The notes beneath the pieces were generated by a model, which saw only the letters and a program-made list of their open reading frames with translations, made no database searches and was not told the origin of the DNA. The position numbers and the translations under genes were made by a program. From NCBI RefSeq assembly GCF_005937185.1, contig NZ_VCNI01000001.1, forward strand, positions 1,546,657 through 1,610,656: a stretch of 64,000 nt of DNA, read 5' to 3'. Of this stretch, positions 1 through 64,000 are shown in pieces; position 1 is the first letter of the stretch, and every line of letters starts with the position of its first letter. The DNA comes from Flagellimonas algicola (lineage in GTDB: Bacteria; Bacteroidota; Bacteroidia; Flavobacteriales; Flavobacteriaceae).

Positions 1-316
1 TGTCGCTGCCGTCCAAAGCTTTTTTTAGGGTTTTTAAACTCTCCACCCTACTCTCCATAATTTTTCTTTTGAAGGATTTGGTCCATCTGTTGGCTATGGT
101 AGCACCGGCAAGGTTGATTATGGTCTGGACCCCCTCCAAGCTTTTGGGATCCAGCTCCCCCTTTGAGGGATTCCAGTAAAACCCTTTATAGTTTGAATCC
201 GAATGAATTTTCCTTGTACTACGGGTCAGGTAATGGACAGTGACGTTTTTATCGTGTAGAACCCTAACAATCTCCTTTCCAACTAAACCCGTTGCACCTG
301 TTATCAGCACCTTCAT
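1..316 (-). CDS. TIGR01777-type NAD-dependent epimerase (3' part missing)
   Basis: The N-terminal about 105 residues of an extended short-chain dehydrogenase/epimerase are visible; the rest lies beyond the left edge. The protein starts MKVLITGATGLVGKEIVR, a Rossmann nucleotide-binding GxTGxxG motif, followed by an FYWNPSKGELD stretch and NLAGATIANRWT, both characteristic of the TIGR01777 (SDR39U1, YfcH-like) family. Substrate is unknown for this family. The ATG at 314-316 is the first start in frame. Family assignment is from recognised motifs; the catalytic YxxxK lies outside the window. Confidence 0.85.
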   Translation of the reverse strand, partial: MKVLITGATGLVGKEIVRVLHDKNVTVHYLTRSTRKIHSDSNYKGFYWNPSKGELDPKSLEGVQTIINLAGATIANRWTKSFKRKIMESRVESLKTLKKALDGSD

Positions 317-426
317 ACTTTCATTTTAATGCAAAATTAGTCGTTTCAATCCCGGAAATTTCAGGCATTAGTTTAGCTTTAACACAATTCTTGAAGGAAT
401 TTCACTTTTAAGGCTACTTCAAAGAT

Positions 427-1092
427 TCACAACGTTTTAGTGGCCCTGAGCATTTCCCGTTTTCCTGGTGGCCCTGGAAGTCGTTCCACAGTAAGTCCTA
501 CAGCCTGCATTGCCCTTCGCACACTGCCTTTGGCCGCATATGTCACCAATACTCCCCCTTTTTTGAGCGCTTTAAACATTTTGGCAAAAATGGCCTCTGT
601 CCATAATTCCGGTTGCACCCTTGCTCCAAATGCATCAAAATAAATAAGATTATACATGTTACCATCCTCAATTTGCATAAAACCCTTTTGCTGTTTTAGT
701 AAACAGAAATTCTTTGCTATGGCAATCTCCGCTTCCCATGGCGAACGGTGCATATTTTCAAAAACTCCCTGATGTCCATCAACTTGCAATTGGGAACAAT
801 AGTCCAAAGCTGCCACTTCATCCATTGAAACGGGATAGGCCTCAACCCCTACATAATTGATTTGAAGTCCATTTTTCTCCGCTTCTAACAGGGTTATCAA
901 GGCATTCAAACCTGTACCAAAGCCAATCTCCAAGATTCTTATATCCGACAAAACCATATGCCTTAAACCATGTTCTATAAAAACATGATAAGCCTCTTGG
1001 ATGGCTCCGTGTTTGGAGTGATATTGCTCGTTCCAATCCTCAAGATGGATGGTTTTAGAGCCGTCGGCCGTTGTTATAATCTTCCGCTTCAA
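427..1092 (-). CDS. mnmD: tRNA (mnm5s2U34) methyltransferase MnmD
   Basis: This 221-residue protein corresponds to the methyltransferase half of E. coli MnmC, the stand-alone MnmD that completes mnm5s2U at wobble position 34 of tRNAs using S-adenosylmethionine. The SAM-binding loop EIGFGTGLNA is near residues 55-64 and the family hallmark YFDAFGARVQPELW near residue 151. No FAD-dependent oxidase domain follows, as is usual for Bacteroidota. It lies divergently from ilvE with about 190 bp between them. The ATG at 1092 gives the expected MKRKIITTADGS beginning. Confidence 0.9.
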   Translation of the reverse strand: MKRKIITTADGSKTIHLEDWNEQYHSKHGAIQEAYHVFIEHGLRHMVLSDIRILEIGFGTGLNALITLLEAEKNGLQINYVGVEAYPVSMDEVAALDYCSQLQVDGHQGVFENMHRSPWEAEIAIAKNFCLLKQQKGFMQIEDGNMYNLIYFDAFGARVQPELWTEAIFAKMFKALKKGGVLVTYAAKGSVRRAMQAVGLTVERLPGPPGKREMLRATKTL

Positions 1093-1285
1093 TGTATTGG
1101 ATGGAATTACTACTGAAAATCAACAAATTAATCTTGGATTCCATTGCATAAGTTGCATCAAAAATGTTAAATACATAGTTGATTTTGAAAATCTTGAGAT
1201 TTCGGGAACAAACTGCGTAAATTTAATTGAAAAGTAAGCAATACAAGGGTTTATTGTCTAATTTTATAGGTTCAAATTATTTGAA

Positions 1286-2353
1286 ATGGAAACAATGACT
1301 AAAAATGTAACGGTAGAGAAGTCCAAAACTTCAAAAATCCATGATGTGGATTTTGACAACCTTTCCTTCGGAAGCGTCTATACGGATCATATGCTAGTCT
1401 GCGATTATGTGGATGGAGCATGGCAAACGCCTAAGGTAATTCCTTATCAGCCTATTAGCCTGGATCCTTCTGCCAAGATTTTCCATTACGGTCAGTCCAT
1501 TTTTGAGGGCATGAAAGCTTATAAGGATGAAAATGGCAAAGCCTGGTTGTTTAGACCTTTGGAGAACTTTAAGCGGTTCAACAAGTCGGCCAAAAGATTG
1601 GCTATTCCTGAATTACCAGAATCCCATTTTATGGATGGCTTGACCACCCTTTTACAAGTTGAAAAAGATTGGATTCCGCAAAATCCCGGAAGCTCCCTAT
1701 ATGTTAGACCGTTTATCCTAGCTTCTGGAAATGGGTTCCATGCGTCCCCTGCGGATGAATACAAATTTATCATAGCCTGTGCCCCTTCCGGTGCCTATTT
1801 TTCTGGAAAGGTAAAAGTCTTGATAGAAGAAAAATACTCGCGTGCAGCCAATGGTGGTGTTGGGTATGCCAAGGCTGGAGGTAACTATGCCGGACAGTTC
1901 TATCCTACCCAACTGGCGGTTGAAAAAGGGTACCAGCAGGTGATATGGACAGATGACAACACCCATGAATATATTGAGGAAGCAGGTGCCATGAACATTT
2001 TTGTCCGTATTAACGATACCTTGATCACTGGCCCTACCAGCGATCGCATCTTGGATGGCATAACCCGTAAAAGCATCTTGCAAATAGCAGAGGACCAAGG
2101 TATAGCGACCGAGGTTCGGAAAATTACGGTTTCTGAGGTAGTGGAAGCTGCCAAAAATGGAAGCCTCAAGGAAATGTTCGGTGCAGGAACGGCAGCGGTA
2201 GTATCTCCCATTGCTGCGTTTGGTTATCAAGGAACTGATTATGAACTACCGGAGTTGGAGCAGAGTTACGCTTCCCAACTAAAACAATATATCACCGATA
2301 TACAAAACAATCGGATTGAAGACAAATTTGACTGGAGATATCCAGTAGACTAA
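1286..2353 (+). CDS. ilvE: branched-chain amino acid aminotransferase
   Basis: A 355-residue class IV PLP-dependent aminotransferase that interconverts branched-chain amino acids and their 2-oxo acids. The PLP lysine lies in GYAKAGGNYAGQFYPT and the class IV signature in EYIEEAGAMNIFV; SIFEGMKAYKDENG and YVRPFILASG are further family motifs. Length matches the long (about 350 aa) IlvE form. A second in-frame ATG three codons in (1295) is an alternative start. A strong terminator follows directly. Cytoplasmic; monocistronic by spacing. Confidence 0.93.
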   Translation: METMTKNVTVEKSKTSKIHDVDFDNLSFGSVYTDHMLVCDYVDGAWQTPKVIPYQPISLDPSAKIFHYGQSIFEGMKAYKDENGKAWLFRPLENFKRFNKSAKRLAIPELPESHFMDGLTTLLQVEKDWIPQNPGSSLYVRPFILASGNGFHASPADEYKFIIACAPSGAYFSGKVKVLIEEKYSRAANGGVGYAKAGGNYAGQFYPTQLAVEKGYQQVIWTDDNTHEYIEEAGAMNIFVRINDTLITGPTSDRILDGITRKSILQIAEDQGIATEVRKITVSEVVEAAKNGSLKEMFGAGTAAVVSPIAAFGYQGTDYELPELEQSYASQLKQYITDIQNNRIEDKFDWRYPVD

Positions 2354-2358
2354 AAAAG

Positions 2359-2383
2359 AAAAGCGCCTTTCGGCGCTTTTTTT
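2359..2383. terminator. bidirectional rho-independent terminator
   Basis: A 9-bp perfect stem (AAAAGCGCC / GGCGCTTTT) with a TTTC loop is flanked by A-rich and T-rich tracts. It lies between the convergent ends of ilvE and the pyrophosphohydrolase gene, whose stop codon sits in the T tract, so it can serve both strands. Confidence 0.9.
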
Positions 2384-2768
2384 AATTGTTCAATATCCCT
2401 TCTATATTGGGTTTAAAGTAGTTGGGTCCTTTCAGCACTTTTCCATCTTCCCTGTAAATAGGATTACCATCCTCGCCCAATTTGCTCATATTGCTACGTT
2501 GTATTTCGTTAAAGACTTCCTCGATCTTGTGCTGCATTCCATGTTCCAAAATGGTTCCACATAAAATATAGAGCATATCTCCCAAGGCATCGGCCACTTC
2601 CACCAAATCTCCATCGTTGGCAGCTTCCAAATATTCTTTGTTTTCCTCATCCATCAGGTTGAAACGCAGTTTATTCTTTTCTGCTCCGAGATTGGCCTGG
2701 GGTTGCTGTTGTACTCCAAGTCCGAACGAATTATGGAACAATTCCACCGCTTTAATTTTGCTTTGCAT
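2382..2768 (-). CDS. MazG-like nucleotide pyrophosphohydrolase
   Basis: A 128-residue all-alpha NTP pyrophosphohydrolase of the MazG/PRA-PH fold, expected to hydrolyse nucleoside or phosphoribosyl triphosphates to the monophosphate and PPi. The metal-binding pattern is visible as DEENKEYLEA (near residues 40-49) and EVADALGDMLY (near 57-67), the ExxE...ExxD arrangement of this superfamily. The C-terminal part (GNPIYREDGKVLKGPNYFKP) is typical of the flavobacterial form. The exact substrate cannot be deduced. Cytoplasmic, single gene convergent with ilvE. Confidence 0.85.
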   Translation of the reverse strand: MQSKIKAVELFHNSFGLGVQQQPQANLGAEKNKLRFNLMDEENKEYLEAANDGDLVEVADALGDMLYILCGTILEHGMQHKIEEVFNEIQRSNMSKLGEDGNPIYREDGKVLKGPNYFKPNIEGILNN

Positions 2769-2807
2769 TACTTTCTTTTGATTTAGCTTTGCATAAAAAT
2801 AAACAAT

Positions 2808-2996
2808 ATGTTAAGCACCGGACAATTAATTTTTGCCGTACTCTTTTTCATTGCTTTTGTATTCGTAATCGCCTTCACATATAAAAAGGATAAGTCTTGG
2901 CATCGAAAAAACTATAAAGGGGTTCAATGGGTGTTGGCCACTTTTGTAATCTTCATAATTATCCTGTTTTTGATCAAGTACTTTCTTAAAAATTAA
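2808..2996 (+). CDS. small two-helix membrane protein, conserved hypothetical
   Basis: A 62-residue protein with two hydrophobic helices (about residues 6-23 and 40-58) separated by a basic loop (YKKDKSWHRKNYKGVQW). It resembles a small conserved membrane protein seen in many Flavobacteriia, recognised by the MLSTGQLIF start and KNYKGV motif. Function is unknown. It starts 39 bp from the divergent pyrophosphohydrolase gene, and two more small membrane-protein genes follow on the same strand. Confidence 0.7.
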   Translation: MLSTGQLIFAVLFFIAFVFVIAFTYKKDKSWHRKNYKGVQWVLATFVIFIIILFLIKYFLKN

Positions 2997-3110
2997 CAGC
3001 TTTTTTGTTTTCACAACAAAAATGACATTGTTTACAACTTTAATCAGACTAAAGCATCGCTCCTATAGGAAAAGACGTACTTTTGTATTGCACCTGATTA
3101 GTAAAGACAA

Positions 3111-3290
3111 ATGGTAACATTTTTCAGCCTCCTATTCATTTTGCTAGCAGTAAACGCAATTCTTTTGATTTTTAGCGTAAATGGAGCTGGCGAAAGGTTT
3201 AGAAAACCAATTCAGAAGATTTCGGAAACTTCGATCAGAAAAATGCTCCCCCGCGAACAGTCCGAGACCGATTTAAAGAAAGCTGTTTAG
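3111..3290 (+). CDS. 59-residue membrane-anchored hypothetical protein
   Basis: A short open frame from ATG at 3111 to TAG at 3290 encodes one N-terminal transmembrane helix (FFSLLFILLAVNAILLIFSV) followed by a charged tail (GERFRKPIQKISE, then REQSETDLKKAV). It ends 16 bp before crcB on the same strand, which suggests cotranscription. The hydrophobic helix plus amphipathic tail is protein-like rather than random. Function is unknown; I did not recognise a named family. Confidence 0.55.
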   Translation: MVTFFSLLFILLAVNAILLIFSVNGAGERFRKPIQKISETSIRKMLPREQSETDLKKAV

Positions 3291-3306
3291 TTTGTACCTT
3301 TAAGGT

Positions 3307-3681
3307 ATGAAACAGGTTCTTCTTGTTTTTTTGGGCGGTGGTTTAGGTAGTGCATTGCGCTATTTGATTTCCAAGCCGCTTAATATTGTATTTCATAATT
3401 TTTTCCTAGGGACTTTCTTGGTCAACATTGTTGGCTGTCTACTTATTGGTATTATTTTAGGTTTTTCTGCAAAGAACAATTTACTCACCTCCAACAACAC
3501 ACTGTTTCTAGCCACAGGATTTTGTGGCGGATTTACCACGTTCTCCGCCTTTGCCTTTGAAAAGCATACCTTAATAAAAAACAGCGAGCTTTTTCATTTT
3601 TCATTGTACACCCTCAGCAGCATAATTGTGGGGATATTGGCCATTGCCTTGGGCCTTTGGCTATCCAAGTTTTTGGATTAG
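3307..3681 (+). CDS. crcB: fluoride ion channel CrcB/FluC
   Basis: A 124-residue, four-helix membrane protein that exports fluoride as a dual-topology dimer. Family motifs are GGGLGSALRYL (N-terminus), FLVNIVGCLLIG with the conserved Asn, and GFCGGFTTFSAFAFE, which carries the central Phe/Thr residues of the fluoride path. Length is normal. No fluoride riboswitch is recognisable in the short upstream gap; expression is probably from a promoter upstream of the preceding small membrane gene. Confidence 0.92.
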   Translation: MKQVLLVFLGGGLGSALRYLISKPLNIVFHNFFLGTFLVNIVGCLLIGIILGFSAKNNLLTSNNTLFLATGFCGGFTTFSAFAFEKHTLIKNSELFHFSLYTLSSIIVGILAIALGLWLSKFLD

Positions 3682-3830
3682 TTATATTCTTTTAAAACTT
3701 CAATCACTTTTGTTGGATTCCGAACAATTCTATCGGAAAAACACCTATTCCATATAAAATATCCAAGTTTTTGGGCTTTGTATTAATAAAAAGTCATCAA
3801 TAGTTGAATAAAACTCACTTCAAATTTGAG

Positions 3831-3852
3831 TACCCCTAATTTTATAGGGGTA
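3831..3852. promoter_or_regulatory. palindrome ACCCC-N10-GGGGT, copy 1 (distal, glnK-amt promoter)
   Basis: A perfect 8-bp inverted repeat, TACCCCTA ATTTTA TAGGGGTA, whose core is ACCCC-N10-GGGGT at 3832-3851. Its centre lies about 78 bp upstream of the predicted -7 element of the P-II gene. A T run follows, so it could also act as the terminator of crcB. The same core with identical spacing recurs at 3884 and at 28923, which favours an operator role. Confidence 0.5.
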
Positions 3853-3883
3853 TTTTTTTAATAATTATAAAAATTATAGTTAT

Positions 3884-3903
3884 ACCCCGTCATTTTGAGG
3901 GGT
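3884..3903. promoter_or_regulatory. palindrome ACCCC-N10-GGGGT, copy 2 (proximal, glnK-amt promoter)
   Basis: ACCCC and GGGGT half-sites separated by 10 bp, centred 52 bp (about five helical turns) from copy 1 and about 26 bp upstream of the TATATTTG element. It therefore overlaps the place where a -33 element would lie, as expected for an activator that contacts the polymerase. No T tract follows, so a terminator reading does not fit this copy. Confidence 0.55.
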
Positions 3904-3919
3904 TGGTAATGTTTTAACA

Positions 3920-3927
3920 TATATTTG
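3920..3927 (+). promoter_or_regulatory. Bacteroidota -7 promoter element for the P-II/Amt operon
   Basis: TATATTTG matches the Bacteroidota -7 consensus TAnnTTTG. It ends 23 bp before the P-II start codon. A clear TTTG -33 element is not visible; the palindrome at 3884-3903 sits there instead, suggesting activator dependence. Confidence 0.5.
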
Positions 3928-3950
3928 GCTCATCAATTAACTACTTAATT

Positions 3951-4289
3951 ATGAAAAAAGTCGAGGCAATTATTAGAAAATCCAAATTCGACGAGGTGAA
4001 AAAAGCACTTCATGGGATTGAGGTCAACTTCTTTAGTTACTGGGATGTAACAGGAGTTGGAAATGAAAAACAAGGCCACGTGTATCGTGGTATTTCCTAC
4101 AGTACTTCGGACATTCAAAGGAGGTACTTGGTTATTGTGGTATCGGATAGTTTTCTGGAACGTACCGTAAACACCCTTCTTGAATCAGCATCAACAGGAA
4201 ATGTCGGGGATGGTAAAATCTTCGTATCCGATGTGATTGAGGCTTACAGGATCAGAACAAAGGAAAGCGGCAGTGCCGGTATTAACTAA
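3951..4289 (+). CDS. glnK: P-II family nitrogen regulatory protein
   Basis: A 112-residue P-II signal protein, which senses ATP/ADP and 2-oxoglutarate and normally gates the ammonium transporter encoded next to it. The N-terminus MKKVEAIIRKSKFDEVKKAL and the B-loop TGNVGDGKIFV with C-terminal YRIRT are canonical. The T-loop (about residues 37-55) differs from the enterobacterial one: it is one residue shorter, and Tyr50 aligns with the modifiable Tyr51. The symbol glnK is by genomic context (amt 32 bp downstream). Two palindromes upstream suggest control by nitrogen status. Confidence 0.9.
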   Translation: MKKVEAIIRKSKFDEVKKALHGIEVNFFSYWDVTGVGNEKQGHVYRGISYSTSDIQRRYLVIVVSDSFLERTVNTLLESASTGNVGDGKIFVSDVIEAYRIRTKESGSAGIN

Positions 4290-4321
4290 TCAACTAACCT
4301 TAACTACAATATTTAAAGATT

Positions 4322-5578
4322 ATGGACGCAGGATTATTTACAGCGAATAACGTATGGATGATGATTTGTACCGCCTTGGTGTTCTTTATGCACCTTGGAT
4401 TCTCTTTCTTGGAGATTGGACTTACTCGTCAGAAGAATACCGTGAACATTCTATTTAAGAATGTATTTATTATATGTGTTGGACTCCTATTATATTATAT
4501 AGGTGGTTTTAACTTGATGTATCCAGGATTTGAGGATGGCGACGCAGGCTTCCTTAAGTTTGCTGGATTTGGAATTGCAGCCCCAGAAAATGGAATGACC
4601 CCTGAATATGCCGATGGTGGCTATACATGGTGGACCGATTTTCTCTTCCAAGGTATGTTTGCCGCAACAGCAGCAACCATTGTTTCTGGAGCCGTGGCTG
4701 AAAGAGTGAAGCTTAAAAGCTTTATGTTGTTTACGGTCATTTATGTTGGCTTGGTTTACCCAATTGTAGGTTCATGGCAATGGGGTGGCGGATTCCTTTC
4801 TTCCCTTGCTTTTGGTGAAGCAGAAGGTTTCTACGATTTTGCAGGTTCCACTTTGGTACACTCTGTTGGAGGATGGGGCGCACTGATCGCAATTTACCTA
4901 TTGGGTGCGAGAATCGGAAAATTTGGAGAAGATGGAAAGCCAAAGGCCATTCCAGGACACAACCTTCCATTGGCAGCAGCTGGTGTTTTGATTCTTTGGT
5001 TGGGCTGGTTCGGATTCAACGGTGGTTCCGTACTATCTGCAGATCCAGAATTGACATCCCTAGTGCTTGTCACCACATCATTGGCAGCAGCAGCAGGTGG
5101 GGTATCCGCTTTCCTTACTTCTTTGTTCGCTTATAAAAACTACGATCTTACCATGTTCTTGAACGGAATCTTGGGCGGATTGGTTGGAATTACAGCAGGT
5201 GCGGACCAAATGTCCCCCAACGAAGCGGTAATCATCGGACTTATAGCAGGTGTGGTCATTGTAGCAGGAGTTGCATTGATCGACAAGCTTAAATTGGACG
5301 ACCCAGTAGGTGCCGTTGCGGTTCACTTGATCTGTGGTATGTGGGGTACGCTTGCCGTTGGAATCTTTGGCGACCTTGCCGGGTTTGACCAGTTCTTGGT
5401 ACAATTGGCCGGTGTAGGAGCTGCAGCAACATTCTGCTCCCTAACTGCATTTATCATTCTATTTACCATTAAAAAGGTATCTGGTATCCGAGTGGACGAA
5501 AAAGAAGAGCTACAAGGATTGGATATTCACGAGCATGGGATGGACGCTTATGCCGACTTTAGAATGAACCAACATTAA
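4322..5578 (+). CDS. amtB: ammonium transporter Amt
   Basis: A 418-residue Amt/Mep/Rh channel with about 11 membrane helices that conducts ammonium across the inner membrane. The twin pore histidines lie in STLVHSVGGWGALIA and VGAVAVHLICGMWGT; AERVKLKSFMLF and DDPVGAVAVH are Amt signatures. It follows the P-II gene by 32 bp, the standard glnK-amtB pair, so trimeric P-II probably blocks the channel. The C-terminal tail (about residues 385-418) is cytoplasmic and charged. A stem-loop follows the stop codon. Confidence 0.95.
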   Translation: MDAGLFTANNVWMMICTALVFFMHLGFSFLEIGLTRQKNTVNILFKNVFIICVGLLLYYIGGFNLMYPGFEDGDAGFLKFAGFGIAAPENGMTPEYADGGYTWWTDFLFQGMFAATAATIVSGAVAERVKLKSFMLFTVIYVGLVYPIVGSWQWGGGFLSSLAFGEAEGFYDFAGSTLVHSVGGWGALIAIYLLGARIGKFGEDGKPKAIPGHNLPLAAAGVLILWLGWFGFNGGSVLSADPELTSLVLVTTSLAAAAGGVSAFLTSLFAYKNYDLTMFLNGILGGLVGITAGADQMSPNEAVIIGLIAGVVIVAGVALIDKLKLDDPVGAVAVHLICGMWGTLAVGIFGDLAGFDQFLVQLAGVGAAATFCSLTAFIILFTIKKVSGIRVDEKEELQGLDIHEHGMDAYADFRMNQH

Positions 5579-5590
5579 AAAATAAAAGGA

Positions 5591-5618
5591 AACGGAGCGT
5601 TTGGCAGAACGCTCCGTT
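5591..5618 (+). terminator. stem-loop after amt
   Basis: An 11-bp perfect stem (AACGGAGCGTT / AACGCTCCGTT) with a 6-nt loop begins 12 bp after the amt stop. The T-rich stretch (CCTTTTTC) starts 10 nt after the stem, so it may be a partial terminator or an mRNA-stabilising hairpin setting the porin level relative to amt. Confidence 0.6.
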
Positions 5619-5698
5619 AAATAACCTTTTTCACTGTACAAATCTCAATTAAATACCAATTAATGCTTCAGCATTGAGGCACCTTAATATTTAAGATT

Positions 5699-6763
5699 AT
5701 GAAAACGATTATCAGCACAAAATACATAAAAAAAATAGCTTTTATAGCGCTAGCAAGTATCCCAGTATTGGCCTTCGCACAAGAGGAAGAAGAAGCCAAA
5801 ACTACATTTGAATTTAGTGGAACGGTTGATGCCTATTATCGCACCAACTTGACTGCACCCAATGGAGAGGACGCCATTGCCCCAGGCTCTTCTTTTGCCA
5901 ATTTGGATGGCTTTTCACTAGGTATGGCCAATATTATAGCTGCCTACGAAGGAGATAAGGTGGGTTTTGTGGCAGATTTGGTGTTCGGCCCAAGGGGAAC
6001 GGACGCTATCTTTGCCTCCCCCATGTACTCCGCTACTGGCGATATTGTTAACCAATTGTACGTATACTGGAATGTAAGTGAAGATGTAACCCTTACGTTT
6101 GGTAACTTCAACACCTTCTTGGGATACGAAGTAATTTCACCCGCAGCCAACTTTAACTACAGCACTTCCTATTTGTTCTCTTACGGTCCTTTTAGCCATA
6201 CCGGTTTAAAAGCGGACTTTGATCTTGGGAACGATTGGAGCGCAATGTTGGCGGTAATGAATCCTACGGATTTGACAGAGCTTAACGGAACAGGAGACTA
6301 TGCCGTTGGTGCCCAGTTGGGATACTCTGGTCAGTTCCTGAACTTCCTGTATAGCCAAGGCGGATTTGAGGTTGACTTTACCGGTGGGTTTGATGTATCT
6401 GAAGATTTCTTTTTGGGGGTAAATGCAGCTCACTTTAGCCAGGAAGACAATGGCGGAAGCTTTACTGGAGTTGCTCTTTATCCGCAATTGGCCACATCTG
6501 ACAACTTCACCATTGGCTTAAGAGGTGAATATTTTACAACCAGTGACGGATTTGACGACGTAGCTGGTATTGGTGCCTTTGGGGACACGGATGATGGAAG
6601 TGTTTTTGCCGTTACCTTGACGGGAAGTGCCACTGTTGGCGATTTGATTTTAAAGCCTGAAATCAGATTGGACAGCACTTCGGAAGATGCATTTATAGAC
6701 AATGATATGGAAGCCACAGGTAGTTTGGCATCCGTTCTTTTTGCCGCAATTTACTCTTTCTAG
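5699..6763 (+). CDS. outer-membrane beta-barrel porin (BBP2/OmpL-like)
   Basis: A 354-residue secreted protein with a Sec signal peptide (cleavage after VLAFA, residue about 27) followed by an acidic EEEEA stretch and repeating amphipathic beta-strands to a C-terminal aromatic SLASVLFAAIYSF, the usual outer-membrane insertion signal. The FSGTVDAYYRTNL beginning and NLDGFSLGMANI are typical of putative beta-barrel porin-2 proteins in Bacteroidota. Its place after amt suggests it admits small nitrogen compounds through the outer membrane; that role is inference. A terminator follows. Confidence 0.8.
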   Translation: MKTIISTKYIKKIAFIALASIPVLAFAQEEEEAKTTFEFSGTVDAYYRTNLTAPNGEDAIAPGSSFANLDGFSLGMANIIAAYEGDKVGFVADLVFGPRGTDAIFASPMYSATGDIVNQLYVYWNVSEDVTLTFGNFNTFLGYEVISPAANFNYSTSYLFSYGPFSHTGLKADFDLGNDWSAMLAVMNPTDLTELNGTGDYAVGAQLGYSGQFLNFLYSQGGFEVDFTGGFDVSEDFFLGVNAAHFSQEDNGGSFTGVALYPQLATSDNFTIGLRGEYFTTSDGFDDVAGIGAFGDTDDGSVFAVTLTGSATVGDLILKPEIRLDSTSEDAFIDNDMEATGSLASVLFAAIYSF

Positions 6764-6792
6764 AAAACCATAAGTTCTGACTATTTTGATTT

Positions 6793-6826
6793 AAAGCCCT
6801 TCTTCCTCCGGAAGTTGGGCTTTTTT
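6793..6826. terminator. rho-independent terminator after the porin gene
   Basis: AAGCCC and CTTCC pair with GGAAG and GGGCTT around a short TCC loop, with a small internal loop, followed by six T residues. It ends at the stop codon of the convergent DUF1684 gene. Confidence 0.8.
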
Positions 6827-7460
6827 ATTCCTTGACAAAGTCTTTCACTCCTGCTCTCACATTAGTTCTCAAATAATTTTGCCTTGGCACTAGAGGGCAG
6901 GAGTACTTTTTATTATACACACAATAGGGATTGTACGCCTTGTTAAAGTCGATAACTATCAAATCTCCTTTGGGAATCGTTAAATCGATGTAACGTCCGC
7001 CTCCATACGTTTCATTTCCGTTGGTATTATCCAAAAATGGCAGGAAAAGGTAATCTTCAAATCCCTCATCAGGTTCGTCCATACTTTGATAAATTTCCAA
7101 CTGGTATGGCGTACCATGGAGTTCAAAATGCGCGATGCCATACACCACTTCATTCCTATGGTCATTGGTTGTGGTCTTCATCAAAAAGGGAATGGCTTCT
7201 GGTGTGCGCTCCAATTTGGCTTTGACGATATAGGTCGTGTCCGGTTCATAAAAATCCAACCTATTAAAGTCTTTACGGTACCGATCGGGCAAAGGTGAGC
7301 TCTCAGGATTTCTGAAAGAGGCATTTAAGCCATCCTGGAATTCTAGAATATCCTGAACCAAGTTGGACTCCGTTTTAACTTGCTTGACTTCCCTGTGGTA
7401 TTTTTTATCCGACTTGCAAGCCATAACCAAACAACAGGCAAGAAGCACCAAATATTTCAT
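6825..7460 (-). CDS. DUF1684 family lipoprotein
   Basis: About 211 residues. The ATG at 7458-7460 is preferred because it starts a lipoprotein signal peptide (MKYLVLLACCLVMAC) with the lipid-modified Cys and has GGAGG immediately upstream; the frame stays open 12 codons further. The C-terminal part NPYCVYNKKYSCPLVPRQN is the hallmark of DUF1684, and GGGRYIDLTIP precedes it. The family is common in Flavobacteriia and has no established function. Expected to be anchored in the cell envelope. Confidence 0.85.
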   Translation of the reverse strand: MKYLVLLACCLVMACKSDKKYHREVKQVKTESNLVQDILEFQDGLNASFRNPESSPLPDRYRKDFNRLDFYEPDTTYIVKAKLERTPEAIPFLMKTTTNDHRNEVVYGIAHFELHGTPYQLEIYQSMDEPDEGFEDYLFLPFLDNTNGNETYGGGRYIDLTIPKGDLIVIDFNKAYNPYCVYNKKYSCPLVPRQNYLRTNVRAGVKDFVKE

Positions 7461-7531
7461 CCTCCTATTTTTTGCTGTAAAAGTAGCGGAAATCAATTTG
7501 AATAGTACCTTAGCATTCCTTCTAATTCAAA

Positions 7532-8281
7532 ATGCATCCAGATATGACCAGAATCCTCATGGTACTTTGCCTTTCCGTTGTCTTTTTTTCCTGTGGGGAA
7601 AGAAAGGAACCCAAATTAACTGCAGAACCAGCAAACCGGGTTTTCCCCAAACTTGAGGCTAATCGGTACAATGTTGCATTCTTGATTATGGACGGGGTCT
7701 ACAATACTGAGTTTACCGCTCCATTTGATATTTTTCAGCACACCCAATACCGTAAAAATATCAAGGCCATGAACACTTTTACCGTGGCCAATACCCTGGA
7801 GCCAATCACCTCTTTTGAAGGGGTTCGGATTTTACCGGATTTTGATTATACCCAAGATTCCATTCCGAACATTGACATTTTGGTGGTACCCAGCGCCGAA
7901 CACCATTTGGACACAGACCTGGAAGATACGCGTATGCTTGATTTTGTAAAGAAAATAAATAAGAACGCCCAATTCGTTACCTCCCATTGCGATGGTGCAT
8001 TTGTATTGGCAAAAGCAGGTATTCTTGACGAAGTTGCATCCACTACTTTTCCCAGTGATATTCCCAAATACAAAACCATGTTTCCCCATTTAAACGTTAA
8101 GGACAATGTGCTTTTTGTGCATGACGGTAAATACATCACATCTGCTGGTGGAGCCAAAAGTTTTGAAGCGGCCCTTTATCTCTGTGAGTATTTGTACGGG
8201 AAAGAAATTGCCGAATCTATAGCTGGAGGATTGGTAATTGACTGGAAATTGGAGGATGTTCCAAGGTTTATTGCTCCTTGA
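7532..8281 (+). CDS. DJ-1/PfpI family lipoprotein
   Basis: A 249-residue protein with a lipoprotein signal peptide (MTRILMVLCLSVVFFSC, Cys21) and a class I glutamine amidotransferase-like DJ-1/PfpI domain (about residues 45-235). The nucleophile elbow is FVTSHCDGAFVLAKAG with Cys153, and Glu60 (MDGVYNTEF) is placed like the conserved DJ-1 glutamate. An AraC-type HTH, often fused to this domain, is absent, so it is an envelope enzyme or binding protein of unknown substrate. Start may be the ATG at 7544. Its 3' end overlaps the convergent gene by 14 bp. Confidence 0.82.
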   Translation: MHPDMTRILMVLCLSVVFFSCGERKEPKLTAEPANRVFPKLEANRYNVAFLIMDGVYNTEFTAPFDIFQHTQYRKNIKAMNTFTVANTLEPITSFEGVRILPDFDYTQDSIPNIDILVVPSAEHHLDTDLEDTRMLDFVKKINKNAQFVTSHCDGAFVLAKAGILDEVASTTFPSDIPKYKTMFPHLNVKDNVLFVHDGKYITSAGGAKSFEAALYLCEYLYGKEIAESIAGGLVIDWKLEDVPRFIAP

Positions 8282-9683
8282 TGTTATAGCGGGCATCTTT
8301 TAAATATTCCGATACCAACTTATTAAATTTAGGGTTGATGCGGAGTAAGGCGGTATGTTCCAAGCCGTATAATCTATCCTTGTCATTAAAGCCCTTTTTA
8401 AGTGCTTCTTCCAAGTAGAACAAAGCTGTGCCAAAATCCTCGTTTTTGGAACTCAAGGAAATGATCTTCATATAGAAGTCGAAATTATCCGGCTCCAAGA
8501 TGGTCTTCAGCATAAACAGGAAGGCCAGTGCATCTTCATCAATCAAGTCCTCGGACTGTACAATATCAATGTTATCCTCTGCCAAGGCATTGATATATCC
8601 CAATAGCCGATGCCCCATTTCACGTTCAGCCTTACTGGAACCTTCGATAAATTTGCTGATTTCACTTCGTTGGAAATTCCACCATCCCAAATTGTTGAAA
8701 TTGTAGGTTATCAAGTCCTCATCCATATAATAAAGATAGTCCTCTTTGAGTAGGGATTCTTTTAAAAAGGCAGCACTTTCAGACCTTTTCATACTCCTGT
8801 ACATTTTGTTCCTTCGAATGTCTCTTTGTACCATTCTCAAGGAGTCCAAATTTTTGTATGCCCCATAGGCACCCATCATCTCGCCCAAATACTGTTCCGC
8901 CAATAATAGTTTTAGGGAATTTTTTAATCGTCCCGCCTGGGTCACATCGCTTTTGTAAGATCCATCAATATATGCAGAATCCTTAGCCACTAACCCCTTG
9001 CGCATTGCTGCCAGGGTAAATAAGCGCAATGATCTTTTAAGGTAGGATGGGTCTGGCCACAATTTATCTCCAGAATGAATCAATACCTGATTGGGAAATC
9101 TATACCGATCCAAAATCTTTTTCACAGACAGTAGGCCCGGATAGTTATAATCCTTTTTATTCACTATTCCGATAAAATGAAAGGGACGTCTGATGCTCAA
9201 CAACTCAGTATTGGTAATGCTGGCCCCAATGGAAATTGCCCCGCTCACATCTTTGGACAAAATGGGGACCAAATTGGCATACCTACCTCCCGATCCCGCT
9301 CCTGCCGTATAGATCCTAGATTTTTGAATGGGCAATAAGTCCATTACCTTTTGCACGGTTTGGGTAGTTTTTACCATGTTATCGGCCAAGGAAGCAGTAT
9401 CCCTTACCTGAGGTGCCGCCAACACGTAACCTTCATCTTCAGCGGCATGTACAAACATGGAAAGTGCCTGTATCTCTTTTCCATCCAGATCGAACACCAC
9501 TAACAGCGGCCATGTCTTATCCGTTGAAAATGAGGTGGGCAAATACAGTGAAAAAGTTTCAGAGATGGAATCGTTTACTGGAAGAGCTTCCAAGATGGTT
9601 CCCTTTTTCAGTACCATTTGTTGGGAAAAAACACCTTGTGCAATACAAGTGGCAAGAAAAAGTAAAGCGAGATTTTTTTTCAT
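8268..9683 (-). CDS. secreted alpha/beta-hydrolase-like protein
   Basis: About 471 residues, starting at the ATG (9681-9683) that opens a Sec signal peptide MKKNLALLFLATCIAQGVFSQ. Residues about 25-230 look like an esterase (PHB-depolymerase-like) alpha/beta-hydrolase: YLPTSFSTDKTWPLLVVFD, then TAGAGSGGRYAN in the position of the GxSxG nucleophile elbow. The C-terminal half is helical and repeat-like, with TPR-like ALFYLEEALKKGFND near the end. Substrate unknown. It lies 70 bp downstream of the Lrp-type regulator gene, so the two may be cotranscribed. Confidence 0.7.
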   Translation of the reverse strand: MKKNLALLFLATCIAQGVFSQQMVLKKGTILEALPVNDSISETFSLYLPTSFSTDKTWPLLVVFDLDGKEIQALSMFVHAAEDEGYVLAAPQVRDTASLADNMVKTTQTVQKVMDLLPIQKSRIYTAGAGSGGRYANLVPILSKDVSGAISIGASITNTELLSIRRPFHFIGIVNKKDYNYPGLLSVKKILDRYRFPNQVLIHSGDKLWPDPSYLKRSLRLFTLAAMRKGLVAKDSAYIDGSYKSDVTQAGRLKNSLKLLLAEQYLGEMMGAYGAYKNLDSLRMVQRDIRRNKMYRSMKRSESAAFLKESLLKEDYLYYMDEDLITYNFNNLGWWNFQRSEISKFIEGSSKAEREMGHRLLGYINALAEDNIDIVQSEDLIDEDALAFLFMLKTILEPDNFDFYMKIISLSSKNEDFGTALFYLEEALKKGFNDKDRLYGLEHTALLRINPKFNKLVSEYLKDARYNIKEQ

Positions 9684-9753
9684 ATTCCTTTCACAACAAA
9701 AACCCCGCCAAAACGGGAATATTATAAGGTCTCCTAAAAATAATCGAAAATGA

Positions 9754-10203
9754 TCAGTAAACCTTACCGTTTTTGATTGGGGCATTGGAAATTACATCAG
9801 ACAATACAATATGCGTCCGGCATTCCCCATAAACGATAAGCTGGTCAATGAATTTTTCCAGATGAGACTGGTCTTTCAACACCACTTCCATGATAATGTT
9901 CTCATTTCCCGTAATCCGATAACAATTGACCACTTCTTGGAAGTTATCCACCTTATTTAAAAAAGGCTTTAGCTTTCCCATAAATGCCCGAAGCATAATG
10001 ATTGCTTTAAGCTGATGCCCTGCCAAGGCGTAAGAAACTTTGGTTTCATACGCTTCAATAACACCAAGATCTTCCATCTTCTTTACCCGCTCTGCCACCG
10101 CAGGTGGTGTAAGACCAATTCTACGACCAATATTGGCAAAAGTCTCCCTTGCATTTTCTTGTAAACAAGCTAGAATTTGCCAGTTTAATTCATCTATCTT
10201 CAT
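9754..10203 (-). CDS. Lrp/AsnC family transcriptional regulator
   Basis: A 149-residue feast/famine regulator: an N-terminal winged HTH (DELNWQILACLQENARETFANIGRRIGLTPPAVAERVKKMEDLGVI region, residues 3-50) and a C-terminal RAM ligand-binding domain (about 65-140) with the YRITGNENI motif. Such proteins form octamers that sense amino acids. The target is unknown; the gene lies upstream of a hydrolase gene on the same strand and divergent from a hypothetical gene, so autoregulation from the 120-bp intergenic region is plausible. Confidence 0.9.
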   Translation of the reverse strand: MKIDELNWQILACLQENARETFANIGRRIGLTPPAVAERVKKMEDLGVIEAYETKVSYALAGHQLKAIIMLRAFMGKLKPFLNKVDNFQEVVNCYRITGNENIIMEVVLKDQSHLEKFIDQLIVYGECRTHIVLSDVISNAPIKNGKVY

Positions 10204-10325
10204 ATATAAAGTAAAAACGAATAAAATTTAATATTTTAAAGCATATGTATTATATTGCTTTTGATACCAAAGTTAGGTTATCTTTTTCATATGTAATTTT
10301 ATAGGACAAAATTGCTTTTGAAAAA

Positions 10326-10727
10326 ATGGAGAAAAATTCTTTAAATTCTCTTGGAGTATATCGTAAATCTTTGGCCCTTCGCGACTTGAGTGAGGCCGTT
10401 GCCTATTATTTTTCGTACAATAGAGACTTGTTATCACTTAAGAAAATTGGTAGTTTCCGGGATGATGTAATGCAATCCCTAATGACCGATGCCGTTCAAA
10501 TCACCAAGGAGGTGGAACATGTTGCGCTTAGCAACTCTTACGCTTCACGTATGAGAAGCCTTAGTTTCATCAATGTGATGACCAAAAACATCTTGGCCTA
10601 TTGCAATGGCTTGGAGCGGGATGGTGTCAAAGAAAAAGAATACCTGAATCTTTTGCGCAGGGAAATTAAAATCTTTAGAGTTTCCTTTAAAAAGTGGCGA
10701 AAATCTTTCCAAAACGGAAACGACTAA
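10326..10727 (+). CDS. hypothetical helical protein
   Basis: A 133-residue protein with no recognised domain. It appears entirely alpha-helical and basic at the C-terminus (REIKIFRVSFKKWRKSF), with helices near residues 15-30, 45-65, 75-95 and 103-125, a pattern compatible with a four-helix bundle. No signal peptide or membrane helix. It ends 12 bp from the convergent icmF gene and is divergent from the Lrp-type regulator. The distant likeness to the four-helix-bundle (23S-IVP/avd) group is a guess. Confidence 0.65.
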   Translation: MEKNSLNSLGVYRKSLALRDLSEAVAYYFSYNRDLLSLKKIGSFRDDVMQSLMTDAVQITKEVEHVALSNSYASRMRSLSFINVMTKNILAYCNGLERDGVKEKEYLNLLRREIKIFRVSFKKWRKSFQNGND

Positions 10728-10739
10728 CAAAATTCTCCT

Positions 10740-13700
10740 TTACATATTCCGTCGATATTGACCTCCAACTTGGAACAGGGCATTGGTAATCTGGCCTAGG
10801 GAACATGCTTTGGCCACTTCCATCAATTGCTCAAAAATGTTCTCATTCCTAATCGCGGTTTGCTGCAGCTCTTTTAGCAAGTGATTTGCCCTATTCGCAT
10901 GTCCATTGTGTAGATTTTCCAGGGTTTTGATTTGATTTTGCTTTTCCGCTTCCGTAGCCCTGATGACCTCGGCTGGCAATATGGTAGGTGAACCCTTGGA
11001 ACTCAGGAAGGTATTGACCCCAATAATAGGATATTCCCCCGTATGTTTCAAAGTTTCATAATGTAAACTTTCCTCCTGAATTTTGGAACGTTGATACATG
11101 GTTTCCATAGCGCCCAGTACCCCGCCCCGTTCGGTGATTCGGTCAAATTCCAGTAGTACCGCTTCCTCTACCAAATCGGTCAGTTCCTCAATAATGAACG
11201 AACCTTGCATAGGGTTTTCGTTTTTGGCCAAGCCCAATTCCTTGTTGATGATCAACTGAATGGCCATGGCCCTTCTAACGGATTCCTCAGTGGGTGTTGT
11301 AATGGCTTCGTCATAGGCGTTGGTGTGCAAGGAATTGCAGTTGTCGTAAATGGCATAAAGCGCTTGAAGCGTAGTCCGGATATCATTGAAATCGATTTCT
11401 TGGGCATGCAAGCTTCTTCCAGAAGTTTGAATATGATATTTTAACATCTGTGCCCTGGGGTTGGCCCCATATTTTTCTCTCATGGCCTTAGCCCAGATTC
11501 TGCGGGCTACCCTGCCAATAACTGCATATTCGGGATCTACTCCGTTTGAAAAGAAAAAAGAAAGGTTAGGGCCAAACTGGTTGATGTCCATTCCCCTACT
11601 CAAATAGTATTCCACATAAGTAAAGCCATTGGACAATGTAAATGCCAACTGGGTAATGGGGTTGGCCCCAGCTTCGGCTATATGGTATCCGGAAATGGAT
11701 ACGGAATAAAAATTGCGCACCTGGTTGGCAATAAAATACGCTTGGACATCGCCCATAAGGCGCAGGGCAAATTCCGTAGAAAAGATGCAGGTATTTTGCG
11801 CCTGGTCCTCCTTCAAGATATCAGCTTGCACTGTACCCCTAACCTGACCCAAGGTTTCCAATTTTATCTTCTCATAAACATCTTTAGGCAGCACTTCTTC
11901 TCCTGTGACACCGAGCAACATTAACCCCAATCCATTGTTACCTTCTGGAAGTTCCCCAATATATTGGGGTCTTTCCATCTTCCTTTCTGCAAAGATTTTT
12001 TCAAGCTTTTGGTCCACCTCTTTATCCAACCCTTTTTGCTTGATAAATTTCTCGCAATTTTGGTCGATTGCGGCGTTCATAAAAAAGGCCAAGAGCATGG
12101 GAGCTGGACCGTTGATGGTCATACTGACCGAGGTCATTGGGTCACATAAATCGAATCCAGAGTATAACTTCTTAGCATCATCCAAACAACATATGGAAAC
12201 TCCGGCATTCCCAATTTTTCCATAAATATCTGGTCGGTGATCCGGATCACTTCCGTACAAGGTCACAGAATCAAAAGCGGTTGAAAGTCGTTTGGCTGGC
12301 ATATCCAAACTCACGTAGTGGAATCGGCGATTGGTCCGCTCTGGGCCACCTTCCCCGGCAAACATTCGGGTTGGGTCCTCTCCTTCCCGTTTAAAAGGAT
12401 ATAATCCAGCAGTGAAAGGAAATTCCCCCGGTACATTCTCCTGCAGATTCCAGCTTAAAATGTCGCCCCAAGCCTTGTACCTTGGCAAAGCCACCTTTGG
12501 AATCTGACTCGCGGACAAGGAAGTGGTATGGGTCTGAATCTTTACTTCCCTACCTCTTACATCAAAAGAGTAGGTTTCAGATTTGTATCGATTGACCTTC
12601 TTTTTCCATTGCAGTATAATTTCCCAGTTATGCGGGTCCAAGTTCATTTTTACTTTATCAAATTCTTTGATCATAAGGGCAATAAAATCCTTTTCATTTT
12701 CATTTTTCAGAAAGGTATAAACCTTCTCCTCATCCAAGCCTCTTTTAGAAAGCAAATTGGACTGCGCCTCATTTTCATCCAAGTCAAGTATTGATGTCAA
12801 AGTCAAGAAAATGCCATAAAGTTTTTGTGCGATTTTCGTTTGGGATGCCACCCGAATATCATAAGAACGGTTATTCTCCGCAATTTCGGACAAGTATCGG
12901 GTTCGGGCAGGGGGTATTACAAAAATCTTCTCCGACATTTCATCTGAAATAGCCCAGTTGGATTTTAGAGGGGTATTGGTTTTGTTGACCAAAGTGTCCA
13001 TGACCACTTTGTACAACTGATTCATCCCAGGGTCATTAAATTGGGAAGCTATTGTTCCATATATAGGAAGGTCATCTTCTTTGGCATCCCACAGTCCGTG
13101 GTTACGCATGTATTGTTTTTTGACATCCCTGAGGGCATCCAGAGCCCCTCTTTTGTCAAACTTGTTGATGGCAACAACATCAGCAAAATCGAGCATATCA
13201 ATTTTTTCCAATTGGGTAGCCGCCCCAAATTCCGGGGTCATCACATAAAGGGAAACATCGCTATGCTCCAAGATCTCCGTATCAGATTGTCCAATTCCCG
13301 AAGTTTCCAAAATAATCAGATCATACTGGGCCGCCTTCAATACCTGTACAGCCTCTGCTACATGTTTGGACAAGGCAAGATTGGATTGTCTTGTGGCAAG
13401 GGATCGCATGTAAACCCGCTCGTCACTAATGGCATTCATCCGTATGCGGTCACCGAGCAAAGCACCTCCTGTTTTTCGTTTGGATGGATCCACAGAAATG
13501 ATTCCTATATGCTTGTCCTCGAAATCATTTAGGAACCGCCTGACCAGCTCATCCACCAAGCTCGATTTTCCAGCCCCACCCGTTCCTGTGATTCCCAACA
13601 CGGGCACATTAGCGATGGATTTTGTAAATTTTTGCTGGTGTTTTTCAAATTCGTCGTGTCTATTTTCAGCCAAGGAAATTAAACGCGCCAAGGTATTCAC

Positions 13701-14204
13701 CTGCTTGTCGGTTAGTAATTTTTCTAGCTTTTTTCCTTTGGGAATCTGTAAATCTGGTACGGGTGAATCACATCGCTCCACCAAATCATTGATCATGCCC
13801 TGTAAACCCATTTCCCTACCATCATCCGGGGAATAAATCCGCTCAATGCCATAAGCCATTAAGGCTTCAATTTCTGATGGAAGGATTACGCCGCCACCAC
13901 CGCCAAAAATCTTGATGTGCCATGCCCCTCGTTCATTGAGCAAATCAAACATATACCTAAAATATTCATTGTGTCCTCCTTGGTAGGAGGTCATGGCAAT
14001 GGCATTTGCATCTTCCTGGATAGCACAATCCACCACTTCGGCTACGCTTCTATCATGTCCCAAATGGATGACTTCAACCCCCGTGGACTGAATAATCCTG
14101 CGCATAATATTGATTGCAGCATCATGTCCATCGAACAGCGAAGCTGCGGTCACAATTCTCACTTTATTTTTAGGAGTGTATGGCTTCAATTGTTTCATTG
14201 GCAA
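10740..14204 (-). CDS. icmF: fused isobutyryl-CoA mutase IcmF
   Basis: An 1154-residue adenosylcobalamin-dependent mutase that interconverts isobutyryl-CoA and n-butyryl-CoA (and related acyl-CoAs). Domain order is diagnostic: B12-binding domain first (about 15-150, with the cobalt-ligand His27 in LFDGHDAA), then a MeaB-type G-protein chaperone (about 195-450, P-loop GTGGAGKSS near 207, NKFD), then the large TIM-barrel substrate domain. [18 protein letters not shown] has Phe where methylmalonyl-CoA mutase has Tyr, favouring isobutyryl-type substrates. A second ATG (14198) is an alternative start. It fits branched-chain catabolism. Confidence 0.93.
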
Positions 14205-14340
14205 TAAAGACTCATAATTTGCCCTGCAATTTACGGAAAATGCAGGCTAAAATCGGTTTTGTTTCGAATTTTATAAAAATTCACCGACATAAGGCTTGCT
14301 TTTTCTGAATATCATAATTTTATCGGGTTAATTCAACAGC

Positions 14341-15189
14341 ATGAAGCTTACCATACTTATTCATTGTGCCGATCAACCGGGAATCATAAGTTCCGTAACC
14401 CGGTTCATCCATAAAAAAAAGGGCAACATTATTTATTTGGACCAACATGTGGACAAGGAAGCAGGAGTGTTCTTTATGCGTTTGGAAAGTGAATTTGAGC
14501 AAGGCATTGATTTATCCGGGTTTAAAAGCGACTTTGATGGGGAACTGGCCAAAAGCTATCAAATGGAATGGGGCATATATGCGGATGGGATAAAACCGAA
14601 AATGGCCGTTTTTGTCTCTAAATACAACCATTGTCTGTATGATCTATTGAGCCGTTACAATTCTGGTGAACTTCAAGTGGACATCCCCTTTATTTTAAGC
14701 AATCATCCCGATTTGGCCTATATAGCAGCCCAGTTTGACATCCCATTTTTTCATGTACCCTTCAATAAAGACATTAGGGAAAATGCGGAAGAAGAACAAC
14801 TACAACTTTTAAAGCAGCATGATGTTGATTTTATCGTACTTGCCCGTTACATGCAGATTGTGTCTACCAAGGTAATTGACGTTTTTCCGCACAAAATTAT
14901 TAACATTCACCATTCATTTTTACCAGCTTTTGCTGGGGCCAAACCATACCATGCCGCATTTGAAAGAGGTGTAAAGATTATTGGCGCCACAAGCCACTAT
15001 GTTACGGAAGAGTTGGATGCAGGCCCTATTATTGAGCAGGATGTTACCACAGTTTCACATTCACATTCCATAAAAGATTTTATTGCCAAAGGCCGAGATC
15101 TTGAGAAGATTGTGCTTTCCAGGGCGGTCCACCTACATGTAGCCCGAAAAACCATTGTCTACAATAATAAGACGGTGATTTTTTCATAA
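14341..15189 (+). CDS. purU: formyltetrahydrofolate deformylase
   Basis: A 282-residue enzyme that hydrolyses 10-formyl-THF to formate and THF, feeding purine synthesis. It has an N-terminal ACT domain (LTILIHCADQPGIISSVTRF, residues 3-75) and a formyltransferase-fold catalytic domain (about 88-275) with NIHHSFLPAFAGAKPYHAA carrying the catalytic His and HYVTEELDAGPIIEQD with the catalytic Asp. Length is standard. Divergent from icmF across 136 bp. Confidence 0.94.
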   Translation: MKLTILIHCADQPGIISSVTRFIHKKKGNIIYLDQHVDKEAGVFFMRLESEFEQGIDLSGFKSDFDGELAKSYQMEWGIYADGIKPKMAVFVSKYNHCLYDLLSRYNSGELQVDIPFILSNHPDLAYIAAQFDIPFFHVPFNKDIRENAEEEQLQLLKQHDVDFIVLARYMQIVSTKVIDVFPHKIINIHHSFLPAFAGAKPYHAAFERGVKIIGATSHYVTEELDAGPIIEQDVTTVSHSHSIKDFIAKGRDLEKIVLSRAVHLHVARKTIVYNNKTVIFS

Positions 15190-15257
15190 TTTATTTTATT
15201 CCACTTGATTTATAGAAGTTTAGCTGTAACTTAACTTCAACTATAAAACACTGAAAC

Positions 15258-15956
15258 ATGAAACGATTATTGTTGTGCATTCTGCTATTTCAACTAGCTG
15301 GATGTACTGAACTTCAACAAGTTGTAAACCAGCTCCCCCAAGGAACTGTTGGTAATGCCGAGATAGCACAGGCCTTAAAGGATGCCCTAAATCAAGGGAT
15401 CGAAAAGCAGGTCAACAAATTGGCTTCCATGGACGGTTTTTTCAAAAATGAACTGGTAAAGATTCTACTTCCAGAGGAGCTTAAAAAAGTGGATAAAGCA
15501 TTAAGGGATGTCGGATTGGGAAATTTGGCAGATGAAGGTTTACGTGTCATAAACCGTGCTGCTGAAGACGCCGTGGATAAGTCAATTCCCATCTTTGTGG
15601 ATGCGGTAAAGCAGATTAGTTTTGAAGATGCACGCAAGATTTTATTGGGCGCTGATAATGCGGCAACCACCTTTTTAGAAAGCTCCACCTCAACCAAGTT
15701 ATACAACAAATTTAAACCGGTTATTGAACAATCCTTTAAAAAGGTTGGGGCGGATGATATCTGGAGGAACATTATTTCCAAGTACAACAGCCTACCTTTA
15801 ACTAACGATGTTAATCCGGATTTAACAGATTATACCACTAAGGAGGCATTGGAAGGAGTTTACACCATGATCGCGGTGGAAGAAAAGAAAATTCGTACAA
15901 ATATTTCGTCCAGGACCACTGAATTGTTAAAAAAGGTGTTTGCTTTGCAGGATTAA
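15258..15956 (+). CDS. DUF4197 family lipoprotein
   Basis: A 232-residue protein with a lipoprotein signal peptide (LLCILLFQLAGC, Cys16) and a largely helical DUF4197 domain: NAEIAQALKDALNQGI, DGFFKNELVKILLPEEL, and FKPVIEQSFKKVGADDIW are characteristic. Family function is unknown. It follows purU by 68 bp on the same strand, but a functional link is not evident. Confidence 0.88.
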   Translation: MKRLLLCILLFQLAGCTELQQVVNQLPQGTVGNAEIAQALKDALNQGIEKQVNKLASMDGFFKNELVKILLPEELKKVDKALRDVGLGNLADEGLRVINRAAEDAVDKSIPIFVDAVKQISFEDARKILLGADNAATTFLESSTSTKLYNKFKPVIEQSFKKVGADDIWRNIISKYNSLPLTNDVNPDLTDYTTKEALEGVYTMIAVEEKKIRTNISSRTTELLKKVFALQD

Positions 15957-16321
15957 TGCTAAAATTTTCATAATAATGCAATAAGTTTTGCGATTTATCG
16001 TTACTATAACAACACTATCAAAACAATTTTAACAAAATCCTAATGTTAAATTAACCTAGGTTCAAAGGTTAAAAAAGAGTTTTGTAGCAAGTTATCTGAG
16101 TTAGCATTTTTTTGAGTTAGTTAGTTTAAACCGGTGCATGCACCGGTTTTTTCATTTTGGGCAGACCGATTAATCCAAGGTATTTTTAAGGGTTAAAACG
16201 CTATTCAAATCCAATTACAAAAGGTAAACTATTATCGGGACTTACGGTTTTTAGTTTTTTTTTAACATTTCAAGTGTACTTATTTGGTAATTTCAAGGAA
16301 GGCTAATTCACTAATCAACTC
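15957..16321. other. 365-bp intergenic region with an isolated terminator
   Basis: No protein-like open frame. The stretch holds a strong terminator at 16128-16152 that is 172 bp from the nearest upstream gene end. GAGTTTTG at about 16077-16084 resembles a -7 element, leaving room for a short transcript of roughly 60-70 nt ending at the terminator. Beyond 16152 the sequence is the leader of the AraC-type regulator gene. Confidence 0.4.
16128..16152 (+). terminator. perfect-palindrome terminator
   Basis: AAACCGGTGCA followed directly by TGCACCGGTTT forms a 22-bp perfect palindrome (16128-16149) that folds into a GC-rich hairpin, followed by a T run to 16152. It may end the DUF4197 transcript or an independent small RNA. 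Confidence 0.8.
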
Positions 16322-17845
16322 ATGGGACGGTTAGGCTTCTTTGCATTTCTGGTTGTTGTGTCATGCACCTCATGCTTGGCGAACCTGAACAGCAGCACCT
16401 CCAATTTAGCCAGAACTCCGCTTCATCTTGCACTGCAAGACTCCTTGGAATGGGCAGACTACTACTATAACATCCATAGATATAAAAAGGCTTTATCCAT
16501 TTATGAAAGGAATCTGGAGAATGCATCGGCAGAAAAAACCCATGTGCTAAAAAGGATTGCGCTTAGTGAAGCTGCCTTGGAACATCCGGAAGCTTCCACT
16601 TATACGCTCAATGAATACCTTCAGGTAGAATTCAATCCCAATTTTCTACTGAACGAAGGATTTGATCCCATTAGAAAAACCGAGGAGTTCAAGGATATTT
16701 CGGAAAAGGTGATTCCGAAGGTAACTTCGTGGTCGTTACTGTACTTATTTGTGGCCCTTGTTGGTTTTTACGTAGTATTCTTAATTTGTTTCAATCGACA
16801 GATTCACAAACCGTCACGGTTGCTGATAGGCACCTTTATTTTTCTGCATTCATTCTTTATCCTACACATTGCCATAAACCGGTCTAACTACTATTTTCAG
16901 TACCCACATACCTATTTAATGTCCACATGGGCTTCTTTTTTATATGGCCCTCTGTTGTATCTTTATTTCAAGTCCACCATTCAAAAATATAGGTTTAAAA
17001 TCCGAGACCTGCTGCACTTAGTACCAACAGTTATTCTAATCGGATATTTGAGTTATACGGTATACTCCTATGCATGTGAAACCAAAATTCAATGGATGCT
17101 TTCAAGGGTGCAACATGGTCTAAATCCGCAAGATTCCAGTAAACTTGTACTTCTGGTAACCTTAAAGATTGTCTCCTTGACGGTATACGGCTACTTTATT
17201 GGAAAGGTATACAAGCGTGGGAAAAGAGAGAAACTGCTCCAAGCCAAAAATCAGATTTGGCAAAAAAATGTGTATCACATCCATATACTTTATGTGATTA
17301 CCTATGCCGCTTATGGTATTTTAATCGCCAACGAAATTTCTTCTGGACTTTTGTTTGATATTTCTGCGGCTTCCATGGCTCTTATGGTGTTGTATGTAGG
17401 CTATTCAGCAAACATTCAACCGGATGTTTTCAGCGGGGCGTACGACTACACCAACCGCCTGTTCCCCAAATATGAAAAATCCGGACTCACCCCTGGCCTA
17501 TCATTGGAACTTAAGGAAAACCTCATTTATTTGTTTAGCCAGGAAAGAATTTACAAGGAAAACAATATTAGTTTGGACATGGTGGCGCAAAAACTCAATA
17601 CCACCCGGCATAATACCTCCCAAATTATTAATGAGCACTTCAATGTTAGCTTCCATGAGTTTGTAAACATGTATCGCATCAAGGAAGCAAAGCAACTTTT
17701 GGTGGACGACAAGTCGCGAAGACTCAATATTATCAATGTAGCTTATGAAGTGGGCTATAATAACAAGGTCACCTTTAACAAAGCATTCAAAAAAGATACC
17801 CAACTTACACCTTCCCAGTACCAGAAGAGTATTTTGCGAATCTAA
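16322..17845 (+). CDS. membrane-bound AraC-type transcriptional regulator
   Basis: A 507-residue protein in three parts. The N-terminus has a hydrophobic signal-like segment (FFAFLVVVSCTSC) and a TPR-like periplasmic stretch (about 45-115). About seven membrane helices follow (residues about 138-360). The C-terminal AraC HTH domain (about 395-505) has INEHFNVSFHEFVNMYRI and VAYEVGYNNKVTFNKAFKK. Similar 7TM-AraC fusions occur in Bacteroidota and are thought to couple an envelope signal directly to DNA binding. Targets are unknown; the neighbouring genes give no clue. Confidence 0.83.
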   Translation: MGRLGFFAFLVVVSCTSCLANLNSSTSNLARTPLHLALQDSLEWADYYYNIHRYKKALSIYERNLENASAEKTHVLKRIALSEAALEHPEASTYTLNEYLQVEFNPNFLLNEGFDPIRKTEEFKDISEKVIPKVTSWSLLYLFVALVGFYVVFLICFNRQIHKPSRLLIGTFIFLHSFFILHIAINRSNYYFQYPHTYLMSTWASFLYGPLLYLYFKSTIQKYRFKIRDLLHLVPTVILIGYLSYTVYSYACETKIQWMLSRVQHGLNPQDSSKLVLLVTLKIVSLTVYGYFIGKVYKRGKREKLLQAKNQIWQKNVYHIHILYVITYAAYGILIANEISSGLLFDISAASMALMVLYVGYSANIQPDVFSGAYDYTNRLFPKYEKSGLTPGLSLELKENLIYLFSQERIYKENNISLDMVAQKLNTTRHNTSQIINEHFNVSFHEFVNMYRIKEAKQLLVDDKSRRLNIINVAYEVGYNNKVTFNKAFKKDTQLTPSQYQKSILRI

Positions 17846-18010
17846 ATACCGAGTAATCTTAAATCGGGGAAGGTAAAGGTTTATCAGATTTAGCCAAAAG
17901 TGAACTACAGTTTGCCAACTTTAAAGTAATAAACAGTCCTGGCAAACAACCTCCCAAAAGGTCTCATTAGGTACACATTTGAATTAGTCATCAATCATGC
18001 TTTGGGCTGT

Positions 18011-18520
18011 TTATTCTTTTTTGTATATCCCATCAAAAGCTGTATTTACTACTTTTTCACCCTCCAGGATTTCCCATAGTTGTCTTACTGTTCCGTCTTC
18101 GTTGGCCGTCCAAGTGATTCGATTGGTGAGCATTTTTCCGTCCTTGTCAAAAGGGTCTGAAGACAGAATCATCTGATTTCCAATTCTTTTCCCTTTAAGC
18201 TTTAGAGATGCTCCACTGTTATCTATCCAAAGTTGTTCCCACCTTTCCTTTACCCCATTGTAAAAGTTAAGGCTGGTGCCCGTATAACCGGAAGTAGCAC
18301 TAGTCCAGTTTTCGCGAATTACGCAGCCCCCTTCTTCCTGGGTAATCTTGCTCTTCCCGGCCGGATTTCCATTGGTTGCATTGGAAACTGCCCAATCCCC
18401 TATCCAAAAATCAAAGGCTTTGTGACTTTCAGTGCAGCAGTTGCAGGAATCTGTATTTTGTGCTGATACAGAGCCAATAGCCATCACAACTAACACAATC
18501 AAATAGTTTTTAAATCGCAT
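18011..18520 (-). CDS. secreted DUF1579-like protein
   Basis: A 169-residue protein with a Sec signal peptide (MRFKNYLIVLVVMAIGSVSA) and a Cys-rich mature start (DSCNCCTES). FDFWIGDWAVSN and the following ENWTSATSGYTGTSLNFYN are typical of DUF1579/lipocalin-like secreted proteins that form a small beta-barrel. Function is unknown. Monocistronic by spacing. Confidence 0.75.
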   Translation of the reverse strand: MRFKNYLIVLVVMAIGSVSAQNTDSCNCCTESHKAFDFWIGDWAVSNATNGNPAGKSKITQEEGGCVIRENWTSATSGYTGTSLNFYNGVKERWEQLWIDNSGASLKLKGKRIGNQMILSSDPFDKDGKMLTNRITWTANEDGTVRQLWEILEGEKVVNTAFDGIYKKE

Positions 18521-18716
18521 CTTATATGGTTTGAGTTGTTAAAATATCATGATCAAAATACGTTAAAATTTAGCCAAGGAAGTATACGAATAGCGGGTCT
18601 TCCTTTACCTCTATGTTAAATTTTAGATAAAGTGCCTGATTTATAGGTGAATACCTGTTAATCTGATGATCTAAAGCCTGTTTTTGAACGTATCTTTGTT
18701 ATAACAAATCTTAAAA

Positions 18717-18911
18717 ATGAAAAATCAGTATTGCAGAGTTGGGACGGTTACCCCAATCACAAGCGGAACCCAAGCTATTACAGTTTTGGAATTTAGGTAC
18801 CAGAAGTTTATTGAAATGGCAGCCGATGCGGCCTACATCAATACCAACTTGGGTGAATTTTTTAAGCGCAAGGCACAAAGTATTAAAAAAGTACTTGAGC
18901 AATTGGCTTAG
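18717..18911 (+). CDS. small conserved-looking hypothetical protein
   Basis: A 64-residue frame whose composition looks protein-coding: a beta-rich start (YCRVGTVTPITSGTQAITVLEF) and an amphipathic helix with a basic end (NTNLGEFFKRKAQSIKKVLEQL). No membrane segment. Its stop overlaps the 3' end of convergent pyrF by 4 bp, a compact arrangement usual for real genes. No family recognised. An overlapping frame at 18739 is less protein-like. Confidence 0.5.
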   Translation: MKNQYCRVGTVTPITSGTQAITVLEFRYQKFIEMAADAAYINTNLGEFFKRKAQSIKKVLEQLA

Positions 18912-19735
18912 ATACCATTGAGTTTTTGCAGTTCAGCCTCCATATCTTGTTGAATAGACTTGGCTTGGAGTGCGGCATTATCCGCAAAATCTTCATCTTG
19001 GGACGCATATAAAATTCCCCTTGAGGAATTTACCAAGAGCCCCACATTGGAAGCCATTCCGTACTTACAAACTTCTTGCAGACTACCTCCTTGCGCCCCA
19101 ACACCAGGCACCAATAAAAACTGCTCTGGAATTATCTCCCTAATTTCTTTTAGGAATTCTGCCTTAGTGGCCCCCACAACATACATTAAGTTCTCGGCAT
19201 TTGCATACCCCTTGGAAACCTCCAAAACTTTCTTGTACAGCTCCTGACCCTCAATTTTTTGGGTTTGAAAATCATAAGCTCCTTGATTGGAGGTCAATGC
19301 CAATAAAATGGTATGCTTATCCTGAAATGCCAAAAAGGGTTCCACGGAATCCCTGCCCATATAGGGCGCTATGGTAATGGAATCAAAGTTCAGGGTTTCA
19401 AAAAAAGCTTTGGCGTAACGTGTGGATGTATTCCCAATATCACCCCGCTTGGCATCAGCAATGGTAAACATTTCAGGATAGTGCTCATTGAGATATTTCA
19501 TTGTGCGTTCCAAGGACTTCCACCCTTCCAGTCCATAGGCCTCATAAAAAGCAATGTTGGGTTTATAAGCTACACAGTATTCATGGGTAGCATCGATTAT
19601 TGACTTGTTGAAAGCAAAGATTGGGTCTTCTTGGGACAGAAGATGTTTTGGAATCTTATCCAGATCCGTATCCAATCCTACGCATAGGAAGGAGTTCTTT
19701 TTATGGATTTGGGAAATTAAATGTTCTATTTTCAT
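18908..19735 (-). CDS. pyrF: orotidine 5'-phosphate decarboxylase
   Basis: A 275-residue enzyme of the long OMP decarboxylase type that converts OMP to UMP in the last step of pyrimidine synthesis. The catalytic Lys/Asp array lies in TIADAKRGDIGNTSTRYAK; FLCVGLDTDLDKIP near the N-terminus and LLVPGVGAQGG near residue 215 bind substrate. It follows prfA by 24 bp on the same strand, a gene pair common in Flavobacteriia. Confidence 0.95.
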   Translation of the reverse strand: MKIEHLISQIHKKNSFLCVGLDTDLDKIPKHLLSQEDPIFAFNKSIIDATHEYCVAYKPNIAFYEAYGLEGWKSLERTMKYLNEHYPEMFTIADAKRGDIGNTSTRYAKAFFETLNFDSITIAPYMGRDSVEPFLAFQDKHTILLALTSNQGAYDFQTQKIEGQELYKKVLEVSKGYANAENLMYVVGATKAEFLKEIREIIPEQFLLVPGVGAQGGSLQEVCKYGMASNVGLLVNSSRGILYASQDEDFADNAALQAKSIQQDMEAELQKLNGI

Positions 19736-19759
19736 AATAAGCCTATCGCCTACTGGCCA

Positions 19760-20836
19760 CTAAAAAATCTCCGAAGCCTCCTTCAACTTTTCCGTATTCT
19801 CCACCAACATCAGTTCGTCTATAATCTTTTGAACGTCCCCGTTAATGATGTTCTGCAAATCGTACAGCGTCAAGCCAATTCTATGATCGGTTACCCTCCC
19901 TTGCGGATAGTTATACGTTCTAATCTTGGCCGAACGATCCCCACTACTCACCTGCGAATTACGTTTGGCGGCATCTTCTTCCTGCTTTTTGGCTAATTCC
20001 AAATCATACAATCTGGACCGAAGTACCTTAAACGCCTTTTCCTTGTTCTTGTGCTGCGATTTTTGATCCTGGCACTGTGCAACCAATCCGGTTGGAACGT
20101 GCGTTAAACGGACCGCCGAATACGTTGTGTTTACTGATTGCCCTCCTGGTCCAGAGGAACAGAAAAAGTCTATTCGAACATCCTTTGGATCTATTTGGAC
20201 ATCAAAATCTTCAGCTTCAGGAATTACCATAACAGTTGCGGCGCTTGTATGTACCCTTCCCTGGGTTTCGGTTTGTGGCACGCGCTGTACTCGGTGTACC
20301 CCAGCTTCAAACTTTAAGGTACCATAAACATCCTCTCCACTTACTTCAAAGTGGATTTCCTTGTATCCTCCACTGGTTCCTTCATTCAGGTCAATAATAT
20401 TGGTTTTCCATCCTTTTGACTCACAATATTTGGCATACATACGGTAGAGATCCCCAGCGAAAATACTGGCTTCATCGCCACCGGTTCCGGCCCTAATTTC
20501 CATCACCACGTCCTTTTCATCCTCTGGATCCTTCGGAATTAACAGGAATTTAATTTCTTCCTCCAATTTGGGTAGTCCTTCCTTGGCTTCATCCAATTGC
20601 ATTTTGGCCATTTCCACCATTTCCGCATCACTTCCATCTGCAATAATCTCCTCAGCTTCCGAAATGTTGTTGGTAAAAGCAATGTACTTTTCCCTCTTGT
20701 CCACTAACAACTTAAGGTCTTTGTACTCCTTATTGAGCTTAACATATCGCTTTTGATCCGTAATGATATCAGGTTGAATGATCAGGTCGGAAACCTCATC
20801 AAAACGTTGTTTAACTATATTGAGTTTGTCTAGCAT
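19760..20836 (-). CDS. prfA: peptide chain release factor 1
   Basis: A 358-residue class I release factor recognising UAA and UAG. The GGQ peptide-release motif is in [19 protein letters not shown] (about residue 228). The PxT-type codon-recognition region and the C-terminal QNIINGD tail are normal, and [16 protein letters not shown] marks the RF family. Length is standard. Upstream gene of the prfA-pyrF pair. Confidence 0.96.
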
Positions 20837-20903
20837 AAATCAATCCGCGTTAAGATGCGAATTTACAACATTTGATTGGATTGATTCAGGGCCATTACCG
20901 CCC

Positions 20904-22220
20904 TCAATTGCCAACGAATGTGGTGCCTAAAGTAATAATGGACGCATTAAGTCCATCACTACGATCATATTGGTTGAATCTTAAATCGATGGTCTTCAGC
21001 CCGAAGGTGAACACTTTGGTGTTGGCAAAAATGTCCTTGTATTGAACTCCCAAACCATATTGATGGGCATCATATTTGGACAAATCATAATCCGAAGTAT
21101 AAAAGGTAGAGGTTGACAATGCCCCTTCTTTGGGATAGAAATGGTCAGCCGCGGATTGGGAGTAAAATCGATAGGTGGGATACAAAGTGAATTTATCCGT
21201 CAACTTTACGGGCACCTCCAAACTGGCTGTATGTGAGGTTATCCCCCAATCGTCCCAATAATAACGATAGTAGGAACGTAATATCAAAAAGTCGTTCAGA
21301 TAATAATTCAATCGCCCGCCAACAGGAAGTTTAAAACGGGAATCCGGTAAGCGCTCCACGTCATCCGCCAATTGAAAGTCATCAATAAAAAAGTCTTCCG
21401 TATCTCCAAAATGCACCCGTTGAAAAGGAGTGCTGAGCAAACCATTCTGGCGCACCAAATCCACAAATAGAGCGCCCTGCATCTTTTTGGTCAGGATTTG
21501 GGAAAAGCTAAGGGAAAGGGAATATGAATTCCTGGTTTCCTTATCAAATTCAGAAAAATTGGGGTTGTAGGTTCCGTTTCCAGTTACGCGGTCATCAAAA
21601 AAACCAGAACGAAGTTCTATAGGATAAATAGCGTTCCATTTATCCAAATACACTCGTCCGCCCACAGTTAATTCTGTATTCTTCTCATTGAAAAGTCTCG
21701 TATAACTTCCTCCAAAGCCAAAGGAAAAATAATCGTACTCCGTGGAGAAATACAAGTCGGCACTCCAGATGGTATTCCGGTCTTTGGAGCTATGCTGATA
21801 GCTAGGATTAATGTATGCCAACAAATCCTTTCTGGACTCTCCAGAAGAGGCATCAAATGCTGTTGCGGTGACGTTACCCCCATCCAAGGGGTTGACATTG
21901 CTGGATGAGGCTGAAGTGTAGGCCGATAATCCCACATCCACAGTAAGCACATCATCAACGTTCATGGGCATTCGAAGTACAATGCTGGATGTGGCATCGG
22001 TTAGTTCTTCGGTTCCCTCTCCTCCTGTAACCGCAGCGTTATTGCCATCTTGCTCATAATAACTGAAGAGCAAATCAATTTCACTGGTTTCCAAGACTTT
22101 TTTGGCATAGGACGTATTGGTTTGTTGGGACCAACCAATCGAAGACAATAATCCAAATAAAAGAAAAACAGGGATTACCCGATTTTTGGATTGCTGGATA
22201 AAGGAAATATTTGCTGCCAT
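20904..22220 (-). CDS. DUF3570 outer-membrane beta-barrel protein
   Basis: About 438 residues, mature protein built of repeated amphipathic beta-strands with alternating aromatic residues (DYFSFGFGGSYTRLF, FLILRSYYRYYWDDWG). A signal peptide ends near SSIGWSQ. I prefer the ATG at 22218-22220; the frame extends nine codons upstream only to a TTG. DUF3570 barrels regularly sit beside DUF4266 lipoproteins, ApbE and thioredoxin-like genes, as here. The barrel is the last gene of the five-gene operon; its cargo is unknown. Confidence 0.82.
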   Translation of the reverse strand: MAANISFIQQSKNRVIPVFLLFGLLSSIGWSQQTNTSYAKKVLETSEIDLLFSYYEQDGNNAAVTGGEGTEELTDATSSIVLRMPMNVDDVLTVDVGLSAYTSASSSNVNPLDGGNVTATAFDASSGESRKDLLAYINPSYQHSSKDRNTIWSADLYFSTEYDYFSFGFGGSYTRLFNEKNTELTVGGRVYLDKWNAIYPIELRSGFFDDRVTGNGTYNPNFSEFDKETRNSYSLSLSFSQILTKKMQGALFVDLVRQNGLLSTPFQRVHFGDTEDFFIDDFQLADDVERLPDSRFKLPVGGRLNYYLNDFLILRSYYRYYWDDWGITSHTASLEVPVKLTDKFTLYPTYRFYSQSAADHFYPKEGALSTSTFYTSDYDLSKYDAHQYGLGVQYKDIFANTKVFTFGLKTIDLRFNQYDRSDGLNASIITLGTTFVGN

Positions 22221-22243
22221 TTTCAATTTTTCATTTTCCAATT

Positions 22244-22453
22244 TCAATTACAGCCACAACCGCCTCCGGTTTTACCTCCATTTGCGCCTGCCGATGCCTC
22301 TCTATAGAATTGAAAATTGGTTTCAAAACGTTCACAAGGCCTTGAGCTCAGGTCCATCTCTGCATCTGAAAGATATACTTTGTCATATTCCCTAACCACA
22401 ACACAGGAGCTTAACATGCTTAAAACGATCAACAATAAAAAAAGTCTACCCAT
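22244..22453 (-). CDS. DUF4266 lipoprotein with Cys-rich tail
   Basis: A 69-residue lipoprotein: signal peptide MGRLFLLLIVLSMLSSC (Cys17), then VYLSDAEMDLSSRPCERFETN and a glycine-rich end GGKTGGGCGCN, which is the DUF4266 signature. The terminal CGC could bind metal or form a disulfide. It lies between apbE (8 bp away) and the DUF3570 barrel gene, and the two DUFs co-occur so consistently that a joint envelope complex is likely (inference). Confidence 0.85.
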   Translation of the reverse strand: MGRLFLLLIVLSMLSSCVVVREYDKVYLSDAEMDLSSRPCERFETNFQFYREASAGANGGKTGGGCGCN

Positions 22454-22461
22454 ACCTAAAA

Positions 22462-23457
22462 TTAAGGATTGTTATTGAACAAAATTCCGGTACTCTTATG
22501 GATCTTGTTATCTGAATCCACAACGACCACTTCCACCCCATCAATTTGATTGATCAGATGAATACCACTATCCTTGCCCATGATGAAAACCGCAGTGGCC
22601 AAGGCATCACAGAGTTCGGCATATTTGGCAAATACGGACACACTGTGAATGCCCGAAGTTGGGTAACCGGATCGGGGATCGATGATGTGCGAGTATTTTT
22701 TCCCGTTGAGCACTATGTATTTCTCGTAATTTCCGGATGTAGCCACTGAAGATTCAATCACTGGCAACCAACTAAATACCTTTTCCTTGCTCAACGGATT
22801 GGCGATTCCCACGAGCCATTTTTCTCCAGTAGTTTTGGTTCCCCAGGTGGTAAGATCGCCCGAAGCGTTGATGATTCCGCCTTTAACCTGTTTGGATACA
22901 AGCAACTCTTTGGCCCTGTCAGCAGCATAGCCTTTTCCAATGGCACCAAAACCTATACGCATACCTGGTTCAGAAAGGAAGACCGTTTGCTGATCCTGGT
23001 CCAAGATTATCTTTTGGTATCCTATTTTGGAAATAGAAAGTGCAATAGCTTTTTCCGAAGGAACCCGATCCATGGTTCCATCAAACTTCCAAATGTTATC
23101 CATGGATGCATAGGATATATCAAAAGCTCCATCGGTAATCTCTGATATTTTCTTGGCCCGTTCTATAAGTCCAAAGAGCTCAGAGCTCACCTTAACGGGC
23201 TTAACACCAGCATTTTTATTGATTAAGGAGGTTTCAGAAGCTTCGTCCCAAGAAGAAATGATTTTTTCTATACGCTTGATTTCGGATACGGCCTCATCTA
23301 TGTTGATATAACCGATATCCTCATTCGGAGCCACCACGGTAATCTCGAACCGGGTTCCCATCAGCTTCATAACTTGCTTTACGGTAACATCCTGGCTTTG
23401 CTGTCCAAAGGACAGAAAACCCATCAATACCCAACAAAGGAGCAGTGGCTTTTTCAT
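22462..23457 (-). CDS. apbE: FAD:protein FMN transferase ApbE
   Basis: A 331-residue exported flavin transferase that attaches FMN covalently to Thr/Ser of target proteins using FAD. The signal peptide ends near FLSFG; catalytic-domain motifs are FDISYASMDNIWKFDG, GFGAIGKGYAADRA, NASGDLTTWG and SHIIDPRSGYPTSG. Its start overlaps the upstream thioredoxin-like gene by 4 bp. No obvious flavinylation motif (D-x-x-T/S-G-A-T/S-type) was found by eye in the other four operon proteins, so its target may lie elsewhere. Confidence 0.93.
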   Translation of the reverse strand: MKKPLLLCWVLMGFLSFGQQSQDVTVKQVMKLMGTRFEITVVAPNEDIGYINIDEAVSEIKRIEKIISSWDEASETSLINKNAGVKPVKVSSELFGLIERAKKISEITDGAFDISYASMDNIWKFDGTMDRVPSEKAIALSISKIGYQKIILDQDQQTVFLSEPGMRIGFGAIGKGYAADRAKELLVSKQVKGGIINASGDLTTWGTKTTGEKWLVGIANPLSKEKVFSWLPVIESSVATSGNYEKYIVLNGKKYSHIIDPRSGYPTSGIHSVSVFAKYAELCDALATAVFIMGKDSGIHLINQIDGVEVVVVDSDNKIHKSTGILFNNNP

Positions 23458-23891
23458 TTGACAAACCCATCTAGCAAAGCAATATAATCCTGTGGAGAAG
23501 CTTTTCTATTGAAACCAGTCTTGCCCAAGACCTTTTGATCCTTATCCATAACCACTACCAATGGAAAGTATCCTTTGGGGTTATACTCCGTGAAAAGGGA
23601 TTTATTTTCATTTAACTTATGTTCTGGCAATTGATTCTTTTTCTTTCTGGGAAAATCAGCATTATATAGCACATAGTGATCCTTTGCATAAGCACTGAAA
23701 TCCTCAGAATCCAAAATACCCCGTTTCAAACGGATACAGGGACCGCACCAGTCAGAGCCTGAAAACACTAAAACGACGGGCTTGTTCTGCTCATTAGCCA
23801 AGGCCAGGGCATCTTCAAAACTATCCTGCCAGTCTTGGGCTTGGAGCGAACCAAACCACAAACAGGCCATTATGATCAATAATCGTTTCAT
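23454..23891 (-). CDS. periplasmic thioredoxin-like protein
   Basis: A 145-residue thioredoxin-fold protein with a signal peptide (MKRLLIIMACLWFGSLQAQ). The active site is SGSDWCGPCIRLKRG, a classical CGPC, and the family cis-Pro region is YNPKGYFPLVVVMDKD. It resembles the thioredoxin domain of DsbD-type proteins and probably reduces disulfides or cytochrome-type partners in the periplasm. Translationally coupled to apbE (ATGA overlap) and 21 bp after the Rieske gene. Confidence 0.88.
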   Translation of the reverse strand: MKRLLIIMACLWFGSLQAQDWQDSFEDALALANEQNKPVVLVFSGSDWCGPCIRLKRGILDSEDFSAYAKDHYVLYNADFPRKKKNQLPEHKLNENKSLFTEYNPKGYFPLVVVMDKDQKVLGKTGFNRKASPQDYIALLDGFVK

Positions 23892-23912
23892 AAATGCAGT
23901 GATTTACCAGAA

Positions 23913-24368
23913 CTATTCGAAAACCCTTAGGGTAGTGCCATTTAGTTCTGTATTGAAAACCTTTAGTGGGTTGCTGGTTACTGAATTAAGCGGGGTTCCA
24001 TCTTGGTCAAATCTGGAACCGTGGGTAGAACATCTGAACACACCTCCATCTTCAGAGATAAAACGTACTTCTTCGGTTTGCTGGTGACTGCAGATTTGGC
24101 TCGCAGCAATTAAATTACCTTCCAGGTTGCGTGCAACCACGATATCGGTATAGCCTAAACTTGGACTTGATTTCACCAAAATAAACCCTCCGTTGTTGGC
24201 CAAGGGAGCTGCATCAGTTGAAGTGAGGTCAACGGTAAAATCCACTCCGTTTGGTTCTGGAAATTGTTCCAAATCCTCAGAATCCGTTGAACAACCGTTT
24301 AAACAGGGAAAAGTAAGGGCAAATGCGGCACCTGCGCCCAGACTCCTTAGAAAATCTTTTCTTTCCAT
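23913..24368 (-). CDS. Rieske 2Fe-2S protein
   Basis: A 151-residue Rieske protein. The cluster ligands are visible as CSH (in SQICSHQQTE) and CSTHGSRFD, the C-x-H...C-x2-H pattern. The N-terminus has a Tat-like or lipoprotein-type leader (RKDFLRSLGAGAAFALTFPCLNGC) with a Cys that could be lipidated. It is small, with no attached catalytic domain, and so acts as an electron carrier. It is the first gene of the five-gene redox operon. Confidence 0.88.
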   Translation of the reverse strand: MERKDFLRSLGAGAAFALTFPCLNGCSTDSEDLEQFPEPNGVDFTVDLTSTDAAPLANNGGFILVKSSPSLGYTDIVVARNLEGNLIAASQICSHQQTEEVRFISEDGGVFRCSTHGSRFDQDGTPLNSVTSNPLKVFNTELNGTTLRVFE

Positions 24369-24414
24369 AGCGTGGGGTTTATAGAAAGAACGCTATTTTA
24401 AGTGGATTCGTATG

Positions 24415-25593
24415 CTAATATTCAAACTTGCCAAACTCACTTTGGATGGTCAATTTTTTACTGCTGGACTTTTCTACCCTTCCTATGATTTGTGCATCAA
24501 CGTTAAAACTTTGGGAAATGGCTATAATCTCGCTTGCAACCTGCTCATCCACATAAAGTTCCAAGCGGTGACCGCAATTGAAAACTTGGTACATTTCCTT
24601 CCAATCTGTCCCGGATTGCTCTTGTATCAATTTAAACAAGGGAGGAATAGGGAACATGTTATCCTTGATAATATGCAGGTCCTCAACAAAATGAAGAATT
24701 TTGGTTTGGGCACCTCCACTGCAATGCACCATGCCGTGTATTTCTTCTGAACTGAACCGCTCCAATATTTGTTTAACAATGGGCGCATAGGTTCGTGTTG
24801 GGGACAAGACCAGTTTTCCTGCATCCAAGGGAGCATTTGCAACCGAATCGGTTAGTTTTGTATTTCCAGAATATACCAGTTCACCGGGAACGGCAGCATC
24901 AAAGCTTTCCGGATATTTATCCACCAGATATTTGGCAAAAACGTCATGACGAGCAGAGGTAAGCCCATTGCTTCCCATTCCACCATTGTAGTCAGATTCG
25001 TAGCTAGCCTGACCGTAGGAAGCCAACCCTACTATGACATCGTCAGATTTGATATTGGCATTGTCGATTACCTTTGCTCTCCTCATTCGGGCTGTGACCG
25101 TGGAATCTACAATAATGGTTCGAACCAAATCTCCAACATCAGCGGTCTCTCCTCCAGTGGAATGAATCGTGATACCATGTTGTCTTAAATCGGAAATCAA
25201 CTCTTCCGTGCCATTGATAATTGCCGAAATAACCTCTCCGGGAATCAGGTTTTTGTTTCTACCTATGGTGGAAGAAAGCATGATATTATCCGTTGCGCCC
25301 ACGCAAATTAGGTCGTCCACGTTCATGATTAGGGCGTCCTGCGCAATACCCTTCCACACGGTAATATCCCCGGTTTCTTTCCAGTACATATAGGCTAAAG
25401 AGGATTTTGTTCCCGCTCCATCTGCGTGCATCACCAAACAGTGTTCATCACTGCCCGTAAGATAATCCGGTACAATTTTGCAAAACGCTTTGGGAAAGAG
25501 TCCTTTGTCAATATTCTTGATGGCATTGTGCACATCTTCCTTGGAAGCAGAAACCCCTCTTTGGGTATATCTTTTACTGGTATCTGAGGACAT
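24415..25593 (-). CDS. purM: phosphoribosylformylglycinamidine cyclo-ligase (AIR synthetase)
   Basis: A 392-residue PurM of the Bacteroidota type, longer than the enterobacterial enzyme (about 345). It closes FGAM to AIR with ATP. Motifs include YTQRGVSASKEDVHNAI at the N-terminus, HADGAGTKSSLAY, ALIMNVDDLICVGA, HSTGGETADVGD and MVHCSGGAQTKILHF. It lies 46 bp upstream of the Rieske gene on the same strand but has its own function in purine synthesis. Confidence 0.93.
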   Translation of the reverse strand: MSSDTSKRYTQRGVSASKEDVHNAIKNIDKGLFPKAFCKIVPDYLTGSDEHCLVMHADGAGTKSSLAYMYWKETGDITVWKGIAQDALIMNVDDLICVGATDNIMLSSTIGRNKNLIPGEVISAIINGTEELISDLRQHGITIHSTGGETADVGDLVRTIIVDSTVTARMRRAKVIDNANIKSDDVIVGLASYGQASYESDYNGGMGSNGLTSARHDVFAKYLVDKYPESFDAAVPGELVYSGNTKLTDSVANAPLDAGKLVLSPTRTYAPIVKQILERFSSEEIHGMVHCSGGAQTKILHFVEDLHIIKDNMFPIPPLFKLIQEQSGTDWKEMYQVFNCGHRLELYVDEQVASEIIAISQSFNVDAQIIGRVEKSSSKKLTIQSEFGKFEY

Positions 25594-25657
25594 AGATAGA
25601 TTTTGCGCAAAAATAGCAAAACTGATTCCCTTACGCTATTATTTGCAGTCCACAATT

Positions 25658-26656
25658 TTATTGAAGAAGGGAAGGTAGATGACCCAAATAATCATTCTTC
25701 CAGATTTTTTGCGTTGTCAGCTGATCAACATTTCCCCCGGAGAGTATTACCAAAACCTTTTTCTTAGCCGAAGCTCCCTTCAACCACTCACATACTCCGG
25801 CCATAGTCATGGCACTGGTTGGTTCTATCCTGCATTTGAGCAGATGGGTCAACCATTGGGTCCAGTAAATCATTTTTTCTTCTTCCGCTTCATAAAAGGC
25901 ATCCAGTTGTTTTAGATATTCAAAAGTGATATCACCCACGGCCATAGTCATTGCGCCATCTGCCAAAGTGTTTGGCACTGCAGCCAATCTTTGAATTGTT
26001 CCTTGACGAAGAGATTCAGCTGTGTCATTGGCATTCAAGGGTTCCACCCCTATGACATGGGTCTTTGGGGAAAGCCCACGACTCGCCAACAGAGTTCCGG
26101 AGAGCAATCCACCACCCCCACAGGGGGCGAAAACTGCGTCCATTTTATCCAATTCCCTGAGCGCTTCATAAGCCGAAGTTCCCTGTCCACAAATAACCTG
26201 TTCATGATTAAATGGAGGAATCCAGTATGTACCCTCAACTGCTGCTGCTTGCCTTACTTTCTCATCCGTAATGTCCCTGGTTTTGCTCAAAACCACTTCG
26301 GCTCCATAAGATTTAGTAGCTTGAATCTTCACTTGGGAAGAGTATTCCGGCATAAAAATGGTTGCTGGAATTCCAAATTGATGGGCAGCATATGCCACGG
26401 CCTGCGCATGGTTTCCAGAACTGTTGGCCACGATATGTTTGGGACGCCGACCTTGTTCAATCAACCAGGCCAAGGCGTTACAGCCACCTCTAGCTTTGAA
26501 AGCTCCAATTTTCTGCAAACATTCTGCCTTAAAATAGACTTCATGTCCCAACCACTTATTTAATAAGGAAGAGGTGAGTATGGGAGTATTATGAACAAAC
26601 TTGATTATCCGTGCTTGGGCTTTTTCTATATCGGTAATATCCAAGATTCCCTTCAT
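25658..26656 (-). CDS. threonine/serine dehydratase (PLP-dependent)
   Basis: A 332-residue fold-type II PLP enzyme. The Schiff-base lysine lies in QKIGAFKARGGCNAL and the phosphate-binding loop in CGGGGLLSGT; NSSGNHAQAVAYAA is the third family motif. It lacks the C-terminal ACT regulatory domain of IlvA, so it resembles the catabolic threonine dehydratase/serine racemase group. It starts immediately after the GSIII stop codon, so ammonia released here may be recaptured by that glutamine synthetase (inference). Confidence 0.88.
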   Translation of the reverse strand: MKGILDITDIEKAQARIIKFVHNTPILTSSLLNKWLGHEVYFKAECLQKIGAFKARGGCNALAWLIEQGRRPKHIVANSSGNHAQAVAYAAHQFGIPATIFMPEYSSQVKIQATKSYGAEVVLSKTRDITDEKVRQAAAVEGTYWIPPFNHEQVICGQGTSAYEALRELDKMDAVFAPCGGGGLLSGTLLASRGLSPKTHVIGVEPLNANDTAESLRQGTIQRLAAVPNTLADGAMTMAVGDITFEYLKQLDAFYEAEEEKMIYWTQWLTHLLKCRIEPTSAMTMAGVCEWLKGASAKKKVLVILSGGNVDQLTTQKIWKNDYLGHLPSLLQ

Positions 26657-28843
26657 TTACTTCGCAAAAAGAAGTTCGCGATATTTGGTAAAGGGCCACA
26701 CCTCATCTGAGACCAATTTTTCCAACTTGTCCGACTGTTCCCGAATCGTTTCAAAAAAAGGCCGTACATCATTGCAATAGGCTTGGGCTTTTTTATTGAT
26801 GGTAGAGAGTCCGTTGGCACGACGTCGAGCAGCGGTCATTTCATCAGTTTGTTTCTTTATTTCTGCCAAGTGCTCCCCAATTTGTTCCAAAATATTGAGC
26901 TGGCCTTCAGCTACCTTATTGTAGACCGCACCATAAATCTCCTTAAGCCCCTGAACGTTGGTCAAAAGGGAATTTTGATAGTTTACAGCGGCAGGAATTA
27001 TGTGATTGTACACCATTTCGCTCAGCACTCTCCCCTCTATCTGAACATGAAGAATATACGCATCCAATTCCACTTCTTGATGCGCTTTTAGTTCCACTTC
27101 GCTCAACACATCCATTTCCTTAAACAGGGCAATACTGTTCTTGGAAGTCAGTACTTGAAGGGCCTCTGGCGTATTTTTGTTATTGCTCAGTTTGCGTTTG
27201 CGCGCCTCATCTTGCCATTCGATACCGTAGCCATCCCCATCAAACCGAATACGTTTTGAGGTTTTAATATACTCCCGCAACACGTTGAACACAGCCTCAT
27301 CCTTTTTCAAGTTTTTCTTGTCAATCAAAACATCCACCTCCTTCTTAAAGTCCGAGAGCTGTTTGGCCACAATGGTGTTCAAAATGGTCATGGGTTTGGC
27401 ACAGTTGGTTTTAGCACCAACACCCCTCATTTCAAATTTGTTCCCTGTAAAGGCAAAAGGGGAGGTTCTGTTCCTATCCGTGTTATCCAGTAAAATTTCG
27501 GGGATTTTCCCCACCACATTGAGTTTCAATTCTGTTTTTTCCTGTGGCGATAGTTTACCTTGGGAAACTCCTTCCAATTCATCCAATACATCACTTAGTT
27601 GTTTGCCAATAAAAATGGACAGAATGGCCGGCGGTGCCTCATTGGCCCCCAACCGATAATCGTTACTTGCAGAAGCTATGGACGAACGCAAAAGTTCTTC
27701 ATAGGTATCCACCGCTTTGATCGTGTTCACAAAAAAGGTGAGGAACTGCAAATTCTTCATGGGCGTGGAACCCGGACTGAGCAGATTTACTCCAGTATCC
27801 GTAGCCAAGGACCAGTTATTGTGCTTTCCTGAACCATTTACCCCGGCAAAGGGCTTTTCATGAAATAAAACCGTGAAATTATGTTGGTCCGCAATTTCCT
27901 CCATTACATCCATTAACAATAGGTTGTGGTCTACAGACAGGTTGGCCTCCTCAAAAACCGGCGCCAATTCAAATTGGTTGGGTGCAACTTCATTATGCCT
28001 TGTCTTTACCGGAATTCCCAATTTGGTGCATTGCTTTTCCAAATCGCTCATAAAGCTGAGTGCCCGGGAGGGAATCACCCCAAAGTAATGATCATCCAAT
28101 TGTTGTCCTTTGGCGGCGGCATTGCCTACCAAGGTTCTTCCAGTCATGACCAAATCCAAACGAGATTTAGCCAAAGCCTTATCTATCAAGAAATACTCCT
28201 GTTCCCAACCCAATGTGGCATATACCTTACGTACATTTTTGTCAAAATATTGTGCTACGGAGGTTGCGGCTTCGTCTATGGCATGCAAAGCCCGTAACAA
28301 AGGAGCTTTGTTATCCAATGCCTCTCCTGTATACGCCACAAAAATGGTCGGAATGCAGAGCGTTGTTTTATAAATAAATGCTGGAGATGTGGGGTCCCAA
28401 GCCGTGTAGCCCCTAGCCTCAAACGTATTTCTTATTCCGCCGCTTGGAAAACTCGAAGCGTCCGGTTCTTGTTGTACAAGCTGGGCACCCCCAAACTTTT
28501 CCATAGCCCTTCCATCTGGCAAAATGTCAAAAAAGGCATCGTGTTTTTCTGCTGTGGAACCGGTTAACGGTTGAAACCAGTGGGTATAGTGTGTAGCTCC
28601 CATGGACAGGGCCCACGCTTTCATCCCTTCAGCCACCTGATCGGCAATTTTGCGATCTATCTTGGTTCCTTGAAAAATAGCCGATTTGACCTTTTCCAAA
28701 GCTTCCTTGGTCAAAAATTGAAGCATTTTCTCTTCGTTGAACACTTGCTGTCCAAAAAGTTGGGATCTTTTCCCTGTTTCCTCCACCTTTCTGTGGGTTC
28801 GCTTTCCACTCTCGGCAATGGCACCAAATCTAGTGTTTGACAT
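26657..28843 (-). CDS. glnN: glutamine synthetase type III
   Basis: A 728-residue GSIII, the large dodecameric ATP-dependent glutamine synthetase of Bacteroidota and cyanobacteria. Motifs include TTLCIPTIFVAYTGEALD, GWEQEYFLIDKALA, VAPNQFELAPVFEEAN and GVNGSGKHNNWSLATD, which carry the catalytic Glu and ammonium-site residues. Length is standard. It is divergent from a type II enzyme across a 212-bp region containing the ACCCC-N10-GGGGT palindrome, so both may answer one nitrogen regulator. Confidence 0.95.
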   Translation of the reverse strand: MSNTRFGAIAESGKRTHRKVEETGKRSQLFGQQVFNEEKMLQFLTKEALEKVKSAIFQGTKIDRKIADQVAEGMKAWALSMGATHYTHWFQPLTGSTAEKHDAFFDILPDGRAMEKFGGAQLVQQEPDASSFPSGGIRNTFEARGYTAWDPTSPAFIYKTTLCIPTIFVAYTGEALDNKAPLLRALHAIDEAATSVAQYFDKNVRKVYATLGWEQEYFLIDKALAKSRLDLVMTGRTLVGNAAAKGQQLDDHYFGVIPSRALSFMSDLEKQCTKLGIPVKTRHNEVAPNQFELAPVFEEANLSVDHNLLLMDVMEEIADQHNFTVLFHEKPFAGVNGSGKHNNWSLATDTGVNLLSPGSTPMKNLQFLTFFVNTIKAVDTYEELLRSSIASASNDYRLGANEAPPAILSIFIGKQLSDVLDELEGVSQGKLSPQEKTELKLNVVGKIPEILLDNTDRNRTSPFAFTGNKFEMRGVGAKTNCAKPMTILNTIVAKQLSDFKKEVDVLIDKKNLKKDEAVFNVLREYIKTSKRIRFDGDGYGIEWQDEARKRKLSNNKNTPEALQVLTSKNSIALFKEMDVLSEVELKAHQEVELDAYILHVQIEGRVLSEMVYNHIIPAAVNYQNSLLTNVQGLKEIYGAVYNKVAEGQLNILEQIGEHLAEIKKQTDEMTAARRRANGLSTINKKAQAYCNDVRPFFETIREQSDKLEKLVSDEVWPFTKYRELLFAK

Positions 28844-28863
28844 AGATAAACTTGTTTAAGCCA

Positions 28864-28871
28864 CAAAATTA
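28864..28871 (-). promoter_or_regulatory. possible -7 element for GSIII
   Basis: On the minus strand this reads TAATTTTG, matching TAnnTTTG, about 20 bp upstream of the GSIII start codon. The palindrome at 28923-28942 is centred about 61 bp upstream of it. Confidence 0.35.
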
Positions 28872-28922
28872 CAATTAACAATTTAATAATATATGCTTCA
28901 AAAATTACTTTTTTTTCATTTA

Positions 28923-28942
28923 ACCCCACTAAAAATGGGGGT
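28923..28942. promoter_or_regulatory. palindrome ACCCC-N10-GGGGT, copy 3 (GSIII/GSII intergenic)
   Basis: TAACCCC and GGGGTTA flank 10 bp at the same core spacing as the two copies before the P-II gene. Its centre lies about 78 bp upstream of the GSII -7 element, matching the distance of copy 1 from its promoter. No T tract follows on the plus strand, and no gene ends nearby, so it is not a terminator. Confidence 0.6.
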
Positions 28943-29009
28943 TATGAAAATTATAATGTCATGATTGCGATTTTAACCCTTCAAAATGCATATTATCAAC
29001 TGAAAAACA

Positions 29010-29017
29010 TACTTTTG
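29010..29017 (+). promoter_or_regulatory. -7 promoter element for GSII
   Basis: TACTTTTG matches the Bacteroidota TAnnTTTG consensus and ends 38 bp before the glutamine synthetase start codon. No clear TTTG -33 element is present. Confidence 0.5.
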
Positions 29018-29055
29018 TCTCTTTAAAATTTGAGAACAAAATAACGACCGCAATT

Positions 29056-30066
29056 ATGAGCAAATCTAAATTAGAGTACATCTGGTTGGACGGTTATGTG
29101 CCCACCGCCAATATGAGAAGTAAAACTAAAATTGAAGAGAATTTTAGTGGAAAATTGGAAGATTGTCCTATTTGGTCTTTCGACGGAAGTTCTACCCTTC
29201 AAGCTGAGGGAGGTTCTTCTGACTGTTTATTGAAACCTGTAGCGATTTACCCTGATCCCGCTAGAAAGAATGGTTATTTGGTAATGGCCGAGGTATTGAA
29301 TGCTGATGGCACCGCCCACGCTTCAAATTCAAGAGCCACTATTGACGATGAGAATGATGATTTCTGGTTCGGATTTGAGCAAGAATATTTCATCATGGAT
29401 ACAGACACCCTATTACCTTTAGGTTTCCCAATTGGTGGTTATCCTGGTCCACAGGGATTGTATTACTGCTCTGTTGGCGGGAAAAACACTTGGGGCCGCG
29501 AATTGGTTGAAAGACATGCCGATCTTTGCATTGAGGCTGGATTGAACTTTGAAGGTATTAACCAAGAGGTAGCTGCTGGACAGTGGGAGTTCCAGATTTT
29601 TGCCAAAGGAGCGAAAAGTGCAGGAGATCAAATTTGGGTTGCCCGTTACTTGTTGGATAGATTAACCGAAGAGTACGGTTATTATATTGAGTACCACCCA
29701 AAACCTATCAAAGGAGATTGGAATGGTTCCGGGATGCATGCCAACTTCTCAAACACTACCTTAAGAACCGCTGGCAACAAAGAAACGTATGAGAAAATCT
29801 GTGAAGCGTTCAGACCTGTTGCCAAAGAGCATATTGCGGTTTACGGAGAGTTCAATGATCAGCGTTTGACCGGCCTTCACGAAACAGCCTCCATCAATGA
29901 CTTTAGCTACGGCGTATCTGATAGAGGTGCATCTATTCGAATTCCAATCATTACCGTAGAAAAAGGTTGGAAAGGATGGTTGGAAGACAGAAGACCTGCC
30001 TCAAATGCAGACCCATATAAAGTTGCGGCCAGAATCATCACGACTGTAAAGTCGGCCGAAGTTTAA
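29056..30066 (+). CDS. glnA: glutamine synthetase type II (eukaryote-like)
   Basis: A 336-residue glutamine synthetase of the short beta-grasp type II, otherwise typical of eukaryotes and some bacteria. Motifs are IWSFDGSSTLQAEG, FGFEQEYFIMD (catalytic Glu), KGDWNGSGMHANFS and NDQRLTGLHETASINDFSYG. No adenylylation loop of the GSI type is present, so control is likely transcriptional. Divergent from GSIII; a shared palindrome lies between them. A terminator follows 30 bp after the stop. Confidence 0.95.
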   Translation: MSKSKLEYIWLDGYVPTANMRSKTKIEENFSGKLEDCPIWSFDGSSTLQAEGGSSDCLLKPVAIYPDPARKNGYLVMAEVLNADGTAHASNSRATIDDENDDFWFGFEQEYFIMDTDTLLPLGFPIGGYPGPQGLYYCSVGGKNTWGRELVERHADLCIEAGLNFEGINQEVAAGQWEFQIFAKGAKSAGDQIWVARYLLDRLTEEYGYYIEYHPKPIKGDWNGSGMHANFSNTTLRTAGNKETYEKICEAFRPVAKEHIAVYGEFNDQRLTGLHETASINDFSYGVSDRGASIRIPIITVEKGWKGWLEDRRPASNADPYKVAARIITTVKSAEV

Positions 30067-30094
30067 ACCGATGAATTAATTGTTGATAATGATT

Positions 30095-30122
30095 AAAAAA
30101 CCGTCCTATGGGCGGTTTTTTT
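30095..30122. terminator. bidirectional terminator
   Basis: AAAAAACCGTCC and GGGCGGTTTTTTT form a stem with one G-U pair and a short TAT loop; A and T tracts flank it. It lies between the convergent ends of GSII and the antiporter gene. Confidence 0.85.
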
Positions 30123-31059
30123 AGTTTATGGTCAAATAGACAAAGGCGGTATAAACAACCAGAAGAATAATTCCATCCCGCCATCCTAAGCGCAATCCTT
30201 TTGGGAAGAAAACTAAGGGTAAAATCAAGAGAGAAATCCCAAGCATCCAGAAAATATCACTGGCCAATAAACCTTGATCCACCACCCTTATTGGGGTGAT
30301 AATGGATGTGATACCCAACACAGCCAAGAGGTTAAAGATATTGGAGCCAATCAAGTTACCCAACGAAATGGCTTTTTCCTTTTTCAACACCGCTACTACG
30401 GATGCGGCCAATTCAGGAATGCTCGTCCCCACTGAAACCACAGTCACTCCAATTATTCGGTCACTTACTCCCAAGGACGATGCCATTCCCACAGCTCCAT
30501 TGATCAACAACTCAGAACCTCCCCAAAGTGCTGTTCCTCCAATCCCTAAAAAAAACACTGTTTTATACAACGGTAAAGGAATATCGTCTTCCGGCATCTC
30601 ATCTTCAACTGCTGGTTTTTGAAATCGCAACAAATAAACCAAAAACAGAAAAAGGAAAACCACGAGTATGATTCCCTCATATTGCTCAAGAATCCCATCG
30701 AAATAAATAAACCCAACAAATAGCAAGGAGGCCACCATCATAACAGGCCAATCCGTGGTGTAAAAGCTCTTACGAACATTGATACTGCCCATTAAAACCG
30801 TAATAGCCAAAACCAATCCCAAATTGGCAATATTGGAACCCACCACATTGCCCAAAGCCAGATCAGGGAATCCGTCAAGTGCAGCCTTAATGCTTACAAT
30901 TAATTCCGGAGCCGAGGTAGCGAATGAAACAATGGTCATCCCAATTACGATTTTTGGAATGGCCAACCTTAGGGATAGGGCCACGGCAGATTTCAACAAC
31001 CAATTCCCCCCAACGATAAGAAGGACGAGCCCCAAAACAACCAAAAGTAGATTTCCCAA
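30121..31059 (-). CDS. calcium/sodium antiporter (CaCA family)
   Basis: A 312-residue membrane protein with ten predicted helices and the two inverted alpha-repeats of the cation/Ca2+ exchanger superfamily: SFATSAPELIVS with GSNIANLGLVLA in the first half and SVGTSIPELAAS with GSNIFNLLAVLG in the second. The acidic loop EDEMPEDDIPLP joins the halves. Closest in layout to E. coli YrbG. It exchanges Ca2+ for Na+ or H+ at the inner membrane. Confidence 0.9.
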   Translation of the reverse strand: MGNLLLVVLGLVLLIVGGNWLLKSAVALSLRLAIPKIVIGMTIVSFATSAPELIVSIKAALDGFPDLALGNVVGSNIANLGLVLAITVLMGSINVRKSFYTTDWPVMMVASLLFVGFIYFDGILEQYEGIILVVFLFLFLVYLLRFQKPAVEDEMPEDDIPLPLYKTVFFLGIGGTALWGGSELLINGAVGMASSLGVSDRIIGVTVVSVGTSIPELAASVVAVLKKEKAISLGNLIGSNIFNLLAVLGITSIITPIRVVDQGLLASDIFWMLGISLLILPLVFFPKGLRLGWRDGIILLVVYTAFVYLTIN

Positions 31060-31527
31060 GCGGTAAAATTTTGCGTAAATATAGATGAAGATTTAAAGCT
31101 CCAAGCTTTGGGGTTCAAAATTTATTTGTAAATCAAGTCAAAAGCTTAAATCCACCTAAAAAAGTGGGTAATTTACAACCCGTCCTTCCACTCCAAAAAC
31201 TACAACTCCCGATTGCTCCAAGAAACGAAAACACAAAAAAAGCCACTTTTTGAAGCAAAACCTCCCTTGGTTTTCAAAAAAGGGTCAAAAAAACCCCTAC
31301 AATTACGATAATCCAAAACCATAATCACAATTTAACCTTACAATTTAAAACTTCAACGTAGAGGGTCACATCAATTCTAAAGCCAATCTCATTTTTTAAC
31401 CTACAATCCTGTACGCAATTATATTGATTTCCTTACAAAAATTTGGAAACATGATTCCTGTCATTTTATCTTAAAAAAACGTAACCGGTTCAAAGCAATT
31501 TTTCAACCCTTAAAATCAATCAACACA

Positions 31528-31593
31528 ATGATCACAATTGTTAAGTTTTTGGTGATGCTGGTCATCCAGCTTATCACTGTAATTTTTGTCTAA
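31528..31593 (+). CDS. possible 21-residue hydrophobic peptide
   Basis: ATG to TAA encodes one short membrane-like helix (MITIVKFLVMLVIQLITVIF). It precedes another hydrophobic small frame by 18 bp on the same strand. Such tandem mini-genes can be membrane peptides or toxin-like peptides; no family is recognised, and chance is possible at this length. Confidence 0.3.
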   Translation: MITIVKFLVMLVIQLITVIFV

Positions 31594-31611
31594 TCCTTAA
31601 AACCAATCGAT

Positions 31612-31794
31612 ATGCTTACATTATTTGGAATACTGATCATACCTTTTGGAACTGCTATCCTGGTTGCCAATCAATCCAATAATTCTTTACTGGAATCTTT
31701 TATAGGCGCCGATTGGGCGAAGCAAACGATGAATAAACTTGGAGCTAATTATACCCCTGTGATTAGTTCCCGTGCATGCAGGACCTTTTTTTAG
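31612..31794 (+). CDS. possible 60-residue small membrane protein
   Basis: A frame opening with a hydrophobic helix (LTLFGILIIPFGTAILVA) and continuing with a polar segment (NQSNNSLLESFIGADWAKQTMNKLG) of protein-like composition. The last residues run into a hairpin and T tract, so the true product may be coded only in part or the frame may be intact but unusual. No family recognised. Confidence 0.35.
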   Translation: MLTLFGILIIPFGTAILVANQSNNSLLESFIGADWAKQTMNKLGANYTPVISSRACRTFF

Positions 31795-31874
31795 AAAACT
31801 TTAGCAATTGCCTTAGGCTTCAATTTGGCTGATTTGTCTATTTTACATTTTTATAACAAATCACACATGAATTG

Positions 31875-33653
31875 ATGAAAAAAATAACAATTGTTTTGGC
31901 TGTCCTAGTTGGCTTGCAATCCTGCAAGCAGGAAGCCAAAAAAGAAGAATCCCCCAATCTTAGTGAAGAATTTGCCGAAGTCCTGAACAACTACTATGAA
32001 GATGGGCTGAAATTGAACCCAATCAACGCCACCACAGCTGGTGACCATCGGTATAACGATGTTTTCGCCAATGCGCTTTCAGATGAGTATACAGCGAAAG
32101 CCAAAGCACATTTTGAAGGTTACAAGGTAAAGCTAGCCAATTTCCCAATTGAAAACTTGACGGAAAGTGAGCAAATGAGCAAGGCCATTCTTGCTTGGGA
32201 ATGTGATATCAATCTGAATGAGTTTAATCACAATGCCAACCTTACTCCCATTGACCAAATGTGGTCTCCCAATTTATTTATAGGACAACTGGCCAGCGGA
32301 TCCAGTGCGCAGCCGTTCAATACAGTTGAGGACTATGAAAAATGGATGAAAAGAGTGGATGGATTCTTGGCATGGTTATCCAGCGCAGAAGACAAAATGC
32401 GCGAAGGAATGGAAAAGGGTCACGTTCTTCCCAAATCATTGATCAAAAAGGTTTTGCCACAGCTGGAATCCCAAACTGTTCAGGATTTGGATCAACATCT
32501 GTTTTACTCTCCTATCAAGAATTTCCCAGAAAGTTTCTCCGAAGAAGACAAGGCCAAACTAGTGGAGGCTTATCAGACTATGATCAAGGATAAAATTATT
32601 CCAGCATACGAAAAACTCCATGCCTTTATGGCCAATGAATATATGGATGCCGGTCGTGAATCCAGCGGTATTCAAGGAGAACCGGATGGTGATGCCTACT
32701 ACGCCCATCAAATCAAAAAATACACTACTACCAATATGACCGCAGATGAAATCCATGAACTTGGATTGAACGAGGTGGCAAGGATTCGTTCCGAAATGGA
32801 AAAGATTAAGGAACAAGTAGGTTTTGAAGGAGATTTAAAGGCTTTTTTCGACTATGTGAGAAACAACAAAGAATTGATGCCCTTTACGGAACCAAAGCAG
32901 GTGATTGACAATTTCAACGCCATTCATGATCGAATGAAGCCACAAATAGAAAAACTATTCGATGTAAAACCCAAGACCCCCTTTGAGGTGCGCCGCACGG
33001 AAACCTTTAGGGAAAAATCAGCCAGTGCAGAGTACAACCCAGGATCCTTGGATGGTACCCGACCCGGAATTTTCTATACTCCCATTCCTGAAGTAACTAA
33101 ATATAATGTGTATTCCGATGAATCCCTGTTCCTACATGAGGCCATTCCCGGACACCATTATCAAATTTCATTGACCCAGGAAAGTGATGTGTTACCCAAA
33201 TTTAGAAAGCTATTGTGGTACAGTGGTTATGGTGAGGGTTGGGCGCTATACAGCGAATCTTTGGGAACCGAACTTGGTCTTTATACCGACCCTTATCAAC
33301 TTTTTGGTATGTTAGGCGCCGAGATGCACCGGGCTATTCGGTTGGTAGTTGATACTGGATTGCATTCCAAAGGGTGGACCCGTGAGCAGGCCATCCAATA
33401 TTCCTTGGACAACGAAGCAGAATCTGAAGCTTCCATTACTTCAGAAATTGAGCGTTACATGGCCAACCCAGGTCAGGCCCTTTCTTATAAGATTGGGCAG
33501 CTAAAAATTCGTGAGTTGCGCAAAAAAGCATCGGATGCTCTAGGAGATAAATTTGATATCCGACAATTCCATAATCAGGTGTTGGAAACTGGATGTGTTC
33601 CTTTGGCCCTGCTTGAGGATAAAATCAATACATGGATCAAGGAAAATAGTTAA
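31875..33653 (+). CDS. DUF885 family lipoprotein (putative metallopeptidase)
   Basis: A 592-residue lipoprotein: signal peptide MKKITIVLAVLVGLQSC with lipid-modified Cys, then an all-helical DUF885 domain. The signature LHEAIPGHHYQISL carries two His in an HExxxxH-like arrangement, with a downstream Glu in GEGWALYSESLG, consistent with a zinc-peptidase fold. GSLDGTRPGIFYTP is also typical. The start is the ATG at 31875 (a TTG precedes it). Members are probably envelope peptidases; substrate is not established. A terminator follows. Confidence 0.88.
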   Translation: MKKITIVLAVLVGLQSCKQEAKKEESPNLSEEFAEVLNNYYEDGLKLNPINATTAGDHRYNDVFANALSDEYTAKAKAHFEGYKVKLANFPIENLTESEQMSKAILAWECDINLNEFNHNANLTPIDQMWSPNLFIGQLASGSSAQPFNTVEDYEKWMKRVDGFLAWLSSAEDKMREGMEKGHVLPKSLIKKVLPQLESQTVQDLDQHLFYSPIKNFPESFSEEDKAKLVEAYQTMIKDKIIPAYEKLHAFMANEYMDAGRESSGIQGEPDGDAYYAHQIKKYTTTNMTADEIHELGLNEVARIRSEMEKIKEQVGFEGDLKAFFDYVRNNKELMPFTEPKQVIDNFNAIHDRMKPQIEKLFDVKPKTPFEVRRTETFREKSASAEYNPGSLDGTRPGIFYTPIPEVTKYNVYSDESLFLHEAIPGHHYQISLTQESDVLPKFRKLLWYSGYGEGWALYSESLGTELGLYTDPYQLFGMLGAEMHRAIRLVVDTGLHSKGWTREQAIQYSLDNEAESEASITSEIERYMANPGQALSYKIGQLKIRELRKKASDALGDKFDIRQFHNQVLETGCVPLALLEDKINTWIKENS

Positions 33654-33672
33654 TTGTTAGATATGTTTTCCG

Positions 33673-33706
33673 GGGGTCGAGCAATCGGCCCCATTCCTTT
33701 TGTTTT
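33673..33706 (+). terminator. terminator after the DUF885 gene
   Basis: GGGGTCGA pairs with TCGGCCCC (one G-U) around a GCAA loop, followed by a T-rich run beginning at 33694. It starts 20 bp after the stop codon. Confidence 0.75.
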
Positions 33707-33756
33707 CTGAACGTTAGCTCAGGTTGGTTATATTTGCACCACCAACACTTGAAGCG

Positions 33757-33900
33757 ATGTTCTATAAAGTTCTGGCAAAAATCAACAAGGCTGTACTGCC
33801 GTCTTACACCAAAAAAGGGTTGGATCCGGCCAAAGCTTCCAAACTACAATTGGCCATCATTGGTTGGCGCTATTTTGTAACCACAAGGGCACTGGATTAA
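33757..33900 (+). CDS. 47-residue conserved basic protein
   Basis: ATG at 33757 to TAA at 33900. The sequence MFYKVLAKINKAVLPSYTKK, then LDPAKASKLQLAIIGWRYFV, TTRALD, is a small basic protein that recurs in Flavobacteriia at this length. Databases sometimes label relatives SsrA-binding protein, but it lacks the SmpB barrel and the label looks wrong. Its stop overlaps the 3' end of apt by 4 bp. Function unknown. Confidence 0.7.
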   Translation: MFYKVLAKINKAVLPSYTKKGLDPAKASKLQLAIIGWRYFVTTRALD

Positions 33901-34409
33901 TATTTCAACAAGGATTTAATCGGGTAGCCGTTCAGTTTTTCCGAGCCATTTAAAAAACTTAGTTCAATTAAGAAATTGCACTGAACCACTTCGCCACCCA
34001 ATTGTTCTACCAGCTTGCATACTGCTTCTGCCGTTCCTCCGGTGGCCAGCACATCATCATGAATTAGAACTTTTTCACCTTCACTTATAGCATCCATATG
34101 GATTTCCAACACATCCTCGCCATATTCCAGGGAATAAGCCTCCCCAATGGTTTTATGGGGCAACTTACCCTTCTTTCGTACCGGAACAAACCCTGCTCCG
34201 AGCTTGGAAGCCAGCATGGGTGCAAAGATGAACCCTCGACTATCAACACCCACCACCTTATCAATGGGCAAGCCTTGAAGCATTGACAGCAGGGACTCGC
34301 AGGCTCTGTTCAGCGCCTTGGGATTATTTAAAAGTGGTGTGATGTCTTTGAAGGTAACCCCGGGTTTTGGAAAGTCTTCAACGTCACGGATATAGGATTC
34401 AAAATCCAT
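33897..34409 (-). CDS. apt: adenine phosphoribosyltransferase
   Basis: A 170-residue purine-salvage enzyme that joins adenine and PRPP to AMP. The PRPP-binding loop is VLIHDDVLATGGTAEAVCKL and the N-terminal family motif is DFPKPGVTFKDITPLL; VVGVDSRGFIFAPMLA binds the substrate. Length is normal. Cytoplasmic. Confidence 0.95.
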   Translation of the reverse strand: MDFESYIRDVEDFPKPGVTFKDITPLLNNPKALNRACESLLSMLQGLPIDKVVGVDSRGFIFAPMLASKLGAGFVPVRKKGKLPHKTIGEAYSLEYGEDVLEIHMDAISEGEKVLIHDDVLATGGTAEAVCKLVEQLGGEVVQCNFLIELSFLNGSEKLNGYPIKSLLKY

Positions 34410-34473
34410 AAATTTTTGATTACTTGGTTTTGTCGTAAATTTAAAAAGAAATATATTTGCACCCCATTAAAAA

Positions 34474-34547
34474 GGCCTCGTGGCGCAACTGAATAGCGCA
34501 TCTGATTACGGCTCAGAAGGTTGCAGGTTTGAATCCTGCCGAGGTCA
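34474..34547 (+). tRNA. tRNA-Arg(ACG)
   Basis: A full cloverleaf can be drawn: acceptor GGCCTCG pairs with CGAGGTC (one G-U), D stem GCGC/GCGC, anticodon stem TCTGA/TCAGA with loop TTACGGC giving anticodon ACG (34508-34510), T stem GCAGG/CCTGC with loop TTTGAAT, discriminator A. CCA is not encoded. A terminator follows. Its 3' end is duplicated downstream. Confidence 0.95.
34532..34546 (+). repeat. 15-bp repeat, copy in the tRNA-Arg 3' end (att-like)
   Basis: AATCCTGCCGAGGTC, the T arm and acceptor 3' strand of tRNA-Arg, recurs exactly at 34628-34642. Tyrosine integrases often use tRNA 3' ends as attachment sites and leave such a duplication. Confidence 0.6.
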
Positions 34548-34558
34548 CGAATAAATCG

Positions 34559-34591
34559 AAAAGCAAGCAAAATCTTAAAGCTTGCTTTTTT
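34559..34591 (+). terminator. terminator of the tRNA-Arg gene
   Basis: AAAAGCAAGC and GCTTGCTTTT form a 10-bp stem with an 11-nt loop followed by a T run, 12 bp after the tRNA. Confidence 0.85.
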
Positions 34592-34627
34592 GATTTTCAG
34601 CGCGTAGCGCTAAGGAAAACTACAGAT

Positions 34628-34642
34628 AATCCTGCCGAGGTC
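34628..34642 (+). repeat. 15-bp repeat, second copy of the tRNA-Arg 3' end
   Basis: An exact copy of the 15 bp at 34532-34546, without the rest of a tRNA around it. It lies just before a gene-poor, degraded-looking stretch and the accessory sugar-utilisation genes. Confidence 0.6.
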
Positions 34643-35387
34643 GCTAGGAGAAAATTCCAAATGTACTCACCATAGCAGTTTTTAGGTTTCGAAATCCCTT
34701 AGACATGAGCAAATTTAGAAGCAAGAATAAAGAATATTTTATGATTATTCACCACAACTTTCTGCGGATGGAATTAGTTCTAAAGTTGGAATGAACTAAT
34801 TTTTTCAACTCGCTATTCGCCATCGTACACCATATTGGACAAGGTACACAATCTACAAGGGGGCCATTACTTGCCACATTAAACTGACCCTTAAACCAAG
34901 TGCAAACAAAATCAATACTTTCATTTACCTTTTCACTGTAACTATCAAGATGTTAATCAGGTACTGAATTCACAAAAAATCCTCCTGGTAATATATGTCT
35001 TACAAATTGAGAAGCTTTGACCATTTTATCGAACTTTTGCTATTCACATAATGCCATAGGATGCACATAATCCATCCCCTATCTTTGCAGATGGTGCTTT
35101 GCTAATGGTGAATTCATTGAACAAACCTGTCCCACAAAGCATAGGTTTCCTATAATGGAACCAGAGCTGTATTGGTTTTGGGCTTAACGGCTACCCATAT
35201 GACGGCCCGATGCTTCAGCTGATATTTTGGACGCACAATTGAACAATAATGTTGCTTGGGAGCATTGGTAAATCAATTGTCAATGCGACACCAAAAGAAG
35301 ATATTAGATCTAAAAAAGTTCCTTTTGGTCAGAAAAGATTTGCATCTTTGAGATGATACGCAATGGAGATTTTTCTAAAAACTCAAA
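34643..35387. other. gene-poor, probably decayed sequence downstream of the tRNA
   Basis: No frame of convincing length. Short protein-like pieces appear in shifting frames, for example ELYWFWA (about 35164) then NGYPYDGPMLQLIFWTHN (about 35188), and EDIRSKKVPFGQKRFAS (about 35299), which suggests a gene eroded by frameshifts. I could not assign the family. A terminator-like hairpin lies at 34772-34806. Confidence 0.5.
34772..34806 (+). terminator. terminator-like hairpin in decayed region
   Basis: AATTAGTTC and GAACTAATT form a 9-bp perfect stem with a 12-nt loop followed by T residues. No intact gene ends just upstream. Confidence 0.45.
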
Positions 35388-38300
35388 ATGATACCATTGG
35401 TTTGTTCAAATTACATGAAAGTTTTTATTGAAAATATCTTCTCAATAAAATATGCTTGTCTATTGTTTTTTTTGTTGGCAATGCTGAATGAAGGCTTTGC
35501 CCAAAATCAAATCTCTTTTGAGCATATCTCCACTAAAGATGGCCTTTCACAAAGCGACGTCAATACCATTTATCAGGATGAGTTCGGGTTTATGTGGTTT
35601 GGCACCCATGATGGACTCAACAAGTATGATGGATATGGATTTACTGTGTACAATCCCGATCATGAAAAACAAAGCAGTATCAACAGTAATTTGATTTTTG
35701 ATATTGTAGGAGATGATGATGGAAATCTTTGGATTGCTACAACGGGGAGAGGCATTAATTTTTTCAATGCGGCGACTGGCAAATTCACCCATTATGTGCA
35801 CGATGAAGAGGACCCCTCCAGCTTGGTCAATAACCATGTCACGGTAATATTTAAAGATAGTAAGAAAAGATTGTGGATTGGAACCCAACAGGGTCTTGAT
35901 ATGCTCGATCTTAGTTCATCTTCTGAAAAATTGGAGTTCCAACATTTTAGTTCCGAACAGGAACCTTTTGTCTCTGGTTGGGACGGCACTTCCATATTTA
36001 CAATTTATGAGGATAAAAAGGGCCAATTGCTGGTAGGTGGCACATCCGGGCTGTTCAAACTTAATAAAGATACCAATGGTAAAGATTACTTTGGTAATAT
36101 CAACAAAAATCTTGGCTTACCTGACGTGAATGTTAGAGGTATAGCAGAGGACTCTACTGGACGTCTTTTTGTTGCTACCAATACTGGTTTGTATAGTCAT
36201 ATTAAGGGCAGCGGGAAAACCATGCAAAAGTGGTATGATGGATATTTCTCAGTTCTGTTGATTGATAAGAATAATCGTTTATGGGCAGGATCAAATGATG
36301 GTTTATACTTGTTTGAGAATACTTCTCAAGCAACTTTTCCTAAGTTTTTAAACCGGTTTGTTTATGATTCTCGAAATCCTAACAGCCTTAGCAAAAATAT
36401 TGTGAGGTCCCTTTATGAGGATGATACCGGTATTATTTGGATTGGAACCAATGGGGGTGGCATAAACACCTATGATCCTGATAGAAAGCAATTTAAACAC
36501 ATAAGAAATACATCTGCCCCCAATAGTCTTAGTTATGACAAAATAAGAGCTATGTTCGAAGACAGCAATGGTACCTTATGGATTGGTACCGAAGGTGGTG
36601 GTTTGAATATGCTTGATCAAAAGGACGACAATGGTTCATATAGCTCTTTTAAGCATTTTAGTTCCATCTCGAGAATATTTGCCCTCACGGAGGTTAGAAT
36701 AGGCGATAAAAAAAAGTTGTTTATCGGGACCGAGGGCACACCCAGCTTGTTTCAATTGGATATTACGGATCCAAAAAAAACTTCAGAAAAAGAGTTGGTT
36801 ACAGAAGAGCTAAGACATAGTGTTTTTAGTTTGTTGACCGACACTCAAGAAAACATCTGGATTGGCACCTATGGTTCAGGGGTACATAGGTGGATGAAGA
36901 CAGATATGCCCAACCAATATATAAAAGACACCTTCGCATTTTATCCAGGCGTCATCAATTCAGTGCCCAGCAACATTATCAGAAATATATTTGAAGATAG
37001 TGTGGGAAACATTTGGCTGGGTACTGCCAATGGACTTTGCAAGATACCTGCAAAGGAACGCTATAAAAAGGCACCAAAAATTTTGGTCTATAAGAATGAC
37101 CCCAAGTATCCCGGCTCATTAAGTCATAATTATATTCTGTCTTTATATGAAAGTACTTCAGGTGATTTATGGGTAGGCACTTTTGGAGGAGGCCTTAACA
37201 AGCTAGTATCTTCAAATGACAACAATTTAAACACTTTTGTTTCCTATTCAGAGCGCGATGGGTTGCCCAACAATGTGATCAAAGGTATTTTAGAAGATGC
37301 AACAGGTAATTTATGGTTATCAACCAACCAAGGTCTTTCAAAATTTGACCCTAAGAGGAAAACATTCAAAAACTATAGTTCCAGTGATGGACTGCAAAAT
37401 AATGAATTTCAAGAGCTTGCTTGTGTAAAAAGAGCGGATGGTGAAATGCTTTTTGGAGGGATTAATGGTTTTAATGCCTTTTATCCAAATGAAATTAGTG
37501 ACAATGAGTATCTGGCCCAGACCGTAATCACCAACTTATTGATATCGAACAAAACCGTTGGTATAGGTGAGAAAATAAAAGGAAGGGTAATATTAGAGAA
37601 GAACATCAACAAGACTGAGGAAATACAATTAAAGTATAGAGAAAATAGTTTTTCATTTGAATTTGCTGCATTGCATTATTCGGCCCCTTCTAAAAACCAA
37701 TTCGCGTATCGGTTAGAAGGATTTGATTCTGATTGGACCTTAACTTCTTCGAAAAAACGCTTTGCCACCTACACCAATCTAGAACCGGGCAGCTATACAT
37801 TTAAGGTAAAGGCCTCCAATAATGATGGTCTTTGGAGCGACACAGCTACCCAACTTAAGGTTAATATCATACCTCCTTTTTGGCGCACAACAATGGCCTA
37901 TATAATTTATGTTCTTTTATTACTTGGCCTTCTATGGCTTTTTTGGAGGTATACCTTCATTCGAACTTCTGAAAAGCACCAATTGGAATTGGAACATCTT
38001 GAAAAAGAAAGGTCGGAACAACTGCAGAAGATGAAACTTGAATTTTTCACTAATATATCGCATGAATTTCGCACCCCCTTGACCCTAATAAAGGGGCCTT
38101 TGGAGTATCTACAAAAAAATGTGGGAACCATGAATCAGGCGTCCTTAAAGGAACAGCTAGGTATCATGCAAAAAAACACCTCTTACTTATTACGGTTGGT
38201 TGGTCAATTACTGGATTTTAGAAAGTTGAACCAAGGTAAAATGAGATTGGTCATGCGCAACAGTAATGTAAGTACGTTCATCAAAGAGGTTGGTGAGCCT

Positions 38301-39647
38301 TTTCAATTTATTGCTAGTAAACAATCTTTGGACTTTAAAATAGAATCCTCTAATGAAAACCTTATGGCTTGGTTTGACCACCAAGCTTTAGAAAAAATCA
38401 TAAACAATTTATTGTCCAATGCCTTTAAGTTTACCAAGTCCGGAGATACCATTAAGATAAAGATTTCTGAAAAGACCGAGGAAGGGAGTGATTTGGTAGT
38501 TGTTAAAGTCAAAGACTCTGGAATGGGCATACCGAAAAATAAAATTTCCAATATTTTCGAAAGATTTCATTCAGGAAAGGACAATTCTAAAATGAATCCT
38601 GAAGGTATGGGGATTGGGCTGGCTTTCACAAAAAATTTGATAGAATTGCATCAGGGGTCTATAGATGTAATTAGCGAACCCAATAAGGGCACAACTTTTA
38701 CGGTAAAGCTTCCAAAAGACAGGAGGGCCTACCAGGATATAAAAGAAATTACTTGTAAGGAGGTCTCAGATAATGACTTTCTCGTACGAACTTCTGAAAC
38801 TGAATCGTTTGCAATTGGTCTCAACGACGATTTAATAGATCAAAGCCTTCATAATGAAAGGTCAAACTTACCTGTCTTGCTTTTAGTTGATGATAACCCG
38901 GACATTCGTGCGTTCATTAAACAGGTTTTAGCAAAGAGCTATACCATCTTTGAGGCAGAAAATGGAAAGCAAGGTCTCGATATCGCCAACAAAATTGTGC
39001 CCAACGTAGTTATTTGCGATATTTTAATGCCTGTTATGGATGGTATTGAATTCTGTCAAAAGATGAAGTCACGTACAGAAACAAGTCACATTCCAATTAT
39101 AATACTAACGGCCAAGTCGTCTCAAGAAAGCGAATTACAGGGTCTTCAATTGGGAGTAGACGAATACCTCAGAAAACCTTTTGGATTTGAAGTCTTGGAA
39201 CTCAAACTTTCAAATATTGTTAAACGTCGTGAGCAGTTAAGAAAAAAATTCAACAGGGAAATTGCTTTGACTCCTAGTGAAGTTACCGTAACAACAATGG
39301 ATGAACGTTTCTTGGGACAGGCCATCGATATTGTTGAACAAAATATGATGAATACCGATTTTAATGTGGAAATGCTGGTGCGTGAAATGGGGCTTAGCAG
39401 AAGTAACCTTTATCTAAAATTCAAAGAACTAACGGGACTTTCTTCGAGTGGGTTCATCAGAAACGTTCGGTTAAAGCGTGCAGTACAATTATTCGATACC
39501 AGTGATTTATCAGTAAAAGAAATAATGTATATGACCGGGTTTAACACAGCTTCTTACTTCTCAAAATGTTTCAAAAAACAGTTTGGGATAGTACCTAGTG
39601 AATATGTTCGGCAAACAGGCCCCAAAACCAAACCAATGCCCCGCTAA
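35388..39647 (+). CDS. hybrid two-component system sensor/regulator (HTCS)
   Basis: A 1419-residue one-protein two-component system of the type that controls Bacteroidota polysaccharide loci. Order: signal peptide (a start at 35415, MKVFIENIF, gives the cleaner one), two seven-bladed propellers of WIGT-type repeats (about 45-690), Y_Y_Y domain (about 745-830), one membrane helix (about 840-860), HisKA with His892 in ISHEFRTPLTL, HATPase (NNLLSNAFKF, DSGMGIP), receiver with Asp1211 in ICDILMPVMDG, and a C-terminal AraC HTH. It probably senses an oligosaccharide released from the target glycan and activates the neighbouring genes. Confidence 0.95.
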   Translation: MIPLVCSNYMKVFIENIFSIKYACLLFFLLAMLNEGFAQNQISFEHISTKDGLSQSDVNTIYQDEFGFMWFGTHDGLNKYDGYGFTVYNPDHEKQSSINSNLIFDIVGDDDGNLWIATTGRGINFFNAATGKFTHYVHDEEDPSSLVNNHVTVIFKDSKKRLWIGTQQGLDMLDLSSSSEKLEFQHFSSEQEPFVSGWDGTSIFTIYEDKKGQLLVGGTSGLFKLNKDTNGKDYFGNINKNLGLPDVNVRGIAEDSTGRLFVATNTGLYSHIKGSGKTMQKWYDGYFSVLLIDKNNRLWAGSNDGLYLFENTSQATFPKFLNRFVYDSRNPNSLSKNIVRSLYEDDTGIIWIGTNGGGINTYDPDRKQFKHIRNTSAPNSLSYDKIRAMFEDSNGTLWIGTEGGGLNMLDQKDDNGSYSSFKHFSSISRIFALTEVRIGDKKKLFIGTEGTPSLFQLDITDPKKTSEKELVTEELRHSVFSLLTDTQENIWIGTYGSGVHRWMKTDMPNQYIKDTFAFYPGVINSVPSNIIRNIFEDSVGNIWLGTANGLCKIPAKERYKKAPKILVYKNDPKYPGSLSHNYILSLYESTSGDLWVGTFGGGLNKLVSSNDNNLNTFVSYSERDGLPNNVIKGILEDATGNLWLSTNQGLSKFDPKRKTFKNYSSSDGLQNNEFQELACVKRADGEMLFGGINGFNAFYPNEISDNEYLAQTVITNLLISNKTVGIGEKIKGRVILEKNINKTEEIQLKYRENSFSFEFAALHYSAPSKNQFAYRLEGFDSDWTLTSSKKRFATYTNLEPGSYTFKVKASNNDGLWSDTATQLKVNIIPPFWRTTMAYIIYVLLLLGLLWLFWRYTFIRTSEKHQLELEHLEKERSEQLQKMKLEFFTNISHEFRTPLTLIKGPLEYLQKNVGTMNQASLKEQLGIMQKNTSYLLRLVGQLLDFRKLNQGKMRLVMRNSNVSTFIKEVGEPFQFIASKQSLDFKIESSNENLMAWFDHQALEKIINNLLSNAFKFTKSGDTIKIKISEKTEEGSDLVVVKVKDSGMGIPKNKISNIFERFHSGKDNSKMNPEGMGIGLAFTKNLIELHQGSIDVISEPNKGTTFTVKLPKDRRAYQDIKEITCKEVSDNDFLVRTSETESFAIGLNDDLIDQSLHNERSNLPVLLLVDDNPDIRAFIKQVLAKSYTIFEAENGKQGLDIANKIVPNVVICDILMPVMDGIEFCQKMKSRTETSHIPIIILTAKSSQESELQGLQLGVDEYLRKPFGFEVLELKLSNIVKRREQLRKKFNREIALTPSEVTVTTMDERFLGQAIDIVEQNMMNTDFNVEMLVREMGLSRSNLYLKFKELTGLSSSGFIRNVRLKRAVQLFDTSDLSVKEIMYMTGFNTASYFSKCFKKQFGIVPSEYVRQTGPKTKPMPR

Positions 39648-39658
39648 AAATTCGTGAA

Positions 39659-41473
39659 ATGAAACGAGCAAAAAAAACATTGATCTCTATCCTAGGAATA
39701 CTCCTGTTTTTGACAACTATTGGTTGTGCAGAGCAACCCAAACAGCAACTGGGTTCAGCCACCCGACCTAACATTATCATAATTTTTACAGATGATCAAG
39801 GTTATGGCGATTTGGGCTACCATGGTAATCCATGGATAAAAACACCAAATCTGGATGCATTTGCCAAGCAATCCCTAGAATTAACTAATTTTCATGTTGG
39901 TACCACTTGCACTCCCAGTCGTGCAGGATTGATGACCGGGCGTAATGCCAATCGAAACAATGCCTGGCACACCATCGCCGGTTGTTCCATACTTAATCAA
40001 GATGAAGAAACCATGCCCGAGGTATTCGCTAAAAATGGGTATGAGACTGCTATGTTCGGCAAGTGGCACCTTGGAGACAACTACCCCTTCAGACCATTTG
40101 ACCGCGGTTTCAAATATTCGTTTTATCACGGTGGTGGTGGGGTAAATCAAACCCCGGATTACTGGAATAACAACTACTTCAATGACACTTATTTTCGAAA
40201 TGGGGAAGCCGAAAAAACAGAGGGTTATTGCACGGATGTTTGGTTTAAGGAGGGATTAAAATTTTTAGATCAAAAACGAGATTCTCCGTTTTTAATGTAT
40301 CTCTCACTTAACGCAGCCCATGGCCCATTTAATGTACCTCAAGAGTATGCAGAAATGTACAATTCAGCACCCTTGACCGAGATTCAGAAAAGGTTTTATG
40401 GTATGATTACCAATATTGATGACAATTTCGGTAGGCTTATTTCCTATCTCAAAAGAAAGAATCTTTTTGACAATACAATTGTCATATTTACTACCGATAA
40501 CGGAACTGCCGGAGGCATAAAAACACAAAAAGATGGTACTGTTTTGGGTTATAACGCGGGATTGCGAGGCGTTAAAGGCAGTCATTACGAAGGCGGGCAT
40601 AAAGTTCCCTTTTTTATGAGTTGGCCAAAGGGTAACCTTATCCAAGAAACTTCGAATAACGAACTGGTGGCCCATGTAGACCTTTTGCCCACACTTGCCG
40701 AACTTACAGGAATAACTTATCAACCTAAAAAACCCTTAGATGGCACTAGTGTTGCCAAAATTATTAAAGGCGAACAAAGCACTATAGACCGTATGTTAGT
40801 GGTAGATACCCAAAGAGGGCAATGGCCGGTAAAGGGAAAAAACAGTTGCGTAATGAAAGGGCCTTGGCGTTTAATCGATGGCGCCGAACTTTATAATATC
40901 CATGATGATCCAGGTCAGCAAAACGACGTTGCAAAAGAACATCCAGAAATGGTTTCCAATATGCAAGCCTTTTACAATTCGTGGTGGACAAGCATTGAGC
41001 CTGATATGAATTATGCTGAGATTCCATTAGGCCACGATCAGGCCAACCCTGTATTATTGACCATTCATGATTTACATACTACAGACCCCTTGCCGTGGAA
41101 TCAAGTACAAATTAGAAATGGGAAAGCTGCCCCAAAAGGGTTTTACAGCATCAATGTTGTCGAAGGTGGCACTTATCAATTTAAACTATATCGTTACCCG
41201 CCTGATTCGGGACTACCAATGAATGCTTCGGCAAAAGAAAAAGCAGGTAGTGCCTTTGTTGATAACCTGCCCAAAGGTTTAGGCATTAGTCCAACACATG
41301 CTAAGGTAAATGTAGGGTCGGTACTATTACAAGCCAAGGTAGCTGAAGAACAAAGCTATGCCGTTTTGGTTGGCCAGCTTTCCAAAGGTAGCCATGAACT
41401 GTCAAGTAGTTTCTTGGTAGAAAAAGGTCAAGAAATTCCTGCATACTATACAGAAATAGAAAAATTGGACTGA
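39659..41473 (+). CDS. formylglycine-dependent sulfatase (S1), lipoprotein
   Basis: A 604-residue S1-family sulfatase with a lipoprotein signal (LLFLTTIGC). Cys84 in CTPSRAGLMTGR is the residue converted to formylglycine; metal ligands lie in IFTDDQGYGDLG and TTDNGTAGG, and GKWHLGDNYP is the second signature. After the catalytic domain (to about 440) comes an extra beta-rich C-terminal domain (about 440-604). It starts 11 bp after the HTCS gene. Overall layout is shared with the sulfatase at 51084. Specific sulfate position cannot be told. Confidence 0.93.
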   Translation: MKRAKKTLISILGILLFLTTIGCAEQPKQQLGSATRPNIIIIFTDDQGYGDLGYHGNPWIKTPNLDAFAKQSLELTNFHVGTTCTPSRAGLMTGRNANRNNAWHTIAGCSILNQDEETMPEVFAKNGYETAMFGKWHLGDNYPFRPFDRGFKYSFYHGGGGVNQTPDYWNNNYFNDTYFRNGEAEKTEGYCTDVWFKEGLKFLDQKRDSPFLMYLSLNAAHGPFNVPQEYAEMYNSAPLTEIQKRFYGMITNIDDNFGRLISYLKRKNLFDNTIVIFTTDNGTAGGIKTQKDGTVLGYNAGLRGVKGSHYEGGHKVPFFMSWPKGNLIQETSNNELVAHVDLLPTLAELTGITYQPKKPLDGTSVAKIIKGEQSTIDRMLVVDTQRGQWPVKGKNSCVMKGPWRLIDGAELYNIHDDPGQQNDVAKEHPEMVSNMQAFYNSWWTSIEPDMNYAEIPLGHDQANPVLLTIHDLHTTDPLPWNQVQIRNGKAAPKGFYSINVVEGGTYQFKLYRYPPDSGLPMNASAKEKAGSAFVDNLPKGLGISPTHAKVNVGSVLLQAKVAEEQSYAVLVGQLSKGSHELSSSFLVEKGQEIPAYYTEIEKLD

Positions 41474-41481
41474 CGTCTAGT

Positions 41482-41713
41482 TTGAAAAAATTAGGTATTG
41501 TATTAGCTTTTGCATTATTAACCTGTAATGCAGGCAAAAATAAGATCTCCTAAAGTCCAACCTCAGCTAAGTTATTACAAGGCAATTTGTTATGGATATA
41601 TCAAAGTGCAAAGCTTAAAACACAAGGACAGATATGAACTTGTTGCATACCTCAATATTGACCAAATTCTATTGAATGAAATGAGGGAAAATCCCGGGGC
41701 AATAAACTTTTAG
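41482..41713 (+). pseudogene. remnant of a lipoprotein gene
   Basis: A TTG at 41482 opens 23 codons encoding a complete lipoprotein signal peptide (KKLGIVLAFALLTCNAGK, lipobox LLTC) and then stops at 41551. A second overlapping frame (41528-41713, 61 residues, ending YLNIDQILLNEMRENPGAIN) continues in another frame. Together they look like the head of a lost lipoprotein gene after a deletion or frameshift, 8 bp downstream of the sulfatase. The original product is not recognisable. Confidence 0.45.
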
Positions 41714-41817
41714 TTAGAAGACCCCAATTGCAAGGGTAAGGTTAAAAACCAAAGTAACTTCAATAAGAAACGTCCCATTGGAGCTCGAAATCGACGTTGT
41801 AAACCGAGAAGGAAGTA

Positions 41818-42162
41818 TTATAGCTGAAACACTTTCTCCAATGCTATCCATTTCTCGCCTTCCTTGGCCCATGGTAAACCTTGTTGATACTTCCACATTA
41901 AGGCTTCCCATTCTTGAACATGTGGATTAGCGGCATCCATTTCGGCCTTTTTCTGTGGATCAAAGGTTTCATCAACATCCATAATCATAAACATGCGATT
42001 ACCCGTCAAATAAATCTGCATATCTACAATACCGGCATCTTTAATGCTTTGCGTTATTTCTGGTCTGGCATTACCCTTAGCATGATAGTTCTTGTATTCC
42101 TCGATAAGTTTTGGGTCATCTTTCAGATCGCAAGAAAAACAGTGTCGAATAGTTTTAATCAT
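41818..42162 (-). CDS. L-fucose/L-rhamnose mutarotase
   Basis: A 114-residue RhaM-type (formerly DUF718) dimeric ferredoxin-fold mutarotase that interconverts anomers of 6-deoxy sugars. The active-site His is in RHCFSCDLKDD-type N-terminus, with MQIYLTGNRMFMIMDVDE and a C-terminal PWAKEGEKWIALEKVF motif. The ATG at 42162 is preferred to one 15 codons upstream that would overlap the transporter gene. Beside a FucP-like symporter and a GH29 fucosidase it most likely acts on L-fucose. Confidence 0.87.
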   Translation of the reverse strand: MIKTIRHCFSCDLKDDPKLIEEYKNYHAKGNARPEITQSIKDAGIVDMQIYLTGNRMFMIMDVDETFDPQKKAEMDAANPHVQEWEALMWKYQQGLPWAKEGEKWIALEKVFQL

Positions 42163-42169
42163 AATGGAA

Positions 42170-43492
42170 TTATTTCTTTTGATAGACCTGGTATACTTTC
42201 TTTCCATACAGCGCCACCACTAATAGACAAATTAAGGAAAGTACAAACGAGAATCTCATTTCAGAAACTCCAAGAAAATCAACATCTTGATACCCTACAC
42301 CTCCAAAATCCAGCATGTACCCCTGCAAGTATGGTAAAAGTGCGCCTCCAACTATGGCCATTACCAAAAAGGCAGCGCCGAATTTTGCGTCTTCCCCCTG
42401 TCCTTCTAGCGCTATTCCGTAAATGGTTGGAAACATTATCGACATGAAAAGTGATGTAGCAATTAGCGAATAGATTCCTAACATACCCGGTAAAAAAATA
42501 GCTCCCAAAAGGGTTAACATTCCTCCAAAACCGAAAAGCATCAATAATTTCCCAGCGGGTATTTTCGTCATTAATGCGGTACCTAGTGTTCTTCCAACCA
42601 AAAAAACAATATACCCGGCCAAACCGTAATAAACCGCAGATTTTGCATCAATACTTAAGGTTTCGGCATATTGGTAAACATACGTCCAACACATAATTTG
42701 GGCTCCTACATAAAATGCCTGTGCTACCACACCAAACGCAAATTTAGGTTTGCTCCATAATCTCTTGACAGAGTCTAAAAAATTCACAGTGGCCTCTTGA
42801 TGCTTATTCTGCGGCATTTTTACCAAAGTAATCAAAACAAAAAATAACAAAACAACAAGGCCTAAAATAACATATGGGTTTCTAATGATTTCAAGGTCAG
42901 AAGTTCTAATTGCGCCTTTTGCCATTTCAGATAGCGAATCGTAGATAGGGATACCATCCGCGGTAGTATCATCTGATTGCAATGCACCTAGGACAAAATT
43001 CTGGGCAATTAGCAGTCCTAAAATAGAACCCATTGGATTAAACATTTGAGCAAAATTTAAACGCTGTGTTGCCGTTTCTTCAGCACCCATGGATAGTATA
43101 TATGGGTTAGAAGTGGTCTCCAAAAAGGCTAACCCAAATGTTAGAATGTAAAGGGCTGCCAAAAAGAATCCATAGCTTTCGTTTGCTGCTGCAGGATAGA
43201 ATAACAAAGCACCCGTGGCATACAGCGCCAACCCTAATAAAACCCCTTTTTTATATGAGAATTTATTCACGAATAGGGCGGCTGGTATGGCCATCGTAAA
43301 ATAGCCTCCATAAAATGCCAACTGAACTAGCGAGGCTTGGGTATTACTTAGTTCCAGCACTTTTTGGAAACCTCTCACCATTGGGTTGGTCATGTCATTT
43401 GCCAGTCCCCACAATGCAAACAGGGAGGTAATTAATATGAAGGGAATAAGTACTGCTTTTGAAACTACGGGTATTTTATTGTTTTCTGCCAT
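42170..43492 (-). CDS. fucP: FucP-like L-fucose/H+ symporter (MFS)
   Basis: A 440-residue major facilitator with 12 helices of the FHS/FucP group. Motifs include LFALWGLANDMTNPMV (helix 1, with the proton-coupling Asp region), QLAFYGGYFTMAIPAALF and TSNPYILSMGAEE. It would carry L-fucose into the cytoplasm. It is 19 bp downstream of the SDR gene and 7 bp upstream of the mutarotase start, so one transcript carries all three. The name rests on family and context. Confidence 0.87.
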   Translation of the reverse strand: MAENNKIPVVSKAVLIPFILITSLFALWGLANDMTNPMVRGFQKVLELSNTQASLVQLAFYGGYFTMAIPAALFVNKFSYKKGVLLGLALYATGALLFYPAAANESYGFFLAALYILTFGLAFLETTSNPYILSMGAEETATQRLNFAQMFNPMGSILGLLIAQNFVLGALQSDDTTADGIPIYDSLSEMAKGAIRTSDLEIIRNPYVILGLVVLLFFVLITLVKMPQNKHQEATVNFLDSVKRLWSKPKFAFGVVAQAFYVGAQIMCWTYVYQYAETLSIDAKSAVYYGLAGYIVFLVGRTLGTALMTKIPAGKLLMLFGFGGMLTLLGAIFLPGMLGIYSLIATSLFMSIMFPTIYGIALEGQGEDAKFGAAFLVMAIVGGALLPYLQGYMLDFGGVGYQDVDFLGVSEMRFSFVLSLICLLVVALYGKKVYQVYQKK

Positions 43493-43511
43493 TGGATGGT
43501 TTGTTTGGTCA

Positions 43512-44306
43512 TTATTCGTCCGTTAAAAGCGAACGATCCAAATGCACATAGCCACCGTCCACAAAAATAAATTGACCTGTAGTGTGTGATGATCTGTCCG
43601 AAATTGTGAATAGACAGGCATTTGCTATTTCGTCAGTGCTGGTCATACGATTCTCCAACGGAATTTTTTCTATGATGGATTTTAACTTTTCTTCACCATT
43701 TGGCAAAGTCCTAATCCACGTGTCATATGAAGGTGTCCAGCTTTCGGCTATGATTATGGCATTGGAACGTATACCGTAATGTATCAGATCTACCGCCCAC
43801 TCCCTGGTCAACCCTAAAACCCCGCCTTTAGATGCTGCGTAGCCAGAAGTTCTTCCTTGTCCCGTAAGAGCTACTTTTGATCCGATGTTTAAAATATTGC
43901 CTTTGGATGTTATTAGGAAGGGAAGTGCGTATTTTACGATCATAAAATAGCTCACCATATTCAGTTTCAGTGAGTTCATGAATTCTTCGTAAGAACCATC
44001 CAAGCCAACTCCGTCGTTTACGCCCACATTATTGATTACAACATCAATTCGTCCATATTTTTTTGATATGGTATTTAGTGCCTTCTCAATTTGCTCCGGG
44101 TCGGTAACATCGGTCTGGCAAAAAACGGCGTCAACGCCCTTTTGTTGAAGTTTTTTCACATAATCGAAACCACGACTATTTCTATCAATGACCGCTGGTA
44201 TTGCGCCTTCTTCTCCCAAGCGTTGCAGAATGGTCTCACCTATGCTGCCTTCTTTTCCTGCTGCTCCGCTGATAACGACTATTTTGCCTCTTAAGTTTAA
44301 ATCCAT
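43512..44306 (-). CDS. SDR family L-fucose dehydrogenase-like oxidoreductase
   Basis: A 264-residue classical short-chain dehydrogenase: Rossmann motif SGAAGKEGSIGE, INNVGVNDGVG, catalytic YAASK (SGYAASKGGVLGL) and C-terminal TGQFIFVDGGYVHLDRSL. In fucose operons this type oxidises L-fucose to the lactone with NAD(P)+. The first gene of the SDR-fucP-mutarotase operon; the 290 bp upstream contain no gene and presumably its promoter. Confidence 0.82.
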   Translation of the reverse strand: MDLNLRGKIVVISGAAGKEGSIGETILQRLGEEGAIPAVIDRNSRGFDYVKKLQQKGVDAVFCQTDVTDPEQIEKALNTISKKYGRIDVVINNVGVNDGVGLDGSYEEFMNSLKLNMVSYFMIVKYALPFLITSKGNILNIGSKVALTGQGRTSGYAASKGGVLGLTREWAVDLIHYGIRSNAIIIAESWTPSYDTWIRTLPNGEEKLKSIIEKIPLENRMTSTDEIANACLFTISDRSSHTTGQFIFVDGGYVHLDRSLLTDE

Positions 44307-44596
44307 ATTCCATTCTTTTAATGCCCTGTTATCTTCAGTTATGAAATGTAATTTTCATTATTATCAAGGTTTATTACTTGGAAAAAAACCAACAAACAAT
44401 AAAAGTTCATTGTATTTTTATCCATAACATCTTTCAAAATCTACATTATTTACTGATGCGGTCTGGGGTCATGTATCGTAATTTGCTTTAGGAATCATGC
44501 CTAACCACTCACAATTCGCATTCCCTTTCGCAACAAAATATTGTCTTGTGGACGCATTTGCAGAAACTGTTTCGAAGTCTAGTTTTTCCCTTAGTA

Positions 44597-45613
44597 TTAA
44601 TCAAAATCAACCAGTGCCTTGATTACCCCATTGGCTGGATCTAACCACCCATCAAAATTGGCAATCATTTCTGTATAGGTTGCTTTATGGGTAATAAAAG
44701 AATCCAACGGAAATTTACCTTCCTCCAAAACACTAATTACATTTTCAAAATCTTCAATCGTTGCATTACGACTACATAAAATACTAGTCTCTTTAGAGTG
44801 TATTTTTGGGTGAGAATACACGAGTTCACCTTTAGAAAGTCCAACTAATACATACCTGCCACCATGTGCCATATATTCTATTCCGGATTCTAATGCTCCT
44901 TTATGGCCTGTTGCATCAAATACCACATTTGCCAAATCCCCATCGGTAATATCAAAGACATGCTGTGCGGCATGATTTCCTCCCAAAACCACATATTCCA
45001 CCCCTATGTTATTCTGGGCATAATCTAAACGTTGTTGATTCATATCGATTGCAATCACCTTACTTCCAGCTATTTGCGCTAACTTCATAATACCCAATCC
45101 AATAGGGCCACAACCAACAACCACAACCGTTTCTCCGGGTTTAAGGTTTGAACGACGAATAGCGTGTGCTCCAATAGCCAATGGCTCAACTATGGCCATT
45201 TGGTCATTGGTCAAATCACGGGCAGGTATCAATAAACTCACTGGTACAGCAATTCGTTGTTGCATGCCCCCATCGGTATGCACACCCAGCACTTGTAAAT
45301 TTGAGCAGCAATTGGTTTTCCCATTTCGGCAGGCATTACAATTACCGCAATTTACATAGGGCATTACGATTACATTATCACCTGTTTTTATCCCTTGTTC
45401 GTTTTTATCAATTTCTACCACCTGAGTTGCTAACTCATGACCCAATATTCTTGGGTAGGTAAAAAAGGGTTGATTCCCCGCATAGGCATGTAGGTCCGTA
45501 CCACAGATTCCGACCTTTTTTACTTCTAAAATGGCCTCAGTCGAACTTCTTGTCGGTTCTTTTTTTTCTTTGAGGATAAACTGGCCAGGGCTTTCGCAAA
45601 CAATATATTTCAT
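44597..45613 (-). CDS. zinc-dependent alcohol dehydrogenase
   Basis: A 338-residue medium-chain dehydrogenase. Catalytic zinc ligands lie in GICGTDLHAYAG and GHELATQVVE; the structural zinc Cys cluster is CGNCNACRNGKTNCC; the NAD-binding motif is VVVGCGPIGLGIMKLA. It is related to L-galactonate/threonine-3-dehydrogenase-like enzymes. In this setting a step after L-fucose oxidation (for example on a 2-keto-3-deoxy acid) is plausible but not provable. No lactonase or dehydratase gene of the pathway is in the window. Confidence 0.85.
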   Translation of the reverse strand: MKYIVCESPGQFILKEKKEPTRSSTEAILEVKKVGICGTDLHAYAGNQPFFTYPRILGHELATQVVEIDKNEQGIKTGDNVIVMPYVNCGNCNACRNGKTNCCSNLQVLGVHTDGGMQQRIAVPVSLLIPARDLTNDQMAIVEPLAIGAHAIRRSNLKPGETVVVVGCGPIGLGIMKLAQIAGSKVIAIDMNQQRLDYAQNNIGVEYVVLGGNHAAQHVFDITDGDLANVVFDATGHKGALESGIEYMAHGGRYVLVGLSKGELVYSHPKIHSKETSILCSRNATIEDFENVISVLEEGKFPLDSFITHKATYTEMIANFDGWLDPANGVIKALVDFD

Positions 45614-45705
45614 TAAAATTGATTAAAGACTCTTAGAAAGATAAGCCACTAAGGCATACCTGCTCCTTGATACCACCTACTTAAACGAATTAGTTTTTTT
45701 AATTA

Positions 45706-47253
45706 TCACAGGGAAATTTCCAATACGTGGGCATAATCTCCTGATTTGCCACTTAGACCTTTAACGGAAAGCCCAGCAGCGGTTTGCTCAAAAGCTATGG
45801 GAGCATCACTACCTAAAAGACGTATACTTTTTATTGTAAGGTCTTTTGCAAATTCGCTATCGCTACCCAAAGATTTGATGGTTATCCTATTGTTTTTTGG
45901 CCAGGCCAACATGGTGGCATAAAGCTTATTACCTTTCTTAGTAAAACGAATGTCCTCTCCTGTAAATTCTGTATTCTGGCTTTCAGAATGATGCCCTTTT
46001 TTAACTTCAGTGGGCCCTTCACCAAATGTTCTCCAGTACCGTGTACCGTATATTGCTTCGCCGTTTACGGCTAACCAATCTCCTATCTGTAAAAGAATTT
46101 TCGCCTGATCTTCCGGTATGGTACCATCGGCCTTAGGGCCAACATTCAGCAATAAATTCCCGTTTTTAGAAACAATATCCACCAAATCATCTATTAGTTG
46201 ATTGGCCGTTTTGGAGTCCCAGTCCGTTACATACGACCAAGAGTTTTTGCCAATGGAAGTATCAGTCTGCCAGGGCAATTTTCGAATACCTGGTAGTTTT
46301 CCTCGTTCTAAATCATAAATTACAGTTCCTTCTGGGAAAGCTTCATGCCCAAAATTCTTATCGTTGATGATTACTTCCTTATCCCATTCTGCTCCTTTAT
46401 TATAATAATAAGCCGCCAGTTTAGGTCTTAAATCGGCAAAATCATCGATATCAACATAAAAATCAAAATATAAGATATCAGGTTGGTAGTTATCTATTAG
46501 GTCTATGGTTCTGTTCCACCAGCGTTTCTTGAATTTTTCCGATACCGGCTCTGTTAGATCTTTACCCTTGCTTGAATACAAATCTGCGTATTCGGGATCC
46601 ATCGTATCAAACTTTTCCTTTTTATTATAAAAGGACCAGTTAAATGCAAAATGTGTTGATGCTCCCATTTTAAGTCCTTGCTTTCGGCCTTCTTCAAAAA
46701 GTTCGCCTAACACATCTCTTCCGGGCCCCATATCAAAAGAATTCCATCTTGTGGTATTTGACTTATACATTGCGAACCCGTCATGGTGATCCGCCACAGG
46801 AACAACATATCGTGCTCCGGATTTTTTGAAAAGGTCAACCCACGCTTTGGCTTCGAACTTTTCAGCCTTGAACATCGGTATGAAATCTTTGTAGCCAAAA
46901 ATCTTTTGGTCGCCCCACTTCTCTTTATGATGCAAATAGGTATCATTAGGACCTTCTTTGCCCAATTGTAGTTGAGCGGAAAAAGTAGCTGTATCCATAT
47001 ACATTTGACGCGGATACCACTCTGAACCAAATGCTGGAACCGAATAGGCCCCCCAGTGTATAAAAATGCCGAATTTATCATCGCTGAACCACTCCGGATC
47101 TTTGTAGTTTGCTTTTATAGATTCCCAATTGGGTTGGATTTTTGGGATGGTATCAGTAGCAATTGCTACGGTACTCCCTGTTCTCTTGTCTGTCTTGCAG
47201 TTGCAAAGGAACAGAATTGCTAAAAGCAAAAAAATTGGATTTCTCATGGTCAT
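45706..47253 (-). CDS. alpha-L-fucosidase, GH29 lipoprotein
   Basis: About 515 residues from the ATG at 47253 (or 47247, MRNPIF): lipoprotein signal FLLLAILFLCNC, then a GH29 (beta/alpha)8 catalytic domain. FGIFIHWGAYSVPAFGSEWY and VADHHDGFAMYKSN are family signatures, the nucleophile Asp lies in PDILYFDFYVD, and NGNLLLNVGPKADG marks the domain end; a beta-sandwich follows. It releases L-fucose at or outside the cell surface. An earlier start 26 codons upstream lacks a signal peptide. The next gene on this strand is the alcohol dehydrogenase, 92 bp on. Confidence 0.92.
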   Translation of the reverse strand: MTMRNPIFLLLAILFLCNCKTDKRTGSTVAIATDTIPKIQPNWESIKANYKDPEWFSDDKFGIFIHWGAYSVPAFGSEWYPRQMYMDTATFSAQLQLGKEGPNDTYLHHKEKWGDQKIFGYKDFIPMFKAEKFEAKAWVDLFKKSGARYVVPVADHHDGFAMYKSNTTRWNSFDMGPGRDVLGELFEEGRKQGLKMGASTHFAFNWSFYNKKEKFDTMDPEYADLYSSKGKDLTEPVSEKFKKRWWNRTIDLIDNYQPDILYFDFYVDIDDFADLRPKLAAYYYNKGAEWDKEVIINDKNFGHEAFPEGTVIYDLERGKLPGIRKLPWQTDTSIGKNSWSYVTDWDSKTANQLIDDLVDIVSKNGNLLLNVGPKADGTIPEDQAKILLQIGDWLAVNGEAIYGTRYWRTFGEGPTEVKKGHHSESQNTEFTGEDIRFTKKGNKLYATMLAWPKNNRITIKSLGSDSEFAKDLTIKSIRLLGSDAPIAFEQTAAGLSVKGLSGKSGDYAHVLEISL

Positions 47254-47703
47254 AACATGGCATGTATTAATGGTTAAGGCACTATTTGCCGGAAGTCTAA
47301 ATTCCCGTTTTTCGTCCCATTTGCCTACCAAAGATGTTCTAATGTATAGAACAAATGGTCATTTTACCTTGCTTTATTTTCCTCTGAAATAGGCTTTTTA
47401 ATTCTTTTTAATGATTCATCTTAACGCATGACATCTTTAACATGAAAAGGTATTGTCCAATGGTCAAGGCAAAAAAATGTGATCAGAATTTTGTTAAGAA
47501 TTCGGTTCGTTGCTTTTTACTATCACATATGATCAAACCTGCACCTGTAATGTTTTATCCGCTTCCATAAAAACAATCATTTCTTAATTTTAACTGGTAT
47601 GTGAAAAGAGTTGTGACTAAGCCCATTTTTATTCGTATTCAACTTTTTCATTATAAAAATGTACAGAAGAATTTACTTCCTTTCTTGTAATTGACTATAC
47701 CGC
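47254..47703. other. 450-bp divergent promoter region
   Basis: Between the divergent fucosidase and sulfatase genes. No protein-like frame or tRNA. It must hold both promoters, and possibly the HTCS operator, but I could not identify a convincing element. Confidence 0.5.
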
Positions 47704-49101
47704 ATGAAAGCAAACTTGAACCATTTTGTCGCGCAAATAATTGGTTTTTTAACCATCCTTCCATTAACTGGACAAGTAGAAAAACCAAATATCATTGTAA
47801 TTCTAACCGATGATCAAGGCTGGGCCGATGTTGGTTTTAATGGAGCAACAGATATTCCCACGCCAAATTTAGATCGTTTGGCTGCTGAGGGTGTTATATT
47901 TTCCAACGGGTATGTATCCCACCCTTATTGCAGTCCTTCTAGGGCGGGATTGTTAACCGGTCGGTATCAAGCCCGTTTTGGGCATGATTGCAACATGCCC
48001 TATGATACTGAAAATGATGCTACCATTGGTACACCACTTTCCGAAAAAATGATTTCAGAGGCTTTAAAGGAACAAGGGTATCGAACAGGCGCAATCGGTA
48101 AATGGCATGTAGGTGACCACCCTGACCTGCATCCAACAAAACAAGGTTTTGACCATTGGTTTGGTTTTCCCGGTGGTGGAATGAACTATTGGGGAAAACC
48201 CAATGGTCCGTTACGGACAGTTTTTAGAAATGGAGCACCCGTAGCCCAAAACAAACTTCATTATCTCACTGATGATTTTACCAATGAGACCATCGATTTT
48301 ATAAATAAAAATGACAACAGACCCTTTTTTATCTATCTCGCTTACAACGCACCGCATGCACCGGACCATGCTACTGAACAATACCTAAAAAACACCGAGC
48401 ATATTGAATATGCAGGAAGAAGTATATATGCTGCCATGGTCAATGCCGTTGACGCAGGTGTTGGGAAAATTGATTCTACCTTGACTGCCAACGGAATTAA
48501 AGAAAATACGATTTTGGTTTTCTTGAGCGATAATGGCGGAAGAATGGAACATGCGGACAATAGACCCAATAGAGGGCATAAAGGCATGCTATTTGAAGGC
48601 GGAATTAAGGTGCCGTTCTTCATAACCTGGCCCAAGCATCTGAAAAAAGCAATGCGATATGAGAGTGTAGTTAGTTCACTTGACCTTTTTCCAACTTTTT
48701 TAGAAGCTGCCGGCACCGATCCTAAAACGGAGAAACAGCTCGATGGTACTAGTCTACTACCCTATTTATCTGGAGAAAACACAGCTAACCCGCATGAAAA
48801 ATTGTTCTGGCGTTCAGTTGGCGGCTTTGAATATGCCGTTCGGGAGGGTAATTTCAAACTTTACAAAAGTGCTTATAAGGGTAAAAAAATGCTCTTTGAT
48901 TTAAAGAATGACCCCTACGAACGTACCGATATTGCAGAAAGGCATCCAAATGTAATTGCTAAATTGGAAAAGGCCTACTTGGAATGGGATAGTAAAAACC
49001 TATCTCCCGGATGGCTAGACCCGCACCAAGAAAATGTGCTTAAAGAAGAGAAAAAATGGGAAAGTGATAGGGCAAAATCATTGAAATCTGAAGAGAAATA
49101 A
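47704..49101 (+). CDS. formylglycine-dependent sulfatase (S1), secreted
   Basis: A 465-residue S1 sulfatase with a Sec signal peptide ending near LPLTGQ. Cys76 in CSPSRAGLLTGRY is the formylglycine residue; VILTDDQGWADVG and LSDNGGRME provide metal ligands, and GKWHVGDHPDLHP follows. Compact, without a C-terminal extension, and so a different subfamily from its neighbours. First of a tandem pair; the next sulfatase begins 3 bp after its stop, so both act in one degradation step series. Confidence 0.93.
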   Translation: MKANLNHFVAQIIGFLTILPLTGQVEKPNIIVILTDDQGWADVGFNGATDIPTPNLDRLAAEGVIFSNGYVSHPYCSPSRAGLLTGRYQARFGHDCNMPYDTENDATIGTPLSEKMISEALKEQGYRTGAIGKWHVGDHPDLHPTKQGFDHWFGFPGGGMNYWGKPNGPLRTVFRNGAPVAQNKLHYLTDDFTNETIDFINKNDNRPFFIYLAYNAPHAPDHATEQYLKNTEHIEYAGRSIYAAMVNAVDAGVGKIDSTLTANGIKENTILVFLSDNGGRMEHADNRPNRGHKGMLFEGGIKVPFFITWPKHLKKAMRYESVVSSLDLFPTFLEAAGTDPKTEKQLDGTSLLPYLSGENTANPHEKLFWRSVGGFEYAVREGNFKLYKSAYKGKKMLFDLKNDPYERTDIAERHPNVIAKLEKAYLEWDSKNLSPGWLDPHQENVLKEEKKWESDRAKSLKSEEK

Positions 49102-49104
49102 CAT

Positions 49105-50820
49105 ATGAAGATATTAGGATCTGATAGAAAGCAACTACATTTTTTTAATGCCAAGGTTATGAATTTGGTGCTTTCAACTGTACTCTGTTTAATCGCATTA
49201 GCAAACGCGATGGCTCAAGGCCAACCAAACTTTATTTTTATTCTAACAGATGACCAAACTTACGGTATGATGGGCTGCACTGGCAATGACATTGTACAGA
49301 CTCCCCATTTAGACCAACTTGCAAAAGATGGTGTGTTGTTTACCAATGCCCATATAACCAGTGCTATTTGTACCCCCAGCCGAACAAGTATTTTAACCAG
49401 CCAATTTGAACGTAAGCACGGGATTAATTTTAATTCGGGAACGAGTTTGTCTATAGAAGGTTGGCAAAATACGTATCCGATGGTCATGAGAACAAATGGC
49501 TACTACACGGGTTGGATTGGCAAAAACCACGTGCCCATTGGCCAAGGTGGCTACGCCAGCGGTGTTATGGAAAAAAGTTTTGATTATTGGTATGCAGGCC
49601 ATGGACATCTTCGGTTCTATCCCAAAGAAATACATCACATTTTTAACCATGCCAACGCTGACACCCAGGCAGAAATAATTGGTGAGGGCATTCAAGATTT
49701 TCTTTCGAACGAACAAAAATTGCAAGGTGCCGTCAAATTTTTAGACCAGCGTCCCAAGGATAAACCTTTTATGCTTTCCGTGAATTTTAACCTTCCGCAT
49801 GGTGCTAGCACCTCTACAATGGAAATGCGTGACACCGATGATGATTTGTATAAAACATGGTATAGAGACATGGAAATCCCGCTTCCCAAAAATTATGTGG
49901 CAAAAAAGGACATAAAAACACCTAAGCTTCCCTTAGAAATACATCGTACTGAGGACCGACAAGTGGGATACGATTATGTGAATGAGCCTGAAACACTAAA
50001 GGAACGATACATTAGACAACTACAAGCCATGACGGGCATTGATCGTTTAGTGGGCCAACTTAGACAAACCTTAAAAAATCAAAAATTAGATAATAACACG
50101 GTGATTATCTTCACCGCTGATCACGGCCTTTTTATGGGTCAATTTGGCTTAGGTGGAAAAGCGTTCTGCTATGAAATCACCACCCGTGTACCCATGATTA
50201 TCTTCGACCCGTATTCAAAAAAGTCGACCCGTAACAAAACTTCCGATGCCTTGGTCCAAAGTATCGATATTGCTCCAACGATATTGACTATGGCCGGTAT
50301 TCCAATTCCGAGCACCTATCAAGGAAAAACCCTTACTGAAGTACTTTCAGGTTCCATAGCCGACCCAAGACATTATCTTTATACGGAAAACCTGTGGTCC
50401 ACACAGTTTGGCAATCCAAGATGTGAATCGGTGCAAGACAAAAACTGGAAATACATTCGCTATTATAAGAATGAGAATCTGTCGGCTTCAAAAAAAATTA
50501 AAACCGCCAAGGAGATGGGCATTAATTTGACGAGCATGCTCTATAAAGTCCATGATCCCGACATTGCATTATATCGCCATTTTATAGAAGCCCCTTTGCA
50601 AGGAGAGGCCGCCGTTTATGAAGAGCTTTTCGACCTTAAAAATGATGCACAAGAGACTACCAATCTAGCAAATGAAACAGGTCACAAAGACATATTGGAA
50701 AAAATGAGAAAAATTTGGGTCAATGAAATTAATAATGCGCGGGGTGCAGAACCACCACAAGTGCTAAGGTACACCACCGACAGTGAGTCTGAACGCGGAG
50801 TAATTATCGAACCAAAATGA
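49105..50820 (+). CDS. formylglycine-dependent sulfatase (S1), secreted
   Basis: A 571-residue S1 sulfatase; the ATG at 49159 (MNLVLSTVLCLIALANAMAQ) gives a proper signal peptide and may be the real start. Cys89 in CTPSRTSILTSQF is the formylglycine residue, with FILTDDQTYGMMG and FTADHGLFMGQFG as metal-binding segments. Residues 170-330 contain a long insertion including HHIFNHANADTQAE. Subfamily differs from the other three in the cluster, consistent with distinct sulfate positions. Confidence 0.92.
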   Translation: MKILGSDRKQLHFFNAKVMNLVLSTVLCLIALANAMAQGQPNFIFILTDDQTYGMMGCTGNDIVQTPHLDQLAKDGVLFTNAHITSAICTPSRTSILTSQFERKHGINFNSGTSLSIEGWQNTYPMVMRTNGYYTGWIGKNHVPIGQGGYASGVMEKSFDYWYAGHGHLRFYPKEIHHIFNHANADTQAEIIGEGIQDFLSNEQKLQGAVKFLDQRPKDKPFMLSVNFNLPHGASTSTMEMRDTDDDLYKTWYRDMEIPLPKNYVAKKDIKTPKLPLEIHRTEDRQVGYDYVNEPETLKERYIRQLQAMTGIDRLVGQLRQTLKNQKLDNNTVIIFTADHGLFMGQFGLGGKAFCYEITTRVPMIIFDPYSKKSTRNKTSDALVQSIDIAPTILTMAGIPIPSTYQGKTLTEVLSGSIADPRHYLYTENLWSTQFGNPRCESVQDKNWKYIRYYKNENLSASKKIKTAKEMGINLTSMLYKVHDPDIALYRHFIEAPLQGEAAVYEELFDLKNDAQETTNLANETGHKDILEKMRKIWVNEINNARGAEPPQVLRYTTDSESERGVIIEPK

Positions 50821-51083
50821 AACAGCCAGCAGATGAAGCTTTAGGGGTGATTGGCAATAATTGAAGATGCATTTTATCAGCAAGCAATTTTTGGATTGCT
50901 AAAAAGAAAAAAGAATGAACAACCAATACAAGAACCAGATTCAAGGATCTTACGAGGCTATCATGGTCAGCAATAGAACTTCCAGAGATTGGGGGATGAA
51001 AAAACCTTACTAAAGCAACAAAAAGACCCTTATAATTGAACACTGCGGGATGGTCTCTCTAAATTGTAATCTGTAATTCAAAA
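50821..51083. other. 263-bp spacer, possibly a gene remnant
   Basis: Short protein-like pieces in different frames (AIIEDAFYQQAIFGLLKRKK near 50855, then GDEKTLLKQQKDPYN near 50993) are interrupted by stops. It may be eroded coding DNA. No regulatory element recognised. Confidence 0.35.
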
Positions 51084-52853
51084 ATGAGAATTTTAGGTAT
51101 TTATCTGCTATTTTTTGCCATTAGCGGTACAGTTTCAAACATAACGGCCCAAAAACAGCCCAATGTAATATTGGTGTTGACCGATGACCAAGGTATTGGA
51201 GATTTGGGTGCCCATGGCAATCCGTGGATTAAAACGCCAAACATTGATAAGTTTTATAAGGAATCTGTTCGGATGACCGACTTTCATGTAAGTCCACTGT
51301 GTACCCCGACCAGAGCTGCAATTATGACTGGGCGCTACCCAATTAATAATGGCGCTTGGGCCACTTTTAAGGGGAGGGATGCTCTATCAAACGCCACCAC
51401 CATGGCAGATATGTTTAAACAGAACGGCTACAAAACCGCCTTATTTGGCAAATGGCATTTGGGTGACAATTACCCCAACAGGCCCACAGATAGTGGCTTT
51501 GAGATAGCGGTACATCACCTTGCTGGTGGGGTGGGTGAACTATCGGATTATTGGGGCAACAGTTATTTTGACGATGTCTATTTTGTAAATAACGAACCCA
51601 AACAATTTAAGGGATATTGCACTGATGTTTGGTTTAATGAAACAATAAAATTTATTGACCAAAACAAAGACGAACCTTTTTTTATTTACCTATCCACCAA
51701 TGCCCCGCACGACCCGCTAATAGTTGCTGAAGAATATGCAAAACCCTACCAACATTTAGAAGGTAAAGAAATCATAAGTGCAAACTTATACGGAATGATT
51801 GCCAATATTGATGAAAACTTTGGAAAGCTTCGTGAGTATTTAGAAGATTCGGATTTAGAAGACAACACCATTCTCATTTTTATGACTGATAATGGTACTC
51901 GTTTTGGGTACAGTCCTGATGGTAAATTTGGATATAACAAAGGTTTTGAGGGAATAAAAGGAGATAAATTGGAAGGTGGCCATAGAGTTCCCTTTTTCAT
52001 CCGTTGGCCCGAAGGGAAAATAAATGGAGGTACAGACCTGAAAGCCTTAACGGCCCATGTTGACATTGTACCAACATTAGCAGGCTTGTGTGAACTCAAC
52101 ATACCGGAGTCCATGCACCCAGATGGCATTGATTTTTCACCACTATTGTTTAAAGCGAATAAAAACTTAATAGAGCGTTCTGTTTTTATGCACAGTAGAC
52201 AAGACTGGCGACCACCTAAAGATGTGATGGAAACTTGTATTCTAAAAGATAAATGGCGGTTATTGCATGGAAAACAGTTGTACAATATTGAAAATGACCC
52301 CAAACAACAACAGGACCTTTCTGAAGACCATCCTGAAATAGTGTCCCAATTACTAGAGGAAAATGCTGCTTTTTTAAAAGAAACAAAAGAAAATAGCGAG
52401 TACTATGAATTGCCCTTGGCTATTGCTGGCCACGAAGCTCAACAGGAATTAACATTTACTATTCAGCACGCCATAGGCGAAGATGGTGGTATTTGGAAAA
52501 CCGAGCAGGTAGCAGCAGGTATCAAAAATAAAAATAATACCCATGCCCTCGAAATTGCCAAGAAAGGTACATACATCATTTCCTGCCGTAGGTGGCCCAA
52601 AGAACACCCTGGGCCAATTTTAGGTTTGCCTTTACAAACCAGATCGGACGATTTTGCATATAAAGCTATTACACCGGAAAAAGTACGAATACAAATTGCC
52701 AATCTAATCTTGGAAAAGGAGATAGTACCTGGTGATTTGGAAGTAATTTTTAATGTTGAACTCGATAAAGGGAAAACCTTATTGATCAATGATTTTTTGG
52801 AGGATGATAATAGCTATGGGGTGTATTACACCTATGTTAAAAGAGAGCAATAA
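51084..52853 (+). CDS. formylglycine-dependent sulfatase (S1), secreted
   Basis: A 589-residue S1 sulfatase with a signal peptide ending near SNITAQ. Cys73 in CTPTRAAIMTGRYP is the expected formylglycine residue; the Ser of the usual CxPSR is Thr, which formylglycine-generating enzyme tolerates. VLTDDQGIGDLG, GKWHLGDNYPNRP and MTDNGTRFG are the other motifs. HGNPWIKTPNID and the extra C-terminal beta domain (about 450-589) match the sulfatase at 39659, so the two are probably paralogues. Convergent with the membrane-regulator candidate, 18 bp away. Confidence 0.93.
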   Translation: MRILGIYLLFFAISGTVSNITAQKQPNVILVLTDDQGIGDLGAHGNPWIKTPNIDKFYKESVRMTDFHVSPLCTPTRAAIMTGRYPINNGAWATFKGRDALSNATTMADMFKQNGYKTALFGKWHLGDNYPNRPTDSGFEIAVHHLAGGVGELSDYWGNSYFDDVYFVNNEPKQFKGYCTDVWFNETIKFIDQNKDEPFFIYLSTNAPHDPLIVAEEYAKPYQHLEGKEIISANLYGMIANIDENFGKLREYLEDSDLEDNTILIFMTDNGTRFGYSPDGKFGYNKGFEGIKGDKLEGGHRVPFFIRWPEGKINGGTDLKALTAHVDIVPTLAGLCELNIPESMHPDGIDFSPLLFKANKNLIERSVFMHSRQDWRPPKDVMETCILKDKWRLLHGKQLYNIENDPKQQQDLSEDHPEIVSQLLEENAAFLKETKENSEYYELPLAIAGHEAQQELTFTIQHAIGEDGGIWKTEQVAAGIKNKNNTHALEIAKKGTYIISCRRWPKEHPGPILGLPLQTRSDDFAYKAITPEKVRIQIANLILEKEIVPGDLEVIFNVELDKGKTLLINDFLEDDNSYGVYYTYVKREQ

Positions 52854-52871
52854 AAATATTTCTGTAGAAAC

Positions 52872-54158
52872 TTACTCGTCAAAATCATCAAAAAATTCAC
52901 GCTGCGTTGTACCGTCTTTTAATCGAACGTAATCTAAGATGCCTGAGCCTTTAAACACATGTTCAATACCTACAATTGATCCATTTTTGCCTTCGTAAAT
53001 GTCCGAATAAATTAATTGGTCGTTTATAAATACATAGACTTTTTGATTTTTCACTTCTAGTCTCAAAATATTCCAGCGTTCATCAAGAAAAGTTAAGCCT
53101 TCAAGGTTTTCTTTAGCACCGGTCACTTCGGTTTCTCCTATTTTTATTCCAGAATAACCGGAGCATCCTGTTTCCATCAACTTCAAATAAACTAGATTTT
53201 CTTCTCCATACAGTCGAGTAATGAAATCGTAACAAGTAATTCCGCCGGTCTCTTTTGAGTTTTTGAATCTCACTTCCATTTCGAAATTATCACCATCAAC
53301 TCCAAACCTATTAAAAAAGCGATGCGTGGTATAGTACACTGATTTGACATCGTAACCGTTTTTAATTAACGAGTCCGAAGGGTAGGTCATATAACCTAAT
53401 TTTTTGGCGGGAGGCAATTCATTATCAAGCCAAAGCTTCAATTTAGCTTCGTAATTTAAATAACTGTCCCAATTATCAGAGGTTGCCAATATACTTCGTG
53501 TTGCAAGTATGCGCCTGTTATTTAGAAGTTTTATGTTGTAATACCCAGGAATTTGATAAGTGTAGTTGTATAGAAATTGTTCTTTATTCAATTTGAATAC
53601 TTGTTGCCCATATACCGGATGTTTAAAATCAAAGTCGATATAAGAACTGTCGTTGCGCTGTGTTTCAATATTATAACTTACCGAAGCGGTATACGGTACG
53701 GAACCACCTCCATCTTTCAATTCAAAAGAAAAGGGCGATGTTTCGTCTAGGGTAGCTTGCAGGTTATTCGAGATAAAACTTTGTACCAACACCCAAATCA
53801 GCACTAGCCCCAAGGACAATAGTCCCGCCAACTTCAACATCTTATAATTTTTAGGTTGAGGCTCGGTTTCACTTCCTACTTTCTCCTTATAAAAAGCACT
53901 AAAAGCCATCCAATCTGTATAACCCAAGTATTTTGCCAAAGCATCTTTTGTTGCACGCTGTGGATTATAAAATTTGCTGTACTCTATCTTTCCAAAAAGT
54001 CGCTTTAGGGTATGTGGACTAATCGAAATATTTGAAGCCTCAGAAATTATTTTAGACAATCGAATAAATTGGGGTTCTCGCCAAAATTCGGATTTTTCCC
54101 AATTTAGTTTTTGCTCAATTTGGTTTAAGCAATATTTCAACCGTTCGTTGTCCTTCAT
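52872..54158 (-). CDS. membrane one-component regulator candidate: HTH-like domain + TM + LamG-like domain
   Basis: A 428-residue protein. Residues 1-95 are helical and cytoplasmic; ISPHTLKRLFGKIEY and ATKDALAKYLGYTDWMAF form a motif seen in Bacteroidota regulators that looks HTH-like. One membrane helix follows (KLAGLLSLGLVLIWVLVQSF, about 107-126), then a periplasmic part (about 135-240, beta-rich) and a LamG/concanavalin-like domain (about 265-425) with NILRLEVKNQKVYVFINDQL. Most likely it binds glycan outside and DNA inside, but this is inference; I know of no characterised member. Confidence 0.7.
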   Translation of the reverse strand: MKDNERLKYCLNQIEQKLNWEKSEFWREPQFIRLSKIISEASNISISPHTLKRLFGKIEYSKFYNPQRATKDALAKYLGYTDWMAFSAFYKEKVGSETEPQPKNYKMLKLAGLLSLGLVLIWVLVQSFISNNLQATLDETSPFSFELKDGGGSVPYTASVSYNIETQRNDSSYIDFDFKHPVYGQQVFKLNKEQFLYNYTYQIPGYYNIKLLNNRRILATRSILATSDNWDSYLNYEAKLKLWLDNELPPAKKLGYMTYPSDSLIKNGYDVKSVYYTTHRFFNRFGVDGDNFEMEVRFKNSKETGGITCYDFITRLYGEENLVYLKLMETGCSGYSGIKIGETEVTGAKENLEGLTFLDERWNILRLEVKNQKVYVFINDQLIYSDIYEGKNGSIVGIEHVFKGSGILDYVRLKDGTTQREFFDDFDE

Positions 54159-54342
54159 TCTAGTTATTCAAAATGTATTCAAAACTCTGCACAAGGTCTG
54201 AACATTGATTTTATTGGCTGTAGCAAGGATTATTCCTAATATAGTAACACTAAAAATATGAAATCCCTGATTTTAAAATTCAATTAAGAAACCTTGAGTT
54301 TCATCATATTAAAATACGATAATCCGCAACAAACCTAAAAGA

Positions 54343-57300
54343 ATGAAAATGAAAAGTTCACAAATTGTTTGTCTTCTGCCAATGGCCCTATTTTTTTTGG
54401 TGCTTAGCAATGGTATTCTTACCGCCCAAGTTAAAGTTTATGAGGGTACCGAAGTAATCCCCACCTATAAAAGGGGAGCAGATGAAGTAAGTCCAATTTT
54501 TTATACTGGCAGGAGTGTCCAAGGTGCTCAGGGAAAGGTTTATCCTTATCCATCACAGACCAAACTAGGGGACTCTTTAATAGACATAACTTATGAAATG
54601 GTCTACTTAGAAAATGAATACATACGGGTCAAAGTACTACCTGCGTTTGGCGGTCGTCTATTTTCGGCAATTGACAAAACTAACGGACATGAATTATTTC
54701 ATACCAATAGCGTTATTAAACCGGATTTGATTGGAACTTTGGGTGCATGGGTTTCCGGGGGTATCGAATGGTGTTTTCCGCATCATCATCGGACAAGCAC
54801 AATGTTGCCCAGTGATTACCGGATGGTGAACAATGCCGATGGAAGTGCTACCATATGGATTGGCGAAACAGAAAAAACCATGGGCATGAGAGGGGTTATT
54901 GGTATGACATTACATCCGGGGAAATCATATATCGATGTTGATTATCGCATAACCAACACCAATACCCTAACCAAGACGTTTCTTTTTTGGGCCAATGTGG
55001 CCATTACTTCCAACGAAGACTTTCGAACGTTTTGGCCGCCTAGTCAAGAAATTGGGGTGTTTCACAACAACCGTAGCTTTATTAAGTGGCCTGTGTCCAA
55101 CGCAACAGACAATTACGGTAGAACAAGCTATCCTGAAGGGGTTGACCTGACGTGGTGGAAAAATCATCCCAATCCTGTCTCTTTCTTTATGTGGGATATT
55201 GAAGAAGGGTTCATAGGCGGCTATGATTACGGGCAAAAAGCAGGTACCGTTCATGTGGGCGACAAGCACGAAAACAATGCCTCAAAATTATGGCAATTTG
55301 GACCTGGGCTCCAAGGGCAGAATGCCAGAAGAAAACTTACCGATGATGGTAAAGCTTATGTAGAATTGATGACGGGTACTTTTTCGAATAACCAACCCGA
55401 TTATAGTTGGATATTACCACACTCTGTAAAAGATGCGAAAAACTATTGGTACCCGATTCGAGACTTAGAAGTGGTTAAAAACTCCACCGTTGATGCTTCG
55501 GTTACTTTACAAATGCGGAATGCAAAGTCGGTTTTTTACGGTTTTAATACAACTTCAGCATTTAAAAACGCTAAAGTAATCTTGAAAAGTGGAGCCTCTG
55601 TTTTGGTTGAAAAGAATATTGATATCGACCCGGCCAATCCGTTTACGGAAACCTTTAAAAATCGCAAAACCTTAGACGAATATCAACTCCATGTCGCATT
55701 GTATGATGCCACCGGCAAAGAACTGATCTCATATCGGCCCTACAAACCTCAAAAGCCAGAGTTGCCCGAAACCCAAAAAAGGGTAAAGGAACCTGCGGCC
55801 TACGAAACTGTTGAAGATTTGTACTTGACAGGCAGGTTCGTAGAACAATTTAATCGCCCTGGTATGAACGCTGATGATTATTACCTGGCCGCTTTAAAAA
55901 AATCCCCAAACGACTATCGTACCAATATTGCTTTAGGTCAGCGCCGTCTAAACCAAATGAGGTATGCCGAAGCATTGGAACACCTGCAAGCCGCTGCCGA
56001 AAAGCTTAAAGTAAAATACTATCAACCAAAAGAAGGTGAACTATTTTACTTCCGTGGTTTGGCCCATAAAGCACTGGGTAACCATGACAAAGCCTATAAA
56101 GATTTGGCAAGGGCTACCTGGTATTATCAGTGGTTTTCCGCCAGTAATTTTGAACTTGCACAGCTCGAAAGCAAAAAAGGTAATGTAACAAAAGCTCTGG
56201 AGTACATTAATGAGGCCTATTCCACCAATACAAGAGATGGTCGCATCACTACATTGTTTGCTGCTCTATTAAGAAAAAACGGGAATGTAGATAAGGCAAA
56301 AAGACTTCTTGAAGAACAACTGGCCTATGACCCATTGAATTTTACAGCGCTTTACGAACAGCAGTTATTAGCCAATAAACCTTCGTTGGTGGATTGGCAC
56401 AAAAACATGCAAGATGTTGAGAATAATTACCTGGAAATTGCCCTCACCTATATGAACGCGGGGCTTTGGAAAGAAGGCATCCAACTATTAGCCGGTCTGG
56501 ATGCCCCCAAAAACCCATTGGTGCATTTTTACCTGGCATGGTTTAATCACCAGAATGGCGATAAAGATAAGGCACGTCAGTACCTGAACAGCGCAAAAAA
56601 TACCTCTTTGTCGTATGTATTTCCTTATCGTTCGGAAACTGAAACTGTTCTAAATTATGCTATCGCAACGGATGAGAACAATGCGCAGGCCAATTACCTT
56701 TTGGGTAATCTTCTATATGATAATAGACCTGATGATGCCATAGCAGCTTGGCAAAGGGCAAGTACGTCCGAAAATGCCGATGCAATGGTGTGGCGAAATA
56801 TGGCTTTTGGTTCGTTCTATCATCATAAAAATCCAAAAGAAGCCATCGAAAACATGACCAAGGCGATTGCCCTAAATGGGAGCAATCCGCTATGGTTTGC
56901 AGAGTTGTCCAAATACTACGATGAATCGGATGAAAATTTTGCCGACAACTTGAAAATACTGCAAGAAAATATTGATGTAGTTCGTGAAGATGTGGCAGCA
57001 CCAAAAACACTTGTAAAGTTGTTAAATCTGAATGGAGCTTATGATGAAGCCATCCAATTTTTGGACACACACCATTTTAGAACTTGGGAAGGCGGTCGCG
57101 AAACTTACTGGCACTATGTCGATGCGCATACCTTAAAAGCTAAGGAATTGATTCTGGACAAGAAGCACGAAAAGGCCATTTCCCATTTGGAACGCGCATT
57201 GGAATATCCGGAGAATCTTGAGGTGGGTAAACCCACCCATGATGAAAAAAGTGCTATGATCTATTATTATATGGGCACGGCATACGAACAACTGGGAAAT

Positions 57301-57663
57301 ACCAAAAAAGCAAACGAAAGCTATCAAAAGAGTGCCTCAGCACAAAATGGTCGCGGTATGGACGACTTGCTCTTCTATCAAGCCATGGCCAACGAAAAAT
57401 TGGGCAAAAAAGATGATGCTGCCCGTATGTTCAATGAATTAATTAAGCGCGGACAGCAACAACGAACGGGTAGCGACACCAATACTTTGGTTGCCGTGGA
57501 AGAGGCATCCGCCACCAATAAAAAGGCAATTTCCAAATCCTATTATCTAGAGGCACTCGGTAATCTGGGATTGGGAAATAAAAACAAAGCTCAAAGTTTG
57601 TTTAAAACAGCTATGAAAACATACAAGAACAATTTATGGGCAAAGGAAATGGCGAGTCTTTAA
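54343..57663 (+). CDS. DUF5107/TPR secreted protein
   Basis: An 1106-residue secreted protein (signal peptide ending near NGILTAQ). Residues about 40-340 form the DUF5107 domain, a galactose-mutarotase-like beta-sandwich fold: VLPAFGGRLFSAIDKTNGHE, SGGIEWCFPHHH, TMGMRGVIGMTLHPG. The rest (about 500-1100) is a long array of tetratricopeptide repeats (for example DDYYLAALKKSPNDYRTNIA). Frequent in sugar-utilisation loci of Bacteroidota; proposed to bind or process carbohydrate, without biochemical proof. First of three genes on this strand with GH2. Confidence 0.85.
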   Translation: MKMKSSQIVCLLPMALFFLVLSNGILTAQVKVYEGTEVIPTYKRGADEVSPIFYTGRSVQGAQGKVYPYPSQTKLGDSLIDITYEMVYLENEYIRVKVLPAFGGRLFSAIDKTNGHELFHTNSVIKPDLIGTLGAWVSGGIEWCFPHHHRTSTMLPSDYRMVNNADGSATIWIGETEKTMGMRGVIGMTLHPGKSYIDVDYRITNTNTLTKTFLFWANVAITSNEDFRTFWPPSQEIGVFHNNRSFIKWPVSNATDNYGRTSYPEGVDLTWWKNHPNPVSFFMWDIEEGFIGGYDYGQKAGTVHVGDKHENNASKLWQFGPGLQGQNARRKLTDDGKAYVELMTGTFSNNQPDYSWILPHSVKDAKNYWYPIRDLEVVKNSTVDASVTLQMRNAKSVFYGFNTTSAFKNAKVILKSGASVLVEKNIDIDPANPFTETFKNRKTLDEYQLHVALYDATGKELISYRPYKPQKPELPETQKRVKEPAAYETVEDLYLTGRFVEQFNRPGMNADDYYLAALKKSPNDYRTNIALGQRRLNQMRYAEALEHLQAAAEKLKVKYYQPKEGELFYFRGLAHKALGNHDKAYKDLARATWYYQWFSASNFELAQLESKKGNVTKALEYINEAYSTNTRDGRITTLFAALLRKNGNVDKAKRLLEEQLAYDPLNFTALYEQQLLANKPSLVDWHKNMQDVENNYLEIALTYMNAGLWKEGIQLLAGLDAPKNPLVHFYLAWFNHQNGDKDKARQYLNSAKNTSLSYVFPYRSETETVLNYAIATDENNAQANYLLGNLLYDNRPDDAIAAWQRASTSENADAMVWRNMAFGSFYHHKNPKEAIENMTKAIALNGSNPLWFAELSKYYDESDENFADNLKILQENIDVVREDVAAPKTLVKLLNLNGAYDEAIQFLDTHHFRTWEGGRETYWHYVDAHTLKAKELILDKKHEKAISHLERALEYPENLEVGKPTHDEKSAMIYYYMGTAYEQLGNTKKANESYQKSASAQNGRGMDDLLFYQAMANEKLGKKDDAARMFNELIKRGQQQRTGSDTNTLVAVEEASATNKKAISKSYYLEALGNLGLGNKNKAQSLFKTAMKTYKNNLWAKEMASL

Positions 57664-57810
57664 AGAAAGTAACAAGAATAGGAAAACACTGGGAGGTACC
57701 ATCACTTCTCAAACCTGAATCCATACACTGGAGTCCATAAATATGGCCCAGGAAGAAATTTGACCGTCGTTCCATTTGAGATGAGGTTATCGGAACTCTA
57801 TTTTTAAGAG

Positions 57811-58587
57811 ATGAAAAGATCAATACAGTTCGGTTTATTTTCACTGGCGCTATTGAGCTGGACTTTTGTGACGGCCCAATCAGACAAAAAATTGGTCTTG
57901 GGTGAACAACCTGTTTTTAATGTCAGCCGAACATCGGAAGCGATTGCGGTCGACGGGAAAATGGAAGAGTCCGCTTGGAAAAAAACCGAAGCGCGAACAT
58001 TGAATTATTTCTACCGTGCCGAAAAACCGGATGATAGTCAGCAGACCACGCTGAGAATGCTTTGGGATACAACAAAGCTTTATGTTTTTTTTGAAATGAA
58101 AGACAAATTCCTCACTGTTCGTGAAACCGAACGCGATGGGGAACCCTATTTAGACGACTGCGCAGAACTATTTTTAATTACCGCTCCTGATAGTTTGGAT
58201 ACACATTTTGGATATGAGTTGAATTTGAACAAAGCATCAAACGACTTTATCTATTTTAATAATTTCCATGATGGAAAAGATTTGGCCTTTAGACCATATA
58301 ATCCTGTTTTTGAAGCGGAAGTGACCTATAATGGAACAATAAACGACAATTCTGATATTGACATAGGTTGGACTATGGAACTGGCTATACCACTTGCCAA
58401 CTTCGGTTCGTTAGGGAAGGTTGTTCCGGTCGCCGCAGGTAATCAATGGGCTTTTTTGGCCGTTCGTCAAGATAGGAATGATGCTGAGGGTTCGCGAAGA
58501 AGCACTTCGACCATATTTCCTATTTATGATATTTCGAAAAATGTGCATCAGGCGAACCGTTTTGGGTTGCTTGAGTTTATCGAATAG
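57811..58587 (+). CDS. secreted carbohydrate-binding family 9-like protein
   Basis: A 258-residue protein with a Sec signal peptide (SLALLSWTFVTAQ) and a single CBM9/DOMON-like beta-sandwich (about 45-255): IAVDGKMEESAWKKTEA, LRMLWDTTKLYVFFEMKD, and DDCAELFLITAPDS are typical. It has no catalytic domain, so it probably captures glycan fragments at the surface or in the periplasm. Sits between the DUF5107/TPR and GH2 genes, 33 bp before the latter. Confidence 0.82.
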   Translation: MKRSIQFGLFSLALLSWTFVTAQSDKKLVLGEQPVFNVSRTSEAIAVDGKMEESAWKKTEARTLNYFYRAEKPDDSQQTTLRMLWDTTKLYVFFEMKDKFLTVRETERDGEPYLDDCAELFLITAPDSLDTHFGYELNLNKASNDFIYFNNFHDGKDLAFRPYNPVFEAEVTYNGTINDNSDIDIGWTMELAIPLANFGSLGKVVPVAAGNQWAFLAVRQDRNDAEGSRRSTSTIFPIYDISKNVHQANRFGLLEFIE

Positions 58588-58620
58588 ATTATAAAAGCTT
58601 AAAACATAATACTGGAAATA

Positions 58621-61542
58621 ATGAATCGATTTAAATGTGTTGCCCTTCTCCTAATTCTGGGTATCGGATACCAAACCTACGGCCAAAACCTGCCTTTTGG
58701 CTTTCCTGATACCGAACGCACCAAAATAAGCTTAAATCAAGGATGGAAATTTCATTTAGGAGGTCCAAATGAAAACAACTACGAAATCGATGTTGATGAT
58801 TCAGATTGGGAGACGGTCAATATACCCCATACCCTAGCCCTGACCTCCTTGACCTTAGATGATTTAAATGATGAGAAGACTCAATTGGTGTTTCATAGAA
58901 ACGTGGGTTGGTACCGAAAAAACATCAGGGTTGATGATTCAAACAAAAAAGTTTTTTTGGAGTTTGAAGGGGCCCACCAAGTGACCGACTTATGGATTAA
59001 TGGCATACACGTTGGGCAACATGCTGTTGGTGGGTATACCCCATTCCATTTTGATGTCTCTGATGCAATAAAAAGAGGTCAAGAAAATCAAGTTACCATA
59101 CTTGTCGATAATAGAAGAAACGAAACAATCCCCCCAGATCCAGGCCCTTTCGACTATGTAAAATTTAGTGGGCTATACAGAGATCTTTATTTAGTTGAGA
59201 CTGCCCCGGTTCACGTGACCTTCAATTGGGAATCACTAAGCTCAGGAGTCAACATTACTACTCCTACCATTGATCCCATAAATAAAAATGCCACAATCGA
59301 TATCAAAACTTCCGTAAAGAACGAGGAAAACAAGAAAATTAATAGTGAGCTCGTAACCCGGGTTATTGACAAAGAAGGAATTGTTGTTTTGAAACTGGTT
59401 GATGAGTCCCCAATTTTACCTGGGCAAGAATACCAATTTAACCAAATTGGTAGTTTGGAAGATGATGTCGAGTTCTGGAATATCGAGAATCCCTATTTGT
59501 ACCGAGTGAACAGCGTGGTCAAAGTTGACGGAAAAGAAGTCGATTTTGTCGAGAACAAAATTGGGTTGAGAAAGTTCGAACTGGATTCCAAAAGAGGTTT
59601 TATGCTGAACGATAAACCGATTGAGCTAATAGGTGCCAATAGGCATCAGCAGTATCCATATATAGGAGATGCGGTGCCAAATTCGCTGCACTACAAAGAC
59701 ATGTTGCAGTTTAAAGAATACGGTTTCAATATAATGCGTACTGCGCATTACCCTCAAGATGATGCGTTAATACAGGCCTGCGACGAACTTGGAATCCTGG
59801 TTTATGAAGAAGCTCCGACCTGGATTTCAATGTCACAAGATGAACTTTGGTGGAACAATCTTGATCAAGCCGCTAGAACAATGATTAGAAATCACAGAAA
59901 CCATCCATCTATTGTGATGTGGGGGGCCGGAGTGAATCATCGGGGTTATGTGCCAAGAGTCCACAATGCTACAAAACAAGAAGATCCCATTCGCCTAACT
60001 GCTTCACAAGGTTCCCGATGGACAGGTTGGCAGTCTTCAGGGTTGACAGATATCAACGCAAATATGCTTTACGGCCCTTTTATTTGGGACAGATCCGAAC
60101 CTATGTTCGCCATGGAAGGGCGGAGTGGACCAAAGGCCGTTGCCGAGCATAAAAGGGATTCATTAATGGTGGGCTTGATATCCTGGACAGCGCATGCATA
60201 TTATACATTTCATCCTGCGCATTCCAAGGCCAATGATAAAAGGGATCGCACCAGAAGTGGCATGATGACTATTTTTCGGTATCCCAGACCCAGTTTAGAA
60301 TGGTATAAAGCCGAAATGAACAAAAAACCATTTGTGCGTATCAAAGAGGATTGGAATGAAGATACCAATGAAGTAACCGTATTCAGTAATGGAAATGAGG
60401 TAGAACTTTCAATCAATGGAAAATTGGTCGATAGAAAAAAGACCGGTAAGGATACGATTTACGACGGTCTTGACCATCCTCCTTTTCATTTTAAAAATTT
60501 AGCGTATTCTCCTGGGAAATTGACTGCAAAAGCCTATTTCGAAAATGGTGGTTCAAGGGAAACCTCAATACAAACTGCAGAAAAACCAAAAACCATACTA
60601 TTGACCATCGACTCAAAGGGACGTCAATTTACAGCAGATGGCAGCGATATTATTTTGGCCTATGCCACCGTAGTGGATAAGCATGGTACGCCGGTTAAGG
60701 ACGCTGAGAATTTGATTTCGTTTTCGATAAACGGAGACGCAACGATAGTTGGAGATGGTTCAGATATCAATGCGAACCCCATGTTTACCGAATATGGAGT
60801 CGCACCTGCATTGATAAGGGCGGGAACAACTCCTGGCAATATAACTGTATTTGCTAAATCCAAAGGATTAAAATCAGCCAAAGCGACTATAACCTCGGTG
60901 GCCCATAGCAACAATGAGATTCAAAAAAATGCTCTCCCCATATATGATTTTAAAAGGGAGAGGGTAGATTTGGGAGCATCTGACCAATTACTTCAATTTG
61001 GATGGAATGCTTGGAACGGCTCCGATGAAAAAGACAACTCATACGGACTCAAATCTTTCAAGGGAGCGACCCTAAAGTTAATTAGGGAATCTTCGGATGG
61101 TGTACATCGGTGGCTAGGAGAAATGAACGTCATTGGAAAATATGGGTATGCCTATGGTGATGGAATCATTTCAATAGACAAAGAAGGGGTCGACCTCGTA
61201 TTGGAGAACTTGCCCCAGGGAACCTACAAGCTTACAACTTGGCATCATGCGCCTAGAAGTAATTCTGACTCCATGGATCCAAACAAAGAAAAACTCAAAT
61301 CCCTAACAATCCATGAATTGCCCTACGAAAAAAGGATTATTGTTAGCTCCGAGGCTTTTGAAGGGGACAAACAAGTAGAGGTAGAAGTTACCGAAGGAAA
61401 AGAAATGCAGTGGGAACTGCCCGGCAAGGGTGTTTTCACTTTTGTTTCTGATGGCAAGGAGCCCACGGTAATTAATTTCAATGGCAAAGGAAATAAAGGG
61501 GTGTGGCTAAATGCCCTGGAATTGAGTGAATGGAAAAACTGA
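58621..61542 (+). CDS. GH2-family protein with altered acid/base site
   Basis: A 973-residue secreted protein with GH2 architecture: jelly-roll sugar-binding domain (about 35-195, KISLNQGWKFHLGG), immunoglobulin-like domain (about 200-315), TIM barrel (about 320-580, GANRHQQYPYIGD, IMRTAHYPQDDALIQACDELGI) and C-terminal beta domains. Glu499 in MFAMEGRSG sits where the nucleophile is expected. The usual GNE acid/base motif after HPSIVMWG is replaced by GVNHRG (His440), so the Glu is absent. It may use another residue, act on unusual bonds, or bind only. Substrate unknown. Confidence 0.85.
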   Translation: MNRFKCVALLLILGIGYQTYGQNLPFGFPDTERTKISLNQGWKFHLGGPNENNYEIDVDDSDWETVNIPHTLALTSLTLDDLNDEKTQLVFHRNVGWYRKNIRVDDSNKKVFLEFEGAHQVTDLWINGIHVGQHAVGGYTPFHFDVSDAIKRGQENQVTILVDNRRNETIPPDPGPFDYVKFSGLYRDLYLVETAPVHVTFNWESLSSGVNITTPTIDPINKNATIDIKTSVKNEENKKINSELVTRVIDKEGIVVLKLVDESPILPGQEYQFNQIGSLEDDVEFWNIENPYLYRVNSVVKVDGKEVDFVENKIGLRKFELDSKRGFMLNDKPIELIGANRHQQYPYIGDAVPNSLHYKDMLQFKEYGFNIMRTAHYPQDDALIQACDELGILVYEEAPTWISMSQDELWWNNLDQAARTMIRNHRNHPSIVMWGAGVNHRGYVPRVHNATKQEDPIRLTASQGSRWTGWQSSGLTDINANMLYGPFIWDRSEPMFAMEGRSGPKAVAEHKRDSLMVGLISWTAHAYYTFHPAHSKANDKRDRTRSGMMTIFRYPRPSLEWYKAEMNKKPFVRIKEDWNEDTNEVTVFSNGNEVELSINGKLVDRKKTGKDTIYDGLDHPPFHFKNLAYSPGKLTAKAYFENGGSRETSIQTAEKPKTILLTIDSKGRQFTADGSDIILAYATVVDKHGTPVKDAENLISFSINGDATIVGDGSDINANPMFTEYGVAPALIRAGTTPGNITVFAKSKGLKSAKATITSVAHSNNEIQKNALPIYDFKRERVDLGASDQLLQFGWNAWNGSDEKDNSYGLKSFKGATLKLIRESSDGVHRWLGEMNVIGKYGYAYGDGIISIDKEGVDLVLENLPQGTYKLTTWHHAPRSNSDSMDPNKEKLKSLTIHELPYEKRIIVSSEAFEGDKQVEVEVTEGKEMQWELPGKGVFTFVSDGKEPTVINFNGKGNKGVWLNALELSEWKN

Positions 61543-61638
61543 TTTTAGATAAAATAATCCAAAAATGATGCTGGCCTTATCAGGTTGTGCCAAGTAATTC
61601 CTTTTCCAACATTCTAAATCTTAAAGGCAGTCTGCCCG

Positions 61639-63288
61639 TTATGCAAAGTAGACATAGATAGCAACGACCACCAAACAAATAACTAAGCCCACAGGTTTGA
61701 CATATTGCCAAGGTTCAATATCTACTTTCTTGGTATACTCTTGGACATAGGGTTTAGGTGATGGCCAAATTCTTCCGATTAGAAGCATGATACCGGCATT
61801 CATCAAAAAGAGAATCGCACAAATATGTAAGAAATGTGGATAGGCTTCCACTTCGATCAGCAATAAACTTGCTTCATCTGTTATTCCGTTAATTTTCGCT
61901 TTCTCCAAAGCATTGTTTACTAGAATGGGTTTTAATAAAAATTGACTGAAAATATAGAGTAAGGAACCCGAAATAATACCAATTTTACCAGCTATGGCCG
62001 GCACTCGTTTTGTTAAATAACCAATGACAAATACAGTTAGAATTGGAATGCTGTAAATGCCGTTCACTTCTTGTAAATATGCAAAAAGACTACCTGCATT
62101 TGCAATGAAAGGCGCTACGAACATAGCAAATATGGCAAGTAAAATTCCGAAGGTTTTACCTCTTTTGACCACTAAGGATTCACCTGCCGATTTGTTGATA
62201 TGCTGTTTGTAGATGTCTATTCCAAACAACGTTACGGAACTATTAAGCACACTGTTGAAAGAACTTAAAATAGCCCCAAAAAGCACCGCGGCGAAGAAAC
62301 CGACAAAGTAGTTTGGGAGTACTTCCCTGACCAACCTGGGATAGGCCTGATCAGCATTATCCAGTGTTCCCTCAAAAAGATGATAGGCAATTACACCGGG
62401 CAGTACAACAATGAGAGGGCCAAGAATCTTTATGAAAGCTGCCAACATCAAACCCTTCTGTCCTTCGGCCAAATTTTTGGCGCCTAAAGCACGTTGAATA
62501 ATTTGCTGATTGGTTCCCCAATAAAAAAGTTGAACCAACATCAGACCGGTAAATATCGTTGTAAAAGGTACTGATGCCGTTTCGTCGCCCAGCGACTTAA
62601 ATTTTTCGGGGTTCGATTCCGTTAGCGCCGATATGCCCTCGATTAAGCTTCCATTTCCGATCGCCACCAAACCGAATATTGGAATCAAAAGACCACCGGT
62701 CAATAGGCCAATTGCATTGATGGTATCGGAAACTGCAACAGCTTTGAGTCCTCCAAAAATTGCATAAACGGAACCAACAATTCCTATGCCCCACACCGTG
62801 ATCCATATAGCTTGGGTTTCAGTTATATTTAAAAGCAAAGGAATATCGAACATCCCCACAATGGCTACGGAACCTGAATATAATATGACCGGTAAAAGCA
62901 CAATGGCATATCCCGTTAGGAACAATCCCGAGGTCAATGTTTTGGTAGCTACATCGAATCTATCTGCCAAGAACTCTGAAATAGTTGTAAGCCCCTGCTT
63001 AAGGTATCTTGGCAATAAAAAAAGTGCGGTGATTACCATTGCTATTGCTGCAAGTGTTTCCCAAGCCATTACCAAAATACCTTCAGTATAGGCTTGGCCA
63101 TTCAAGCCCACAATCTGCTCTGTAGACAAATTAGTAAGCAAAATGGAACCCGCAATGACACCTGCAGTAAGGCTTCTCCCTGCTAAAAAATAGCCGTCTG
63201 AGGACTTTTCATCTGTCTTTCTTGTTGCCAAATAGGCGATTATGGCAACTAGTGCGGTAAATCCAATAAAAGAAATAATTGCTATCAT
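61639..63288 (-). CDS. sodium/solute symporter (SSS family)
   Basis: A 549-residue inner-membrane transporter with about 14 helices in the LeuT-type fold of the SSS family. LTNLSTEQIVGLNGQAY, GLKAVAVSDTINAIGL and GAILSSFNSVLNSSVTLF (sodium-site helix) are family motifs similar to SGLT-like sugar transporters. Probably imports a monosaccharide or uronic acid from the degraded polysaccharide together with Na+. It follows the partial glycoside hydrolase gene by 51 bp on the same strand. Confidence 0.9.
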   Translation of the reverse strand: MIAIISFIGFTALVAIIAYLATRKTDEKSSDGYFLAGRSLTAGVIAGSILLTNLSTEQIVGLNGQAYTEGILVMAWETLAAIAMVITALFLLPRYLKQGLTTISEFLADRFDVATKTLTSGLFLTGYAIVLLPVILYSGSVAIVGMFDIPLLLNITETQAIWITVWGIGIVGSVYAIFGGLKAVAVSDTINAIGLLTGGLLIPIFGLVAIGNGSLIEGISALTESNPEKFKSLGDETASVPFTTIFTGLMLVQLFYWGTNQQIIQRALGAKNLAEGQKGLMLAAFIKILGPLIVVLPGVIAYHLFEGTLDNADQAYPRLVREVLPNYFVGFFAAVLFGAILSSFNSVLNSSVTLFGIDIYKQHINKSAGESLVVKRGKTFGILLAIFAMFVAPFIANAGSLFAYLQEVNGIYSIPILTVFVIGYLTKRVPAIAGKIGIISGSLLYIFSQFLLKPILVNNALEKAKINGITDEASLLLIEVEAYPHFLHICAILFLMNAGIMLLIGRIWPSPKPYVQEYTKKVDIEPWQYVKPVGLVICLVVVAIYVYFA

Positions 63289-63339
63289 ATTTTTGGAATT
63301 GAATAGACGAACTCGTTTTTTGACTCCACTGACATAATA

Positions 63340-64000
63340 TTATCTCTTTCTTACCAGAACTACCCAATCCAGATCTTTCTCCTTTTTAACAGGGGGCCAT
63401 CCTAGAGACTGCTTTCCTGTGCCTGAAATAGACTTTATTTTTCCTTGTTGTAGTTGGCCACCTTTTCTTGGATTATACCAAGAAACCTCATATTTCCCTT
63501 CTACATTGCCCATATCCAAGGTAGCTTCCCCTCCCTGTTTTAAAAACACCACATAACTTTCCCCTGGCTTGGCCAGCACATAATCTCCTTCCGAAGAGAT
63601 AAGAGCATCGTTCGATTCCATCTCCCAAACAGGAATTTTATTGTCATTGAAAAAATCCAAACAGATTTTGCCTTGGTCCCAAAACAAATCTCGCGAACGA
63701 AAATCTTGGCAACTTAGGTCTGAATGTGGATGCTTATATCCAAAATACCATTCGGTGCCCCACGCCCCTGCCATCATTGCACCCCAAAGCCCATTTTTCC
63801 GGGCGTTGTCATGTGCGGGATCTTCGGTATCCGTGATTAGGGAATGTTGGGCATCGCCCGGCTCATCACAGGCTACAGCCCATACCTTACCAGCGGCTTT
63901 TGATTCTTCTAAAACACGAAGAATTTGTGAATGTACCCTGCTAAAATCTTCTTTGTTTGTTTGCAAAGAGGCGCCTGTAAACTTGGTATTCTGACCATAT
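63340..64000 (-). CDS. DUF5060-type glycoside hydrolase, C-terminal part
   Basis: The last about 220 residues of a larger protein; the frame stays open through the right window edge, and no true start is in view. VWAVACDEPGDAQ, WGTEWYFGYKHPHSDLSCQD and DFFNDNKIPVWEME are typical of the TIM-barrel end of DUF5060 proteins, and VVFLKQGGEATLDMG with SWYNPRKGG is the C-terminal beta domain called collagen-binding 2. Such proteins are putative glycoside hydrolases; specificity is unknown. It precedes the symporter gene. Confidence 0.82.
   Translation of the reverse strand, partial: YGQNTKFTGASLQTNKEDFSRVHSQILRVLEESKAAGKVWAVACDEPGDAQHSLITDTEDPAHDNARKNGLWGAMMAGAWGTEWYFGYKHPHSDLSCQDFRSRDLFWDQGKICLDFFNDNKIPVWEMESNDALISSEGDYVLAKPGESYVVFLKQGGEATLDMGNVEGKYEVSWYNPRKGGQLQQGKIKSISGTGKQSLGWPPVKKEKDLDWVVLVRKR

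Follow-up and report, generated by a model that had tools for sequence, protein, structure and literature searches.

In the Bacilli, GlnR and TnrA recognise a palindromic box that is common to the promoters of glutamine synthetase and of amtB-glnK and that overlaps the promoter. The NtrC/sigma-54 regulon of Proteobacteria targets glnA and glnK-amtB and makes use of paired upstream sites, and the same pathway is governed by the global nitrogen regulators NtcA in cyanobacteria, AmtR and GlnR in actinobacteria and NrpR in archaea. For the Bacteroidota, a search of the open-access literature (subscription papers being outside its scope) found neither a transcription regulator of nitrogen assimilation nor a motif of this kind. 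The amtB, glnK and GSIII-2 transcripts of Prevotella ruminicola, a member of another order, are ammonium-responsive, and the accessible part of that source names no regulator for the response (PMC5552732).

We analysed a stretch of 64,000 nucleotides from Flagellimonas algicola, referred to as the window, in which the palindrome ACCCC-N10-GGGGT occurs three times and nowhere else. Two copies, the distal copy 1 (3832..3851) and the proximal copy 2 (3884..3903), stand before a PII-AmtB-BBP2 porin gene cluster, and copy 3, ACCCCACTAAAAATGGGGGT, lies at 28923..28942 between the divergent genes for GSIII and GSII and is common to the promoters of both; all are exact pattern matches with no strand assigned. 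A sequence-only reading of this DNA had reported three identical half-site pairs with identical spacing and held them to be hard to explain by chance. The pattern search placed copy 3 exactly where that reading had, with identical half-sites and a 10-bp spacer in all three copies, and dinucleotide shuffles of the window (n = 100) gave a mean of 0.09 matches and never reached three, which makes a chance origin unlikely; the observation of a three-copy palindrome is real. The whole 4.54-Mb genome holds 8 exact matches against 2 for a reversed-pattern control, and the remaining five comprise three within open reading frames and two intergenic matches with GC-rich, stem-like arms. When one mismatch was allowed (WACCCCN10GGGGTW) there was no enrichment in this genome, the control giving 61 matches and the pattern 30. 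Thus the genomic excess is limited to exact sites, and a large regulon is not indicated.

The PII-amtB promoter has its -7 element, TATATTTG, on the plus strand at 3920..3927, assigned from the consensus for such elements and the alignment of the genus. It is followed on the same strand by the genes for a P-II family protein (3951..4289; Pfam PF00543), the ammonium transporter AmtB (4322..5578; Pfam PF00909, NCBIfam TIGR00836) and, downstream of amtB, a BBP2 outer-membrane porin (5699..6763; Pfam PF07642). Judged by PII identity, the genus stands near Allomuricauda/Flagellimonas; among the best 80 of 561 matches to the PII protein, the best named one has 96% identity. From the centre of copy 1 to that of the -7 element is 82 bp, and copy 2, 52 bp downstream of copy 1, overlaps the expected -33 region.

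In the second region the type III glutamine synthetase gene GSIII runs on the minus strand (26657..28843; Pfam PF12437, PF18318 and PF00120), and inspection of the sequence places its -7 element, TAATTTTG, at 28864..28871 on that strand. The GSII-type glutamine synthetase gene occupies 29056..30066 on the plus strand (Pfam PF00120 and PF03951; the best NCBIfam match is GlnII, at 394 bits under a cut-off of 500) and has its -7 element, TACTTTTG, at 29010..29017 on the plus strand, as seen in the sequence and in the genus alignment. A proximal half-site of the GSII promoter, ACCCT, is found at 28976..28980 on the plus strand, 53 bp downstream of the start of copy 3, and this step resembles the 52-bp step from copy 1 to copy 2. 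The minus-strand half-site of copy 3 starts 71 bp upstream of the GSIII -7 element, a distance that falls in the class-wide range. Copy 3 had been said to lie about 78 bp from the GSII -7 element, essentially as far as copy 1 from its own promoter; centre to centre the distance is 81 bp, so that the figure needed correction while the equality with copy 1 (82 bp) holds. Elsewhere in the window, within 35388-52853, a hybrid two-component regulator (propeller, kinase, receiver and AraC-type HTH) adjoins a sulfatase gene (39659-41473), and three further sulfatase-like genes lie at 47704-52853; the region 35388-52853 looks like a sulfated-polysaccharide utilisation locus.

Like the GlnR/TnrA regulons, the two window promoters share one palindromic box between glutamine synthetase and amtB-PII, with overlap of the promoter. 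However, the GlnR/TnrA box, TGTNAN7TNACA, is matched with at best 2 of 8 mismatches in both promoters, and the boxes here step by 52 bp. The target genes and the paired upstream sites are likewise those of the NtrC/sigma-54 regulon, but the NtrC box has at best 6 and 4 mismatches out of 12, a sigma-54 promoter has 4 out of 11, and the promoters here carry TAnnTTTG -7 elements. The consensus boxes of NtcA, AmtR, actinobacterial GlnR and NrpR have 2-5 mismatches. As judged against consensus sequences, then, the boxes of the known nitrogen regulators have no good match in the window promoters.

We used orthologous loci to examine whether the sites keep their place within the genus. Twenty-four PII loci were collected, from which L075 and L078 were dropped for an incomplete start or upstream region, and the site is kept in all 22 usable loci, at -118 to -120 from the PII start codon, with 10/10 half-site bases in 21 of them and 9/10 in the other. 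The distance from site to -7 element is 82 bp in 21 of the 22 and 83 bp in one, and TATATTTG itself is present in 22/22 aligned loci; at the position of copy 2, the other genus loci have a degenerate box only. Of the 23 GSII loci of the genus, 22 have a site with at least 8/10 half-site bases at -131 to -133 relative to the start codon, and the remaining locus has 7/10 at the same place. Here the distance to the -7 element, which reads TA[CT]TTTTG in 23/23 loci, is 81 bp in 21, 82 bp in one and 97 bp in one, and a proximal xCCC stands at an offset of 52 or 53 in every one of the 23. Comparison of the orthologous GSIII/GSII regions, as the sequence-only reading had proposed, thus finds the site at a fixed position across nearly the whole genus; four GSII loci of other families (L044, L046, L050 and L051), excluded from the genus count, have no site. 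Conservation by alignment column is highest in the half-sites, at 1.97 bits for PII (spacer 1.37, flanks about 1.17) and 1.70 bits for GSII (spacer 0.89, flanks about 1.4).

A search of 14 genus genomes with the pattern ACCCYNNNWWWWNNNRGGGT gave 68 matches, many of them outside promoters, and the control gave 37. It also added a target, in that the promoter of alanine dehydrogenase (ald) carries the box in 10 of the 14 genomes. These ten ald promoters, from ten genomes, came from 20 stretches around selected ACCCYNNNWWWWNNNRGGGT matches; ald was sought only where the pattern matched, which left out four genomes, that of F. algicola included, and the identity of the gene was confirmed for two by Pfam and for one by NCBIfam. 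The main ald box lies at -133 to -137, and several of the promoters have further boxes at about -187 and about -83. Among genus genomes there is also a similar hairpin, ACCCCGAT...ATCGGGGT, with a varying loop (L007 1501-1520, and in G015, G050, G058, G064 and G072), which is probably one conserved terminator or attenuator and not an operator.

The palindromes themselves might be intrinsic terminators or RNA hairpins instead of operators. Copy 1 does score as an intrinsic-terminator-like hairpin on the plus strand, with a T-run, and the T-run after the PII site is conserved among the genus PII loci. However, a scan of the GSIII/GSII region for terminators found none, the ald and GSII sites have no T-run after them, and an Rfam search returned only two sub-threshold chance matches; for copy 3 and ald the terminator or RNA element is rejected on these three grounds. 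The sites moreover lie upstream of -7 elements, and their 52-bp phasing would be left unexplained. We therefore consider this explanation highly improbable for the palindromes as a set, and a second role as a terminator possible for copy 1.

Another way to view the site is from the side of GSIII, which was identified in 113 of the 119 class genomes searched. We assembled 93 GSIII upstream regions, 90 from the class set and three from other families of the order, and found ACCC-N10..14-GGGT within 300 bp in 19 of them, compared with 0.44 in shuffles and none for a CCCA/TGGG control; in 24 of the 93 not even a half-site was found. An unbiased scan for palindromic half-sites in these regions ranked ACCCC first (13 upstream regions, none expected), ahead of T- and A-tracts, making it the top GC-containing half-site. 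For comparison with 266 upstream regions of other genes at the same GSIII loci, one GSIII upstream shorter than 200 bp was dropped, leaving 92. Half-sites within 200 bp are present in 65 of the 92 against 38 of the 266 controls (p = 2.7e-23), at least two half-sites in 51 against 5, and full sites in 19 against none. T-tract/A-tract pairs also turned up among the palindromic candidates before GSIII. Pairs of the form TTTTG...CAAAA occur in 15 of the upstream regions (1.1 expected), including 13 of the 74 that have no ACCC...GGGT palindrome; they are perhaps the box of another regulator, or promoter A/T-tracts. In the 1,046,388 bases (of about 1.7 Mb) of genome G031, the only operator-like site is that of GSIII, and ald is without one.

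The distances between half-sites at GSIII are strongly clustered. ACCCC-ACCCC pairs lie 50-56 bp apart in 18 of 33 cases, clustering at 51-54 bp, as do 11 of 19 GGGGT-GGGGT pairs at 50-56 bp, and from GGGGT to the next ACCCC the distance is 37-38 bp in 16 of 28. The step from ACCCC to GGGGT, 15-16 bp in 12 of 22, is the palindrome itself, whose spacer varies class-wide by one base (a step of 15 or 16 bp). Full and half boxes alike are thus repeated at intervals of about 52 bp, or five helical turns. Across the class, the -7 element mostly comes 15-17 bp after the start of the proximal ACCCC and 51-54 bp after that of the distal GGGGT. In the genus of F. algicola the start of the proximal box is about 36 bp from the -7 element, two turns further up than the 15-17 bp of the other relatives.

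We also scanned named genomes by alignment to the PII protein, keeping the best 80 of 561 matches. Among these, a full site lies within 350 bp of the PII gene in 21 of 38 Flavobacteriia loci, six of which have two full sites 49-56 bp apart, compared with 16 of 1419 control tiles from the same loci. Seven more Flavobacteriia loci have full sites before a neighbouring gene of the PII cluster. The sequence-only reading had named homologous promoters without the motif as evidence against it: most of those compared do carry it, and that objection stands for the ten of 38 Flavobacteriia loci (Tenacibaculum, Flavobacterium and Wenyingzhuangia included) with no full site near the PII cluster and for the non-Flavobacteriia PII loci, of which, again among the best 80 of 561 matches and with one locus of short upstream left out, 1 of 41 has a full site and 40 do not. 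Five named Flavobacteriia loci (L295, L298, L299, L306 and L311) have full sites between a gltB-type gene, Pfam-confirmed in L298 and L311, and a porin-PII-amtB cluster. L295, L300 and L306 have clusters in which two or three copies of the PII gene and at least two ammonium-transporter genes stand in tandem. One genome of another family has two occurrences of a perfect palindrome, ACCCCCTCAATTGAGGGGGT (G033:C1:116928 and G033:C2:13429), and a relative has one (G092:C20:3381).

One motif is thus present at several nitrogen-assimilation promoters (PII-amtB, GSIII/GSII, ald and the gltB-side intergenic regions), and its position and sequence are conserved among relatives beyond chance. As judged from DNA sequence, its standing as a common cis-element of nitrogen-assimilation promoters appears well supported, and we think it very probably the operator of a nitrogen regulator. 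The candidate nitrogen regulon that had been proposed gains support from the fixed positions within the genus, from the ald and gltB targets and from the enrichment before GSIII over controls and shuffles. The putative operator also extends well beyond the genus, and in this the finding appears larger than the sequence-only reading had stated.

From the boxes, their phasing, their conservation and the genes that they precede, we infer a protein that binds as dimers, cooperatively, and represses in response to a nitrogen signal. The operator would belong to a transcription regulator of nitrogen control that Flavobacteriales share with others in the class. Dimers would occupy the boxes through ACCCC and/or GGGGT arms around an AT-rich centre, and boxes about 52 bp, or five helical turns, apart would lie on the same face of the DNA. 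The upstream box would be strong; the proximal one, which overlaps the core promoter (the -33 region in the genus and, in many other GSIII promoters, the stretch up to the -7 element), would be weak and occupied cooperatively. Same-face boxes of this kind, with a strong one upstream and a weak one in the core promoter, would fit a cooperative dimeric regulator. Repression would prevail when nitrogen is plentiful and be released when it is scarce, and release would jointly raise ammonium uptake (AmtB, PII and porin) and glutamine synthetase, GOGAT and alanine dehydrogenase. Given that the weak box and the -33 or -7 region overlap, we consider a repressor rather than an activator probable; the model as a whole, an operator array of boxes about 52 bp apart that likely serves a repressor in nitrogen excess, we favour by a smaller degree.

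The same operator array could instead serve an activator under nitrogen scarcity, with the boxes at about -90 and about -33 recruiting RNA polymerase. The distal centre keeps a constant 81-82 bp from the -7 element, as is the case for activators in contact with the polymerase, and the aligned genus PII promoters show no evident -33 element of the TTTG type. However, both positions of the proximal box overlap core promoter DNA, and in many GSIII promoters of the class the proximal ACCCC is only 15-17 bp before the -7 element, where blocking is easier to picture than helping. We therefore hold an activator to be the less probable of the two, if a reasonable possibility.

As for the protein that would read the putative operator, the sequence-only reading had suggested a search for a co-conserved regulator gene. 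This search did not pin one down: AsnC and Rrf2 families are patchy, a small MerR-type protein is nearly universal, and beside GSIII no regulator family recurs in the 93 loci (clusters in at least four loci). A regulator of the Lrp/AsnC or Rrf2 family acting across the class would be in keeping with an Lrp/AsnC-type gene in the window (9754-10203, minus strand, profile match), with an AsnC-like family in 13 of 38 PII neighbourhoods and, for Rrf2, with the similar half-site step of IscR-type boxes. However, AsnC_trans_reg is present in 8 of the 19 genomes with the full motif and absent from 11, and Rrf2 is present in 13 (one below cut-off) and absent from 6. Both are therefore unlikely class-wide regulators, the AsnC-type neighbour of PII being rejected on its absence from those 11 genomes, and we rate this the least probable of all the explanations considered. 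Some members of the Crp, LuxR-type, TetR and OmpR families were found in G031 (phmmer, again in 1,046,388 bases of about 1.7 Mb).

The small MerR-type protein, which would be an effector-less regulator present in almost every genome of the order, is encoded in F. algicola at L149 5609-5938 on the minus strand (PF13411-type match). It has no sensor domain, and its gene, which follows an M23-peptidase-like gene and stands beside an alaS-like gene, is present in nearly all relatives searched. PF13411 (MerR_1) is found in 19/19 full-motif genomes, in 18 of which the open frame does not exceed 149 aa, and a match of at most 149 aa is found in 37 of 39 relatives, some with more than one. GlnR and TnrA of Bacilli belong to the MerR superfamily, and the 20-bp, 7-6-7 geometry of the box is like that of MerR-family boxes such as SoxR's; however, LuxR-type boxes have the same 20-bp geometry, so that geometry does not decide for MerR. 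Of the 24 genomes whose GSIII upstream regions have no half-sites, 22 also encode the protein, and the DNA-binding region stays conserved in the presence or absence of the motif (28 of 29 rows readable), so that sequence differences do not discriminate. Its nearest solved structures in the PDB are CueR-like (TnrA E = 0.013, GlnR E = 0.19), and every NCBIfam match is under its cut-off, the TnrA model reaching 24.7 bits against 140. We also looked for autoregulation, and rejected it: upstream of the MerR operon, the only full site in the 30 loci inspected is one that recurs within the coding sequence of the adjacent gene. The small MerR-type protein is thus a candidate and not an answer, and an unlikely one on present evidence; that it should further be the Bacteroidota counterpart of GlnR/TnrA, an ancient master nitrogen regulator for much of the class that would sense via glutamine synthetase and act on phased operator pairs, we regard as more doubtful again.

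A conserved, phased putative operator at the glutamine synthetase, PII-amtB, ald and gltB genes would provide a bait for the protein that binds it, and nitrogen control in marine flavobacteria would become directly testable.
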